Shown piece by piece: positions 1 to 64,000 of a DNA stretch of 64,000 nt. The notes under the pieces were generated by a model, which saw only the letters and a list, made by a program, of their open reading frames with translations, had not been told where the DNA came from and did no database searches. A program made the translations under genes and the position numbers. Source of the stretch: Xiphophorus maculatus (Eukaryota; Chordata; Actinopteri; Cyprinodontiformes; Poeciliidae); the NCBI RefSeq assembly GCF_002775205.1, contig NC_036451.1, forward strand, positions 23,300,351 to 23,364,350, in the 5' to 3' direction. Each line of letters starts with the position of its first letter. Position 1 is the first letter of the stretch.

Positions 1-387
1 AGAGAAGGGCAGAAGAGAAGAGACGAGCCAAACCGCTGAGGGCGATAATAGAGGATATGTGTTAGTGGTCTCCAACGGTACATTCTGTTCCCTGTGTGAG
101 AATTGGCCCCATGTACAAGGAGGAAAAGGCTTGCGTCAGGAGGACGGGGGGAAGCGCCGCAGCATTGTGCACCGAGTCATTATGTCGCTAAATTCATGTA
201 GAGAAATCTGCTGCATCCTGGCACTTAACTGAACACGCAGTGGGCAGCATGGACGGACTCAAAATGACACTTAAAGGGTACATATTGTGAGAAACATAAC
301 TTTCCTAGCCTCTGTCCATCACAGAGACACACACACTCTCATACCTGAGGACAATTTAGAGACCAGTTAACCAAACACAGCAGCTGA

Positions 388-700
388 GTTTCCTTTACAA
401 ATGTGCGCAAAACTATGTTGATATGCCGCTAATATAAAATAAAATAAAAGCAACAACTTTGCAATTGCAGTCCTTCCATTAAATAAGAATAAGTCTGTTC
501 ACGGCATAAATTGCTAAAATTCGTCCTTCTACCACTTCCTGTTGTCTTCTTCGTCTTTTCCCACCGGTGACAACGTCCGGTTGTTGACCACATAACTCGC
601 GTGAAGCCAGAGAGAGAGTGTTTCCGATGCAGCTTTTTGAAGTGCAGTACACTGATTTTGACATAACTGAAAAACCTCTTCATCCTAGTGCAAAATAATA
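388..700 (+). repeat. dispersed repeat family R1, copy 1
   Basis: This is one of three diverged copies of the same sequence in the window; the others are at 7421-7695 and 20047-20365. Shared landmarks in order are: GTGCGCAAAACT, a CCGCTAAT block, a TTCCATTAAATAAGAA block, AATAAGT(C/T)TGTTC, a TACCACTTCC(C/T)GTTGTC block, a GTTGTTGA(C/T)CACAT block and a GTGTTTCC block. All three lie in the same orientation. I see no coding capacity or clear terminal repeats. It is probably a non-autonomous DNA element, but the class is not established. Confidence 0.7.
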
Positions 701-1042
701 TTTGAAAAAATTATAAAATAGAATAAAATAAAACTTTAGGTTGTCGTGACATTGGCTGTGGTGAGGGTAGACCCAAATGCAGCAGGCGGAGGACCCGAGT
801 AATTGATGAATATTTAATAAAAAAAAACATTTTAAAAAAAGAGATGAATAAAACTTATAAAAAACACAGGGAACATTGAGAGCCACAGCAGAACAAAAAA
901 AAATAGATAAATTAAAGGGAAACGGTGGCAGGATACTGACAGGAGAGTAGCAGGATTTACCAAGGAGAGACTGAGAATAACTTGTATATATAATGAGGGG
1001 CTTGATTAAAGATGGCTGATTAGAAACGAGTTGCAGGTATGA

Positions 1043-1045
<3 letters not shown>

Positions 1046-1082
<37 letters not shown>
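1046..1082. repeat. (GA)n microsatellite
   Basis: Uninterrupted GA dinucleotide run of about 37 bp. The opposite strand gives a spurious Ser/Leu reading frame. Confidence 0.95.
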
Positions 1083-1083
<1 letters not shown>

Positions 1084-1480
1084 AAGCAGCGAGGAAGAGT
1101 ACATAAACAGGGAAACTAGAAAACTTCATCAAACAGAATCAGTATGAATAACTTAAGATAAAAACAGAAACAATGCTGATCTAATCAAAGAAAGAGGATA
1201 AGGAACACAGAATAACAACGAAACTAGAATCAATAAATCAAACTCCAAAACAACCCAGGACCTGACATGAGTATTTTTTTTTTTATTGGAATGCTTCCAT
1301 TTAGCAAATGTATTTTTTGAAATTCAAAAATGAAGAATATGATTCCTCTGTGATATTTATGCTGAGAATGTGTCAGGACCTAAAAAAGCTGAATTAGAGC
1401 TGTCATATTACACCCATTAAAGAAAAGGGCTCTGCAGAAAATCCACGCAGAATTGCTTTGCTTCTGTATTGATAGTGCAT

Positions 1481-1482
<2 letters not shown>

Positions 1483-1521
<39 letters not shown>
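1483..1521. repeat. (AC)n microsatellite
   Basis: Uninterrupted AC dinucleotide run of about 38 bp. Confidence 0.95.
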
Positions 1522-1523
<2 letters not shown>

Positions 1524-2309
1524 TAGCTTAAATCAGGTTTAAAAATTCACTTTCACAGAATTCTGCAACACATTCACCCAGCTTGACGCAGGAGAGAAAT
1601 TCAAGGTGAGGGCAGTGACACATCTCTAAAGAAGGTTTTTAGCTTTCTGGTGTGAAAACAAACGAGGCTCCTTTGTCATGCTTTGCAGCAGCTGCGTCAT
1701 CAGCCAAATCCAGGCACACACACGCAAAAAAAAAAAAAAAAAAGATCATAATATAAAAGTTTCTACAAAGTCAGAATTTCGTAATCAGAGACCTTAGCTG
1801 AACGAGGAGGAATCCTGAAGGGCTGCTTCTCAAGACTCCAATTTTGACTCCAGCATTTGTGTGATTTTTAAAAATTTTTTGTATATGAACTGTTTGTCAT
1901 CCCAGGCCGTGTTTCATAGAGATACGTAAAGGCTGCAGTGAAGTTCACCCAGCAGAACAGAACTCCCAATCTCCCGGCGCACCTGGCAGGAGGAATTTCT
2001 GCGCTTCACAGCACTGGAAAGTGGGCCAAGCTCCAGCGCGTTCTGCAGCCATCTCACCTCGCTGCAGACATTCGCTTACACAAGCAGATCTATTGTTGTG
2101 TTGACTGCGATCAGGACGAAACGTGGCTGCGCCTCCCTCCGGGGAAGAGGGCAGCGCGAGGAATCTGAAGCTCCTGGAGAGATGTGGAAAATATGTGGGG
2201 GATTTAAAGAATCTAGCGAAGGAATTTGTTTGTCCCCTTGAACTTGTCCAGATTCTGTTCCCCCTAAAAATGACGATGACTTTAGTAGATTTCTGTCGAT
2301 CGAATGGCT

Positions 2310-2640
2310 CCTTTTGTGGTTTGAATGTCGAAGCAGCGTTTGGTCAGATGAGGCCAGAACTGAACTTTTCGGCCTACTTGCGTAACCCAACTCTGACTGA
2401 TGAAAATCTAACTAACGCTCCACATGTCATCTCCACGTTAAAACATGGTGGCGGCAGGATGATGCTGTGCTTTTCATCAACAGCGAAGGTAAATTTGTCA
2501 GAGTCGATCAGAGGACTGGTGAAGCCCAGTAGAGGGCAGTCCTGGAAGACGACCTGTTATGGATGAGACTGAGGATTAGATGAAAGCTTGTGCATGAGAG
2601 AATGGTCTAGTCAAAGTTCAGACCTAAAGTTGACTATCTG
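2310..2640 (+). mobile_element. decayed Tc1-like transposase fragment
   Basis: Frame-shifted translation retains hallmarks of the Tc1/mariner DDE transposase: a TKTELFGLLA-like stretch just after GGTCAGATGAGGCCAGAACT, then HVISTLKHGGGRMML followed by a CFSS-like stretch, which matches the family's conserved '[16 protein letters not shown]' block. Further on, GGTCTAGTCAAAGTTCAGAC corresponds to the family's WPSQSPDLNP region. The copy is broken and truncated at both ends and cannot encode an active enzyme. Confidence 0.75.
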
Positions 2641-2782
2641 TGATTCACAGAGGCAGGGAGATAGGCAGGCTATGCTAGCTGCCTAGCGGATGGATAATTT
2701 ATTGGCCCCATTGGGGAAATTTGTCTTGGACAACTGGTTCTAAAGAAAGCTGCCACCATAAGTACAACAGTGGCAGCTATAG

Positions 2783-3175
2783 GGCTGCATCGATCTCAGT
2801 TTTCTGGCCGATCGCCGATTACCGATCTTTTAAGAAGCTTGACCTGCCAATTCTGACTTTTCAGATACCAATGTTTTTTGTCTGAAATGTTGCTCAATAT
2901 AGCAGGAAAGTCGCTGAACGGGCAACGGTGGGCTAACCTTTGTTAACTGTAAACGTGCAGACATGACCTGGTGGGCAGTTCTATCAGGCAAACCTTTCTC
3001 AGAGGAGAGCTAAGGACAGTGGTTGAATTTTAGACCTATGCTGAGGTAGATGAGGTCGGTGGAGAAGATCGGCTTCACATGAAAAAATCGGACACATTAC
3101 AAATAACGTTTCCCTCTAACAATCACCGATCTCCCAAAATTAAGAAAATTGGCAGCAATAAATCGGTGCACCCTG
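2783..3175. mobile_element. MITE-like element with GCAxCGAT / ATCGGTGCA ends (family R2, copy 1)
   Basis: The left end reads AGGGCTGCATCGATCTCAG and the right end reads ATCGGTGCACCCT, an imperfect terminal inverted repeat. Internal sequence is rich in GATCGCCGATTACCGATC-type motifs. Related ends occur at 13150-13662 and 21768-22095, and possibly 17000-17255. The ends are of the style of hAT-type MITEs in fish; I could not define a target duplication. Confidence 0.55.
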
Positions 3176-6035
3176 TGGAGAATGGAAGCTGAGTTTCACT
3201 ACTTTGTGTTGGTCTACCATCCAAAATGACAACAAAATACAATAGATTTTGTGTCTGCATTGTGATGAGATCTTCACTTCTGCAAGACTCTGTGTGGCAG
3301 ACTGGCATGTACTGTTTTGTATGTTCAATAAGTAATGTTTCTGATATTTGCCCGGACATATTGACTGAAACCTCATGTGCCTGGAACATTCCACACGTCT
3401 TCCTAACGTTTAGCATCCTTTAACTTGTCTTTTTACTGTCTTTTTTTACTGTCCTTAACTTGTCTTTTTTACTGTTTCTCACCCAGAATTGTTCCAGATT
3501 TCATTTTCATCTCGCTTGACTTTGTTCAGCTGGGTGCTACTCATTCATCAGATTGCACCGAGTAATTCCCATGTTAATATACAGTCGTAGAAATGCATGT
3601 AACCGAAGAAGCAGTCGGTTTTTGAAGGGTGTTCTGTGTTGGCCGGCCTTCTGCTCTCTGCTTTGCTCGGTGAGAACAATGCCGCTATTGACGTCGCTGC
3701 TTCGCTGGAATCAGGTGGTTGTGAGGCAGAAAGGTGGACTTGGAGACGGCAGCAGGAGAGGCTGCAGGTTTATTTTCTACCTGAATAAAATATACGTACG
3801 CGCTCCTATTGTTTTAGTTGCTTTTCAACGCGAAATGTGCAAATGAAGCATTTTTATACTCGTGTAAACATGAAGGTTGAATCAATAACGGGTCAATAAT
3901 GTTTGGGCTGGTTTTCTCAAGATTTTAGCAGTTAATGAAAAGATGCACACACCCAACTGAATGAGAACTAAAATAAAAAAGATCCCAGACATGCACATCT
4001 GAATGATGTTGACCTGAAGAAAGAAAGAAAAAAAAAAGCTAGAAGCGCTTTTATATATATTACATCAGAAGAGAGAGTGGCGCACGACGCTTTAGCGAAG
4101 TGGTTTACGTCACAGTCAGGGAGGCAGAGCTGCTGACCTTATCTGACGCTGCGGTCTGACTGCAGACGGTGTGCCGAGGCCATCGTTGCTCAGGTCTTTT
4201 AAAAGGCAACAGAGACGAGACTTACCCTCAGCCGGGTCCCCGAAGGTAAACTGGCCCCAGACTGGTCATTTTAAAGACATACAATGTCCCTATATGCTTA
4301 TTACATTAGTGTCTCAAGGTGCAAGAGCAAAGGATACACGGTTTTGAAAGTATTACACACAAAAAATCTGCAAAGAATGTGGTGTGTATTTACTATTAAC
4401 AGGCAGATTTAAGATTTTTTAAAAACATCATCATTTGTAAAGCAAGAAGTGAGACAGGCATCTTTTAAAAAATAATAAAACAATGCAAAAGGAGGATCAG
4501 TTTTCAATTTAAAAAACGAAAGAAAAACATTAATTGTCATTCAAACTATCTTTGCGTCTTTCCGCTGGTATCTTGAAGATTCATCTACGTTCTTCACGTC
4601 TTTAAGGATGGGAGCCCTAATTGCCATCAGCCTAATTTTTAATGGTGCGTTTTGCAAAAAGAGGGTCTCGCAGATTTGTTTGAGAATAATAAAAGAACAC
4701 TGAAGAGCAGCTAGAGGGAAGGCTTTGGTTGTAACATGATAAAACATTGAGGTCAAATGTGATGGATGCTTTTGTAAGTGTTTATCTGAAATAAATGCAG
4801 CGTGAGACGCGGGTGGTGTGTAGGTTACACTGGGGTTCATTGCACTGGGTTTTGTTGCTTCAGGGTGAAACGTATGCTATTGTACACAGTCAGATACTGT
4901 ATGTTAACATTTCCATGAGATGCTTTTATTTCAGTCTGCCAAAAAAAAACAAAAAACCTGAAGACTGCTTCACCCACAAAGAAGTTTGAAAGCCAATTTC
5001 GTTTCTCTCATTTCTCCTTTTTATGATACCTTATTAAAGTGTAGCTATATTTTGGCTTATGAAGCTACACATAAAAAAAAAAAATCCACTTTCTCTTTTT
5101 TTTCTGTCTTTTGTCCTGCTTGGTTGTATATTTTACAGCGATGCATGGCGTTTTTTTTACTACGTCTTCGTGTTTAGGTCTTGTTGACACAGAAAACAGT
5201 CTGCATGCCAGCGTGCTAACTCTGCAGTAAAGCTGCTGACTTTCTGCGCCCATCCTGGCCCGCTCCGCTGTTTACAGAGGCAGGAGGGCACTGTACATGC
5301 AAACCAGAAACTGCTGGGAACAGAATGTACCAGAACCTAATATCGCTCCAAAGCCCATGTGCTCAACCTCTAATAAACTCACCTTTGTGTCTTAAGGGTT
5401 CTCTCTTCCCATGGCCGGCTCTTATTGTTTTTCTTCCTGTCTGCCTGAAATATTGCAGTCGATTCAGAGCTAGAAGTGCAGTACAGATGATCCAACCGAG
5501 GCTTGTGCATGGGCACGCGTGTTGGATGAGTAAGGTAACAATTCCTCGAATGAATAATGTCGTTTTTGTTCGAGTTCCTGATTTTAAAACGTACAGCTGA
5601 GGCAGAAATGACGATAAGCCTGGCACTGGGATCTTTCCAACACTTGTAGGAATTTGAAGGAGAAATGCCTCTGGAAGTAAATTATGGGAACTCAAGGAAA
5701 ACAAATGTTTAAAATTAAAAAACAAAGATGAGGCTTTTGTATGGTATTAATTTAAAGTGTTTTGTTTGTTTGTTTTGCTGCATCCCTTGTAGCTGACAGT
5801 ATTTTTGGATATGTTGGATGTTTCCGCAAATACGGAAACATCCAGTATTGTTGTGTTTATTTTTTTTTTTTCTTTTTCTTCTTCCTTGTTGGAATTGTGA
5901 TTTACAAAATAAATAAATAAATAAATATGACGTGAAAAGCCTAAAAAATATACTAAACACTAAAACAAAATGTTATAATTTTCTATCTGAAAAGTGTGGT
6001 GAGCATTTGTATTCACCTCTCCCCCCCCTCAAGTG

Positions 6036-6262
6036 GTAAATGGACTGACTTTTCCAGACATTTTGACCACTCAAAGCATGTTACACTAGCCACGTTCACC
6101 GATTCGCACTGGCGCAGGCACAGATATTTATACACCAATACACAGATCGGTTGGCAACTTGGGGTTAAGTCTTGCCCAGGGGCACATCAACATGTGACAG
6201 AAGGCAACTGGAATCTAACCAACAAACCACAACTCTACCCACTGAACCACAGTCACCCCTAG
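6036..6262. repeat. dispersed teleost repeat (TGGTAAATGGACT type)
   Basis: The block begins GTGGTAAATGGACTGACTTT and contains CATTTTGACCACTC, a CACCGATTCGCACTGGC segment, a GTCTTGCCCAGGGGCACATC segment and the terminal CTACCCACTGAACCACAGTC. This order of landmarks recurs at very high copy in many fish genomes, usually with 'GGTAAATGGACT', 'CTTGCCCAAGGACACTTC' and 'GAGCCACAG'. Recognition is from memory; I cannot assign the superfamily with confidence. Confidence 0.6.
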
Positions 6263-7420
6263 AAACACAAGACACTGCACTTACTTGGTGGTATGTCTCC
6301 TCCAAGAATGGACTATTACCCATTCTTTGTGAAACATCTATCAGATTCCTCACACCTTTCCATAAAGCCATCTTGTTGACAGATTCCCCCACCTGAGCTG
6401 TGGATCTGTGCTTCTTCTCCAGAGCAACAATGATCCTCTTTGTTTGTTTCTCTGATTACTGCTCCCTCTTTTCGTCTGTCATCTTAGGCATTGCCTAAAA
6501 CCTATCGTCTGTCATGGTAGGTTTGTAGGTATTTCTGTTAGTTTCACTCAAAATAAAACGAACTGAATTAAAAGCCAGGGCGTATTTTTATTTTCTACTT
6601 TGCCTATCACATAAAATCCCAATAAGAGTTGGGGTTTTTTTTTGGCTGTAATGTCCAGAAGTTCAGTGGTATGGAAACTTTTACAAAGAAATGTAACAAA
6701 CAAAGTGATCACAGTGGACTCACTAGCCACTGCTAGTTAGCTGATCTTCATACAGACGTTTGTTGTGGTTCATCTGTTTGCAGCCATCATGAAACTAACT
6801 CTCTGTACAGAGTAAGTTCAAGCCGTGGTTGTAAACAGTTCTCAACCTCTGTGATTGTGCCAGATGTAACAAGGGTGCTTTCTATCACCCAGCTAAATCT
6901 AAAGGATTATTTTCCTGGCAGCACGGAAATGATGCATAATTCATTTGCCTCTCTTTGTTGAAGCAGAACCGCAGGAAGGTCACCAGAGCTTTTCAGTAGT
7001 GCAGCCAGCCTCATTTACTGGAAGCATATTCTGAGCTCAAGATGTTTTTTTTTCTTTTCCTTTTCATTTATCTCATGTGCGTGCATGTGCGGTTCCACTT
7101 CGGCGCCATAACAGGGCAGGCGAAGCGGTCGCACTGAGGTTCACCTGCGGACTAGAGGAAGGACCTGCAGGGGAAAACACTGCCGAGCTGAAAAATCTCC
7201 AAACGCTTATCTTAGTAGGATTTCATGTGGTAGACAAACACAATATAATGCAAAGCTCTGAAGTGGAAGGAAAAGTGTGCATGATTTATTTTATTGTGTT
7301 TATAGAAAATAATAGAATAGAACAGAATAGAAAACAGAAAGAGCTCCGTTTCTGAAAGAGAGCACAACTGTAAACCTGTCAACACAAGACCGTCCACCTG
7401 AACTGACACTGGTTGCGATT

Positions 7421-7695
7421 CCATTACAGATGTGAGCAAAACTTTATCAATATTCTGCTAATATTTAAAAAGAAATATATATATATATTTTTTACATGAA
7501 TAAGTTTGTGCCGCGACGTCATCCTCCAAATACTGCCTGTCGCCTTCTTCTTGCGCCAGTGGCAACATTCATTTATTGATCATGAATCGTGTGATGAGAG
7601 AAAAGTGTTTCCATTGCAGTTCTGCAAAATTAACCAATTCTGATAAGACCAAAAAACCAGCTCATACAGCGGCAAAACATTTTACTGAAAAGCAA
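7421..7695 (+). repeat. dispersed repeat family R1, copy 2
   Basis: Second copy of the family described at 388-700. It shares GTGAGCAAAACTTT, ATATTCTGCTAAT, CATGAATAAGTTTGTG, a CCTGTCGCCTTCTTCTT segment and GTGTTTCCATTGCAGTTCTGC. It is in the same orientation as the other two copies. Confidence 0.65.
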
Positions 7696-8309
7696 GAGCT
7701 TTTTTTACGTATCCCGTCTGGTGAAATGGGAGGAAAGAAACAGTTTGTGGACACGACTTGTTATAATTAAGGCGTTCACACAAATTAAACACATCACTTC
7801 CGTGAGTTATTATGACTAAATGAAATTTTAAAAAAAATTCTGGCCGCAATTTTTTTTCCCCCATGTCACCAGATGAACTACATATTTTTTTTTCCAAAGC
7901 AATTTCATTTTTGAAATGTCAAATTGTGAAATTACACGGTCAACAGCAAAGCAGCTAGAGAGGGCAGGGAAAGCATTCCTTAGAGAAGAGTCCAAAAGGT
8001 GCATGGTAACCCAACTCAGGACTTCTAATGTGATTTCTATCAAGTACAATTCTGATAAATAAATAAAAATAAATGTTCACATAAGAGTGGGATCATGGCA
8101 AAAAGTAAGAAGTTGAAAGAGCATTGCCTAAAAAGACTATTAGACGTAGAGAAGTTTGTTTCGCCTGTTTAACTGATTATTTAGATGCCGACAGTGAAAC
8201 CAAATGGAGGAACACAGGTGATAACAGTTCGCATGAGTCATGAATGGAGCGTCTGCATCCACAGTCAGTCATATTAATACAGAGCGGACTGAAATAGAAA
8301 GTAAGTCAT

Positions 8310-8830
8310 GGGAAGGATCTCTGTCTGGAGCCCTCATATGTCATCATTTCCCTGCCCATTAAGGTATTCATAAATAAACATGACACAGCACACCAATAAG
8401 CAACTTTCTCAATAACAGCATGGTTATCAGAGCAACAATGAGCTGATCCCATCCTCCTCAGCTCAGACTGACAACTCTATTATCCTCGTATTTGTTTTGG
8501 CTCGAGTACTTTGATTCCTCTCTCATTCCCCGTTGCTTTTGAAGTGCGTCTGTTGTAATTATTTGTTGTTCTCCTATCTTTTGTGGTTAACATTTAAATG
8601 CTAAAGGGATAATTACCAAGAGGAATGTCGCGAAAGCTCAAGCAGAGCTGCTTGTGAATGAATGCGTCCTGAGGGCCCAGGGTTCCTGCAGGGCCCAGCA
8701 GAAAGGACATTAATGTCCTCCCTCTTCCTATTGGCCGGCTAATTGGTGGTCAGAGGGCAGAATACCTCCAAATTCAGTGGTTAGTGATTAGGCCTGCCTG
8801 CTTCATTTGAAGAAGGATCCCCAGTGACTA
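8310..8830. promoter_or_regulatory. candidate conserved non-coding element upstream of USP46
   Basis: This 0.5-kb stretch has balanced composition, no repeats and no open frame, set between AT-rich repeat-laden DNA. It is dense in homeodomain-type cores (TAATTA, ATTTAAAT, CATTAATG, GGCTAATTGG) and holds a 14-bp perfect palindrome, GGACATTAATGTCC at 8705-8718. It lies about 1.4-1.9 kb upstream of the USP46 start codon. The appearance is typical of vertebrate enhancers, but conservation is inferred, not measured. Confidence 0.4.
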
Positions 8831-9457
8831 GCATGTTGAAGAGAACAAGGCTCGTCTCTAGGCAGGAAAGGAGGCCATAGATTATTTTAAAAAGTGTGTG
8901 AAAAGCTTTCATCTTAATGTAGAAATTTTCTTTTGATTCCAAAACGCTTCTTTAGTCTTGATTAAAATTAGAAAACTAATGAAATTCAAATAAAATTAGC
9001 TAAATTGAAGTTTTAAAAGTTACAATTGTGTCAACAATGAAAGTAATTATTATAAATTATGTGCGATAATCTTACTGATTGCTATTTAACCATTTTGTTC
9101 ATTCAATATTCCCAGGAAGCTAAACAGATGTTTTATGTGCTACGTTGTTACAGAAATGTGTGAATAAATACCAAACATGTAGATAAATGTCAACTTAAGT
9201 CACTTTCTGTATAAAGAGCGCCTTTAAAAACAAAAACAATGTGTATGAATTATATACTATTAAGATAAAGATAGCTGAATAAAAATATAATAGTAAAAAT
9301 GATCAAAGTTAGAATAATAAAAAGATATTTAACATTGCAGTTGATAGAAATAATTTAATACTAGTATTATATGCCATTATATTATATGCCATTATTTTTG
9401 TTATTTCTCAAATGAAAACAATTCTAAAAATACAATCTAATAAAATTAAGATAGAAT

Positions 9458-9503
9458 ATCAAGTGATTGGTATAAAATGACATTTTTATACCAATCACTT
9501 GAT
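9458..9503. repeat. perfect 20-bp inverted repeat (hairpin)
   Basis: Arms at 9458-9477 and 9484-9503 are exact reverse complements (ATCAAGTGATTGGTATAAAA and its complement) around a 6-nt loop TGACAT. Pairing continues for three bases after one mismatch. It sits in an AT-rich block 0.8 kb upstream of USP46. Confidence 0.9.
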
Positions 9504-9799
9504 TTCATATTTTACCATAAATTTACATTTAATTAGCTTAGATTTAAACAGTATAAAGGGACAAAACTAGAGGATAAACTAGAGGAAATTCATTTTTGTA
9601 CGAGGTTTCTGAAGAAGCCTCCCGTATTAGATTTTAAACATTTCTACTTGATTAATTATGTATGAGAAATGAAAACCCTTTGACTATATTAGTTATTTAA
9701 TCATTGTTTTTTTTCTTACGATTATTTCTTTGTATGAACGGTGCATAATTCGCTTTCCTCAAATAAACTACATGTCCCTAGATCAATATTTTCAGTTCG

Positions 9800-10230
9800 T
9801 TGATGGCGATTGGTTGCAACTCAGTTAAACTTCTCCGTGCAGCTCTGTGTATGGTCAGGCTGTCCCGTCAATCAAACCTGTAACTCTGGACCAATCAGCA
9901 GCGGGGCTTTGCTCTAGTGGGCGGGACTACATCACTTCCTCGCGCAGTGGGATAGTTTTCTGGTCGCTGCTAGCCCGTAACTTCTCCTCTCCTCCGGACG
10001 CTGTCAGTTTTTAAGCTACGCTTCCTTCAACATGTGTGCGAGGATGAAGCCGTGTGGACGGTGAGCGCGGCGCGGCGCGGCCCTCGGCTCGGTGTTTCCC
10101 CGGCTGCATGGTGCTCTCCGACGGCCGGGGTTGCGGTTTGGCCTCCAGCCGCGGCTGCGAATGAACTTCGTTTCTCAGCGTCGCCCAGCTCTGTTTATTT
10201 TATAGAAATGGCGGTGTGGGGGACACTGTG
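9800..10230 (+). promoter_or_regulatory. USP46: USP46 CpG-rich promoter and 5' leader
   Basis: The GC and CpG content jumps here. Visible elements are an inverted CCAAT box (ATTGG, 9809-9813), a direct CCAAT (9891-9895) and a GC box GGGCGGG (9919-9925). There is no TATA box. A run of GCGCGGCGCGGCGCGG follows at about 10064. This is the classic layout of a TATA-less housekeeping promoter. The transcription start is probably between about 9950 and 10030 (inferred). Confidence 0.7.
10032..10064 (+). promoter_or_regulatory. upstream ORF in the USP46 leader
   Basis: An ATG at 10032 opens a 10-codon frame (MCARMKPCGR) closed by TGA at 10062-10064, about 170 nt before the main start. The GTGAGC at 10061 that overlaps its end is also a good splice donor. 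If that donor were used onto USP46 exon 2, the uORF ATG would be out of frame with the protein, so this is a leader element and not an alternative N-terminus. Confidence 0.5.
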
Positions 10231-10236
10231 AACTAA

Positions 10237-13200
10237 ATGACTGTCAGAAACATCGCCTCCATTTGTAATATGGTGAGTAAACCTCCGCGTTGTTATTGAT
10301 TGGTTTGCAGCAACAGTTTTGAACGGGGATGTTTGTGGCTGGGTTGCCTCCCACCTGCGCCCGGACCGGGACTCCTCACAGGAGGAAGCACGGGGTGTCC
10401 ACGGAGGTGCGTGGGGCTTCTTTAAACACCTTGTTGTTCACACAGGCCACGGACACCAGACCGGCGTGTTCCCACAGAGTGGGGTAATTTGTACGTCTGT
10501 CAGCTGTGGCTGACAGGAGAATGAAGCCGCTCCTGAGCCGCTGTCAGCTTCTCGGTCCTGGTTGCATAATGTGGAGCTGCAGCAGAGAGCAGGAGTCTGC
10601 ACTAATCTGTGTTTAACGTTGTGTTCATGGCTGGAGAAGAGTGGGGAAGAACACACTTAATGCCTGTGTTAATGCCACTGGCCCCTGCTTTATTTAGACG
10701 GGTCACTGATGTCAAAACCCGCCAGTATTAGTCTTCTCTGAGCTCTCTGCTTTTGTGCACTGTTATACTTTATCCCTGTACGACTGTGAGCATTGTGCTT
10801 GTTGTGTAGGATAATCCAGTGCAGGTTTGACTGATCCATGTATTGCGGGGTTTAATCTGTGGAGGCTTGGAGTACCAAAATTGCAGTAGAAATGTCCTTT
10901 ACATCTTCTTCTTGTTTTCTTTCTTTTTTTTTTAATCAGACCCAAACTTACACAGAAGACAAAAGAATGCCTGTAAATGTGGTTTAAAGAATGAATATTG
11001 TAACATTTGACACATCAAAAAGCCATGAGACACCCTTTGATCTAAATGCAGATGTGTATCTTTGCATTTCCAAAACCAGAGGTGTACAGTGGAAGTAATT
11101 CGGCCATTTGATTCATTTGTTTTGGAGCAAATGCATCTGAAACATGGAGGACACAGCTGGTATAAAACAACTGAAAACAAATGTTTATGTACAGTAAACT
11201 TATTTTGTCTTGATGTGCTATATTCAATGATACCAATCACTTCAGGGCAGCTTGGATTACCAAATAATGCCTGCTTCACAAACGCCACAATAATGAGAGA
11301 AAACCACTTGAGTTTTCAAATCACTTTCTACAATAATAATAATAAAAAAAATAATAATAATTTTCACAGTATTTGGTAGAACGGTCCTTTAAACTGTATG
11401 ATCTTGGTCAAGGGTTGTGGGTTTCCCTCCAAAAGCTTCTAACAGTAGTTTGAAGGAGTTCTGGTCCATTCCTCCTGACAGAACCAGTGTAACTGAGTCT
11501 AGTTTCTTGGCCGCCCTGCTCGTATACAAATACTTTTTCTTTTCTTTTTTTAACTGCCCACAGTTTTTCCACTGACGTCATTGTGGTGGTCTCTTCAAAA
11601 CGCTGATTTTTGTCGTCCTTAAAGACACTTTGTTGCTAATCTGGCAGCGTGCTTTGGGTCACTGACCCACTTCTACCCAAAGCTTTCATTTAGCGGTTGA
11701 TGTCTTGACGTGCTGCTTTTATATTTTTATGTTGTTTTTTGAACTAATGTCTTCATCCTCACTGAGTGGCATCCAGTTTTCATCCAGACCTTCTTCATTA
11801 CTGATTGTCCTACAAGCTCTCTGTATTGTACATGTAATTGATTTTCTTTTTTACAGCAAATGACCACCAGGGCAGGCTACTTAATGTCTGCTGTTTTTGT
11901 AATGCGTTAGTTATGTGGTTCAGAGATATATGACCGAATTTTTAAAAAGATATTTAGTTTGATGGGGTGTAGGAAATATGCTTATGTTTGATTGGCAGGA
12001 CTGATGGGATTAAGCATGTTCTTTATGTTGATCAATAAATCTTAATAGATGTTCAAGTGCTGGTCATTTTATACATTTTGCAGTTTTTAGTGACTAGTAC
12101 AGATGTTTTTGGGGTCCAAATTAGCGCCAGCTTTGTCAGGATGCTTAAGACTTTCATCAGTTCCTACCTTTTAAAATGTGAATCTTTCATACCTGCTTTA
12201 AAAAGCATTTTTTTATATTCTCCTCATGGTCTACTGTAAGGAAATACGGTTATATGACTCCATTAAATCAACAGGAGGTCACCCTGATGTTTTGGTTTGA
12301 TCAGGCATGATAATCTGTCATGTTTTCTGTGAGTAGATGGAACTGAAAAGGGATCTGTCCCAAAATAAATAGGCAAAGTTTTCCAATAATAATATGTAAT
12401 TGTACTCAATTGTACACTTCAACCAAAACTAAACTTGTAAAACTTTCATGTCCTTCGTTTACTGTCCGCTGTGACTGGTTGTCAGAAACAGTGTTCATGT
12501 TCTGCATGATAATTGAGGTCAAGAGTGGACCTGTCTCATTTTGGGCAGAACATCAATAAAAAATTTAAACTTTAGTGTTTTTTACTTTTTAGATCATTTT
12601 TGTGCTCATTGTGACCAATTGTAAAACTGAAAGCAGTAATCATTCTGGTCTAAAGTGTCAGAGTTTAATTCCACACAACAGAGCCTGGGTCAGTCTTTTC
12701 TCCGTCTCTCATAAATGCTCTGTATATATTAGCCGGGTTTTTAGGTAAAGTTAAAGTACGCGTTAGCAGACCTTCCTGTTATGATGGGTGCAGACAGTTT
12801 GCCGTCCTGCGTTCGTGTTCTGGAGGCGGATAAACGGACAATGGGGCATTCAGACTGAACTTTAACAGAAAGAAATGAAGGCCAATAAAAGCCAAAGACA
12901 TCCCCAAACTAAACTGTCCGCTGTGTTCTCTCAACAAAGCTGCGGTTCATTTGGAAAAGCTTTGAGCTCCTACAAAAGAAAAGGTTGTGACAGGAGATAA
13001 GTGCTCCGTCTCTGCAACCAGGAGCTAAATCCTCCTGACTTTTGACATGACTCTGCTTGTTTAGAGCGTATCTGTTTTCGGCGTTGAAAGACTGTGCTTT
13101 TCTGCCTTTATGATGGATCCTTTTTAGTTGTTACACTTTATTATCCTCTAGGAACGCACCGAGCCGCCTTTTTTCACTTCCGATACAGATACCTGATACA

Positions 13201-16200
13201 GCTTAGTATCGGCTGATGCCAATCTGATACAGAAAAACAGCCCTGAATTGACTTAACTTTTAAACATAGACATAAATGTGCTGAATTATAAATTTATTTG
13301 GTTGCTCTTTCCCAGTATAGCATACTTAAATACACCAATAGCTTCACAAGCTGGATCAAACATGTAAAAATAATACACCTTTAATCTGTTAAACCAGTGC
13401 AATTAGGAGCTTAACAACTAATGTAAAATAAAACTCAAAAGCAACAAGTTGACTACCTTGGTCAGACATATAAAAATAAACTGCAACAAACCTTCCTTGA
13501 AATTAGAAATTCTAGATATAATGTAAAATAAATAATAAAGCATATAATTAGACTGAATAGATTTGCCCTTTGGAGCTGACACATTGTCACACATACCTGA
13601 CCTAAGAAAAAAAATGTTCAATATCCGGACCAAAACAGATATTGGTATCGGATCGGTGCATCTGCAGTTTCCCCTGCATGTCCCCAGCCTGTCCCAATAA
13701 ATTTTGCTGGACGATAAATTGTTCCAGAAGTTATTGCAATAAACAATAATATTGTTGTTTTGAGACTATTTTTTAAAAATAAAATTATGGTAATGGCATA
13801 ATAACAATTCAAGAACGCATTCAGAAATGTGTTCTTTAGGTTCTAATGAACATTTAACACTGGAAGACATTTGAAATAAAAATAAATAAACAAAATAACA
13901 AATAAAATTAACTTTGAAGTCTGTGTAAACAAAATTGTCCTTCAAAATAAGGGCTAGTTGAGACCAAAACACCAAACTGAAGATTTTTATCATCCAGTTT
14001 TTGGTAGAAAGAGAGAGAAAAAGAAATAAACGATAAATCACGCCAATGTGGAAATTATTGGGTTTTAATTTATCATGCGATTCATTGACTTATTGAATAT
14101 TGTGACAGGCCTGACCAACACCACCGGCTCCTGTCCGGCTGTGTTGCTGGCTACTGTGCGCTGCGCCGCTTTCAGGAGTAAAGTAAAACTACAGACCGCA
14201 GTCCGAAGTAGAGAAAAGGGAAAAGAAGGGCACCTAAGGAAGGTTAAATTGGCTGCATTCAAGCCTGTGAAAACAATCCTAATGTTAACCTCTGCTGCAT
14301 TTGAGTGACCGTAACGTACGTACATTTTGAAGGCTGCCTCATTACAATATTTAATCAGCAGCATTGTGTAACCCGCTCTCGTGCAAACAACCCGTTGCCA
14401 CGGTTTTAAAAGTTCCTAGAGAAAACCCTGACTGCAGTCGACCAGCACGCTGTCACTTCAAGGCCTCCAGCCATGCTGGCGATCCTGACAGCATGTTTTT
14501 GCTCCCTCAGGGCACCAATGCCTCCGCTCTGGAGAAAGACATCGGCCCAGAGCAATTCCCGATCAACGAGCACTACTTCGGATTGGTCAACGTGAGTTTC
14601 ACTAAATCCTCTCATGCATTCACAGCACTCATTGCCAAATAATACCGGGGTCTTATTTCAAAACAAAACGGCGAAGGGGAGTGAGTCACGTCTGCTTTTG
14701 GACAGCTGGCGTTCAAGGTAACAGAGCTGTTTGTTAATCACGGGATGTCCTGCATCTTTAACGTCTGTAAACAAACACGTTTCCCGACACTTCCCACTAA
14801 ATACGGGACCTTGCAAATAATCACTCTCAGTGTTTTTCACATTGTGCCCCGTTACAGACACGAATTTCTGTGTTTTTTTATTTTTTTTATTGGAATTTAA
14901 GGTAATGGACCGACACAAAGTAGTGTATAATTATAAAGTAGAAGAAAGACGAAACATGATTTTCAAAATAAACTTCTATATTTCTCACTGATCAATCCCC
15001 AGTCAGTCACTTGTACTGTAACTCCAGCTGTGGAACCTTTTCACATCCAGAAATTTTCACCTGCTCTTCTTTCACCCCCAAAGCGAGTTCAGATGAACAG
15101 CAATTTCAGGGTATTTCTACTAATTCTTAATCGCATTCAGTTGTGGACTTTGACTGGGCCATTCTAACCACAGATGTGCTCCGATTGGAACCGTTCCTTT
15201 CTATCTTTAGCTGTGTGTTCAGGGTTGCTGGAAGGGGAACTTCTTAAGAAGTTTTCTTTCTGCTCCTTCCATCTTCCTGTCAACTCTAACTGCCAGCATG
15301 ATGCTGCCACCACCATGTTTAGAGTGGGACTGGTGTTTTTAAGGTGATATCAAGGATAGAAAGCTACATTTTCTCATCTGATCAGAGCATTTTTTTCTTC
15401 CCTGCTTTCTTTCTTTGCTTGTGTTCTTGTTTTTGTTTCTTTCTTGCTTGCTTTACTGCTTTCTATTTCTTGGTTTCTTTCTTTCCTTCTTCCTTGCTTT
15501 ATTTGTCTGTTTCTTTATTTGTTTCTTTCCTTTATATGTATATTTTTCTTCCCTTTTCTTTGTTGTTCTTTCCTTTCCTTTCTTTGTTTCTTTCTCTCTA
15601 TTTTTCTTCCCTTCTTTAAAAAAAATAGTCTAATTTCTTTATTTGCCGCTCCTTCATAAAGGCCAAGTGTGTCTTGTGAAGTTGTCTCGCTGTAGATGTC
15701 AATAAGTGGATCTGGACTTTACTTAGGAGTTTTTAGGCAGATGTGGCTAAATGCAAATGCATGCCACACTTTTTAGATGTTTAGATGATGAAAATAAAAC
15801 ATTCTGCTGTATTTTGTGTTGGTCCATCACATTAAATCTTATTAAAATACATTAAACTTTATATGAATACACGTGTTGCAGGCTAAGAGTACACCTGGAC
15901 GATGTCGTAGTTCTTGTTTTGACTCGGCTCCTCCGTCTCTCCCCAGTTCGGGAACACGTGCTACTGCAACTCGGTGCTGCAGGCCCTCTACTTCTGCCGG
16001 CCTTTCCGGGAGAACGTGCTTTCCTACAAAGCCCAGCAGAAGAAGAAGGAGAACCTGCTCACATGTCTGGCTGACCTTTTCCACTCCATCGCCACGCAGA
16101 AGAAGAAAGTGGGCGTCATCCCGCCCAAGAAGTTCATCTCCCGGCTACGAAAGGAGAACGGTGAGCGCGCCATGGCTGACTAAAACACACAAAGTCTTTC

Positions 16201-17800
16201 AATCGGATGAACGCTCCTCCGCTGTGTGGTTTGGATAGAGCCGGAGGTTTCCTGTTCTCTTAACGCAATACGTGGAGAGCTCAGGTTTGTGTTGTGTGTT
16301 TGCAGCCGTTTCAGCTCTAATGTAATCTGAATATTTAGGGTGAAGGGCATCTGCATGTTGGTGTTAAGGTCGTTTAGAGCGGGGCTGACAGAAAACCTGA
16401 TTGTTCTCTACTGTCCATATTCAGGAAGGCCTTTATGTATGAGTGAACAATGTGATCTCTGTCTGGGCCCAGCTTTGGTCAGCTGCCTCCTCTGTGGAGG
16501 GTTTTTTTTTTTTTCCCCTGCTCAGCTCGTCTCCTCCACTTCTCAATTTCACCTCTCACATTATGCATGAAAACAGGAGTGTGTACAGGTGCTGTATGTA
16601 TTATCAGCAGAGTCTGCTGACTCTGTTTACTTGGCCTACAGTTTCAGAAGTCAGAAACTGTTTTTTTTTTTATAGAGAGGTAGAGTAAGGAGTAGCAGTG
16701 CTAACGCTAATATTATTACATCTATAGGTGACTCACATTGTTTAACACTTTTCTTCCATGCTGTTGGAAAAAATCCTGTTTGGATTTATGATAAAGTAGC
16801 AAAGAGAAAAGGTTTTCATTTGTCTACATGTTTTCTTAAAATCATCATATCTCTATGTGCCTTGTTTCACATTAATGCTTCTGATTCTCTTGTCCATATT
16901 TACATTATTATGTTTTGCATTTAAATGCCCAGCTTTGCCAACATATAGCTAAAAAAATTTTAGAGCAACATTTTTAGCTCTAAAAATTTGGAGCTAAATA
17001 TTTTGGAATAATTAGCTCTAAAATCGACATTGGCCATTTTTCAACATTTTGATATCAGTCCAATTATTAAAACTGTCCTAATATGAACAACCAATATTTA
17101 CTTTTTTCTTGTTTTTACTTTGTTGCCACCTGTTTCTGGTCATTTTTCCCCCCTAAAAGTGTCACAATGATAATTGATATAAATATTGGATATATTTCAC
17201 TATCGGCCATAACAGCAATTTTAATATCGAATATTCATCAGTGCATTCCTAGAATAGTCCTTTTATTTTTCTATTCAGATAAATATCACATTGCCAAACA
17301 TACACACTGATCCCTTTTGGAATAAAACTGAAACCAAAATGGACCCAAAAACCAACCAGTTTCATCAGAGGCTTGCAGACTGTTCTTGCAGTATGAGGTC
17401 AAAATAAGGGAGGAAAAAAAATCTCCATTATAAGATCAAACTGCACACATTTTGACCCACTTGTTTCTGTCTGAAAGCGATCTTTGTTCCCTCCCCACCT
17501 TCGTCTCCCTGCAGATCTGTTCGACAACTACATGCAACAAGATGCACACGAATTCCTCAACTATCTGCTGAACACGGTGGCGGACATCCTGCAGGAGGAG
17601 AAGAAGCAGGAGAAGCAGAACGGGCGCCTGAAGAACAACGGCACGGCTGTCACCGCCGAGGCCGAGATGGAGAACAAAACGGAGCCCACATGGGTTCACG
17701 ACATCTTCCAAGGCACTCTGACCAATGAGACGCGGTGCTTAAACTGTGAAACAGTATGTAAGAGCAGAGCTTGTTTTATTTGTTTCTAATGCTGCACGGT

Positions 17801-17883
<83 letters not shown>

Positions 17884-20800
17884 CACCCTAAATTCGGAGG
17901 TGTGATCTATAGAGGCTTTGTTTACACAGTTCTGAGGGTGAGCAGAAGGCCAGGTTGCCCTGAGCAACCCCTGTAAACACCCAAGACTCTGCCCTGTGTT
18001 AAGGCAACACTTCCTCTGTGAAATACACATTTAGGAGGGGCAACATGGAAAGCACTTCTCCACGCATCCTTAAAAAGCCTTAAATTCATGTATCTAAAAT
18101 TAAGGTCTTAAAATGTCTTAGATACTTTAAAACAATGTAAGTTGGTCTTAACTACGTCTTGAATTTTGTTGAGGCATTATGATTTAATCTTGGATATTCT
18201 ATGTAGTTTTTCTTCCTTTGAGGGACTTCCCATCAGGCAACAGTTCAGTATTTTCATTGCGTTCTGTGACTCGAGGCGCTTCAGGCTGACGCTAACTAGC
18301 TGCTAATGTACTCTTGCTAGCTAGCTTGGTTTCTTTTGTCGATCATGGATAAGTGCAAATTTATCGCCAAGTTGGCTGGACGAGGGTCATCAAGTACCAG
18401 TCTTACCTATTTGAAAATGTTTTGAATTTACCAAAATCTATTGTATTTTATTTATATACATATTTTAAGTTTATTTGTTAGGGACAGACAGAAATCAACA
18501 TAGACAAACTGAACAAAACAACAGTCCCATATTTGCATGGGATATACAGGGTTTCCCCCAGAAAACTTGCTAAGCCCGGTGGTCGGGGCGCCGAGGCGGT
18601 CCACCGGTGATCCACCGTGTTTTTGTATTAAAAGATGTTAAGTAGACAGGAAAGGTAAATATATTACAGGGTAATTATATGTTACGGGAAGACATCGCCG
18701 GTGAAACGATATTTAAACCCACAACTAGTCTTAAAAACAACAAATCAAAACACACAATTAAAATGAATATTAATTATTTGCACTTTTGTTTAATCCAAAT
18801 TAAGTCAGTGGCTCCCATCAGGCCCCCCAGGGCTTCAGGGGCCCATAAATGCTAGTATTTTAACACAGACCACAGATACATAAATGTAGCAGTTTTTTAT
18901 TGAGATGATGAATGCTGCTAAATTTGATTTAATGGTTTCAGCATACATAAATCAAAATATTTAAATTGGTTAACATTTATATGTTAGATTTTAAAGAGCT
19001 GGCAAGTTTACTATGGTAAAAGTTCAAAGAACAATATTCATAGTTAAATTGTTTTGTTACCATAGCAACAATCTGATGCTGTGAGTTTGGTCTTTGAGTT
19101 TGACCTCTGTTTGTTCACAAATACAAGTTAGTAAACTGCAATTATAACTGATTATATTTTTAGGTTGACCAATTAAACTAGTCCCCCTCTCCCAGATTTC
19201 ACTAAATCTGACCCAGAAGATGCTAGAGGTGCTGATGTTATTAGCTACAAGAGGGGCCCCTAAGTCAAATTCTTCTGTTGCAATTCAAGTCTTAAATTTC
19301 ATTCATAGTGGTCTTAGAAAGTCTTAAATGGTGGGACCCTGTCCTCTCTGAGTCTATCAGGCAAAGATTCATTGGCATTTTATGGCTGTCTTGCAGGTCA
19401 GCAGCAAAGATGAGGACTTCCTGGATCTTTCTGTGGACGTGGAGCAGAACACATCAATAACACACTGTCTCAGGTAGGTTGGGTTTATCACACACTGAAT
19501 CCCAGCTGAAGAAGCAGCTTCAGCTCAGATTAACAGAGCCTCCGGTGGCATGCTGTCTCCTCCAGGGACTTCAGTAACACAGAGACTTTGTGCAGTGAAT
19601 ACAAATACTACTGTGAAACATGCTGCAGCAAGCAAGAAGCACAGAAACGGTCAGTGAAGTCCGCACTTTAAAGCATTCTCACTTCCGGAAGCATCTTTTT
19701 ACTCCATCACATAAAATCTTAACAAAATGCTTGGTGTGTGTGTGTGTGGTCTTAAACTGTATGTGTGAATACTTTTGCATAGCGCCGTACCTAAGATGTC
19801 TCTCTAAGTCTGCCTGTTACTCTGCAGGATGCGAGTGAAGAAGCTTCCTATGATCCTGGCGCTACACCTGAAGAGGTTCAAGTACATGGAGCAGCTGCAC
19901 CGCTACACCAAGCTCTCCTATCGGGTGGTTTTCCCTCTAGAGCTCCGCCTCTTCAACACATCTGGAGACGCAGTAAACCTGGACCGCATGTACGACCTGG
20001 TGGCAGTGGTGGTCCACTGCGGAAGGTGAGGTCCGCCCATCTGAAGGAGGCGTTTCCATTAAAAATGTTCGCAAAACTCTGTCGATATTCCGCTAATGTC
20101 AAAAAAAATCACAAGTTCGTAATTGCTGTGTTTCCATTAAATAAGAACCGCAATAAAAATCATGTGAATAAGTTTGTTCACGACATTAAAAACCAAGCGG
20201 CTCCATCATGCTCCTACCACTTCCCGTTGTCGTCTTCCTTTTTCTGCCAGGTTGTTGATCACATGACTGTGGTGCGAAAGAAGTGTTTCCACTGCACTTT
20301 TGCAGAATACACTAATTTCGATACAGACGGAAAACCACCTCATCCCTGCGAAAAGATTTTTTTTTTTTGAAAACCCCAGAATATTTTTTTTAATTGCCAT
20401 GTTTCTTTTATTTAAAATTACTTTTGGAATTCCAATTTGCATGTTTATATTGTCCATGGAAACGCAGTTATTGTGGAGAAGTTACTTGACTTTTAAAAAC
20501 AAAACGACAACTTGTAATTTTTGATAAATATCTACTTCAGGTAATTGACAGTACCTATCCTTCTGTCTGTTTTAGGTTTTAAATGAAAGAAAAACAATAT
20601 ATTTGCACAGGATGGACATGTTTCCTTTATGTTGGATGTTGAAATGTATTTAAAAAGTACATCGTTTCTAATTTAATGACAAAACAGATTAAAATGAAAA
20701 GGATCTAAAACAATATCACTAATGTTTTTCTTTCACATGGAGAAAAAAAATACACAGGTAAAACTAGCATTTTGTTATCAAATTTATATTTAAAACATTA

Positions 20801-21160
20801 GTTGATTTATAATTTTTTTAGAGCCACTTGTGGAGTTTCGGCAGCAGTTTCTGTAAAATTCAGTCCCGTTTTCTGTTTTCTTTTTTTCTGTGACCTCAGC
20901 GGCCCCAACAGAGGTCATTACATCACCATAGTGAAGAGCCACGGCTTCTGGCTTCTGTTCGATGACGACATAGTGGAGGTGCGTCGCTCCGCCCTCCCGC
21001 CTTTGTCCGTCCGTCCGGGCGCTCTCTGTTCTGATCACCTTCTCCCCGTGTCGTGCAGAAAATCGACGCCCAGGCCATCGAGGAGTTCTACGGACTTACC
21101 TCGGACATTTCCAAGAACTCCGAGTCGGGATACATCCTCTTCTACCAGTCGAGGGAGTGA
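10237..21160 (+). CDS. USP46: ubiquitin-specific protease 46 (USP46), 9 coding exons
   Basis: Exons: 10237-10272, 14511-14591, 15947-16160, 17515-17753, 19397-19473, 19566-19649, 19828-20025, 20900-20978, 21059-21160; all introns GT-AG, phases consistent, 369 aa (human 366). USP46 is a cysteine-protease deubiquitinase of the USP12/USP46 pair, activated by WDR48/UAF1 (and WDR20); known substrates include histones H2A/H2B, PHLPP1 and AMPA receptor subunits. Visible: Cys box FGNTCYCN with catalytic Cys44; zinc-ligand pairs Cys185/188 and Cys232/235; His box [13 protein letters not shown] with His316; Asp333 in DDDIVEKIDA. The start [12 protein letters not shown] and NEHYFGLVN identify USP46 rather than USP12. 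The variable loop after KQEKQNG (about residues 157-172) differs from mammals and accounts for the extra residues. Introns 2, 4 and 7 carry transposon remnants. The gene appears intact. Confidence 0.96.
13150..13662. mobile_element. MITE-like element, family R2 copy 2 (USP46 intron 1)
   Basis: The left end AGGAACGCACCGAGCCGCC and the right end GGTATCGGATCGGTGCATC form an imperfect inverted terminal repeat. Internal GATACAG and AGTATCGG motifs resemble the copies at 2783 and 21768. No coding capacity. Confidence 0.55.
13685..14113. mobile_element. hAT-type MITE (USP46 intron 1)
   Basis: The left end CAGCCTGTCCCAATAAATTT and the right end (read in reverse complement) CAGGCCTGTCACAATATTCA form terminal inverted repeats. 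The interior is AT-rich and contains GCAATAAACAATAATATTGT. CAGGC-type ends are typical of hAT elements. It directly abuts the R2 copy at 13150-13662. Confidence 0.6.
14885..15870 (-). mobile_element. degenerate Tc1-like element with a (TTTC)n expansion (USP46 intron 2)
   Basis: Inverted ends are recognisable: GGACCGACACAAAGTAGTG near 14905 and TTTTGTGTTGGTCCATCAC near 15815. Inside, on the minus strand, are the transposase landmarks ATGATGCTGCCACCACCATG (the HGGGSIM block, near 15299) and GACTTTGACTGGGCCATTCT (near 15148). A pyrimidine-rich, TTTC-dominated low-complexity tract at 15390-15615 has grown inside it and produces Phe/Leu/Ser-rich spurious reading frames. No functional transposase remains. 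Confidence 0.7.
17803..17881. repeat. (GT)n microsatellite in USP46 intron 4
   Basis: A run of about 79 bp of GT, interrupted once by TATG and ending in GCGCGCG, starting about 50 bp downstream of the exon 4 donor. Confidence 0.95.
18060..19345 (+). mobile_element. hAT-like element remnant with transposase N-terminus (family R3, copy 1; USP46 intron 4)
   Basis: The left end TCCTTAAAAAGCCTTAAATT and the right end AGTCTTAAATGGTGGGACCC are inverted CTTAA-rich termini. At about 18345 an ATG opens a frame reading [13 protein letters not shown], which resembles the MGKCKF start seen in fish hAT-family transposases. A matching segment occurs inverted at 37240-37400 in SPATA18. From about 18548 (AGGGTTTCCCCCAGAAAACT) a different repeat appears to be inserted inside it. 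Confidence 0.6.
20047..20365 (+). repeat. dispersed repeat family R1, copy 3 (USP46 intron 7)
   Basis: Best-preserved of the three R1 copies. It begins TTTCCATTAAAAATGTTCGC only about 20 bp after the exon 7 splice donor and runs through CTACCACTTCCCGTTGTCGT to CACTGCACTTTTGCAGAA. See the entry at 388-700. Confidence 0.7.
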
Positions 21161-21767
21161 CGCCGGTGCCGGGTCGGCGACTGAGAGAAGACTGAGTTGC
21201 TTTTTATTTACTTTTTTAGGATAAGAGACCCAGACGTTCCACATCCACTCCCTGCTCCTAACCACCTCTCTGACATGTGTGCCAATTCTCTGCTGGGTGT
21301 TTTTTTTTTTTTCTTTTTCGTTTCGTTTTTGTTTCATCTCTCCTTCTCCTTTAGTCTTTTAGTCACCTGCATCTGGACTGCACTTTACTAAGGAAAAGCA
21401 AAAACGCTCAGCACCGTGGCGTTGCTGCTGGGAGCCGCCTGCGGACGGAGAAACCTAGTAGCCTGGGGTTCTCCTGCAGGCGGTGGTCAGGAACTGAACC
21501 ATATCAGATTTAATTATGTAAGGTCCATCATGTGCCACCCAGTCATGTTTCCTCTCATTGGGGCTATTTCTGTTCCCTATTTTTCTGCTACTTTAAAGCG
21601 ACTGGATGAAGCTGGAGACAAACACTGTACGATCCGCAGAGAAATCTCAACCGGAAGCAATATCTGAGCGTTAATCCGAAGCCACCGAAGCTGTAAAATA
21701 TTAGCCAACGATCAGAACCTTCGACACTAACTGAGCCACAAACTCTAAACACTACACCTGCTTTTTA

Positions 21768-22095
21768 GAGACGCACCAATCAGGCGCTTCCGTGCCGATA
21801 CCGATCAGCTCTGATCCGCTGTTGACCAAATCCAATTTTGTGATACAAGACTTGGGAGATGTTTAAAAAAAAAAAAAAAAAGGAAAAAGTGGGCTGCAGA
21901 TTGACAGCAGTTTTGATTAACACAGAAAATGAGAGAACTGTAAAATTATCTCCATTTTATTAAGCTGAAAAACAGACATGAGAGTGGTTGGTTGGTGTGT
22001 TTTCGAAGCTAGAAAATGCATTTATTCAGAGATTAGAGCTGATTAACAGAGAGTTGCCTGATTCTAATCTCTGGCCAACTGATTGGTGCAACCCA
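21768..22095. mobile_element. MITE-like element, family R2 copy 3
   Basis: The left end GAGACGCACCAATCAGGCGC and the right end CCAACTGATTGGTGCAACCC form an imperfect inverted repeat. The interior contains GCCGATACCGATCAGC. It lies in the presumed USP46 3' UTR. Confidence 0.55.
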
Positions 22096-22664
22096 GATTA
22101 TTTTCCCGTCAAATGGATGCCTGGAATTGGCTGAATTTTTGTTTTTTTTTGTTTGAAAAGAAACCAACTATTTATTGAATTTATTATATTTATTATGTTG
22201 GGTTTTTTTTTTTTCATGCTGACTGATAAATGATGGTGTGTTGCCTAGGCTCCCTGTAATACCTAACATGAAGCTTGTGGATTAAAAAGACAAAGTCAGG
22301 AGACACATTCAACAACGGTATAACCTCTTGATGTGCATCGAAAAGTCAAACAAGTGCAATATGTTATGTTGGTAACAAATGTGGAGAAGATGGAGCATTT
22401 GCATCTTTTTTTTTTTTTTTTTTTTTTTTGGATCAGTAGCTGATTTGTTTATTCATTAATCATTTTCTGGTGCGGCGTGTCTGGTTGTACCGGATTACAG
22501 GGGATCTCAATAGTCTACGCTCCTCTTTTTTATATATATTTATATATGAAATGTAAAGCGATGACATATCCCGGACAAATTAACAGAAAAACAAATTTGT
22601 TCGGGATGAACATAGTGGACATGAAAAAGCAGCAACAACCTGGTTGCACAAATGTGATCACACC

Positions 22665-23075
22665 TTAAAGCTGCAGTATGTAACTTTTATTTAAAAAATT
22701 TAAAAATTGGGTTTTTTGGGGGTTTTTTTTACATATTTGTTAATTACAGTTAGTTTGGGAACACGGCTGAGCTTGCTATGAATGCTAAGGCTAGTTAGCA
22801 TGGCCATCATGACGGCAGACAAACAGTTTTCCTGTAACTGTAAAAAATATCTCCGACATTATCACATTTAGCAGCGTGTCTGCTGGTGTGATTGGCAGCA
22901 CTAAGACACTCCTCCTGCCTCTGATTGGTTGTTTCTGACGGGGAGTGTTGCATTCTGCATTGAGAGGAGGGGGATTTTTTTTCATAGATTATCTATCTCA
23001 TACTGACACTTTAAAAAAAAAAAGTTAACATTTTATTTATTTTTTAAAAATAAAAGTTACGTACTGCAGCTTTAA
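22665..23075. mobile_element. MITE with TTAAAGCTGCAGT termini
   Basis: The left end TTAAAGCTGCAGTATGTAAC and the right end GTTACGTACTGCAGCTTTAA are inverted repeats with one mismatch over 20 bp. The similarity extends through AT-rich arms (ACTTTTATTT and AAATAAAAGT). The outermost TTAA/TTA would fit a piggyBac (TTAA) or PIF/Harbinger (TWA) target site; I cannot decide which. No coding capacity. It lies in the presumed USP46 3' UTR. Confidence 0.8.
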
Positions 23076-23139
23076 CACCTATAACTTGATGATGCACCTT
23101 TTGATTGAATTCAGACGTTCAGCCTTCTTTGCCAGGAGT

Positions 23140-23300
23140 TTGTAGCATCCCTACATCCTGACTTGGCAATACTTTGAAGAAAAGTAACCCCGGAGTATGA
23201 TGCTGCCACCACCGTGTTTCACTCTGGACGTTGCATCCTGTGGCTGAAAGTTCACTGTTGTGTTCATATTTGGGAGGACAAAAAAAAAAGTGCAGTCATT
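23140..23300 (-). mobile_element. Tc1-like transposase fragment
   Basis: The minus strand reads NTTVNFQPQDATSRVKHGGG, then SIILRGYFSS, the conserved Tc1 '[16 protein letters not shown]' block, with GTATGATGCTGCCACCACCG visible on the plus strand near 23196. It is truncated on both sides. Confidence 0.8.
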
Positions 23301-24785
23301 GTCATTCCCCACATTATTTCTAGTAATTATGACTGTTTTCAATGTGCCACTTTTTTGTACCTCCTGCTGACTGGTGCCTTTGTACAATTACATAATTTGT
23401 CATCCTTTGTTACTTCTGCATTTATGGAAGGAAATTCGAAAAGCTGAAACACTTTTCAGCTTATTCTGATCCAACAGGTGGCAGACGAATCAAAGACGAA
23501 CGCTGAAATGGAATCAAAAGGTGCTTTCATTAAGCTTTAGATTAAGACCGGGCGCAGTTTTGCAAACAGGTTTATGAAAGCTTTTGCTACATTTTTGCCT
23601 CCAGTCGATTAGATTTTCAGTTGAATCAGAATATTTGTCAGATTAGAGGAGGGAATAATATCAACGTTTAGTAATAATGGTTCCAGTTTTTACGACTAAA
23701 AGCTGTCATTTTAACGAGGGGAGGTGTACGTTTGAGACGTGCGGTAAATGTTTCTCTTGAACTCGCCCCACCTATTGGGAAATTAACTACATATCTCTTT
23801 GGAACTGCACACAGATGTTTTTGCGTTTTGTTGTTTTGGGGTTTTTTTCCATGTTCCTACATTGAACACCAGCTCGCTTGTTTCGTCTTGGTTTTTGTCA
23901 GATGTTTTTACGTAGCACACTGGAGTCCTGAAGGCCAAGGATTCTTGTGGATCCTGTGTACTGTAGATTTTCGTCGACTAGCAAGGTTTCTTTTTTATTA
24001 TTATTATTTTTGGCTGTTTCCTGTAGATTAGTAAAAGATCAAATTTTACTTTTCTCAAATGTTTTTGACATTCCTGTTTGCTGCACATAAGTAAGGAATT
24101 ACCATTTCACACATCATAGATAACAGGTAGGATGAATAATTTACTAAATGAGTTTGCGTGAGTGAAGCAGGAGAGGCAGATCTGAAAGTGAAGAACCGGA
24201 TGTTCTCTCGTTCTCCGCGACCGGAGGAAAACGTGCCAAACCGGATTCAAATGCTGACTTATGCAGCCGTCTTTAGCGGAGCATTATTTTTCTTCGTGAA
24301 GACACACTTGTGTAGCCGAGTAGAAGAGTACCTCTAGGAATAGGAAATATTTTTTTAAAATGAAGATATGAAAATGGCAGAGATCTTAAGCTTGAGGCCG
24401 GTCGGCAGCGAAGAATAAGAGCCTGCAGCTTTACAACCACGTCATCGAAGGAGCGCGCCGACGCTCGCGTTTGTCACGTCGCTCTAATAATAATGGGTTC
24501 AGACTGTAGAAAACTGGCAGGAGCCGACGTGAACGGACTCGTAAACATGCCGAGCTTCCATTAACTTATGCACTCCTCCTCACCGGGACGCTCAGTTGTG
24601 TCCTGGTGCGTCTTGGTGTTCTGCACCGTGTCGGACATGGCTGGGCCTCGGCGAGGGGAAAGACGAGACGAACGCGTCTCTACGTGGCAGATAACTGCAA
24701 GTGCACTTTATCAGTGATGATTCGAGGCTTTAACAAGATGAGCCGCAGTGTAACACCCTTCACAATGACCTTTTTTCTTGTGTTC

Positions 24786-24791
24786 AATAAA
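24786..24791 (+). terminator. USP46: polyadenylation signal AATAAA, probable end of USP46
   Basis: Canonical AATAAA, followed within about 30 nt by a T-rich stretch (CTTCTTTTTATTCC near 24809). Confidence 0.5.
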
Positions 24792-27764
24792 AATGACAAT
24801 GAACTGATCTTCTTTTTATTCCTTGTGTCGACGCTTTCAGTGAAGAATCCACATGAGCGTGACTGAAGTGGAGCGCTGCTTCACAATTAAGTTTTAAGTC
24901 AAAGTTTGAGAAACACACAAACATCTTTGTGTCTCTTGATGAGATTTTATGACATAGACCAACATAAAGTGATGCATAAGTGTGAATTGGAAGGAAAACG
25001 ATTCATTTCTTTTCAGTTTTCTTTAAAGCTCTTCAATGTGTCACACCTTTCTATTCAGTTGACCTGAACTGATCATTTTTAGAGCCACATTTCTTTGCAG
25101 TTACATAGAAATGCCACAAAAAAAAAACCAGTTTCACATAACTGGACTTTCATACAAAACATCTCAGTCAGTCGGATTGAGTGTGTTTAAACAGGAACTT
25201 GCCACAGATTCTCTGTTGGATTGAATCAGTGCGTTCTGCACGGACACATCGATCTAAACATGGCGGGCACGCCTACCGTGAAAAGTGCCAATAATATTTT
25301 TTACATTTACATTTTTCGTGTCAATTTGTTGGACTCTTCTACGTAACGTTTCGCACATTTCACAATCCTAAACACTGAAAGATAGAGAACATATTATTTC
25401 CATTTTGAGGCTTTTGAAAAAAGGGGGGAAAAAATCTTTCGTTAAAAAGAGAATGCAAACGTTTTCCTCCAACACTGAAGAAACTGAACAGGTCAGGCAA
25501 CTTCAAGACATTGTGTCAAGAGGTCAAAGGTAAGCGAAAGAAGTTTGTCACACTTACTTTATATTTCCGTTTGTTTAACGTGAACACCTAATGTATTTAA
25601 TAAATTACCTTGGATATGAACTTAATCTGATTACTTGCAACCAATGGAATACAATTCAACTGGATTGGAGTTCTGCTGGAAACCGAATAGTTTTGATTGC
25701 ATTTTTATTTAACTAAATCCGTCTTTCCATCAGCAACCTTGACCAGTTATTCCCACAGCAAAATGCTGCCACAGCTACATTTCACTAGGAGAACAGAGGC
25801 TTTGGCCTAATATGCTTTATTTTTTCCACACATATTCAAAGTCATTAATGCTGAATACAAACCCTAACCCCTAATATGTTAAAATACAACGTGAAGGGGT
25901 TCAAAGGGTGTCGATGTTCTTCTGAGGCGCGGTGGCCAGATTGTCAGTACACGTTACAATCCATAATTAAATAATTCATGGCAACACAGTATGTCAGGAG
26001 TTTGTCATCCTCCCTTAAAACAACATGTAAATTTTCATTAACAAATTGTTTCCAAAAGTCAAACATTTGCCTGAGACTATTTGTAAACATCCAGACCGGT
26101 AAAACATCCGAACCCCATCGGGAGAATACATCTAGATGTTTTGGGGAACCTTTACCGTTGTTCTTTTATTGTTGCGCGTGCGTCACGGCCTCCACTCAGC
26201 CGGCATTCAAAGGACACCGGTGAATCACACAAAGGATTTTAATTTGACTTAATCACTGCAATCGTCTGCATCATTAAGTCGCCTCATTAACTGCACACTC
26301 CCTGCTCATTACCGCCAGGCGGGTAAGTTCTGGAAAAGCCTTTTGTGTGCTGCATTAACGCACGGATTACAGGAAGCTCTGATTGACAGATTAGAAAGAA
26401 TCTCTCTTTTTTTTTCTTCTTATTTAATTAACCAGGAAAACCCTTTTCCATTTAAAATTTCCAAGAGTTAAGATGGGGAGCGTCTCAAAAAAAAAATAAT
26501 CTAAAAATAATTAATATCCCTCCAGCACTTTCACATTGTGTCAAAATACAGCATCCATTCTTCTTTTGTTATTTTATGTGGCAAACCAACACAAAGTAGT
26601 GCACAGAAAAATAATTTATGTTTTTAAGTGTGTTTGCATGTCAACACAAACACAGTTTAGCTATAATGCATATTGATCATTTAGGCACATTAAATTGATT
26701 TTATTAAAGGGGGGTTTTTATGATGTTTGACCGTTTTGAGACCAAACTCATTTATAGGACATCTGCTGTTGTTTATTGATCTGCAGAAATATTACAAAAC
26801 ATGCAAAAAGTTTTCAACAGGAGGCGGTACTTAAACACATTAAAGGAATGTCGAGTGGAAGGAAAAAGGTGCTCAAGCAATGGGGAGATTACGATTTAAG
26901 GAGAGATTCAAGAACCAGACACGTGTCCAAGAACTGAGTTACAAATATTAAACTTCCTGTCTTGACTCCTGAAGCTTCCTAGCTGTTCTAAGAAGAAAAA
27001 GGCCTGGATTGTTTCTAAGTGGTTCAAAGTCCTCTTTTATAACACACTGATGTAACCCGGGAATTAGACGCAAAAAACACCCTAAAAAAAAAAAAACGCT
27101 CCTCTGAATAATCAGCGGCGACCAAAATGTCAGAACTGAACACAGCTTGTGTCTTTCCCCCTTTCTGGGGTTTAGCCAATCAGAATTGTGAGGCGCAATC
27201 AGGAAGAGTGAGTATAGTTTGTTTGTCTTTTCCTGTAATTTGCTTCAAGAGTTCAAAATGGAGCTACAGTGAACGGGCCGCGGGAGGTCCAGAGCGGTTC
27301 GCTGATCTCTCACTCAGCTTCCATGGAAACATCCCAGAGACTTCTTAGAAACACTTCAGCTCCTGCAGGGAGAAGCAACGACGAACAGAGAGAGAGAGAG
27401 AGAAAGACGTCATAGAAAAAAAGAAAAAAAACAATATGCTTCTCATCAGAACATTCTGCTAGATCTTCTGCATTTTCCCAGAAACCATGGAGTTTTGCTC
27501 TCCTGAGGATTTTCTGAGTAATACTGGAGGACGGGAACTCATTTCCACTCCGTCCACGAGACATTTAATGGCTGATGAAACAGAGACCAGAAGAAGTGGA
27601 TGTTGGTGTTAACTCAAACTTCATGTACGCAAAATATGCATTTATTCAGAAGTTACACATCTTTGTTTTACCCAGATTTTAATTTTTTAAAAATCAAAGG
27701 TCACAGATGACTTTCCATCTTTCACTTTAGTTATTTTTGTCAACATTTTTCAGGAAACCTTCAG

Positions 27765-28157
27765 AACTGCAAAAAGACAAAACCTTACCAAGTATTTTTG
27801 GTCTAGTTTCTACTGCACGTATCTCAACTGACATGAAATAAGACTAACTTTTCAGCAAGAAATAGAAACTTGTCTTAAGTCAATATTTTCTTAACACCGA
27901 TGAAAAAAGTAATAGTAATAATCAGAGGAACAAGACCTGTAATATGGGGGTCGGGAGAAATTGTTTCATTTGTAAGGTTATTTCAATATAGCTAGAACTT
28001 TTTCAACAATATTAAGGAATTATTGAATTAAAACAAGCTCTTCTGTCTTGCTGAAAAGCTATTTGTAAGTTACTTTTGTCTTATTTTAAATGTACTAAGA
28101 TATTAGCACTAGAAACTAGACCAAAAATACTTGGTAAGATTTAATGTTTTTGCGGTT
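27765..28157. mobile_element. MITE with about 48-bp terminal inverted repeats
   Basis: The left terminus starts AACTGCAAAAAGACAAAACC and contains TTACCAAGTATTTTTGGTCT at 27786. The right terminus contains the exact reverse complement AGACCAAAAATACTTGGTAA and ends TTTTTGCGGTT. About 43 of 48 positions match. A second, inner inverted pair (CTTTTCAGCAAGA and TCTTGCTGAAAAG) suggests fold-back structure. It is 393 bp long with no open frame. Similar elements are abundant in fish; class uncertain. Confidence 0.85.
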
Positions 28158-30629
28158 TTCCTTGTATTGGAGTAGTTTTGCAAACGTTCAATAATAACAC
28201 ATTAGTTGGTTGGTATTGTACTCACAATTAGGGTAAGCTGGAAGAAGGAAATGTCTCAGGAAACATAAATATTATTTCTGCAATGTCTTTTTGCCTCAAG
28301 CGTATTGTGTAATTGTTTAGGGGACATCACGAGTCTTACTAACTTATTCCTCTCTTCCCGTTCAGGCTTTAAATAACTAAAGAACACATCTATGAGTTTG
28401 TGTTTTCTTTTTTTTTTTATTGTCCAAATATTTCCATGAAGCGTAATTTAGTCATTACTCTGAGCTTTATATAGACCAGCACTGATGGGGAAAATGTCCT
28501 AAAAATACGTTTCTTCAGAGGGAAACTCCCAGCAAGTCCTCGTCGAGCTTCACCTGCCAAGTCGGCGTTTATTTAGAGAACGTCGCAGCTGAGATCAACT
28601 TGAGCTGCTTTTATTGGGCCTTTTGCTCTATAAAGCCTGGCAAAACAGATGAACTCTATTAGTAGGACTCTTCTTTATAATCAATCCAACTGAACTTAGA
28701 TATAGTTTTTCCACATGTACAACAAGTCATGATCAGTTTTAATCAACAGCAAACAAAGAACCACATGGTCTGGTACAGGGGTTTTAGTTAAAATGACATT
28801 CTTAAGTGTCGGTGCTCTTTCTTGAAAACCATCGCCGGGCACACAAACACGCTCATCTCCATAAATCCTGGAAACACCAGGAAAGGGCTTTATATCACTT
28901 CATCAATCTAAGACAACACGCTACTCAAAGTCCTCCACTTGAGCCACAGATGATCATTGTCACCATTGCTCGTTGCCTCAGTTTTGCTCTCCATAGAAAT
29001 CCTGAGGATTTTCTGAGTAAAATTCCGACTCAGACTCATAGAAAGAACCAAACGCAGCACACATCTATATTGAAATCTTTCGAAGGGGGAGTATTATGTA
29101 AAATCTACTCTTTCTTTAGCATTTAGCATTATGTCATGTTACGATGTTATTCCATCATCACAAACGTTCCTGTGGTGTTGCTTAGATTTGAGAAATCTTT
29201 GAATCTCCCATGGCAACCATTCAAGGCTGCTAAGCGTTTAATCTCACAAAGCTCCGCCTACTTCCACAAAGCTCCTCCAATTTTGTCGAGCTAAAGACGT
29301 GGGGACCCCTCAGCTCCTTCAGACTAGCAGCAGCAATTAGCAAACACCTGGTGGAGCTGCTGAGCTCATCAGACGAACCACTTCTCAGTCCAATGCTCCA
29401 CAATGGACAAGCAGTGTGTTGGAAAGAGTGGATGCTTCTTAAAGAGACACAGTCCAGTTTCAAAGTTGTGAAATCAGATATCTTTTATGCATGCTGCATT
29501 TTTACAACAACTGAAGTTAACACAGTTACTCGATTGTGCTTTAAAATACATAACCCGCCTCTTTAAAACGTGTTTATCAGCTATAATGTTTACTAATGCC
29601 GGCTGATTATCACAAACGCACACAAACCAGTTAGGAGATTTTTTTTTTTTTTTTTTCTTCCATTCACCTCTTAAAAACAGCTTTTTTTCCCCTGAAATCC
29701 TGCAGTGCAAAATTCATGCTTCATAATTTATGATCTGTTGATTTTAAATTTTTAAAAAGGCACAACACTGGATAGTGTTTTTGTTGTTGTTGTTTTTAAT
29801 GCTAGACAAGACTAACAGCGTTTCAAGTCAAACTAAAAGGATGATCAGAAACCGTCTGCATTCACGAAGAAATGTGTGACATATGTGAAGTCTGTTGTAC
29901 AGAACAAACTGGGACATTTATGCAAGTGTGAACGGAGGAGCAGCTGCTCTCCTCATCCACCACACAGACTTAAGTCACCTTCACTGTCAAACACTCGTCT
30001 CTGCTGTGCCAGCTGCCTCAGCGGCCGTAAGTGTGCCATGAACAACAGACTTACTCGTCTCTTTCACTCTGTGAAAAGAAAAGCAGACGGCGACGTAAAT
30101 GCTGCACAAATGTCTTCCCTTTATGCAGAGCTCCAAAACAATAATAATAAAAAAATTTTTTTTTAAAAAAGTGAAGAATTGAAAACCAAACAGCGCCTGA
30201 TTAGCGAGGAAACCTGAAATTTGATCTCTGATGACCCGCACAAAACCAGAGTGCCGCAGCAAATTGTAAGACGAATTCAACTTACGGCGAATCTGATGCA
30301 ATGTGTGGAGGTAAAGTTAGAAACTCGTTCCTACCAGAGCACGTCATTTACGTATTGGTGATCAGTATGAGTTTAAACCCGTTTCATTGTTCATAATGAC
30401 AGCTGTGATTTGGGGGTTTGCCATATGCAGGACAAGCAGTCGCACGTTTTGTTGGTCCGTGTCTTTTTGCTGCCGAGCGCATCGCGGTTTGACACGCAAA
30501 GCTCCCCACGTTAGATTGCTTCTGCATTTTCCCCGCAACAGTGTTCGTGTTTTAGTGTTAAGTGGAGTCAAACTGCCATCTGGCGGCGGACATTAAAAAC
30601 TCGCACTGAAATGAAAAAAAATATATGGG

Positions 30630-30910
30630 GGCCACTTTACAACAAGGCTCCGCTTAGAGATGGATAATAAATAGTTTATAGATGTGTTACTAATTCATAT
30701 CTAAACACTTATTATCATGCGTTAATTAAGGCTGAGGAGCTGACAAAATCTACCAGTTTCTTGCCAAATAGTGATCCAGATCTGTTTAGTGTTATATTAA
30801 ACATGGCAGACTGCCTTGTAAGCACAATAAGCATCTGTAAACGCCTTATCATCCTTAATTAAGACATAATAAACTGTTATACATGATTTATAAAGTGTCT
30901 ATTGATGAAC
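30630..30910. repeat. probable palindromic MITE remnant
   Basis: It begins GGCCACTTTACAACAAGG and ends near TTTATAAAGTGT, with partly self-complementary arms (GCGTTAATTAAGG and CCTTAATTAAGACATAATAA). It resembles the fish repeats that start with CACTTTACAATAAGGTTC. Weakly supported. Confidence 0.4.
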
Positions 30911-31969
30911 TGATAACATAATGTGGGACCAAAACACTGAACAAGGAAATAAAACGTAAATAATAAATGGAGAAGTATGCGACATTTATTAGTTTCAATC
31001 AAAACTGAAATAATGAAATGGCCAAGCTGGCCTGGTTGCAGACTATAAACTCTTGTTTTGCATTTAAAAAAAAAAAAAAAGTCTCTCATGTTTTAAAGCC
31101 CTCTGTAATCTAACCTGCAGAGCCACACTTTCATTTAATCTGTGCACGAGAGAATTTTAACAGAGTCGGGCACATTTAAGGACACCCTGCTACATTTAGC
31201 CTTAACCAGTCCAGATGGCCGTACCGGGCACTAGAGTGCTTCCATATGCACCAGCCACATTCAATAAACCTTTTCACCCGTTTTGTATTTTTTGTTGGTT
31301 TGTTTGTTTGGTTTTTTTTCCCCCTCCATCTTCTGTTCAGCTTCAGCATGACTAACGTTAAAACCAGCCTCGGATTTGGCGCCGGGATCGATCACGTATT
31401 TCTGCAAAAAAAAAATAAAAAAGAACAAAAATCCAAAGAGTTAAAAAGCCCCAGAGGAGCAGTGACCTTTTCCAAAGTCACACCTGCAGCCCGGGATGGA
31501 AACAGGCGGCCGGGGTTCACTTCACATTCATCTCTCCACCCAGATGTGTCTTTTATTACGCAGCGTCCAGGAGAGGACAAGAAACAGATCCTCTATTCGG
31601 AGCAGATGATGGCATCGACATCTTTACCCTGCAGATGGGAGGGGTCTTTCTTTTTTTTTTCCAGATCTCTCAACCTCCAGTTGATCTTCTTCATCCTCTG
31701 GTGAGAGAAAAAGGTCGCAGCAGCCAGAAGTGGAAAAATCATGAAGCAGACCTCTTCGCTCAACACCGAGTTTTGTTGTTGTTGTTCAAAGGCGGTTCTT
31801 GTTGAAAGCAGTCTGAATGGTTTCATGAGAAGCTTGAGCAAAGATATAAAACCTCAGCTGTCTCCATCCCAGCGCTGCTCGCTGGGGCTGGGAGGGAATT
31901 AGAAACCCATCAACCCAGAAGTCAGACCTGGACGTTTTCTACAACCTGCCTCAGCCTTTATGTCACTGG

Positions 31970-32420
31970 AATTTCACATAACAGACCAACAAAGTGATCC
32001 ATAATTGTGACCTAGAAATTAAGATGATGGGAACGTGATTTTGTAAAAAAAAAAATTAAACAAAAATTTGCAAAGAGAAATCAGAACAAAAGGCGGCGAG
32101 TCGTTGTGTTATCTGCTTGAGTCCAAGCTTTGCGAAAACAGCAAAATGGCTCCAACTCACTCAGACTGAATGAAGAGCATTAAAGAACGTACATTTTTTA
32201 AGTTTTTCCGCGAACCTCAACTGGACTAACATTTGGACTTTGTCTAGGCCATTTTAGCACATTAATATGCTGATATCTAAACCGGTTAATTGTAGCTGTA
32301 GCTGTATATTTACGGTTGTTTTGTTGCTGGGAGGCGAACCTCCACCCGAGCTTCAAGTTCACTACACCCTCCAACTGATTTACATCCAGGATTTTAGCTT
32401 CCTCTGACGTAAAATAAAGA
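31970..32420 (-). mobile_element. degenerate Tc1-like element
   Basis: The terminus-like CAGACCAACAAAGTGATCCA at 31982 is followed on the minus strand by a translated stretch INVLKWPRQSPNVSPVE, which matches the '[15 protein letters not shown]' segment preceding the last catalytic acid of Tc1 transposases. Stops and indels abound. Confidence 0.75.
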
Positions 32421-32739
32421 AAACTGAATACAACCCCGAGCATCCTCTTCATTTATCATAGAAATACAGTGTCTTCAGTCAGAGGCCACTTCAAGTTCAC
32501 TGTAATACAGACTGCTACAGGAGATCCTTCCTGCCCACATCTACTCTTTGAAGAATCTTGAACAATTGGAGTGCTAACAACATATACTGTAGCTTCCCAT
32601 TGTGATCAGTAAAGTATATATGAATTTCTGCATTTCAGATTAAAAGCCTGTTTAGAGTTGCTTTTGAACCATAGCAGATGGAACATTGATCAGTATATTG
32701 ATCAATGTTCCGTCAACGTATTCATGATGGCGCTGGACA

Positions 32740-32877
32740 AAGTGTCATGTTTGTCACCGGTTTCTCAAACTGGTGACTGTACAAGATGTTTTTATGACTT
32801 TTTTTGTGTTTTTATGATGTAAAGCATTTTGAATCCTTGTTGCTGAAATGTGCTACACAACTGAACTTGGTTGGTTT
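32740..32877 (+). mobile_element. LINE 3'-tail fragment
   Basis: GATGTAAAGCATTTTGAATC followed by TTGTTGCTGAAATGTGCTAC and ACAACTGAACTTGG matches the typical 3' end of fish L2-like LINEs (AAAGCACTTTGAA ... GTGCTATACAAATAAACTTG). The tetranucleotide array begins exactly where the LINE tail repeat would lie. Confidence 0.55.
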
Positions 32878-33090
32878 TATGTATGTATGTATGTATGTAT
32901 GTATGTATGTATGTATGTATGTATGTATGTATGTATGTATGTATGGATGTATGTATGGATGGATGGATGGATGGATGGATGGATGGATGGATGGATGGAT
33001 GGATGGATGGATGGATGGATGGATGGATGGATGGATGGATGGATGGATGGATGGATTCATTCATTCATTCTTTGATTCATTCATTGAAAT
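32878..33090. repeat. compound tetranucleotide microsatellite
   Basis: Roughly (TATG)17 to about 32948, two transitional units, then (GGAT)25 to about 33055, then (TTCA)n-like units to about 33090. All reading frames through it are open because 4-mers without stops read through in every frame (IHPS, GWMD, MYVC repeats); these are not genes. Confidence 0.95.
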
Positions 33091-33949
33091 TAATTGTGAC
33101 CAGCTTTCCTGCCCCTGCTGAAGGCAACACTACCCTCCATATGCTGCCTCCACAATTTTTTCTAACATACTGTTTGTTCACTAATGATTTCCAACAAACA
33201 TCAGCTGTATTAAACTTACACACCAGCGGACTCTACCGGGTCTCTTCTGGTATCAGTGTTGGCTGCACTTTATTTAGGCTGCCAGGGGGAAAAAAGGGGG
33301 GGATAATAAATACAAAATGTAATACTTTGCGAGTTCGTCATCTGACAAAATGTGGGAAAGTCCAAGAGTTGTGAACACATTTTGCACGCTACACTTTGCG
33401 CAGATGTGCAAAGGATGACAGAGCGGGATGGAGCGCGGACAAATGTCCACTCTGGGGAAAAACACACGGTCCAAATCCAAAGTCGTTTTTCTTCATTTGA
33501 TTTGAAGGTTGTTACAGGGAGAGGAAGGAAGCATGAACTCGTCTCTCAGTGCCTTTGGCATCGCTCAAGAGAGAGAGAGAGAGAGAGAGGAAGGTCAGCA
33601 GTAACGCCTGTTTACTCCTTCGCGTCCATCGAGCTGATGCCCGCAGCCTCACACACCACCAGTCAGCGCCCCGGGGTGGGGCTGGTGGGGGCAGGGGGGT
33701 TGAACGCCCTGGGGAGGCACAGAGAGTCTGGAAATGAGAACAAGCAGGGTGGAGTTTGGTCATGCATGTGGTGAACTGGCGGTTCTCCACGACTTTGTCT
33801 CTCCTGCCATAAATTGTGGCGTCCTCCTCTGCAAAAAGAAAAACCTCATCCTGTTTTACTCCAGATGTGGACAACAGCCTATGTGGGTCACAGACAGAGA
33901 GCTTCTCATCCCGCTCTGTGAAAAGGGGACTCTGTCGCAGCAAAATGTC

Positions 33950-34465
33950 TTAGAGTACCCAAAAGTTGTACTCAAGTAAGAGTAGCACTACTTCAATGTA
34001 TTTTTACTCAAGTAAAAGTAAAAGGTAGCAAGAAATGACTCAAAAGTATTGGGTATAAAAAATAAAAACAGACTCAAGTACTGAGGAACTGGTCAAAAAA
34101 TTATTTAGCATCTAAAAATTACATAATCAGATGGACTAAAATGCAAAGATATGTGGAAATGTTAAAGATCAAAATAAAAATACAGTAATTCTTTAGTAAT
34201 TACATTATGACAAAGTCAGGGGAAAAAACAATTTCAAATCAGTTTCTTTCAACGAAAAACTTATGAAACCAACAAAACTGTAGATGAATTTCTAGAAACT
34301 TTACTCAAGTAAGAGTAACACTTCATAATAAATGTAATCAAGTAAATCAAGTAAGAGTAAAAAGTCAAATTTAGTAAAAATACCCTTAAAAGTACATTTT
34401 TGTCCCCCCTCCCAAAACGTCACACGAGTAGATGTAACTGAGTAAATGTAGGTAGATACTATCCG
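33950..34465. repeat. dispersed repeat with ACTCAAGTAA motifs
   Basis: The block repeats variants of TACTCAAGTAAGAGTA and ACTCAAGTAAAAGTAAAAGG and ends GTAGGTAGATACTATCCGAC. This end-to-end style (TGAGTAAATGTAACTAGTTACT...) is a common interspersed repeat in fish genomes; the class is unknown to me. No coding capacity. Confidence 0.5.
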
Positions 34466-35742
34466 ACTCTGGGCTGCAGCCACGGAAACCCAACTCCTCC
34501 AGCAAAGGACTCACTGAGAACAACCACAGGAAACATGGCACGCTCCAGCAGCTCTGAGCCAGCCCTCATGCCACCAAACTGGAAGCTTTAATTCTGTCTC
34601 AATCTGGTAAAACTTTACTGCCACCACAGCCATGAACTGTTGCTTCTGTTTTCAGTGACAGCAGACATGAGGTTTCCTCTATGGTTGTCTGCATGACAGG
34701 CGGAGCTCCGTTCTCCCCCTTCATCTCCATTGGTCCACATGGCGCGGCTTGCGCCTTGACCGCGGCACACCCTGAGTAAACACTTATTGCTTTCAAATAA
34801 AGATCACTAGAGCCAACAAAACCCTTAAAAATAAATAAATAACCTGATCGGGAAATTCCCACTGCGAACAAAGCCTGGAAGTGTTCCATAAAAATGATTT
34901 TACTGTACCGACAATTCTGCGAGGGGAATAAATAAGTTGTGTAGTAGCAGAGAAGCAACACGGTCACTTCAGTTAGAACTAAACATGTGCACTTAAACAC
35001 ATGTCAACAAACCAAATGTAACCCATGTTACATTTTCATAGCTGCAGTTAACACACACAGCCGTTTTGTGTAGGCAGAAACACAACAAGGCTCAAGAGAA
35101 AACAGTCAATTTATTAAAATTAGTCATCAAGAACATGTTCTTTAAATTAAACTCATAGTACGATTTAAAAAGAAATTATTATTCAAGCCACTATCTAAAA
35201 TATTAATTATCATCATGTTCACTGAAAAAGAAAATATTCTGAACTGTAATAATGTCTCCTTCTGAGGCCTCTAAACGTTGCTCCGTAATAAGGCATTTCT
35301 TTGATCCACGTTTAACAAATGAATACAGCACGCAATAAAATTCAAACAAAAACATAAAACTAAACCCTAAATTAACCCGTGTCAATAGACATATTGAGCA
35401 ATATCAGATGCTGGAACAGTGCAGGAAGTGAGGTCAGAACCGGTAACTTTAGCACCATACAGTAACATCCTTCACTGCCCTTCATATAAAGACTACAGCC
35501 TTAGACGCAGGCTTTGGAGACAAACAGGAAGTCGACAATGTCAATATGACTTTTGTTGATGAGTCTAGAATACAATTTATTTTTAAAAAACAAACAAACT
35601 CTCTGCCCGAGTAAATATAGTCACAGTAGCTGCCTGGCTGGTTTTGCACCTCTGGTCGGTAATGTAGTGTAAGATTATATCTCCTTATTTGGTTGAAGCA
35701 GACCCAAGCAACACAGAAATCAAGTAAACAAATCCGTTAAAG

Positions 35743-35748
35743 TTTATT
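35743..35748 (-). terminator. SPATA18: polyadenylation signal AATAAA, probable end of SPATA18
   Basis: TTTATT on the plus strand (AATAAA on the minus strand), about 60 nt beyond the proposed stop codon of SPATA18. Confidence 0.55.
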
Positions 35749-35805
35749 TCATATACAGGAAGCACAGGTGGACTTCACTTTACTCTTGACCAATGAGGCG
35801 AGTGC

Positions 35806-38800
35806 TTACAGGTGTCTGGTAGTGAGGCGTCCAGGTGACAGGCTTCGTTTGTCGCTAAATCTCTATAAGATTAAGCAAAAATAAAATGTGAGGGTTAAAG
35901 TCTGTATTTCCTACGAAGGGTTCATTCACACATCTGAATTAAACTCGGACTTTTGTCTTAGAAAACATACCCTTAGAGCCACGTGTGAGCATGAGTGTTA
36001 GAGATTAATTTGTCAGCAAATTTGCAAAGTTTGACCGTGATCTCGTTGCTCGGTTGGAACTCAAATGTTATAAAGACTTACTACGCTGCGGGCCGGGCTG
36101 AGAGATCGGGAGCGTGCAGGGCTGGCACTTCTGCTCCTGCTTCTACTCCACTGCAGAAAAAAACCCCAGAAACATTCACACAAAACTGTACTGTTCAACT
36201 CTACAAGAACCACTTTTGTTTTCATCGTTTTCAACATCATCTTTTTTAACTACTGTGAAATATTTACCAGTACGCCTCTTTTGGTCACGGCTTCGCCTTT
36301 AACAAGCACCGTGCTTCCTTCCACCAGAGCCGGCCACACGTAGTAGACCACCAGCGGAGCACTGAAATCAGAGTCAAAGCTGCGACGATACCTGGAACAC
36401 AGAAAGGAAGATGCGAGTCTCCATCATAGATAATGTTAGAGTGACCCCTGCTGGTCGGAGCAATGTACAACAGCGGTGGGCTGCAGGAAGATGTGGCCGA
36501 CTGCAGTCGGCCCTCAGCTTAGCTGCACACGTTCCCCAGAAATCGACATTGTACTAACTTGGCGTTGTTGAATAGTTCACCGTTGCTTCCGTAGGCCAAG
36601 TCAAGAGGTGGGTCCAGAGTCTGCATGGCAAAAGCCACCCTGCAGGTCTCTCTGATCAAGGGACTGATGAGTCTGAAGTCCACTTCTGGAGGGAAGGAGA
36701 TCTGGGGGTTCTTGTTCATAGCCAGGATTACATCCTAAGAGGAAAACACAATAAGATGCACAGTTTCCCAAGTATTTATACCTCTGTATGGTATTCAAAA
36801 CATTGGTTAGTGTGATGTGCATTTGAATCTGGCACTCTGTACTCTGATAGCAATGGATAACATGCAGAGAAATATGATTGCCTTCAGATGTTACCCTATA
36901 GGGTTTTTTTTTATTAATGCTGAGAGGTAGGGAGGGAGTACATACATGCAAAACGTTGTGACTGGCTGGAAAAAAACTTTTCTAGAAAAAACAAAACAAG
37001 TACAGACCAAAACACAACTGAGGGTTTGTGTCAAGACTTGAAAATCGCTCTTCAGAGATGCCCTCCTTCCAAACTGACTGAGCTTAAGCTCTACTCTGAG
37101 TATCCGCAGGTTTCAGCAAATTAAATTAGAAACTTTTTAAGACCTTTTTAATGCCACCTTAGCTTGAATGAAACTAAAGGGAGAAAATCTATAAATATAG
37201 ATAATGTTTCAGGGGTTCTGCTGTATTACAAGTGGTAAAGTCAAACGTCGTCCAGCCAACTGGCGACAAATTTGCACTTACCCATGATGGACACAAAAAT
37301 CTACCTCGCTAGCTAGTCGGCTAGAGTAAATTAGCAGCTAATTAACATTTGCTTCAACTGCATCTAGTCACAGAGTGCCGTGAAGATGTCGACTCAAACT
37401 TTTGCCTTATAGAAAAAAACCTATATGTATGAGATTAAATAGTCGTGCCATGACAAAATTTGAGACCTGTCGCTAACATATTTAAGACGAACTCACTTTA
37501 TTTTAGATACATGAATTTCATACTATTTAAGACAATCAAAATCATTTTCTCTTACATTGACACTGCACAGGACATCATAGAGGTCCAGGTTCCTAACAAT
37601 GTAATCCACAGCCGCGTCCTCGAGACTCTCCGGACCAAAGTGGGATGTGGACAACGTCTTTCTCACCTGCTGCTTGAACTTACGATAGGCCAGTTTTGCT
37701 TTTTGGAAGGACTCCTAAAACAGGGAAAACATACGGCATTCCTGTGGCGCAAAACACAGCAACGCTACACAAAGTAGCAAGAGTGTGAAACATAATTTTG
37801 TATGTTGATACTGAGGCTGTGCGTTGCATTGTGATGTTCTGCTTATATTCACTGCCCGCATTGTACCATCACAGCGATGAAGATGATTCTCTGGACCATC
37901 TCTATGTCTGGGATGTAGCGCCGTAGGAGGGTCTGTGCGTCCAGACGCTCCACGGTGTACAGATCGCTGAAACGTGAGACGAGGCGTGCGTGGCGTGAGG
38001 AGTTGGTCAGCTGGGCTCTGGTGGGCGACGTGCTCCTCAGTGGGCTGGATGAGCGGCTCAACAGGGGCAAAGGGCTCGGAGAGCGACTTCTAACCAACCT
38101 GAGAGGCGGAAACCAACACGGCAACTACAGCTACAGCGCCTTGCGAAAACATTCACAACTCTTGAACATTTTTTTTTATCAATTTCTCATATAACCATGA
38201 ATTTAAGTTTATGGCATTGGGATTTAATGTAATAGACACAAAGACTGCAGATGACTTAAAGATGGATTCAAGGATCACCTTCCAACCCTGCACTCACAAC
38301 CAGAGCTACAAGGTTCATATCCAAACATAATCATTAGTTAGGATGGTTCAGTGACTAAAAGTCCACATCTAATTTCAACTGAAAATCCATGATAAAACTG
38401 GAAAAAAAATTTTTGCAGACTCTTTCCATCTAATCTGATTGAACTTAAGATTTTCTGAGGAGGCCGGATTTAAATTTTAGCCGACAATTGTGCAACGGTG
38501 GCACACGTATTCAAAAAGACTTGCAGATTAAGGGTGCGTTCACACCAGCCCTGCTTAGTCCACTTTAATTGAATTCTAGCTCGTTTGCCTAGAAAGTCCG
38601 GTTTGTTTGGGGAGATGTGAACGCGCAATCAAACTCTGATCTGGGCCAAGAAAAGCAAAGTCTGGTCCAGCTAAAAACCTCGGTTGTGAACTCTGGAGCG
38701 GTTTGAATGCCTATGTGAACACCAAGAGGACCGGAGCCCGCTCCAAAAGAAGCAGGAAGTGGACTACAGTGCAGAGAATTCTGGGTAAGTACAATCAAAA

Positions 38801-41800
38801 CAAATGTGCAAGACTAGGGAAATGGCTTGTGGTCTTTTACCAAAGATAAAAGAGAGATCCTACAACTGCTAAACTCCCATGCCATTGCCTTTTTGTTTCC
38901 ATTTTGTGCAGAAGGAATGTCTTCTTCAGAGGTTTATTTTCATGTAGTTTCCTTCAGTGGTTCTCGGTGCAGCGCCACCTCAGGCGAGGAAAAAAATAGG
39001 TTTTTCAAAGGATTTGGATTGTTTGACACAGTGCAGTATAGAAGTTAACCGCAGCAGCTAAAAATGGAACAAATGTTGCAATTCATCTACTGGACTGTCA
39101 GTTGTGATATCAAACTTAGTTGCAGCAATATGTGGTCCCGCAAAGTACTGATTCTGGAGAGTTGAATATAAATGCACGCTACATTTTTCAGATTTTAAAT
39201 TGCGTAAAAACAAATTGTAAAGTACGTATAGTTGTTGTTCCACTTATACACTACTTGTGTTGTTCCTAAAGTCCCAATAACAATAAAATATGACGAATCT
39301 TCTGATTGTTTTTGGGAGAAATTGTGGAAAAAGCTCAATGGGTGTGAATATTTTCACAAGGCAGCGTATGTAGAACACCAGTGCATGTCGACGATTCAAT
39401 GTTTGCACATCCGTAAGATGTTACCTCTCTTGCAGCATGACCTTCTCTGAGTTCAGATAAGCTAACTCATCCTTCAACAGGCGAATTTGCCGCTCGTAGT
39501 CGTGAACGGCGTCCTGCTTCCTCTTATACAACGCCAACTGTTCGTTTGTAGAATGCAAACTAAAACACAAAGTCAATATGTATGGGGAAAAAATGAATCT
39601 CTCACAACATAACCGTGACGCGTGTGCAATGCCGTAATGCTTCTGAACTACATCACCCACTCCGCTTTGAGCTGCAAGATCTCATCCTCGGTGGCGAGCA
39701 GGGTGGTCGCCGACTTGCACTTTGTGTGGTCCAGCTTCTTCTGAGCCTCCACGAGTCTGATACACAGGGAAGCATTTGCGTTCAAATGGTAAAATGTTTC
39801 ATTTCCCCAAACAACTCTCTCAAATATAAAAACCATGATAATATGACTCACTCTGCAGTGACCGACTCCAGCTGGAGGCTAGTAGAGTTCAATTGAACTT
39901 CCAGCTTTCTTATCTCGCTCTCCTGGGACAAAGAAAGCTCCTTCGTCTTTCTGTCCTTCTCTGCTGCACCCTGATGGCGACAGAATGGCTCGTCGTCAAC
40001 GCAACCGCAGAGCCACAATGCGATCACAACGCTTGATCACGCGGTTGATTTTTAAAATGACATTGTTAAACCGGAGGACAGACCAAAGGTCAAACCTGGA
40101 TGAGGTGCAGGCTGGTGCCGTCTGCGATGGACGGCCTTGAAATGGAGAAGCAGCTTCCAAGCCAAGGCAGAAAACGCGTTTTAAGAGTGTCCACTCCACC
40201 ACAGCGACCGCCTGATTTGTGACGAAAGGTATCGGAGTCATCTTTCAAAGATCAAGTTCGATTTTTCAAGGAAATATGCTTCCCAAGCAGTCACAATGCA
40301 AAGCTTACCCTCAGCTGCGGTGAGGTTTAGGATGTTAAACAGCTGGCCTTGAATTTTGGCAGTGAGCTCAATCAGCTCACAACATCTGTTCACATTCTGA
40401 TCACAGGAAGACACCTGGGTGAGAAAAAAACAACAACAACGTTTTAATTTATAACTTAACTAAATCAGTGGCTGCTGTGTTTCAAGATGGAGCCTGTATG
40501 TGACGAAATTTGTGACGAAACTCATCTCTCTGATCATGAACTAGGTGAGTAAAGAAAGAATAAAAGTTTCAACTTGTTACCTTTTTTTAAGACTGGAATC
40601 ACATTCATTTCCTAAAAACATACCATTAGTCAGTAGCCTTGATTTGATTGTTCATTTCTGTGTATAAATTGGATTTGTTTGTCTTGTAAAGTGCCTTGAC
40701 ATGACAATGGTTATGTCTTTAGCCATTGAACTGAATTGAGTTCAAATCAATGCTTTTTAAGTGGATATGCAAACAAAGATGTTATTAAAACTGTTGTAGA
40801 CGGTGACTGAAACAAAAAGAAAAGCCAGTTGAAACTAAAGCGCCATTTAATTTCCCTGTTTGTGACCTATCTACCATTGTCCTTGTAGCGCAAAAGCCAC
40901 TACAGGAAGCTAGAAAAGAAGTCCCATCAGTTATTGGTCTATTTCAAACCAGACATTTAAATAATGTAGGAAATGGACTCTTTACATCAAGTTCTGGTTG
41001 TGCACACATCTTACCAAACAACAACATGCAAAGAAATGGAATGTCCTCATTAACTCTGGTGTGTTCCCAGCTGGTTGAACCAAAATTCCAGTCGAAATAT
41101 CTTATAATCCCGTCTCTTTTTTTCCTCAAAAGTTATGGACTGCAGCTTATGATTGATTAATTTACTTCAAAAAAAAATTGGGGCAAATAATTAATGCAGT
41201 CCTTACTGGTTCTGTTCAGTGGGTGGGGTAGGTCAGTTACATTGGGGCAAAAAAGTGTTAAACATGTTTTGTTTTTTTTTGTTTTTTTTTCTTCAGTAAA
41301 TATATTTCCAAAAACACCATGCCCCAGTAATCCACACATACAAAGAAAACTATCTATAAATCAAGGTACGAATTGGTACATGTAGTGAATACATGAAGAA
41401 AGACATGTTCAAAAAAGCATAAAAGCCAAGAAACCAGCTGAAACTTGTCAGTATTCAGGAAACATTCCTGATTAAAACCTGAAGAAAAACTGTGTGGATT
41501 TAAGTACATGGAAATGAATAACTGGGGGGGGGAACTATTATTTTTGCCCAGTTTGTCACTTCCACTACGGATTTCCAACACCTTAAACGTCGTGTACTAA
41601 ATATTTCCATTTAAGCTACAGGTTGTAATTTCTGTACAAGAAATAAATAGAGGAGGAACTATCTTAACAGCGAAAACATCTTTGGAACGGCCCGACGGTT
41701 GCCACGGCGATCAGCGTCCATGACAACCAAACTCTACGGAGAAATCAAAGTAAAAAAAAAAAGTCATTCCTTTACTCTGAATTGTAAAAAAAAGTCTTTC

Positions 41801-42161
41801 ATTTTAAGGACTTTCACCTACCTAAATTAAAGTACAAACTGTAAGAATACTTAATAAACACACATCTTTACTTTAATGAATTTTCGACATGTTTCATTAG
41901 GAGATGACGGTATTTTCCAGTCATTTTCGATTAAATCACATGCAAAAAAACAACAACAACATAGTATTGTACTGTGGGATAACGTTGGGTAGAAATGAAT
42001 ATCCGGCTCAGGTAAAGAGCACCAGAAGTGTCGTGGTCAGATTTAGGTCGACCGTGACTTATTGATGAACTTACGTGGTAGTCTCTGTGCCAGTTCTCAA
42101 GCTTGTCCTGTAAGACGCTGAACGAAGACGCATTGGTCAGTCTCCTTAAAACCTCCGCCAT
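35806..42161 (-). CDS. SPATA18: SPATA18 / MIEAP, mitochondria-eating protein, 12 coding exons
   Basis: Exons in transcript order: 42161-42075, 40414-40309, 40241-40096, 39970-39852, 39756-39661, 39559-39425, 38098-37867, 37714-37556, 36734-36559, 36391-36268, 36150-36082, 35862-35806; about 501 aa (human 538). MIEAP is a p53-inducible protein of mitochondrial quality control that acts at or inside mitochondria and binds cardiolipin. Layout: N-terminus [20 protein letters not shown]; a motif-rich segment [13 protein letters not shown] (residues 33-45); coiled coil about 114-232; an Arg/Ser segment [17 protein letters not shown] (about 233-255); the conserved C-terminal MIEAP domain about 265-460 ([45 protein letters not shown]); an RS-rich tail. 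Phases agree at all junctions. The last two exons are the least certain: exon 11 could instead read through to a TGA at 36061-36063. The gene is convergent with USP46 and divergent from SGCB. Confidence 0.94.
37105..37534 (-). mobile_element. hAT-like element remnant (family R3, copy 2; SPATA18 intron 8)
   Basis: In reverse complement it matches the copy at 18060-18420: CTAATTAGCTGCTAAT-type sequence, then an ATG reading [13 protein letters not shown], the transposase N-terminus also seen at 18345. Ends are rich in TTTAAGAC/CTTAAA. Its right edge lies only about 20 bp from the exon 8 donor (GTAAGA at 37555-37550). Confidence 0.6.
38136..39370 (+). mobile_element. decayed Tc1-like element in SPATA18 intron 6
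   Basis: The left end AGCGCCTTGCGAAAACATTC and the right end GAATATTTTCACAAGGCAGC are inverted repeats of Tc1 type. Interior left sequence (ACCTTCCAACC, CCAGAGCTACAA, a GAAAATCCATGATAAAACTG segment) corresponds to the 3' part of a Tc1 transposase gene. The element is internally deleted and contains a second repeat at about 38530-38780. Confidence 0.7.
38530..38780. mobile_element. non-autonomous element nested in the Tc1 remnant
   Basis: It starts GGGTGCGTTCACACCAGCCC and shows the layout of a common fish repeat (GTTCACACCAG, GTTTGTTTGGGGAGATGTGA, GAACTCTGGAGCGGTTTGAA, TGTGAACACC). I recognise the family from memory only. Ends and target duplication are not defined. Confidence 0.5.
40600..40745 (+). 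mobile_element. LINE 3'-tail fragment (SPATA18 intron 1)
   Basis: CTTGTAAAGTGCCTTGACAT followed by CATTGAACTGAATTGAG matches the 3' end of fish L2-type LINEs (AAGTGCCTTGAGATGAC ... AAATTGAATTGAATTG). Confidence 0.6.
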
Positions 42162-44186
42162 GTCCCGCTAAATCAACTGACTAATCCGCGGAGGTCTGAC
42201 GATTTGAAGAAGGAGGCGGAGGGCAGCAGCAGCAGCAGCAGCGGGAGGCTTGATCAGCTGTAGTAAAAAAAATATAAAAACTCCTACAGCTTTCTCCTCC
42301 TGTGACACACACACCCACACACACACAAACACACATACACACACATACACGGATGCCTCGCAGCGCCTCTGGCAACCAGGCTAGAAGACAGGAAGGAGAA
42401 CAGATGAACCCACACAGACCTGCTATGTAAAAACTCCTGCCGGACGACGCGGCCTCGGTGTCGGTCCTCTACGGGTTCTGCGTCCCTGTGATGTCATACT
42501 GTCAAGCGAAACCAAACGGCTGAAGAGCAGAACCGGGGGGAACATAAAACACGGGTGTAGAAGGTTCTGCTTGGTGTATATCTATGTGGCCGAACTCGAT
42601 CCAATCCGATTACAACGCCCCACGGTACGGCACACCGAGCTGAATTAAGTACACTTAAACCTAATTTGTTTCTGCGGCAATAACCTCTGGAGCGTTATGA
42701 CAGCGAGCTAAATAAACTGCAGTAGCATGCAGGAAAAAGCTAACTAATAGCAACAACAAAAAACTCCAATAAATTGAATGTGTTCATCCATTGCATCCAC
42801 CTAAACAGTAAAATAATAATAATGTGTGACGCATTTAATAGTGCATCACAACTTAATTGCTTACTATAAACATGTTATTTTATTCCATTCTATTGATTTG
42901 ATGCATGTGCACGTTTAGGGAATAATACAATTCCAACATAAATATTCTTTTTTTTTTTGTCTTTACTTTCATTTAATTCATTTAATTGGATTTTGTTTTT
43001 AATGTGTAGTCTTTGGCTTATGGCTCTTCCATGATTTTGAGATCAATGGTCACTCCTTAATAACACAAAGTTATTAGTGTGTCAATTTTGAATATCTCTC
43101 ATTTACAGCATAATACAACTTGCAGTTCTGTCATGGCTTTGGGTTTTGGTCTGCCACCATAACTACTCTTCTGAAAACTTGATGGCGCCCCCTGATGGGT
43201 GAGCGGCGCGGTACACCTTGGACAGGTCCATCCCAGAACAGCACCAGGCTAACTAATCATGTAAGCACACTTTATTTTGTTGTTGTAGAAGAAAACCAGA
43301 TGAATAATAATGACCCCTGTTTGTTTGTTGTTGTTTTTGCTTGATTAATTTTAGGTTATTCAGCCTGTACTATCTGGCAGAGGGGACAAACAATGGAAAT
43401 CAGCCTTAGCTGTAGTTGAATGCAGTTGTATTTATGTTAATACATCCCTCTTCATCAAATAACTGAAAAATATCTATCTATCTATCTTTTGTTTGTTTTG
43501 TATTTAATGTTAATTATACTTTCTGTGTTTGGTCATATGTTGGGGACGGAAGGGGGAACTCGCCCAGAGCGCCATTAATGCAAGAACCGCTACTGTATAT
43601 TCTAACTGCTGAAGTATTAGTTTAATTATTATGCTACACGTTCGTAATTATTCATTGTTAACTTACACAAAGACAAAAACAATGTCAACCTAAAATTGCT
43701 AACATTATAAATATTTTTTAAGGCCGATTGCTTTTCTTAATCATGCAGATATTAAACTAAAACTATTGTTTTTCTCTTGTAAAAGTGAGCATTTAAAAGA
43801 GAAACTATACATTCTTTTCTTTTTCTTTTTTACCAAAAAAAAAAAATACACCCACAAAGAGCAGCAAAGTATAGAATGTTTCCAGTTTACCTTCGGAAAA
43901 TATGAATGGATGTGTTTCCCCTATTTTTGGATCATTGTGCCATTGGGCGCTTCATCATGGAACAAACCATTTTTTTATCCTCAGCGCACACGCGTTTCTA
44001 ACAAGCTGAGGAGATCATAATTAAACGCCACGTTGTGGTCTGTAACTAGGTTCTTCATGAGGAGTAGAATTTAAAAAAATATGACTGAGTAATTGTCTGT
44101 CTGCCCATATTGCAGCGGAAACGCTTCAGTCACCTTCGCCAGTGAAGGTTGGTCCGCTCTCCGTCAGCAGAGGAGGGAGGGTCAAC
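42162..44186. other. intergenic region between the divergent SPATA18 and SGCB genes
   Basis: This 2-kb gap holds both 5' regions. Next to SPATA18 are a short CAG run (42222-42243) and a CA-rich tract (42305-42350), then a moderately GC-rich block to about 42620 that probably contains the SPATA18 promoter. The middle (42780-44030) is AT-rich with a short (ATCT)4 run at about 43472. A GC-richer leader at 44110-44186 precedes the SGCB start. No exon is seen. Confidence 0.6.
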
Positions 44187-47100
44187 ATGGCGTCCGAGGA
44201 GGTCCGTTATGTTCTTTATTTGCTCTTCTTCTCACGTTTTATTAAGCCTTCTCATCATGTCCCACGAAAAGAGTAACCCGGAGTCATTGTTAAGTGATAA
44301 CATGTTTAGGTTAAGGTGGTTTATTTAGGGGTGGCGTGTTTTGCTCCCGTTGTTGGATGGAAATATAAGCGCAGCCTTATGAATGTCGGGCCTTCGCGTC
44401 GGATGTTTTCAAGACGTTCCGCTTGTTTTCTCTGAAAGACCTGCTGTTTGAAGGCGCGACAGTGTTTGCCATTAGGAATAGGACGCAACTTAAATGTTTG
44501 TGAGAGGAAAGGACTTCATGTCCGTTTCGTCACTAACAGGAGCGTAGTTTATTTTTAGTTATGACCACAGACAGGCTGTCGCTGAGCGTTTAACACCCAG
44601 ATATCGGAATGTTGTGATTTGGTTAAGTTTTGTCATGAGCGTTGATACTAAATAAGCTCTTAAACAAAATAAGGAAAACTCGGCTCAGTGTCGCATCTGT
44701 GTAAAGTATGGATGCCCCTGTGGCTATGTAAAACCACAGTCCAGTTTTGAATGTTAAAATTAAGTTTAGCAGTAAAAATTTATCTTGTAGTTTAATGCGC
44801 ATATTGTTGTCGCTTTGCACTTGCAGGAGAGCTCCAATGGCCCCGTGAAGAAGACCATGCGTGAGAAGGCTATAGAGAGGCGCAACATCAACAAGGAGCA
44901 CAACAGCAACTTCAAAGCGGGCTATGTACCCATCGAAGAAGAACGTCTTCATAAGACTGGGCTGAGAGGACGCAAGGGAAACATGGCTGTTTGCATCATT
45001 GTGCTCCTCTTCCTGCTCGCCTTAATCAATCTCATTGTAAGTCTCTTAGCCAGGCTGCGGCAACTTGCAAAGAAATATAACCCTTTGGACTTTCCCCCAC
45101 ACTTTCTTACAGTGCAACCAAGCTTTATTTGGGAATTGTAGTATTCCGCGTGAAAGACGGACTAAAATTAGTGTCTAATTCTGGAGCGGAAGAGCAATGA
45201 TGCATGCTTTTCAAACGATTGTTTACCAGTGCAATCTTAAAAGTGTGGCATGTGTTTGTATTTAGACCAACTTGGCGTATGCATCAGCTACAAACTGAAC
45301 CTTTTGGCCATTTTTCCTTACGAAGTGCACTAAATGTGATCATATCAGATGGAGAGCGTCTGTAGGAAGCAATTTTCAAGTTCAAATTCTCACTGAATTT
45401 AAGTTTAAACTTTATCTGGACCATAGTAACAAAAAAAACCCAGTTTAATCTTTGTTTATAATTGTTATTCTGAATGGTAGACCTCCCCTCCATTCTTACG
45501 TTTTGTGTAGCCTCAAGCAGACTTTTTGCTAGGATTCTTTACCTTTATCTGTCCTCACATTAATTATGACCAGTAGTCCCTGTTGAAGAAACACATTCCC
45601 ACTTCGTGATGCTGCCTCCGCCATGCTTCAGCATGAAGGGTGGTGTATTGAGGATGATGTGCAGTAATAGTTTTCCTCAGTAGATGACATTTTGCATGTA
45701 GGCCAATATTTTCCCATCTTACCAGAGCCCCTTCTTTATGCCTTGTTGCAAACTGCAGTCAGGACTTCTTAAGGTTTCCATTCAACAACGGTTTTCTTTG
45801 TCCCACTTTCCAAGAAAATACAGCAAAGTTGGTGCTAGTAGCTTGACAAAATGCAAAATAGCCAAATGTCTGTGCTCTACGTCTGTCTGTACAAAGTGAG
45901 CTCTGACGCGACTCCGCTATCGCTCAGATCACGCTGGTAATATGGACGGTGATCCGAATTGGCCCGAACGGCTGCGACAGCATGGAGTTCCACGAGAGCG
46001 GCCTGCTGCGCTTCAAACAGAAGGCCGACATGGGGATTGTTCATCCTTTGCACAAGAGCACGGTCGGCGGCCGCAGAGACCAGGACCTGGTCATCGTGGG
46101 CAACAACAACCCGGTAAGAAAGCATTTAAACACGTCGAGTCTTCTCCAAAGAAATTACAGCATTTGGAAACCCAGTTAGAACCTCTTGTCTGTTCTTTTG
46201 CTCCGTTGTTCCAACAGGTTGTGTTCCAGCAAGGCAACACAAAGCTGAGCGTGGAAAAGGACAAGACCTCTGTCGTCAGCGACGTCGGCATATCCTTCAC
46301 AGACCCTCGGACGCAGACAACTTTCTTCAGCACAGACTTTGAAAACCACGAGTTCCACCTGCCCAAAGGAGTCAAAGTCCTCAGTGTTAAAAAAGCGTCC
46401 ACTGAACGGGTGTGTAGGGAAGCCAGCCTCTGCTCTGACAGCTGTGTGTAAAAAAAACAACAACAAAAAACATGATTCATTAATTATATGTGGGTTTTAC
46501 AACCCGTGCAGGCGATATTGCACTTATTGCTGTCCGTAACAGTAAAAATTGATTGAAAACGAAAGAGAGATAGTAGATACTGGTCAAATTTCCCCTAGTT
46601 TCTTTGCCAAAAGAAAAGCGTGAAATGTTGTCAAGTAATGCGATTGTTAACAGGTGATTTATGCAGTTTCTGGAAAAAATTGACAGTGTGATTCCCAATT
46701 GGTGCGGTGCTAAAACAAAAGCGCATCAAGTATGAAGTAAATGAGTGAAAAAGAAGGGGGGGTCTTGGCATTTTCTGTCATGTAATCCTGATTGTATTTA
46801 GTTTTCTTGGCGAGGAACCGGTGCCTCTCTCATTTTAGTGACATATTTTGCTCTTTATTTTCAGATCACCAGCAGCGCATCATCTGATCTGAACATCAAG
46901 GGAGACACTAAGGCCATCATTCGCGGTAATGAGGGAGTGAACATCATGGGCCGCACTGTGGAGTTTAAAATGGGTGGAGACATTGAGCTTAGAGCTGTAA
47001 GTATGAAACATAATGACATGCTGTATTTATAGTGCTCAGAAACTTACATACACTCATTTTTAGCTCTCAGGGATTAATTTCAACTGCTCTAGAAGGATGA

Positions 47101-48117
47101 GACTGCTCTTGGTCATTTTATCCAGTTTCGTTCTTATGAGGAGTGCGGTTTGGGTCACACAGTTGAAACCTGGACACAGCAACAGAACAGTGGTCCCAAG
47201 CAAACATTGAAACTGGTTTTAGAATGGATAGACTAGGCCAGGGGTGGGCAACTCCAGGCCTCCAGGGCCGGTCTCCTGCAACCTTTAGATGTATCTCTAC
47301 TTCAACACACCTGAGTCAAATAATGATGTCATTAGCAGGACTCTGGAGAACTTGACTGCACTGAGGAGGTGATTCAGCTGTTGGATTCAAGTGTGTTGGA
47401 CCAGGGAGACAACTAAGAGTTGCAGGACACCGGCCCTCGAGGACCAGGATTGCCCACCTATGGACTAGGCTAATAGATTTTTGAAAAGATCTGACTGGAA
47501 ATATACAAAACCTTTGTACAACAGGCTTGAAATCAGGATCTCTGCCAGAACTGTTCCAAATGTCAAATTCCGCAATTACATGGTCACTGGAAAAGGTAGC
47601 TACTGTCCCCCCATCGGCCCACGTCTGCATGTGGCGGTTAACAATAGTCACCCTACTGTTGCCAACTTGTTGCCAACATCCTACTGCTGCCGGCAGCTCA
47701 GGATTTTAAAGATTGGTGATAGGCCAGAAAACTGCAGTCGATGCAGCCCTACCTGCTACAAAATGCAGTCAAGAAGGATTTAAATAACTATTTCAAAGCC
47801 TGAAACCAACATTCATGGTCACAATGAGGGCACACAAACCTTATACAGTCACCGTATCAAGACCAATTAAGGCCGGATCTGGAAGAATAGACGCCCTGAC
47901 AATATTTTCCTCTTTGCAGGAGAACAGCATCGTCCTCAACGGGTCAGTGATGTTCAACGCCACACGCATTCCCAGCTCCACAGACCTGACGTTCAACGAC
48001 GGCCTGGAGAGGTACAAGCTCTGCATGTGCGAAGATGGGACTCTGTTCCGCGTACTGGTGAAGTTTCCCAACATGGGCTGCCAGATCTCAGACAACCCGT
48101 GTAGGAAAGCTCACTAG
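44187..48117 (+). CDS. SGCB: beta-sarcoglycan (SGCB), 6 coding exons
   Basis: Exons: 44187-44201, 44827-45036, 45928-46113, 46218-46409, 46865-46996, 47920-48117; all phase 0, GT-AG, 310 aa (human 318). Beta-sarcoglycan is a type II membrane glycoprotein of the sarcoglycan subcomplex in the dystrophin-glycoprotein complex of muscle. Visible: a short cytosolic N-terminus (MASEE then ESSNGPVKKTMREKA; the mammalian poly-Ala run is absent); one membrane segment about residues 58-86 (NMAVCIIVLLFLLALINLI joined across intron 2 to ITLVIWTVI); a conserved extracellular domain with RIGPNGCDSMEFHESG, STVGGRR and FQQGNTKLSVE; N-glycosylation sequons at Asn252 and Asn258; and the terminal cysteine cluster Cys280, 282, 299, 306 characteristic of sarcoglycans. 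The gene appears intact. Confidence 0.97.
45595..45760 (-). mobile_element. Tc1-like fragment in SGCB intron 2
   Basis: TGATGCTGCCTCCGCCATGC, then GATGATGTGCAGTAATAG, CATTTTGCATGTAGGCCAAT and CTTACCAGAGCCCCTTCTTT follow in the order of the reverse complement of a Tc1 transposase gene. Truncated and mutated. Confidence 0.75.
47239..47462. mobile_element. hAT MITE with an 8-bp target duplication (SGCB intron 5)
   Basis: The 224-bp element is flanked by GACTAGGC at 47231-47238 and again at 47463-47470, an exact 8-bp target-site duplication as expected for hAT. The left end CAGGGGTGGGCAACTCCAGG and the right end in reverse complement CATAGGTGGGCAATCCTGGT form inverted repeats of about 33 bp with mismatches, ending in GAGGGCCGG/CAGGGCCGG. 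The family (GGGTGGGCAACTCCAGGCCT...) is very common in fish. Non-coding. Confidence 0.9.
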
Positions 48118-48704
48118 CGCCGCCGTTCCATCCGCCTGCAGTCGGCCGACTGTGAAATCAGACAAGCCTCTTTCGAAAATGCGCATTTTGGACTGAGTTC
48201 AGTTTAAATTTGAGTTAAACTTGGCGGTTAAGGTGTGCCATTTCTTTACATTTTATTACAAATCTACCCAAAGACATTACTGGCGTTCATTAAAAAAAAA
48301 ACATTGTTTTCATAAGACTCATCAACCTCTATCCTAAATTTAGAAAACTATTGTAAACAATAAGTTGTTGTGCAGTTTACGCCGCATGTTTGTAGCAGTC
48401 AGAAGCTGCTGTATTTATTTTCTGCTTCTCCGTCACCTCACATCTGTTCACAAAAGGGTTTGTGTAAAAGTGTTAACTGACTCCATCGAGACACTACATG
48501 ACAATTAACTTTAAAATATGCAGAACTCAAAACTAGCCCCTAGTACATAACACATAATAGAGAACATCTCTTTCTGCACATGTTGAACTGTTTATCATGC
48601 ACGTGCCAACAGATTTAAAGGGATGAAATGTTATTTATATTTTACCTAAATTGTGAAGCTTTCCTAATGCTAATGGTAAGGAGTGTACGAGTTGTGCTAA
48701 CAGA

Positions 48705-48919
48705 GCAGCGCTTTGCAAAAGTATTCACACCTATTGAACTTTTCACATTTATAGTACATTGATTCCCGTCCAATTCACAATTACGCTCTACTTTGCCTCA
48801 AGATACATGAATAAAATAAAAAAAAATTTAAACTAAACAATAAAATACATTGGAATTTGTTGTTGGCCATGTCATGTGGAAAGTTCAGTGGGTGGAAATA
48901 CTTTTGCAAGGTAAATGCT
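48705..48919. mobile_element. Tc1-derived MITE downstream of SGCB
   Basis: The left end GCGCTTTGCAAAAGTATTCA and the right end AATACTTTTGCAAGGTAAAT are Tc1-type inverted termini around a short AT-rich centre. About 215 bp, non-coding; it falls within the likely SGCB 3' UTR. Confidence 0.75.
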
Positions 48920-49130
48920 GATCTCTCTACGAGGCAAGAGTGCTGAAAGTGGACGGCGTTTAGACTGGTTTGAATTTTGTGCAATACAAATAATATAAAA
49001 AGTTTGACTGTTGTTTGGGTTGTGTGTGGCCTGTTATGTCACAATGTGGGAGCAGTCTGCGGACTCGATGCCTTTGGTGAGAAAAGTTTTGTTTTTCATC
49101 ACTTCAACGTGACGACATGGATACGTTTAA

Positions 49131-49143
49131 AATAAAAAATAAA
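49131..49143 (+). terminator. SGCB: polyadenylation signals, probable end of SGCB
   Basis: Two overlapping AATAAA hexamers at 49131-49136 and 49138-49143, about 1 kb after the SGCB stop, followed by T-rich sequence. The interval 48118-49130 would be 3' UTR. Confidence 0.5.
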
Positions 49144-49680
49144 GAAAACCATCCAACATTTCACTGGCTTCTCTTTCATTAAAGAAATTTGTCACTACGT
49201 GAAATCTCTTATCTTCGCTTCGCTGTGCCTCGTGTGTTTACATGGCCCTTTAAAATCATAAAAGAAATACCAGTGATCGTTACACAGCGCTATCATCTGA
49301 CAGAATGTGCAAACGGGGCATGGTTCTCTTAGTCATAACTGTTCGGGATGGCTTATCTTGGCATCACATTGATGGAGGGGAAACAACGACGGTAAGGCAT
49401 TAACCAGCCATGTAAATGATTGAATAAATCACTGTGACATCTTTGGGCTGGGGCTCGTAAAACCTGAAGGAGCAGCATCCCCTTCAGACTTTGATCAGAA
49501 CGTGCTGGAGAGTACAGTTTAGGTGCGAGAAGAGTCACAAGGTTCCCTGTCAACCTGGTGACAGTTTTTACCCAGGTGAGTTTCTTCAACTCAAATCTTG
49601 CCGTCAAAGTACTCGATCGGGTTGCTTCTTTTCTGAGAGTTGACGTTTTTCATCTCTAGTTTTAAAGGCCCGGGGTTGCC

Positions 49681-52600
49681 ATGGCGTTACGCCGCTTGTC
49701 GTTTTGGGCGGCTGTGCTGCTCCTGGCCTCCTTGGATCTCTGGTGCTCCTCTTCCTCGGCTCCCTGTCCGGAATCCTGCGTTTGCCGAGGAGCTCTGCTG
49801 CTGAACTGCTCCTCGGCTGGCCTGTCCTCGGTACCGCAGCCCGTCCAGGACCCGATCGCCGAGCTCGACTTGTCTCATAACCTCCTCAGCTCTGTCACTT
49901 TTTATCAACCGCATCCCAACCTCAGGAACCTTTGGCTGGGGAACAACAGCATCCCACACTTGTCTCTCTGCGTAGAGAGAACCGTCACGGCTCGACGTCT
50001 CGGGCGTCGCTCGGCGGCCGGGAGCGGGTCCAGGTGCCTGACCTGGGCCCCCGCCTTGCAGCTGCTATCAGCTGAGAGGAACCTGCTGGAGCGGCTGCCG
50101 CGGGGTGAGTAGGTGTTATATAATCATACACCCATCCACATTAAACATTATCAAGGTGCTTAAAGGAGAAAAGCCTGCTGTCAGCAACACGCTAAAATCC
50201 CTTAAATGCGACCTTTAGCCTTCTCTGTGGAAGCAAAATCGTGTAATTAGGAATAATTGTTTTAGCGCACTCGCCAGTGGGAGTCACTGGTTTCCATAAC
50301 AGTCCGTAAAAAATAAATGTAGCTTAGGCATTTTGTAAAGATGTAAATAAATAAAGAGTAGCACTTTGCGGTCGCGGAATCTTCAAATCAACCGTGTAGG
50401 AGACAAATTATGTTTGAGTGTAATTCCAGAAAAAAAAGCCTATTATGTTGTCACAAACAGAAACATTTTAGATTGACTGGGACTTCATCAGGAAGTGTGT
50501 GGTTTGGTCGGATGAGTCTAAGGTTGATCTTTTAGGAAACAATCACTGCAGCTGGGTTTGGTGGGTTGATGACAGAAAACTGACAACAGGTTATTTCAGT
50601 GGAATAATGAGCCAAGTCATGATGCCAAATTTACACCGAAATGGTGAGTCGATATTAGTGCATACACATAATTTCCATAAAAGGGACAAAATTATGGAGT
50701 TGAAAGCACGGCGTTCAGGGGCCACGATTCTTTTTCTCCATTTAAATCCATAGTAATGTAAATTCTTTTATTTTTAATGGCTCAGCAGCAAACAAAATAT
50801 GCAATGTTTCAATGATCAAAGTAGAAAGGAGCAACTTACTGTAGGGCTGAAATGAGGTTTTCCTTAATAAAAGAAATTCTCTCTGTTTAAAAAAGAAAAA
50901 AAGTTTTAATATACTCCCAGCAACAAAAGTGAGAAATATAATGGACGGGTGTACCCAAGTTAGTTCTTGAGTAAAAAGTTGCTGGATGTTTTTTCCTACT
51001 TACAATGATTTTAAAATGGAAACAAATTAAAAAATAAGATGGTTTGTTAAAAAAACTACTTTGTGCCTCTCCTGATATTTTCTATTTAAGAAGATGCAAA
51101 TTTGTGATTCTTGAACTGTGGTCAAGGGATGAACAAAACATTTTTCCAAGAACTGCAAATGGCCCCCAGGCTGCACTTTGAACACCCCGATCTTGAGAGA
51201 TTGTGCAAAGAAGACTGAAAAATCCCTCTCTCTGTATCATCACACTGCGTCAGCACACTATGCATGTTGCCTGAGGGGGGACGAAACATCCCAAGAATCA
51301 CTCTGTACTGTGCAAGATTATAATGTAGAAATACTCTCCAGGATTAAAGAACTGAGGATTTTTGCATACTATGTGAGTTAATGTGGGTACATTTCTAGGC
51401 CCGCTGCACACAGGATTGTGGAATATTGGTTGATAATTGTCATATGATTATGAATAATAATAATAAAACAGGTCTCTTATATTTATTTTTAGGCCATAGC
51501 ACACCCCCATTATCAACAAAAATTTTTTTATGCAGCCCTCATAAGGAACTCGTGTTTAAATATAACGTTTCTACGTAAAATAAGTCACAAAAGGAGATTT
51601 TAATGATTAATGCTGATGTCACACCTTTTTTCTCACATTAGTGTCGTTTTATAGTTGCAATTTTCCGCCTTTGTTGTCAGCTGCAAACATTATTAAAAAC
51701 CCCATACCTGATCATTGGTGAAGATAAATGACGAAAAAGGATGCTCAGGGGCGTGCCGTGGTGGCGTAGGGGTTAGCGCGGCCCACATTTGGAGGCCTCA
51801 AGTCCTCGACGCGGCTGTCGCGGGTTCGATTCCCGGACCCGGCGACGTTTACCGCATGTCTTCCCCCTTTCCTGTCAGCCTATTTCATGAAAAAGGGACT
51901 CTAGAGCCCACAAAAATACCCCCTAGAGGGGTTAAAAAAAAAAGGATGCTCAGCAATTATAGGGTTGCTTTTTTGTAATGCTATTAAATATGTTTCAATT
52001 AATTATTAAGAAGGGTCAAGATAATCTGACATGTACCTCTAAAAAAGCAAATTAGCAAGAGATGATTCATTATTAATTTTCAAAATGAGGCTAATTTTTC
52101 TTTGTTTTATTATCTTTTGAGAGCCAATATGCCCGACTCATTTCAAGGTCAAGTATATTGGTTCTTATCTGGTGCATACTCTCTGTAGAGTGGTGTAAAT
52201 CAAGGTTAAACTGACAGAACTGGACCATGAGTGACAAAATAATCAAAATGTAATATGTAATTTTAGCAGTAAATCAATGTTTAGGTAAACTAAATATTTT
52301 GGATGTTAAAATGGAGATGAATGCAGTGACCCAGTGAAGCCAGTTTGTTTTACCGAGTTCCCAGAAAGAAATGTTTTTTTTGTTAGTTTTTTTTAGGAGT
52401 GGCAGGAGAAGAACATCCATCTGATAACTTCTACGGTCACACCTTTATTTGTCGTACAGAATGGAATTAGGAAATGTCTTTGCTAAAACTGGCTAAATTG
52501 ATCAGGCTTTGGTAAAAATAAAAATAAAAAAAGAAAGAAAAGGCATAATAATTTAGTATAAATCTAAAAAAAGAAGCTTATACTCTACAATCCAAATGTG

Positions 52601-55600
52601 TATACAGCTTGTAGTTGTTCAGATTTGCCTTTCAATTCCACACACACACAAACCCTTTCTATCCTTTATCTTTAGAACTTTGCACCATGCACAAATGAGT
52701 GAACCTCCCAAGATAATAACGCCGCTGTTACAGTTATATTGACATTCCACTGGCTTAAACAAGGTGTGAGTCTGCAAATGAAATATTTATGATTTCATGG
52801 TTTCACAGGCCTCCCTGTGCTTGAACATGTTTTTCTTTCCTTGGAAAGGTTTTTCTTTTGCTTTGTACCGTTTGAAGAGCTGCTTTGAGAGTCCTGAGGC
52901 CCAGTTCTGGTTAGGTGGAGGAAAAAGGATACATAGCATTCCATTGGAAGTAGAAATATGGAAATATGAATGTGTAGCATGCATCTCTCTATCAGTTCTC
53001 CTACATCAATGCTTATAAGAACTCAAGTCTCTTGAGCTGTACCTTTACCAGATTTGCAAATGTAGAGACGGTAATCTGGTCTATTTTTCTTTGCTCCAAC
53101 TCAGTCAGATTGGATGGAGAGCACCAGTTTTCAAGCTTTGGCTGGATTCTAAATTACATTTTGTGGACTTGAATATATGTATCCAACACACAGCTCTGGT
53201 TGTTTGTCTATGGCCTACTCGAAGGTTGCCCTGGCCCAGTTTTGAGTCTTTTCCAAGTTAATTTGTTGCTTTATTTGTCCACAACAACTTCCATATATTT
53301 CCTGTTTCTTCTACCTTGCCTATAAAGTTTGAACAGGAATTGTTTTTTTTTGGCTTCCTCTGTTCTGTCTTTGTCAGTCCTCTGTTATTCTGCTCAAATA
53401 TGAACTCAAAGACAAGAGAGGATAATAAAACTGAAGTTAAATTTCGGAAATTTGATGTGTTAATGCAGGATTATCAGTGACCCTATCCCGACCTTCGAGT
53501 TTTCCCTTTGGTCTAATGTGTAAAAAAAAAAAAAAAAGTCAGTCATCACAAACTTAGGAGTAAAAACGGGATGGCAGCCTAAAATTTGCCTTCCATATCA
53601 ACACTGTGGTTAAGTCGTCTTTCTTTCAGCTGAAGCGCCGGTCAAAAATCAAGCCCCTAAATTCTAGGCACCAGCCAGACACAGTGATCCACGCTTTTAG
53701 TACCTTTTACTAGTGGATTGTTGTGACTCCACACCTCCCTGGTACAAAATGCTGCTCCATAATTTTTGACCAGTGCAGGTATACAAGAGCACATAACTCC
53801 GGTTTTTCAATGGCTTCGTGTTCAGTTTTGAATCCATTTAAAAATTCTTTTGTTAGTTTTTATGTTGTCTAATGGTCTTTTCTTTAGATCATTTGACCAG
53901 ATGCGTTTAACAGTCCAGAAGAGACAGAGCCTTTGCAGCTCTGGCTCCTAAAACGTGGAATGAGTTGCTACTAAAGGTCAGACAGGCCCTATTTATTGCC
54001 ATTTTTAAAACTCATTTAAAAAACTTATTATTTTTTAGGCTTTTAACCCAAAGTGAGCAAGCATCTGTGTCTTAATATTGCTCTCTTTCCTTGGATCTGT
54101 GATGTTTTTAAGTTCTGTTTTCTTATAGTTGTCTGGATTGTTTTGTTTTTGTCCTTCATCTTACATTTTTGCACAGCATTTTGGTCAGCTGCTACATTTT
54201 AAATGTTTTAGAAATAAAGTGGTATGGTATCTAGACACTCCTTTTGAAAATTTCTGGCCAGGTTTCTGACAACATAATGGAGCCACCATTGTGTTTTTCC
54301 ACAGTGAAGATGTGTTAAAGGTAATGTGGAGTTAATTGGTTAGGGTTAATATGAATTACAACATCATTTAATTTCCCTTAGTAATCAATAAAGTATTTTT
54401 GAATAGAATTTGAATTTTCCTTCATGACAAAAGTGGCCTGAATACAAACATCACACTTTTCATATTTTTATTTGTAATATATATTTCTACATTAAAAAAA
54501 AGTTTCTTTTTTTGTTCCACTTCAAAGTTATGCACTACTTAATGTTGAGCTTCTGCATAAAATTTCAACATATGAATGTTTGCGGTTGTAGTATGATTAA
54601 ATGTACAAAATTTTGAAAAATCTTACCTTAGAGAAGATCTTTGTTTCTTTTTGGAATCCGCTTCCTGATGATGTTGAATTTTAATTAAATCTCATTTCGT
54701 TTCTTCGAGGCCTGGATGCTGTTGAATCCTTACAGGTCCTGGAGCTGTCTTTCAACAGGATCTCAAGTCTTGAACCGGGAGTCCTTGGTGACCTTCATCA
54801 GCTGCGGGAGCTTCATTTACAGCATAACTTGATTACACATCTGGATCCACAGATGCTTCAGAATTTAGAGCAACTCCAGGTAAGCCTGGTTTTTGATGCC
54901 TATTATTCTCTGTACCAGGTGAAATGTTGAATTCTGTTAATTCAACACTTTTTAGAAAAGTGTTTGGGGTTAGGATTTACTGTTCTAACTTTAGTATAAG
55001 GCTAATTACCTCTACTTAATCTCATTCAATATTGTGTTCCTCTCAAAGGTTCTTGACCTGAGGTTCAACATGTTAACAACCATGCAGCAATTGACATACC
55101 TCACTTTGCGCGACGTTGGAGCAGATGTTAAGCTGGGTGGAAACAGGTGGCGCTGTGACTGCAACATGCGTAGTATAAGAAGGCAGATGGCTTATGACAG
55201 CACCAGAGGCATGCAGACCTGGAACATCATATGTTTTGAGCCTTCCACCGTCTCAGGCAAAGACCTTCTGCAGCTGGATGAGGAGGACCTAACATGCTTA
55301 AGCTCTGAAAACAACTTAAATCTTCACCGAGATGTGACCGTGTACAGTGGCGCTGAGATCCTGCTCTCCTGCTCAGCACAAGGTAACACATGACATACTG
55401 TATAATCAAGAGTTAATAACACAGTAAATTAACTCTTACCTTAGTCCTATTATTTTTATGCTGTTGTTTTTTTAGAGTCAGAGTGGTGGACACCCGATGG
55501 TCGAGCATCTGTGAGCCAGCAAGAAGATCGTCTGCTCATCAGTGACTTTTCAGAGGGAGATACAGGACTGTATGTGTGTATATCTGAAGAAGACCACGTT

Positions 55601-58600
55601 CTGTCTGTTTTTAACCTCCAAATCAGTAAAATGAGAGGTGCAAGACAGGAAAGAAGGTTACCCGGGGTCCGCAGTCAAACAACCCCACAAACACCTACAA
55701 GCAGGATCGCTGGAGAGACAGCTGGGGGCTTTACACACTCTGACCTGGCTTTGGCAGTGTGTCTATCGATTTTCTTCACGTTTCTGTTGGCGTTCATCCT
55801 CGGAGTCCTGGCGAGACCATGTATCGACAGGCTGTGGAGAATGGTCAGCAAAAAGAAAGACTCCCCAGCGACTCATACCGTCACTTCTGCTCAACAGAGA
55901 CATTATGACAACCAGGCCTTTTCAAATGCTGAGGAACCAGAAGAGATAGGACATTACAGGGAGAGAAGAGTCACTTTTAGTCGCATAGAGGTCACAGAGG
56001 AAAACAATGTGCAATATTATGATGCTGTTGCGAGTGGCGATCAGCAGAGCATTAGAAGCGACGAGATGTTTGAGTATCAAGAAGTCGAGGTTGACTTACA
56101 TGGGCGACCCAGGGAAAAGCAGAGTGATGACAGTAGCTCAGCTGAATTGGCTGCAGAGCGCCTGCGCAACATGGAGTTTGAACCTATTCCAGACCCAGAT
56201 GAGCTAGAGGAGAGGAGAAGCCTTTCATCATCCTCAGATTCTTCAGTATCAGACCAAACGACCAGAAAGCACACCATGCCCAAGTCTCTTCAGCTGGTAG
56301 AAGACTCGTTTCAAACGAGAGCAGATTTATCAATAGCCACAAAAACAGAAACCCCACAAATTGTGGATACAAAGGGCAAAAGTGAATATCCTGGCTCCTC
56401 TGTTCTACATACTTATAAGCCAAACACCACAGACTCTGATATTTCTCAGGGTGATGAAGAACTATTTGAATTCAGTGATGGTGCTCAAAGTCCCTCAGCC
56501 AAGACTGGCTATGATGCAAAAAGTCCAAGAGATGTACTGGAGTATTCCTCTTCCGCTTCCTCTGATTCAAGTGACAGTGACAGGGAGCCAATGCGAACTA
56601 AAATCAAACAAAAGACAAAAAAGAAGCAGAAGAAAGTTGCACAAAAATCGAAACCTGGAACAAGTTCATCTTCTTCTTCCCACAGTGAGAGCAAAGAAAA
56701 AATGACATATGATGGTAGAGGCAGAATCAACATTCAGCAGCTTCCACTACAAGAGTCCAAAACAAAACTTGATGAGTCAGCTGAACGTTGGCCTGCTGTA
56801 GATCTTCTGCACATTCCTCGTCTCAAAAGGCGTCTCGATATCAAAGCGCTGTTACCAAGTTCTGATTCATCTTCTAGTAGGGAGAGTGAGGATCTGACAA
56901 AAAATACACAAGATGAGTTAATGATAGCAAGACGCCCCACTAATGAGTCTCAAAAAGTAAGTCCTAAGCCAGGAAACCAACTGCCTGGCTTTGAACTCAG
57001 AAAAACATCAGCAAACAAGAGACCTCTTGACCCCAAAGAACCAACAGCAGGTTCAGATTCATCTTCTAGTAGTGACAGTGACCATGACATGAAAGTCCAT
57101 ATAACACAACAGAAACAAGAGGACTTGCCAAAATCAAAGTTTCCAACTAAAGTAACTGAGACGGTAACCCAGAAAGCTCCAAGCCAGTGGCCTTCAATTG
57201 ATCTTGGGAGAGTAACGAGAATAAAAAGACGTCTGGATATCAAAGCACCAAAAGCAGATTCAGATTCATCATCTAGCAGTGACAGTGAGGATGAAGCAAG
57301 AGATCAACTGATGAAACAAAAGCAAGAGGAATTGCTGATGTCAAGGCTTCCAGGTAAAGTTTCTCCAACAATGCATCCCAAACCAGAAAATCGTTGGCCT
57401 GTACCTGAACTTGGAAAAACAACCCAAATCAAGAAAAATGTGGATATCAAAGCAGCATCCACAGAGTCAGACTCATCTTCTAGTAGTGACAGTGACAATG
57501 AAAGAAAAGATTATATGACATCAAAAGAGCAAATGGAATTACATATCTCAAAAGTTCCAACTAACTTAACTACAGCAAGTCAGAAACCAAAAAGTCAGTG
57601 GCCAGTACTTGATTTTGGGAGAGTAACGAGAATAAAAAGACGTCTGGATATCAAAGCACCAAAAGCAGATACAGATTCATCATCTAGTAGTGACAGTGAG
57701 GATGAAGCAAGAGATCAACTGATGAAACAAAAGCAAGAGGAATTGCTGATGTCAAGGCTTCCAGGTAAAGTTTCTCCAACAGTGCATCCTAAACCAGAAA
57801 ATCGTTGGCCTGCACCTGAATTTGGAAAAACAATCCAAATAATGAAAAATGTGGATATTAAAGCATCATCGACAGAGTCAGACTCGTCTTCTAGTAGTGA
57901 CAGTGTCATTGAAAGAAAAGATCAAATCACACAAGAGAAGCAAGAGGAGTTATATATTTCGAAACTCCCAACCAATGTAACTACATTAACCCAGAAGCCA
58001 GCAAACCAGTGGCCTACCCTTGATTTTGGGAGAACAACAAAAATCAAACGACGTCTGGATATCAAAGCACCCACTGCAGATTCAGAGTCATCATCTAGTA
58101 GTGACAGTGAGGATGAAACAAGAGGCCATGTGATGAAACCAAAGCAAGAGGAATTGCTGATGTCCAAGCTTCCAAGTAAAGTTTATCCAACAGTACATCC
58201 CAAACCAGAAAATCATTGGTCTGCACCTGATCTTGGCAAAACAACCCAAATCAATAAACCTGTGGATATCAAAGCGCCATCAACAGATTCAGATTCGTCT
58301 TCTTGTAGTGAGAGTGACAATGAAAGAAAAGATCAAATCACACAAAAGAAGCAAGAGGAGTTATACATTTCAAAACTTCCAACTAAAGAAACTACAGTAA
58401 CCCCAAAGCCAGAAAACCAGTGGCCAACCATTGATTTTGGCAGAGTAAAACGGATCAAAAGACGTCTGGATATCAAAGCACCCACCGCAGATTCAGATTC
58501 ATCTTCCAGTAGTGACAGTGAGGATGAAACAAGAGGCCATGTAATGAAACCACACCAAGAAGAATTGGTGATTTCACAGCTTCCAGGTAAAGTTCCTCCA

Positions 58601-61600
58601 ACAGTGCGTCCAAAACCAGAAAATAATTGGTCTGCACCTGATCTTGGCAAAACTACCCAAATCAAGAAACCTGTGGATATCAAAGCATCATCAACAGACT
58701 CATCTTCTAGTAGTGACAGTGGTGATGACATGAAAGACCACATAAAACAAAAGAAGCAAGAGAAGACGCATATCTCAAAACATCCAGTTAATGTAACTAC
58801 ATCAACCCAAAAGCCAGCAAACCAGTGGCCTACCCTTGATTTTGGGAGAACAACAAAAATCAAAAGACGTCTGGATATCAAAGCACCCACTGCAGAGTCT
58901 GAGTCATCATCTAGTAGTGATAGTGAGTATGAAACAGAAGGCCATGTGATGAAACCAAAGCAAGAGGAATTGCTAATGTCCAAGGTTCCAAGTAAAGTTT
59001 ATCCATCAGTACATCCCAAACCAGAAAATAATTGGTCTGCACCTGATCTTGGCAAAACAACCCAAATCAAGAAACTTGTGGATATCAAAGGATCATCAAC
59101 AGATTCAGATTCATCTTTTAGTAGTGACAGTGACAATGAAAGAAAAGATCAAATCACACAAAAGAAGCAAGAGGAGTTATACATTTCAAAACTTCCAACT
59201 AATGTAGCTACATCCACCCAAAAGCCAGCAAGCCAGTGGCCTTCCCTTGATTTTAGGAGAACAACAAAAATCAAAAGACGTCTGGATATCAAAGCACCAA
59301 AAGCAGATTCAGATTCATCATTTAGTAGTGACAGTGAGGATGAAACAAGAAGTCATGTTTTGAAACCAAAGCCAGAAGAATTGCTGACATCCAAGCTTCC
59401 AAGTAAAGTTTATCCATCAGTACATCCAAAACCAGAAGATAATTGGTCTGCACCTGATTTTGGCAAAACAACCCAAATCAGGAAACCTGTGGATATTAAA
59501 GCATTATCAACAGATTCAGATTCATCTTCTAATAGTGACAGTGACAATGAAAGAAAAGATCTAATCACACAAAAGCAGCAAGAGGAGTTATATATTTCGA
59601 AACTTCCAACTAATGTAACTACATCCACCCAAAAACCAGCAAGCCAATGGCCTACCCTTGATTTTGGGAGAACAACAAAAATCAAAAGACGTCTGGATAT
59701 CAAAGCACCAAAAGCAGATTCAGAGTCATCATCTAGTAGTGACAGTGAGGATGAAACAAGAAGTCATGTTTTGAAACCAAAACCAGAAGAATTGCTGACA
59801 TCCAAGCTTCCAAGTAAAGTTTATCCAATAGTACATCCAAAACCAGAAAATAATTGGTCTACACCTGAACTTGGCAAAACAACCCAAATCAAGAAACCTG
59901 TGGATATTAAAGCATTATCAACAGATTCAGATTCATCTTCTAGTAGTGACAGTGACAATAAAACAAAAGATCAAATCACACAAAAGAAGCAAATGGAGGT
60001 ACATATCTCAAAACCTCTAACTAACGTAACTACAGCAACTCAAAAGCCAGCAAACCAGTGGCCTTCCCTTGATTTTGGGAGACTAACACGACTCAAAAGA
60101 CGTCTGGACATCAAAGCACCTACAGCGGATAAAGATTCATCATCTAGTAGTGACAGTGAGGATGAAACAAGAGGCCATGTAATGAAACAAAAGCAAGAGG
60201 AATTGCTGATGTCCAAGCTTCCAAGTAGAGTTTATCCAACAGTACATCCCAAACCAGAAAATCGTTGGTCTGCACCTGATCTTGCCAATATAACCGAAAT
60301 CAAGAAAAATGTCGAAATCAAACCAACATCAACAGATTCAGATTCGTCTTCTAGTAGTGACAGTGACAATGAAAGAAAATATAAAATCACACAAAAGCAG
60401 CAAGAGGAGTTATACATTTCAAAACTCCCAACTAATGTAACTACATCCACCCAAAAACCAACAAACCAGTGGCCTACCATTGATTTTGGAAGAGTAACAC
60501 GAATCAAAAGACGTCTGGATATCAAAGCACCCAAAGCAGATTCTGATTCATCTTCCAGTAGTGACAGTGAGGATGAAACAGGAGTGAAAAAACAAGAGGA
60601 ATTGCTGATTTCACAGCTTCCAGCTGAGGTTCCTACAACAGTTTGTCCTAAACCAGATAATTGTTGGTCTGTACCTGATCTTGGAAAAACAAAAGAATTC
60701 AAGAATCCTGTAGTTCCTAGGACACAATCAACAAACTCTGATTCATCTTCTGGTAGTGACAGTGATAGTGAAAAAGACAAAATGACAAAACTGAAACAAG
60801 AAGATTTACTAATATCAAAGCAGCCAGTTCAAACAAGCCAAAAAGCAAGTCAAAAGCAAGGAAACCAATGGCCTTCCCTTGATCTTTGGAAAATAAGACA
60901 ATTTAAAAGACGTCTTGATATCAAAGCACCAGCAGCAGATTCAAATTCATCTTCTAGCAGTGACAGTGAGGATGAAACAAGTGGGCATGTGGTACAACAA
61001 AAACAAGAGGAACTGCGGATGTCAACGTCTTCTACCAAGATGACAACAAAGGTAAAATTGGAAAATCAATGGCCTTCATCTGTTCTTGGCAAAACATACA
61101 TCAAGAGTCCTCTAGATATTAAGGTACCATCTCCAAGTTCTGACTCATCTTCAAGCAGTGAGGATGAGACAAGAGGTCACATGAAAACACAAAAGCAAGA
61201 AGAATCACTAATCTTAAGGAATTCAGCTGACATAACTCAATCATTAAGATCTAACTCAGAAAATCAATGGCCTACCCTGGATCTTGGACAAATACCAAGT
61301 ATTCAAAGACGTCTAGATATCAAAGCTGCTGTTCCTCGTGAATCATTGTTGAAAGTTGACAGAGAGAGAAACCTTGAAGGAGTCAAGCCATCCTTAACCA
61401 GACAGGTACATGATAAAGCTTCATCACCATTGCTACAATTGGGTCTCAACAGCAAATCAAACAAGTTTAAAAAATCTGAATCACAATCATCCAGTAGTGA
61501 AAGTGAGGATGAGAACAGAGACCAGAAAGCTAAAAACAGAAAAGATCAAACCTTTACATCAACAGCCTCAGAGAAATTAATAAGGTTTCAAATAGCTCCT

Positions 61601-63154
61601 GGGATATACATTCCTTACAATCCAAAGACAGACCACAACATTAAATTGGAAAAGTATACTGATATTTCAGGTGACCTGGAGGACATGCCAACAAATGACA
61701 CCAGCAGAACAACACTTGAGGTAGACCCAGAGCTTCAGTCAAGATGGGCCACAATGAATCTTGGAGTCTCCCGCTTCCGAAAGCATCTCGAAATCTCATC
61801 CCATGCAACAGAATCCGATCTGAACTCCCCAGCAGACTCTTCTTTCACCTCCGGCAGTGAAAGTGGATCTGGGAGAAGACAAAGACTAAGGAGAAGGTTT
61901 GTTGGGATCCAAGAAACACACAAAAGCTCGTCTCCAGAGCTGGAAAATGTTCAACTAAATGTGTCTCCAACTCCAAAGAGTCCAGAAGACACGTTCACTT
62001 TCTCAGATATAGTTAAACAGAGAATAAATAAAAATCACAGTGATAAAGATTCAAGTAGTCCATCAAAGCAGAGCTCTAATTCCTCTTCTAGCAGTGACAG
62101 TGAGGATGAGACAAAAGACCACAGTGTTATTGACCTGAGTCGTGGTGTTCCACGCATTAAGAGGCGTTTAGATATCAAGGCACCGTCTCCAGAGCCAAGT
62201 AATACCCCACCTTTTCTCATTGGAAATGAAGACTTGACAGAGCACAATGCATTGCAAAGCACACAAGCATCAACTATCATTGGACCAACAGATGAATCGC
62301 TTATCACTTATAAGCGATCTATTTTCAAATCCTTATCACTACCAAGTAGTTCTTTCACACCGAATGGCAGCCGTCAGACTGTCAGCTATATCCCCAATCT
62401 TTCAAAAGATGGGTCAAATGACAAGGATACGTCTCTTTCTTCAAAGGCCCCAAAAAGTACAAGCTTTGATGACATCATAAAGAGGAGACTGAGACCATCC
62501 AGATCCAAGACCGATGGAGACCTGATGGAAAAAATAAAATGGACTCATGTTGGTCATCATTTGCCTGACCTTTCAAGCTCCAAATCACGAGAAGGAGTGG
62601 ATGTAACGTCCAAATCTCTGCCGCAAGCTTCATTCACAGAGCTAACTTCTCCCTCAAACGATTCTGAAAGTAGTACAACTGCCTTTAGCATATTGCAGCT
62701 CAGCAAGAAGTCAGATGCAACACAAACACACAAATATTCATCACTTGGTCCGGAAGTCGCACCCTCTCCCTCCGGTGATGTTCTCCGTGTGCTTGGAAAC
62801 TCGTCCCAAAGGACACCAGAAATTCAGAGGGCTGCATTAGGGGACAAGAATGAGAGAAAAGGCCTGAGTGCCCTAAAAGCCATGTCACGAGACAGGAGAA
62901 ACTGGGAGGGGGATGAAGATAGACATCTTGTGTTTGATACACAAGATGGCAGCATCTCCAGTCACAGCCAGTCTGAAAAAGACAAAGTCTTGTCTCAACA
63001 GTCTCAAATTCATTCTCCTTCTGCGAGTGAGTCGAAAAAAGACATGGATTTGTTGCTGTTGTACGGTGTTCCCCGCTACAAGAGACATGGTATTGGGGAC
63101 TCATTGACAGAGACTTCACGTCCTGATCCAGCTACACCTCAGCAAGATGACTGA
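49681..63154 (+). CDS. LRRC66: LRRC66-like LRR-Ig transmembrane protein with a giant repeat tail, 4 coding exons
   Basis: Exons: 49681-50104, 54710-54879, 55049-55382, 55476-63154; phases 1, 0, 1; 2868 aa (human LRRC66 about 880). Function is unknown in any species. Visible: signal peptide about 1-27 (Kozak GCCATGG); LRR N-cap CPESCVC; leucine-rich repeats (ELDLSHNLLSSV, NLRNLWLGNNSI, VLELSFNRISSL, ELHLQHNLITHL, VLDLRFNMLTTM); LRR C-cap with Cys234, 236, 260, 281; an Ig-like domain about 290-361 (Cys306, Trp313/314, DTGLYVC ending at Cys344); one membrane helix about 399-421 (SDLALAVCLSIFFTFLLAF), followed by ARPCIDRLW, which matches my recollection of human LRRC66 (DLALAVCLSVFITFLVAF, RPYVDRLW). 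The Ser-rich cytoplasmic tail, residues 422-2868, is mostly a tandem repeat. Identity also rests on position beside SGCB. Alternative: another LRR-Ig family member such as LRRC53, less likely given synteny. Confidence 0.88.
50460..50640 (+). mobile_element. Tc1-like transposase fragment
   Basis: The translation reads MVWSDESKVDLLGNNHCSW, matching the conserved 'VWSDESKIELFG' block of Tc1/mariner transposases, including the Asp of the second catalytic region. Later sequence has decayed. Confidence 0.8.
51749..51938 (+). mobile_element. tRNA-derived SINE with a perfect target duplication
   Basis: RNA polymerase III promoter boxes are visible: an A box in GTGGCGTAGGGGTTAGCGC (about 51760-51778) and a perfect B box GGTTCGATTCC (about 51823-51833). 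A tRNA-unrelated body follows (CATGTCTTCCCCCTTTCCTG, TGAAAAAGGGACTCTAGAGC) and an A-rich tail. The element is flanked by exact 15-bp copies of AAAAAGGATGCTCAG (51734-51748 and 51939-51953). The intact duplication implies a recent L1/L2-type retroposition. Confidence 0.92.
53095..53300 (-). mobile_element. Tc1-like fragment
   Basis: CAGTCAGATTGGATGGAGAG and, further on, GAAGGTTGCCCTGGCCCAGT follow the reverse complement of the Tc1 transposase 3' part. Highly diverged. Confidence 0.55.
53620..54235 (+). mobile_element. LINE reverse-transcriptase C-terminal remnant with 3' tail
   Basis: Broken translation retains the C-terminal pattern of fish L2/Rex-like LINEs: WIVVT (from 'IDYCNSLL'), then after TCATTTGACCAGATGCGTTT a stretch corresponding to 'APKTWNELPLKVRQAPSIAIFKTHLKTYLF' with frameshifts (ACGTGGAATGAGTTGCTACT, TTTTTAAAACTCATTTAAAA). 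It ends with GCACAGCATTTTGGTCAGCT and GTTTTAGAAATAAAGTGG, a typical LINE 3' tail. Confidence 0.65.
56786..61330 (+). repeat. LRRC66: coding tandem array in LRRC66, 411-bp (137-codon) period
   Basis: Higher-order repeat of two related half-units. A units (about 69 aa) begin QWPxxDFGR, carry TRIKRRLDIKAP, then SDSSSSSDSEDE, then KQEELLMSKLP and HPKPEN. B units (about 68 aa) begin (N/R/H)WSAPDLGK, carry TTQIKKPVDIKA, then SDSSSSSDSDNERKD, then QEELYISKLPTNVTT and QKPAN. A-unit starts: 56786, 57185, 57596, 58007, 58418, 58823, 59234, 59645, 60056, 60467, 60866, 61265; seven of the eleven spacings are exactly 411 and the others are 399, 405, 399 and 399, all multiples of 3. It encodes about residues 747-2260. 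Outer units are more diverged than central ones. Confidence 0.97.
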
Positions 63155-64000
63155 AGAGGGCAAAAGGTGGGGATCTCCTTAATAAAGAAAAGATCCTGCT
63201 GGTAGAAAAAGTAAAAGTATGAGCAGGTGTGAAATCAGGAAGAACTGGCAGCCAATTGGAGTTTTTTTTTTTTTTTTAAGTATGCACATTATTTTTAAGT
63301 GTAAATTATTACAACTGTATAAGCTTTGAAATGACATGTCAATATTTGTGACTAGTAGTTTTAGGAGCAGCCAACCTCAATTATGTTTAATGTTTGAAAC
63401 AGTTTTTGGTTGTCACTTTAAAATGATCAAGACACTTTCAAATCAAGTTCACTATGAGATCATTTATACTCCTACCTACATTAAAACAATTTCCTAAAGC
63501 AGAAATAGAGCCTGAGTATTTGTAAAGAGGTGGACTGTAATAGTAATGTCTGTTGTACTTTTTCCCCCCCAAACATCCTATATAGTCAGAGAATCCAGGT
63601 ATCAGCCAGTAAGTTAATAAACCTTTTTATTTATGTGTATAGACATTGGTTATAGTGAAAACAAACATATAGACACTTATTGTTTACATACATATTTACA
63701 GTCGGGACAAGGCTGTTCATCCTCCTGCATTTTCATTGGAGAATACTAAAAGATTTATCTCTACACAGTATTTGGTAAGCAATGAAACAGTTAAATCCAG
63801 TTTTTGCTAATGGTGGAGATCCCCAATGGAATCGTATGTGTGTGATCTAACGACTGATTTTTATGTGCATCATAACAACTGCAGAATTTTTTTTTATATA
63901 TATGTATATATAAAAAAAATATATATTGCATGAACTTCAAAATAAAATAAGAGTCTTCACACCGGTTGCAGCTGTCTTATTACTCTCTACATAATGATGC
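63155..64000 (+). other. LRRC66: LRRC66 3' untranslated region
   Basis: AT-rich sequence after the TGA (63152-63154). AATAAA hexamers occur at 63181-63186, 63616-63621 and 63941-63946. The last is preceded by TATATATAAAAAAAATATAT and followed by T-rich sequence, and is the most likely end. No further gene is visible before the window ends. Confidence 0.6.
63941..63946 (+). terminator. LRRC66: candidate distal polyadenylation signal of LRRC66
   Basis: AATAAA in the context CAAAATAAAATAAGAGTC. Two weaker-context hexamers lie upstream at 63181 and 63616. Confidence 0.45.

Follow-up and report, generated by a model that had tools for sequence, protein, structure and literature searches.

A teleost LRRC66-type receptor gene with a long last exon made largely of tandem in-frame repeats that carry a preserved heptad

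Human LRRC66, a protein of about 880 amino acids with leucine-rich repeats (LRRs) and a single membrane segment, is encoded on the same strand as SGCB. The human gene order is DCUN1D4, LRRC66, SGCB and SPATA18 in passages of two papers (PMC10497502, PMC4388690), of which the latter lists the function of LRRC66 as 'Unknown' in the passage concerned; elsewhere, wide-ranging roles that include cell adhesion and trafficking are attributed to it (PMC7849149), and an excerpt on zebrafish places lrrc66 among the genes induced by pneumococcal infection and calls it 'functionally uncharacterized' (PMC9858863). A salmon paper contains the gene names of the locus only inside one long gene list, and a literature search on teleost LRR receptors with repeat-built tails returned no paper combining all the terms.

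The cytoplasmic tail described here is comparable to several known kinds of sequence. Coding minisatellites consist of in-frame head-to-tail units, with divergent array ends. The cyclin-docking sequence of E2F1, PVKRRLDL, which includes KRRLDL, is quoted in a passage of PMC4381256 and represents the RxL motif (ELM DOC_CYCLIN_RxL_1), and the cytoplasmic acidic cluster of furin, with two CK2 serines, binds PACS-1 according to a passage of PMC3743005.

In the window analysed here, a stretch of 64,000 nucleotides from Xiphophorus maculatus, the neighbours of the LRRC66-type gene include recognizable SGCB exons and, upstream, a USP46-like exon. On the opposite strand, 3.7 kb beyond the window, there is a Cullin_binding (DCUN1D-like) match with 31.5 bits against a cut-off of 27.9, which is partial, contains one internal stop and does not fix the specific DCUN1D gene; the gene lies between SGCB and this partial match, in agreement with the human order. 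The first-pass annotation had called the gene an LRRC66-type receptor, and the identification as LRRC66 is supported because these neighbours (USP46, SGCB, DCUN1D-like) are combined with a layout of LRRs, an Ig-like domain and a single membrane segment (Table 1). The human protein is similar in neighbourhood, LRRs and membrane segment but far shorter than the 2868 amino acids predicted here. When exon 3 was compared with the genome, matches of 28-35% identity (E 4.8e-6 to 6.8e-4) appeared at five other loci and were taken for general LRR C-caps rather than paralogues; the membrane-proximal stretch, membrane segment included, matched only its own locus.

Table 1. Features of the LRRC66-type gene (coordinates in the window)
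Feature	Coordinates	Strand	Residues	Remarks
Exon 1	49681..50104	+		start codon, signal peptide (by eye), LRR N-cap, first LRRs
Exon 2	54710..54879	+		LRRs; Pfam LRR_8 E=6e-14
Exon 3	55049..55382	+		final LRR, LRR C-cap (by eye), N-terminal portion of Ig-like domain
Exon 4	55476..63154	+		remainder of Ig-like domain, membrane segment, entire cytoplasmic tail, stop
Membrane segment	55745..55813	+	400-422	
Membrane-proximal unique tail	55814..56788	+	423-747	
RVTF	55967-55978	+		within membrane-proximal unique tail
Tandem array	56789..61474	+	748-2309	23 units, A/B alternating
First KRRLDIK	56825..56845	+	760-766	unit 1
Unique C-terminal tail	61475..63151	+	2310-2868	open frame
Isolated KRRLDIK outside array	62159..62179	+	2538-2544	
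AATAAA polyadenylation-type signal	63181..63186	+		starts 27 bases past stop

The four exons are joined at GT/AG junctions in phases 1, 0 and 1, with the first two bases of exon 4 completing a split codon, and the start codon lies in the context GCCATGG. Among four splice combinations compared, only this model gave an uninterrupted frame, and none of the other junction choices examined was open. In the predicted protein, the LRRs are followed by an Ig-like domain, a single membrane segment and a tail of 2446 residues. In Pfam searches, the spliced ectodomain matched LRR_8 (E=6.1e-16) as well as, below the respective cut-offs, Ig_5 (E=5.2e-5, 24.0 bits against 27.3) and Ig_3 (E=7.6e-4, 20.4 bits against 30); exon 1 gave matches under Pfam's cut-off to LRR_4 (E=1.4e-4) and to LRRNT (E=0.031), and exon 3 searched alone had no Pfam match. 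The Ig-like region displays a Cys/Trp/DxGxYxC pattern, as in the Ig signature. All KD19 windows above 1.6 (residues 395-427) overlap the membrane segment, so that the LRR ectodomain is followed by a single such segment and by a C-terminus that, judging from the basic residues after the membrane segment, is probably cytoplasmic.

Exon 4, 7,679 bp long with a TGA stop at 63152-63154, was initially described as one open frame encoding a tail of about 2450 residues; both statements hold, as the exon splices in phase to the three upstream exons and the residues counted are 2446. The expected numbers of stops are 18.9, 96.5 and 31.6 for residues 423-747, 748-2258 and 2310-2868, respectively, and none is seen in any of these stretches; the other two forward frames contain 6 and 31, 73 and 168, and 23 and 45 stops, in the same order. 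Chance does not account for the open frame.

A point that the earlier sequence-only observation had not resolved is that the tail contains a tandem array, for which TRF reports a period of 411 bp with 9.7 copies and one of 207 bp with 19.5 copies. The units of ∼68-69 residues follow each other head-to-tail and in frame, as in coding tandem repeats, the A type carrying KRRLDIK, the B type KKxVDIK and an A+B pair comprising 137 codons; 64% of the tail length is due to this copy duplication. Units 1-2 and 20-23 are divergent, and unit 23 is degenerate beyond the heptad. In units and array ends, the array resembles coding minisatellites but differs from them in having an A/B higher-order period and one well-kept motif in A only. 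Searched against the genome, one unit pair yielded at least 12 matches, 12 of 12 inside exon 4, and the C-terminal tail matched only its own locus; in viral contigs, 14 stretches fit the pattern of the A+B unit and none was confirmed as a relative. On exon 4, Pfam also reported Flu_PB2_3rd (38.1 bits against a whole-protein cut-off of 27, E 1.7e-9) with no single stretch significant, and F5_F8_type_C_2 and A_deaminase_N below cut-off; all these were dismissed as noise summed over repeats.

The frame of the array is under selection. The 17 core units have accumulated 314 substitutions from the consensus, with no stops against 13.05 expected (0 of 2000 simulations were stop-free) and with 176 codons replaced where 222 ± 7 would be expected, and the pooled pairwise dN/dS is 0.48 for the nine core A units and 0.52 for the eight core B units. 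A falsely expanded assembly or a spurious, untranscribed frame is a highly improbable explanation: the array is known from one genome assembly, but 10 unit pairs are only 48-85% identical in protein sequence to a reference pair, which makes false duplication unlikely, and the selection is visible on the frame itself.

Within the units, the constraint is uneven. KRRLDIK recurs in odd units through unit 21 and appears as QRRLDIK in unit 23, so that 11 of the 12 A-register units keep the heptad unaltered while silent sites drift. With these units defined as the odd ones, by register and independently of the motif, silent and replacement states number 6 and 1 in the heptad, compared with 40 and 131 over the remaining unit positions (Fisher P=0.0013) and with 5 and 15 in the B heptad, taken over the 11 even units (P=0.0087); this count is preferred to the one for 13 motif-picked copies (10 silent, 1 replacement), which is biased by the way in which the copies were chosen. 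With omega set to 0.5 as the background, the count for the heptad gives only P=0.011. The longest invariant run is KRRLDIKA in 11 A units, without unit 23 (P=0.00055, column shuffling), and spans 9 columns in the nine core A units (P=0.020). The units are not independent, as one motif copy could spread by conversion or duplication; the adjacent A pair 13/15 has an omega of 1.97, resting on a single silent change. In the isolated copy, which was located via its own motif, the flanking DNA is 40% identical to unit 3 and the heptad DNA 76%, with an identical heptad protein sequence. KRRLDIK is unusually well preserved and is therefore probably a docking site. Outside the heptad, the replacement/silent ratio of distinct states is 0.90 in A units and 1.07 in B units; therefore, sequence constraint is slight across most of the array, and this part may be a passive spacer.

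These near-neutral ratios, the tandem head-to-tail copies and the low GC3, which is 0.27 in the array and 0.60 in the ectodomain, would also be compatible with a coding minisatellite that grew neutrally or slightly deleteriously within a disordered tail able to tolerate it, where the original tail is functional and the extra units are passengers, kept open since a stop would cost the C-terminal part. Such passive growth is a possible but doubtful explanation, given that it does not account for the exactness of the A heptad, for its retention in the isolated copy amid diverged flanks (with the caveat that the motif served to find it) or for the dN/dS of about one-half in core units.

The charge of the tail is nearly balanced, with 382 K/R and 376 D/E residues (net charge +6), and alternates along its length: over the 23 units, the mean net charge is +3.7 in the basic segment and -3.7 in the acidic segment. 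Hydrophobic segments are almost lacking, as previously claimed, the highest 19-residue average being 0.34. The richness in basic patches and acidic serine clusters, likewise noted at first pass, is confirmed by 12 copies of KRRLDIK and 14 of SSSSSDS[ED], each of which averages 0.00 over 200 composition shuffles. S[DE]x[DE] occurs 45 times (9.0 ± 3.0 in shuffles) and the looser [ST]xx[DE] 125 times (88.4 ± 7.2); by pattern, acidic serine sites are present in 20 of the 23 units. The tail is predicted to be intrinsically disordered, its hydropathy falling under the Uversky boundary; an AlphaFold2 model of one A+B unit (11 window rows), to be taken as weak evidence, has a mean pLDDT of 59.1 and a pTM of 0.13, and DSSP assigned nothing in it.

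The segment charges and the excess of S[DE]x[DE] sites could suggest that bulk alternating charge mediates attachment to membrane or PIP2, or condensation, switched by CK2, motif identity being irrelevant. This appears unlikely because charge alone predicts free K/R exchange, whereas the first three heptad positions show no such exchange in any of the 12 A-register units, and the heptad retains its L, its I and its D, the last an acidic residue within a basic patch. The pattern of selection points to a specific docking heptad over bulk charge.

The reading we favour, at a probability of roughly 0.55, is that of an LRRC66 orthologue with a last exon grown by duplication, the disordered tail of which would serve as a multivalent docking platform. 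The exon would have expanded via repeated in-frame duplication of the ∼69-codon unit (as the 137-codon A+B pair); each A unit would offer one linear motif with the core RRLDIKA, usually after [IL]K, for binding by a folded partner, and B units would be chiefly spacers. The tail would present ∼12 candidate docking motifs spaced by acidic serine clusters, putative CK2-type sites that, when phosphorylated, may tune binding or self-association, and copy number would provide avidity for a partner beneath a clustered receptor. The phospho-regulated scaffold proposed at first pass is still something that we infer. If correct, the docking platform makes the ∼12 preserved heptads on the inner tail a concrete bait for an LRRC66 partner search and the array a natural experiment on repeat number and avidity, and the contrast between kept A and freer B heptads suggests that docking motifs can be discovered from one genome.

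The clusters of serines followed by D/E runs in a single-pass cytoplasmic tail match the furin-type pattern, of which one excerpt documents PACS-1 binding (PMC3743005), and by analogy with furin, CK2-phosphorylated SDSEDE might bind PACS-type adaptors and direct receptor traffic among the endosome, the Golgi and the surface. Considering the acidic serine sites in most units, such a sorting role is conceivable but improbable: it explains neither the stricter basic heptad nor the need for some 20 clusters, here in tandem and each adjoining a basic segment.

A membrane-tethered polyvalent cyclin trap, with ∼12 E2F1-like KRRLDI copies tuned by CK2 clusters, seems similarly improbable. KRRLDI differs from the E2F1 KRRLDL by one I/L exchange, and the 12 exact heptads, judged on R-x-L plus a hydrophobic residue rather than the full ELM pattern, lie in a region predicted to be disordered; unlike the known RxL case, they are in a membrane protein and in ∼12 copies. 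In contrast to CDK substrates, the tail is depleted in SP/TP sites, which are not absent (26, against 41.8 ± 5.2 in shuffles); this is silent on a non-substrate anchor. Such a trap would hold cyclin-CDK at the cell surface or release it upon receptor engagement; it would couple cell-cycle control directly to an LRR receptor of epithelial or immune type, at a strength set by repeat number.

Among further candidates, RVTF resembles a PP1-docking motif and was dropped, as RVxF-like matches in the tail (four at three sites) are not significantly more numerous than in shuffles (1.7 ± 1.4). A 40-residue A-unit-like peptide gave 32 matches among PDB sequences, all to antibody chains (best E 0.22) and taken as chance. 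Antisense ORFs at 58333-58983 (216 aa) and 60232-60780 (182 aa) overlap the array and are taken as its shadows.

The last exon had been proposed by the first-pass annotation to encode, as a single open frame, a giant cytoplasmic tail on an LRRC66-type receptor, and this open frame is real. Four exons join in phase into a protein of 2868 residues with a single membrane segment (residues 400-422) and a signal peptide and LRR C-cap assigned by eye; the start codon context is GCCATGG, and AATAAA starts 27 bases past the stop codon. There are no stops in the N-terminal part of the tail, the tandem-repeat array (residues 748-2258) or the C-terminal part, compared with 18.9, 96.5 and 31.6 expected, respectively, and the two alternative forward frames contain 6 and 31, 73 and 168, and 23 and 45 stops in these parts.

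The gene is likely the orthologue of LRRC66 because the neighbouring genes and the LRR architecture agree (Pfam LRR_8, E 6.1e-16; Ig-like domain scores are under the Pfam cut-offs). The upstream USP46-like exon matches USP46 with E 2.4e-39 and USP12 with E 2.3e-36, and a Pfam search of a second USP46 candidate stretch (20802-21221) yielded no match. Within SGCB, also upstream, 46215-46448 and 47788-48114 score above the Pfam Sarcoglycan_1 cut-off, 44791-45138 falls below it (25.3 bits vs 32.5), and the final exon matches beta-sarcoglycan chains. On the opposite strand, 3.7 kb downstream of the window, Cullin_binding matches in part (31.5 bits, one internal stop), and five more matches lie at other places in the genome. 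Passages of PMC10497502 and PMC4388690 place human DCUN1D4, LRRC66, SGCB and SPATA18 next to one another, and those of PMC10497502 do not name USP46 alongside this group; in salmon, an excerpt of PMC6786245 includes LRRC66, SGCB, DCUN1D4 and USP46 in a single long list of genes that gives no order.

Features of the LRRC66-type locus and the surrounding window
Feature	Position	Strand	Remark
USP46-like exon	17475-17786	plus	neighbour expected of LRRC66
Short tandem repeats	32792-33374		
SGCB (beta-sarcoglycan) exons	44791-48117	plus	neighbour expected of LRRC66
LRRC66-type gene, exons 1-4	49681-50104, 54710-54879, 55049-55382, 55476-63154	plus	
tRNA-like stretch, intron 1	51755-51935		
Antisense open frames	58333-58983, 60232-60780	minus	216 and 182 aa
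RKHLEIS, residues 2411-2417	61778-61798		candidate heptad copy
KRHGIG, residues 2845-2850	63080-63097		candidate heptad copy

The array consists of 23 units (residues 748-2309, 64% of the tail), cut at a W-[PS]-x-x-[DE]-[LF] anchor and, for odd units, at three looser anchors; TRF reports periods of 411 bp (9.7 copies) and 207 bp (19.5 copies). Odd-numbered (A) units usually carry KRRLDIKAP followed by SSSSSDSEDE, and even-numbered (B) units KKxVDIK followed by SSSSSDSDNERKD; units 1-2 and 20-23 have diverged, and unit 23 has retained QRRLDIK but lost the acidic cluster. An origin from a mobile element is unlikely because all 12 matches of one 411-base array stretch in the 704-Mb genome, among the best candidates scored and with very common words skipped, sit in exon 4. 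Third-position GC drops to 0.27 in the array (56789-61321), whereas the ectodomain has 0.60 and the tail on either side of the array 0.38-0.39. The two antisense frames mirror the array, most probably as a side effect of the composition of the repeats.

The nine core A units have a pooled Nei-Gojobori dN/dS of 0.48 and the eight core B units one of 0.52; the adjacent pair 13/15 exceeds 1, resting on one silent change. The 314 substitutions separating these 17 units from the A and B consensuses create no stops, compared with a mean of 13.05 under random placement (zero stops in 0 of 2000 runs), and replace 176 codons compared with 222 +/- 7 expected. For the heptad (KRRLDIK or its counterpart positions), each distinct codon state was counted once per column, silent states by the number of differing bases and every replacement as one, and the resulting P values are only indicative because the units share descent by duplication: the 12 odd units have 6 silent and 1 replacement states, compared with 40 and 131 in the unit remainder (Fisher P 0.0013), the 11 even units have 5 and 15 (P 0.0087 vs the odd-unit heptad), the odd-unit count has P 0.0007 under the neutral rate and 0.011 under omega 0.5, and the longest invariant run has, under column shuffling, P 0.00055 across 11 A units, with unit 23 excluded, and 0.020 across the nine core ones. 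Of the seven-column windows, RRLDIKA scores best, having 8 silent states and no replacements. Outside the heptad, the distinct-state ratios, from units likewise kin through duplication, are near neutral (0.90 in A, 1.07 in B), which counts against a docking reading.

Another KRRLDIK, at residues 2538-2544 beyond the array, differs from that of unit 3 at five bases, all silently, and has flanks 40% identical to unit 3; this copy was left out of the selection test because it was located through its motif. RKHLEIS and KRHGIG, also non-array, may be older degenerate copies.

The tail (2446 residues) is, as the first-pass annotation described it, charged and hydrophobic-poor, with 15.9% Ser, 382 K/R and 376 D/E (net charge +6) and a top 19-residue window mean hydrophobicity of 0.34. 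Disorder prediction puts it on the disordered side (hydropathy 0.377, boundary 0.414), and AlphaFold2 gives one A+B pair a pLDDT of 59.1 from an 11-row alignment. A seven-residue word kept amid drift in such a predicted disordered chain is the pattern expected of a multivalent docking platform. Bulk charge by itself does not explain the pattern because, in the 12 A-register units, no K/R exchange occurs at heptad positions 1-3, and L, D and I are retained. S[DE]x[DE] sites number 45 compared with 9.0 in shuffles; the acidic clusters suit CK2 and could modulate binding. For these clusters, furin-type acidic-cluster sorting (PMC3743005) is an additional possibility.

We take cyclin-docking RxL to be the motif closest to the heptad. 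Excerpts of the literature give the E2F1 cyclin-docking motif as PVKRRLDL (PMC4381256), have the RxL class docking to the cyclin hydrophobic patch (PMC8728146) and, in a preprint (PMC12871278), describe the cyclin D-CDK dimer as also able to dock RxL, with its patch in cells probably occupied by p27. However, the tail has fewer SP/TP sites than its shuffles (26 vs 41.8), and RxL-like words occur commonly. The portions consulted of the literature naming LRRC66 describe neither a repeat tail nor a binding partner, which is not proof of absence; we rate this as a known receptor gene whose tail has grown through a coding tandem repeat that preserves one motif.

Intron 1 contains tRNA-like box sequences, GTGGCGTAGGGGTTAGCGC ... 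GGGTTCGATTCCCGG, the first of which has one match within the window; the stretch resembles a tRNA-derived SINE, and ARAGORN called no tRNA. Elsewhere in the window, short tandem repeats, of the tetranucleotide type as judged from translations, produce long low-complexity frames on both strands.
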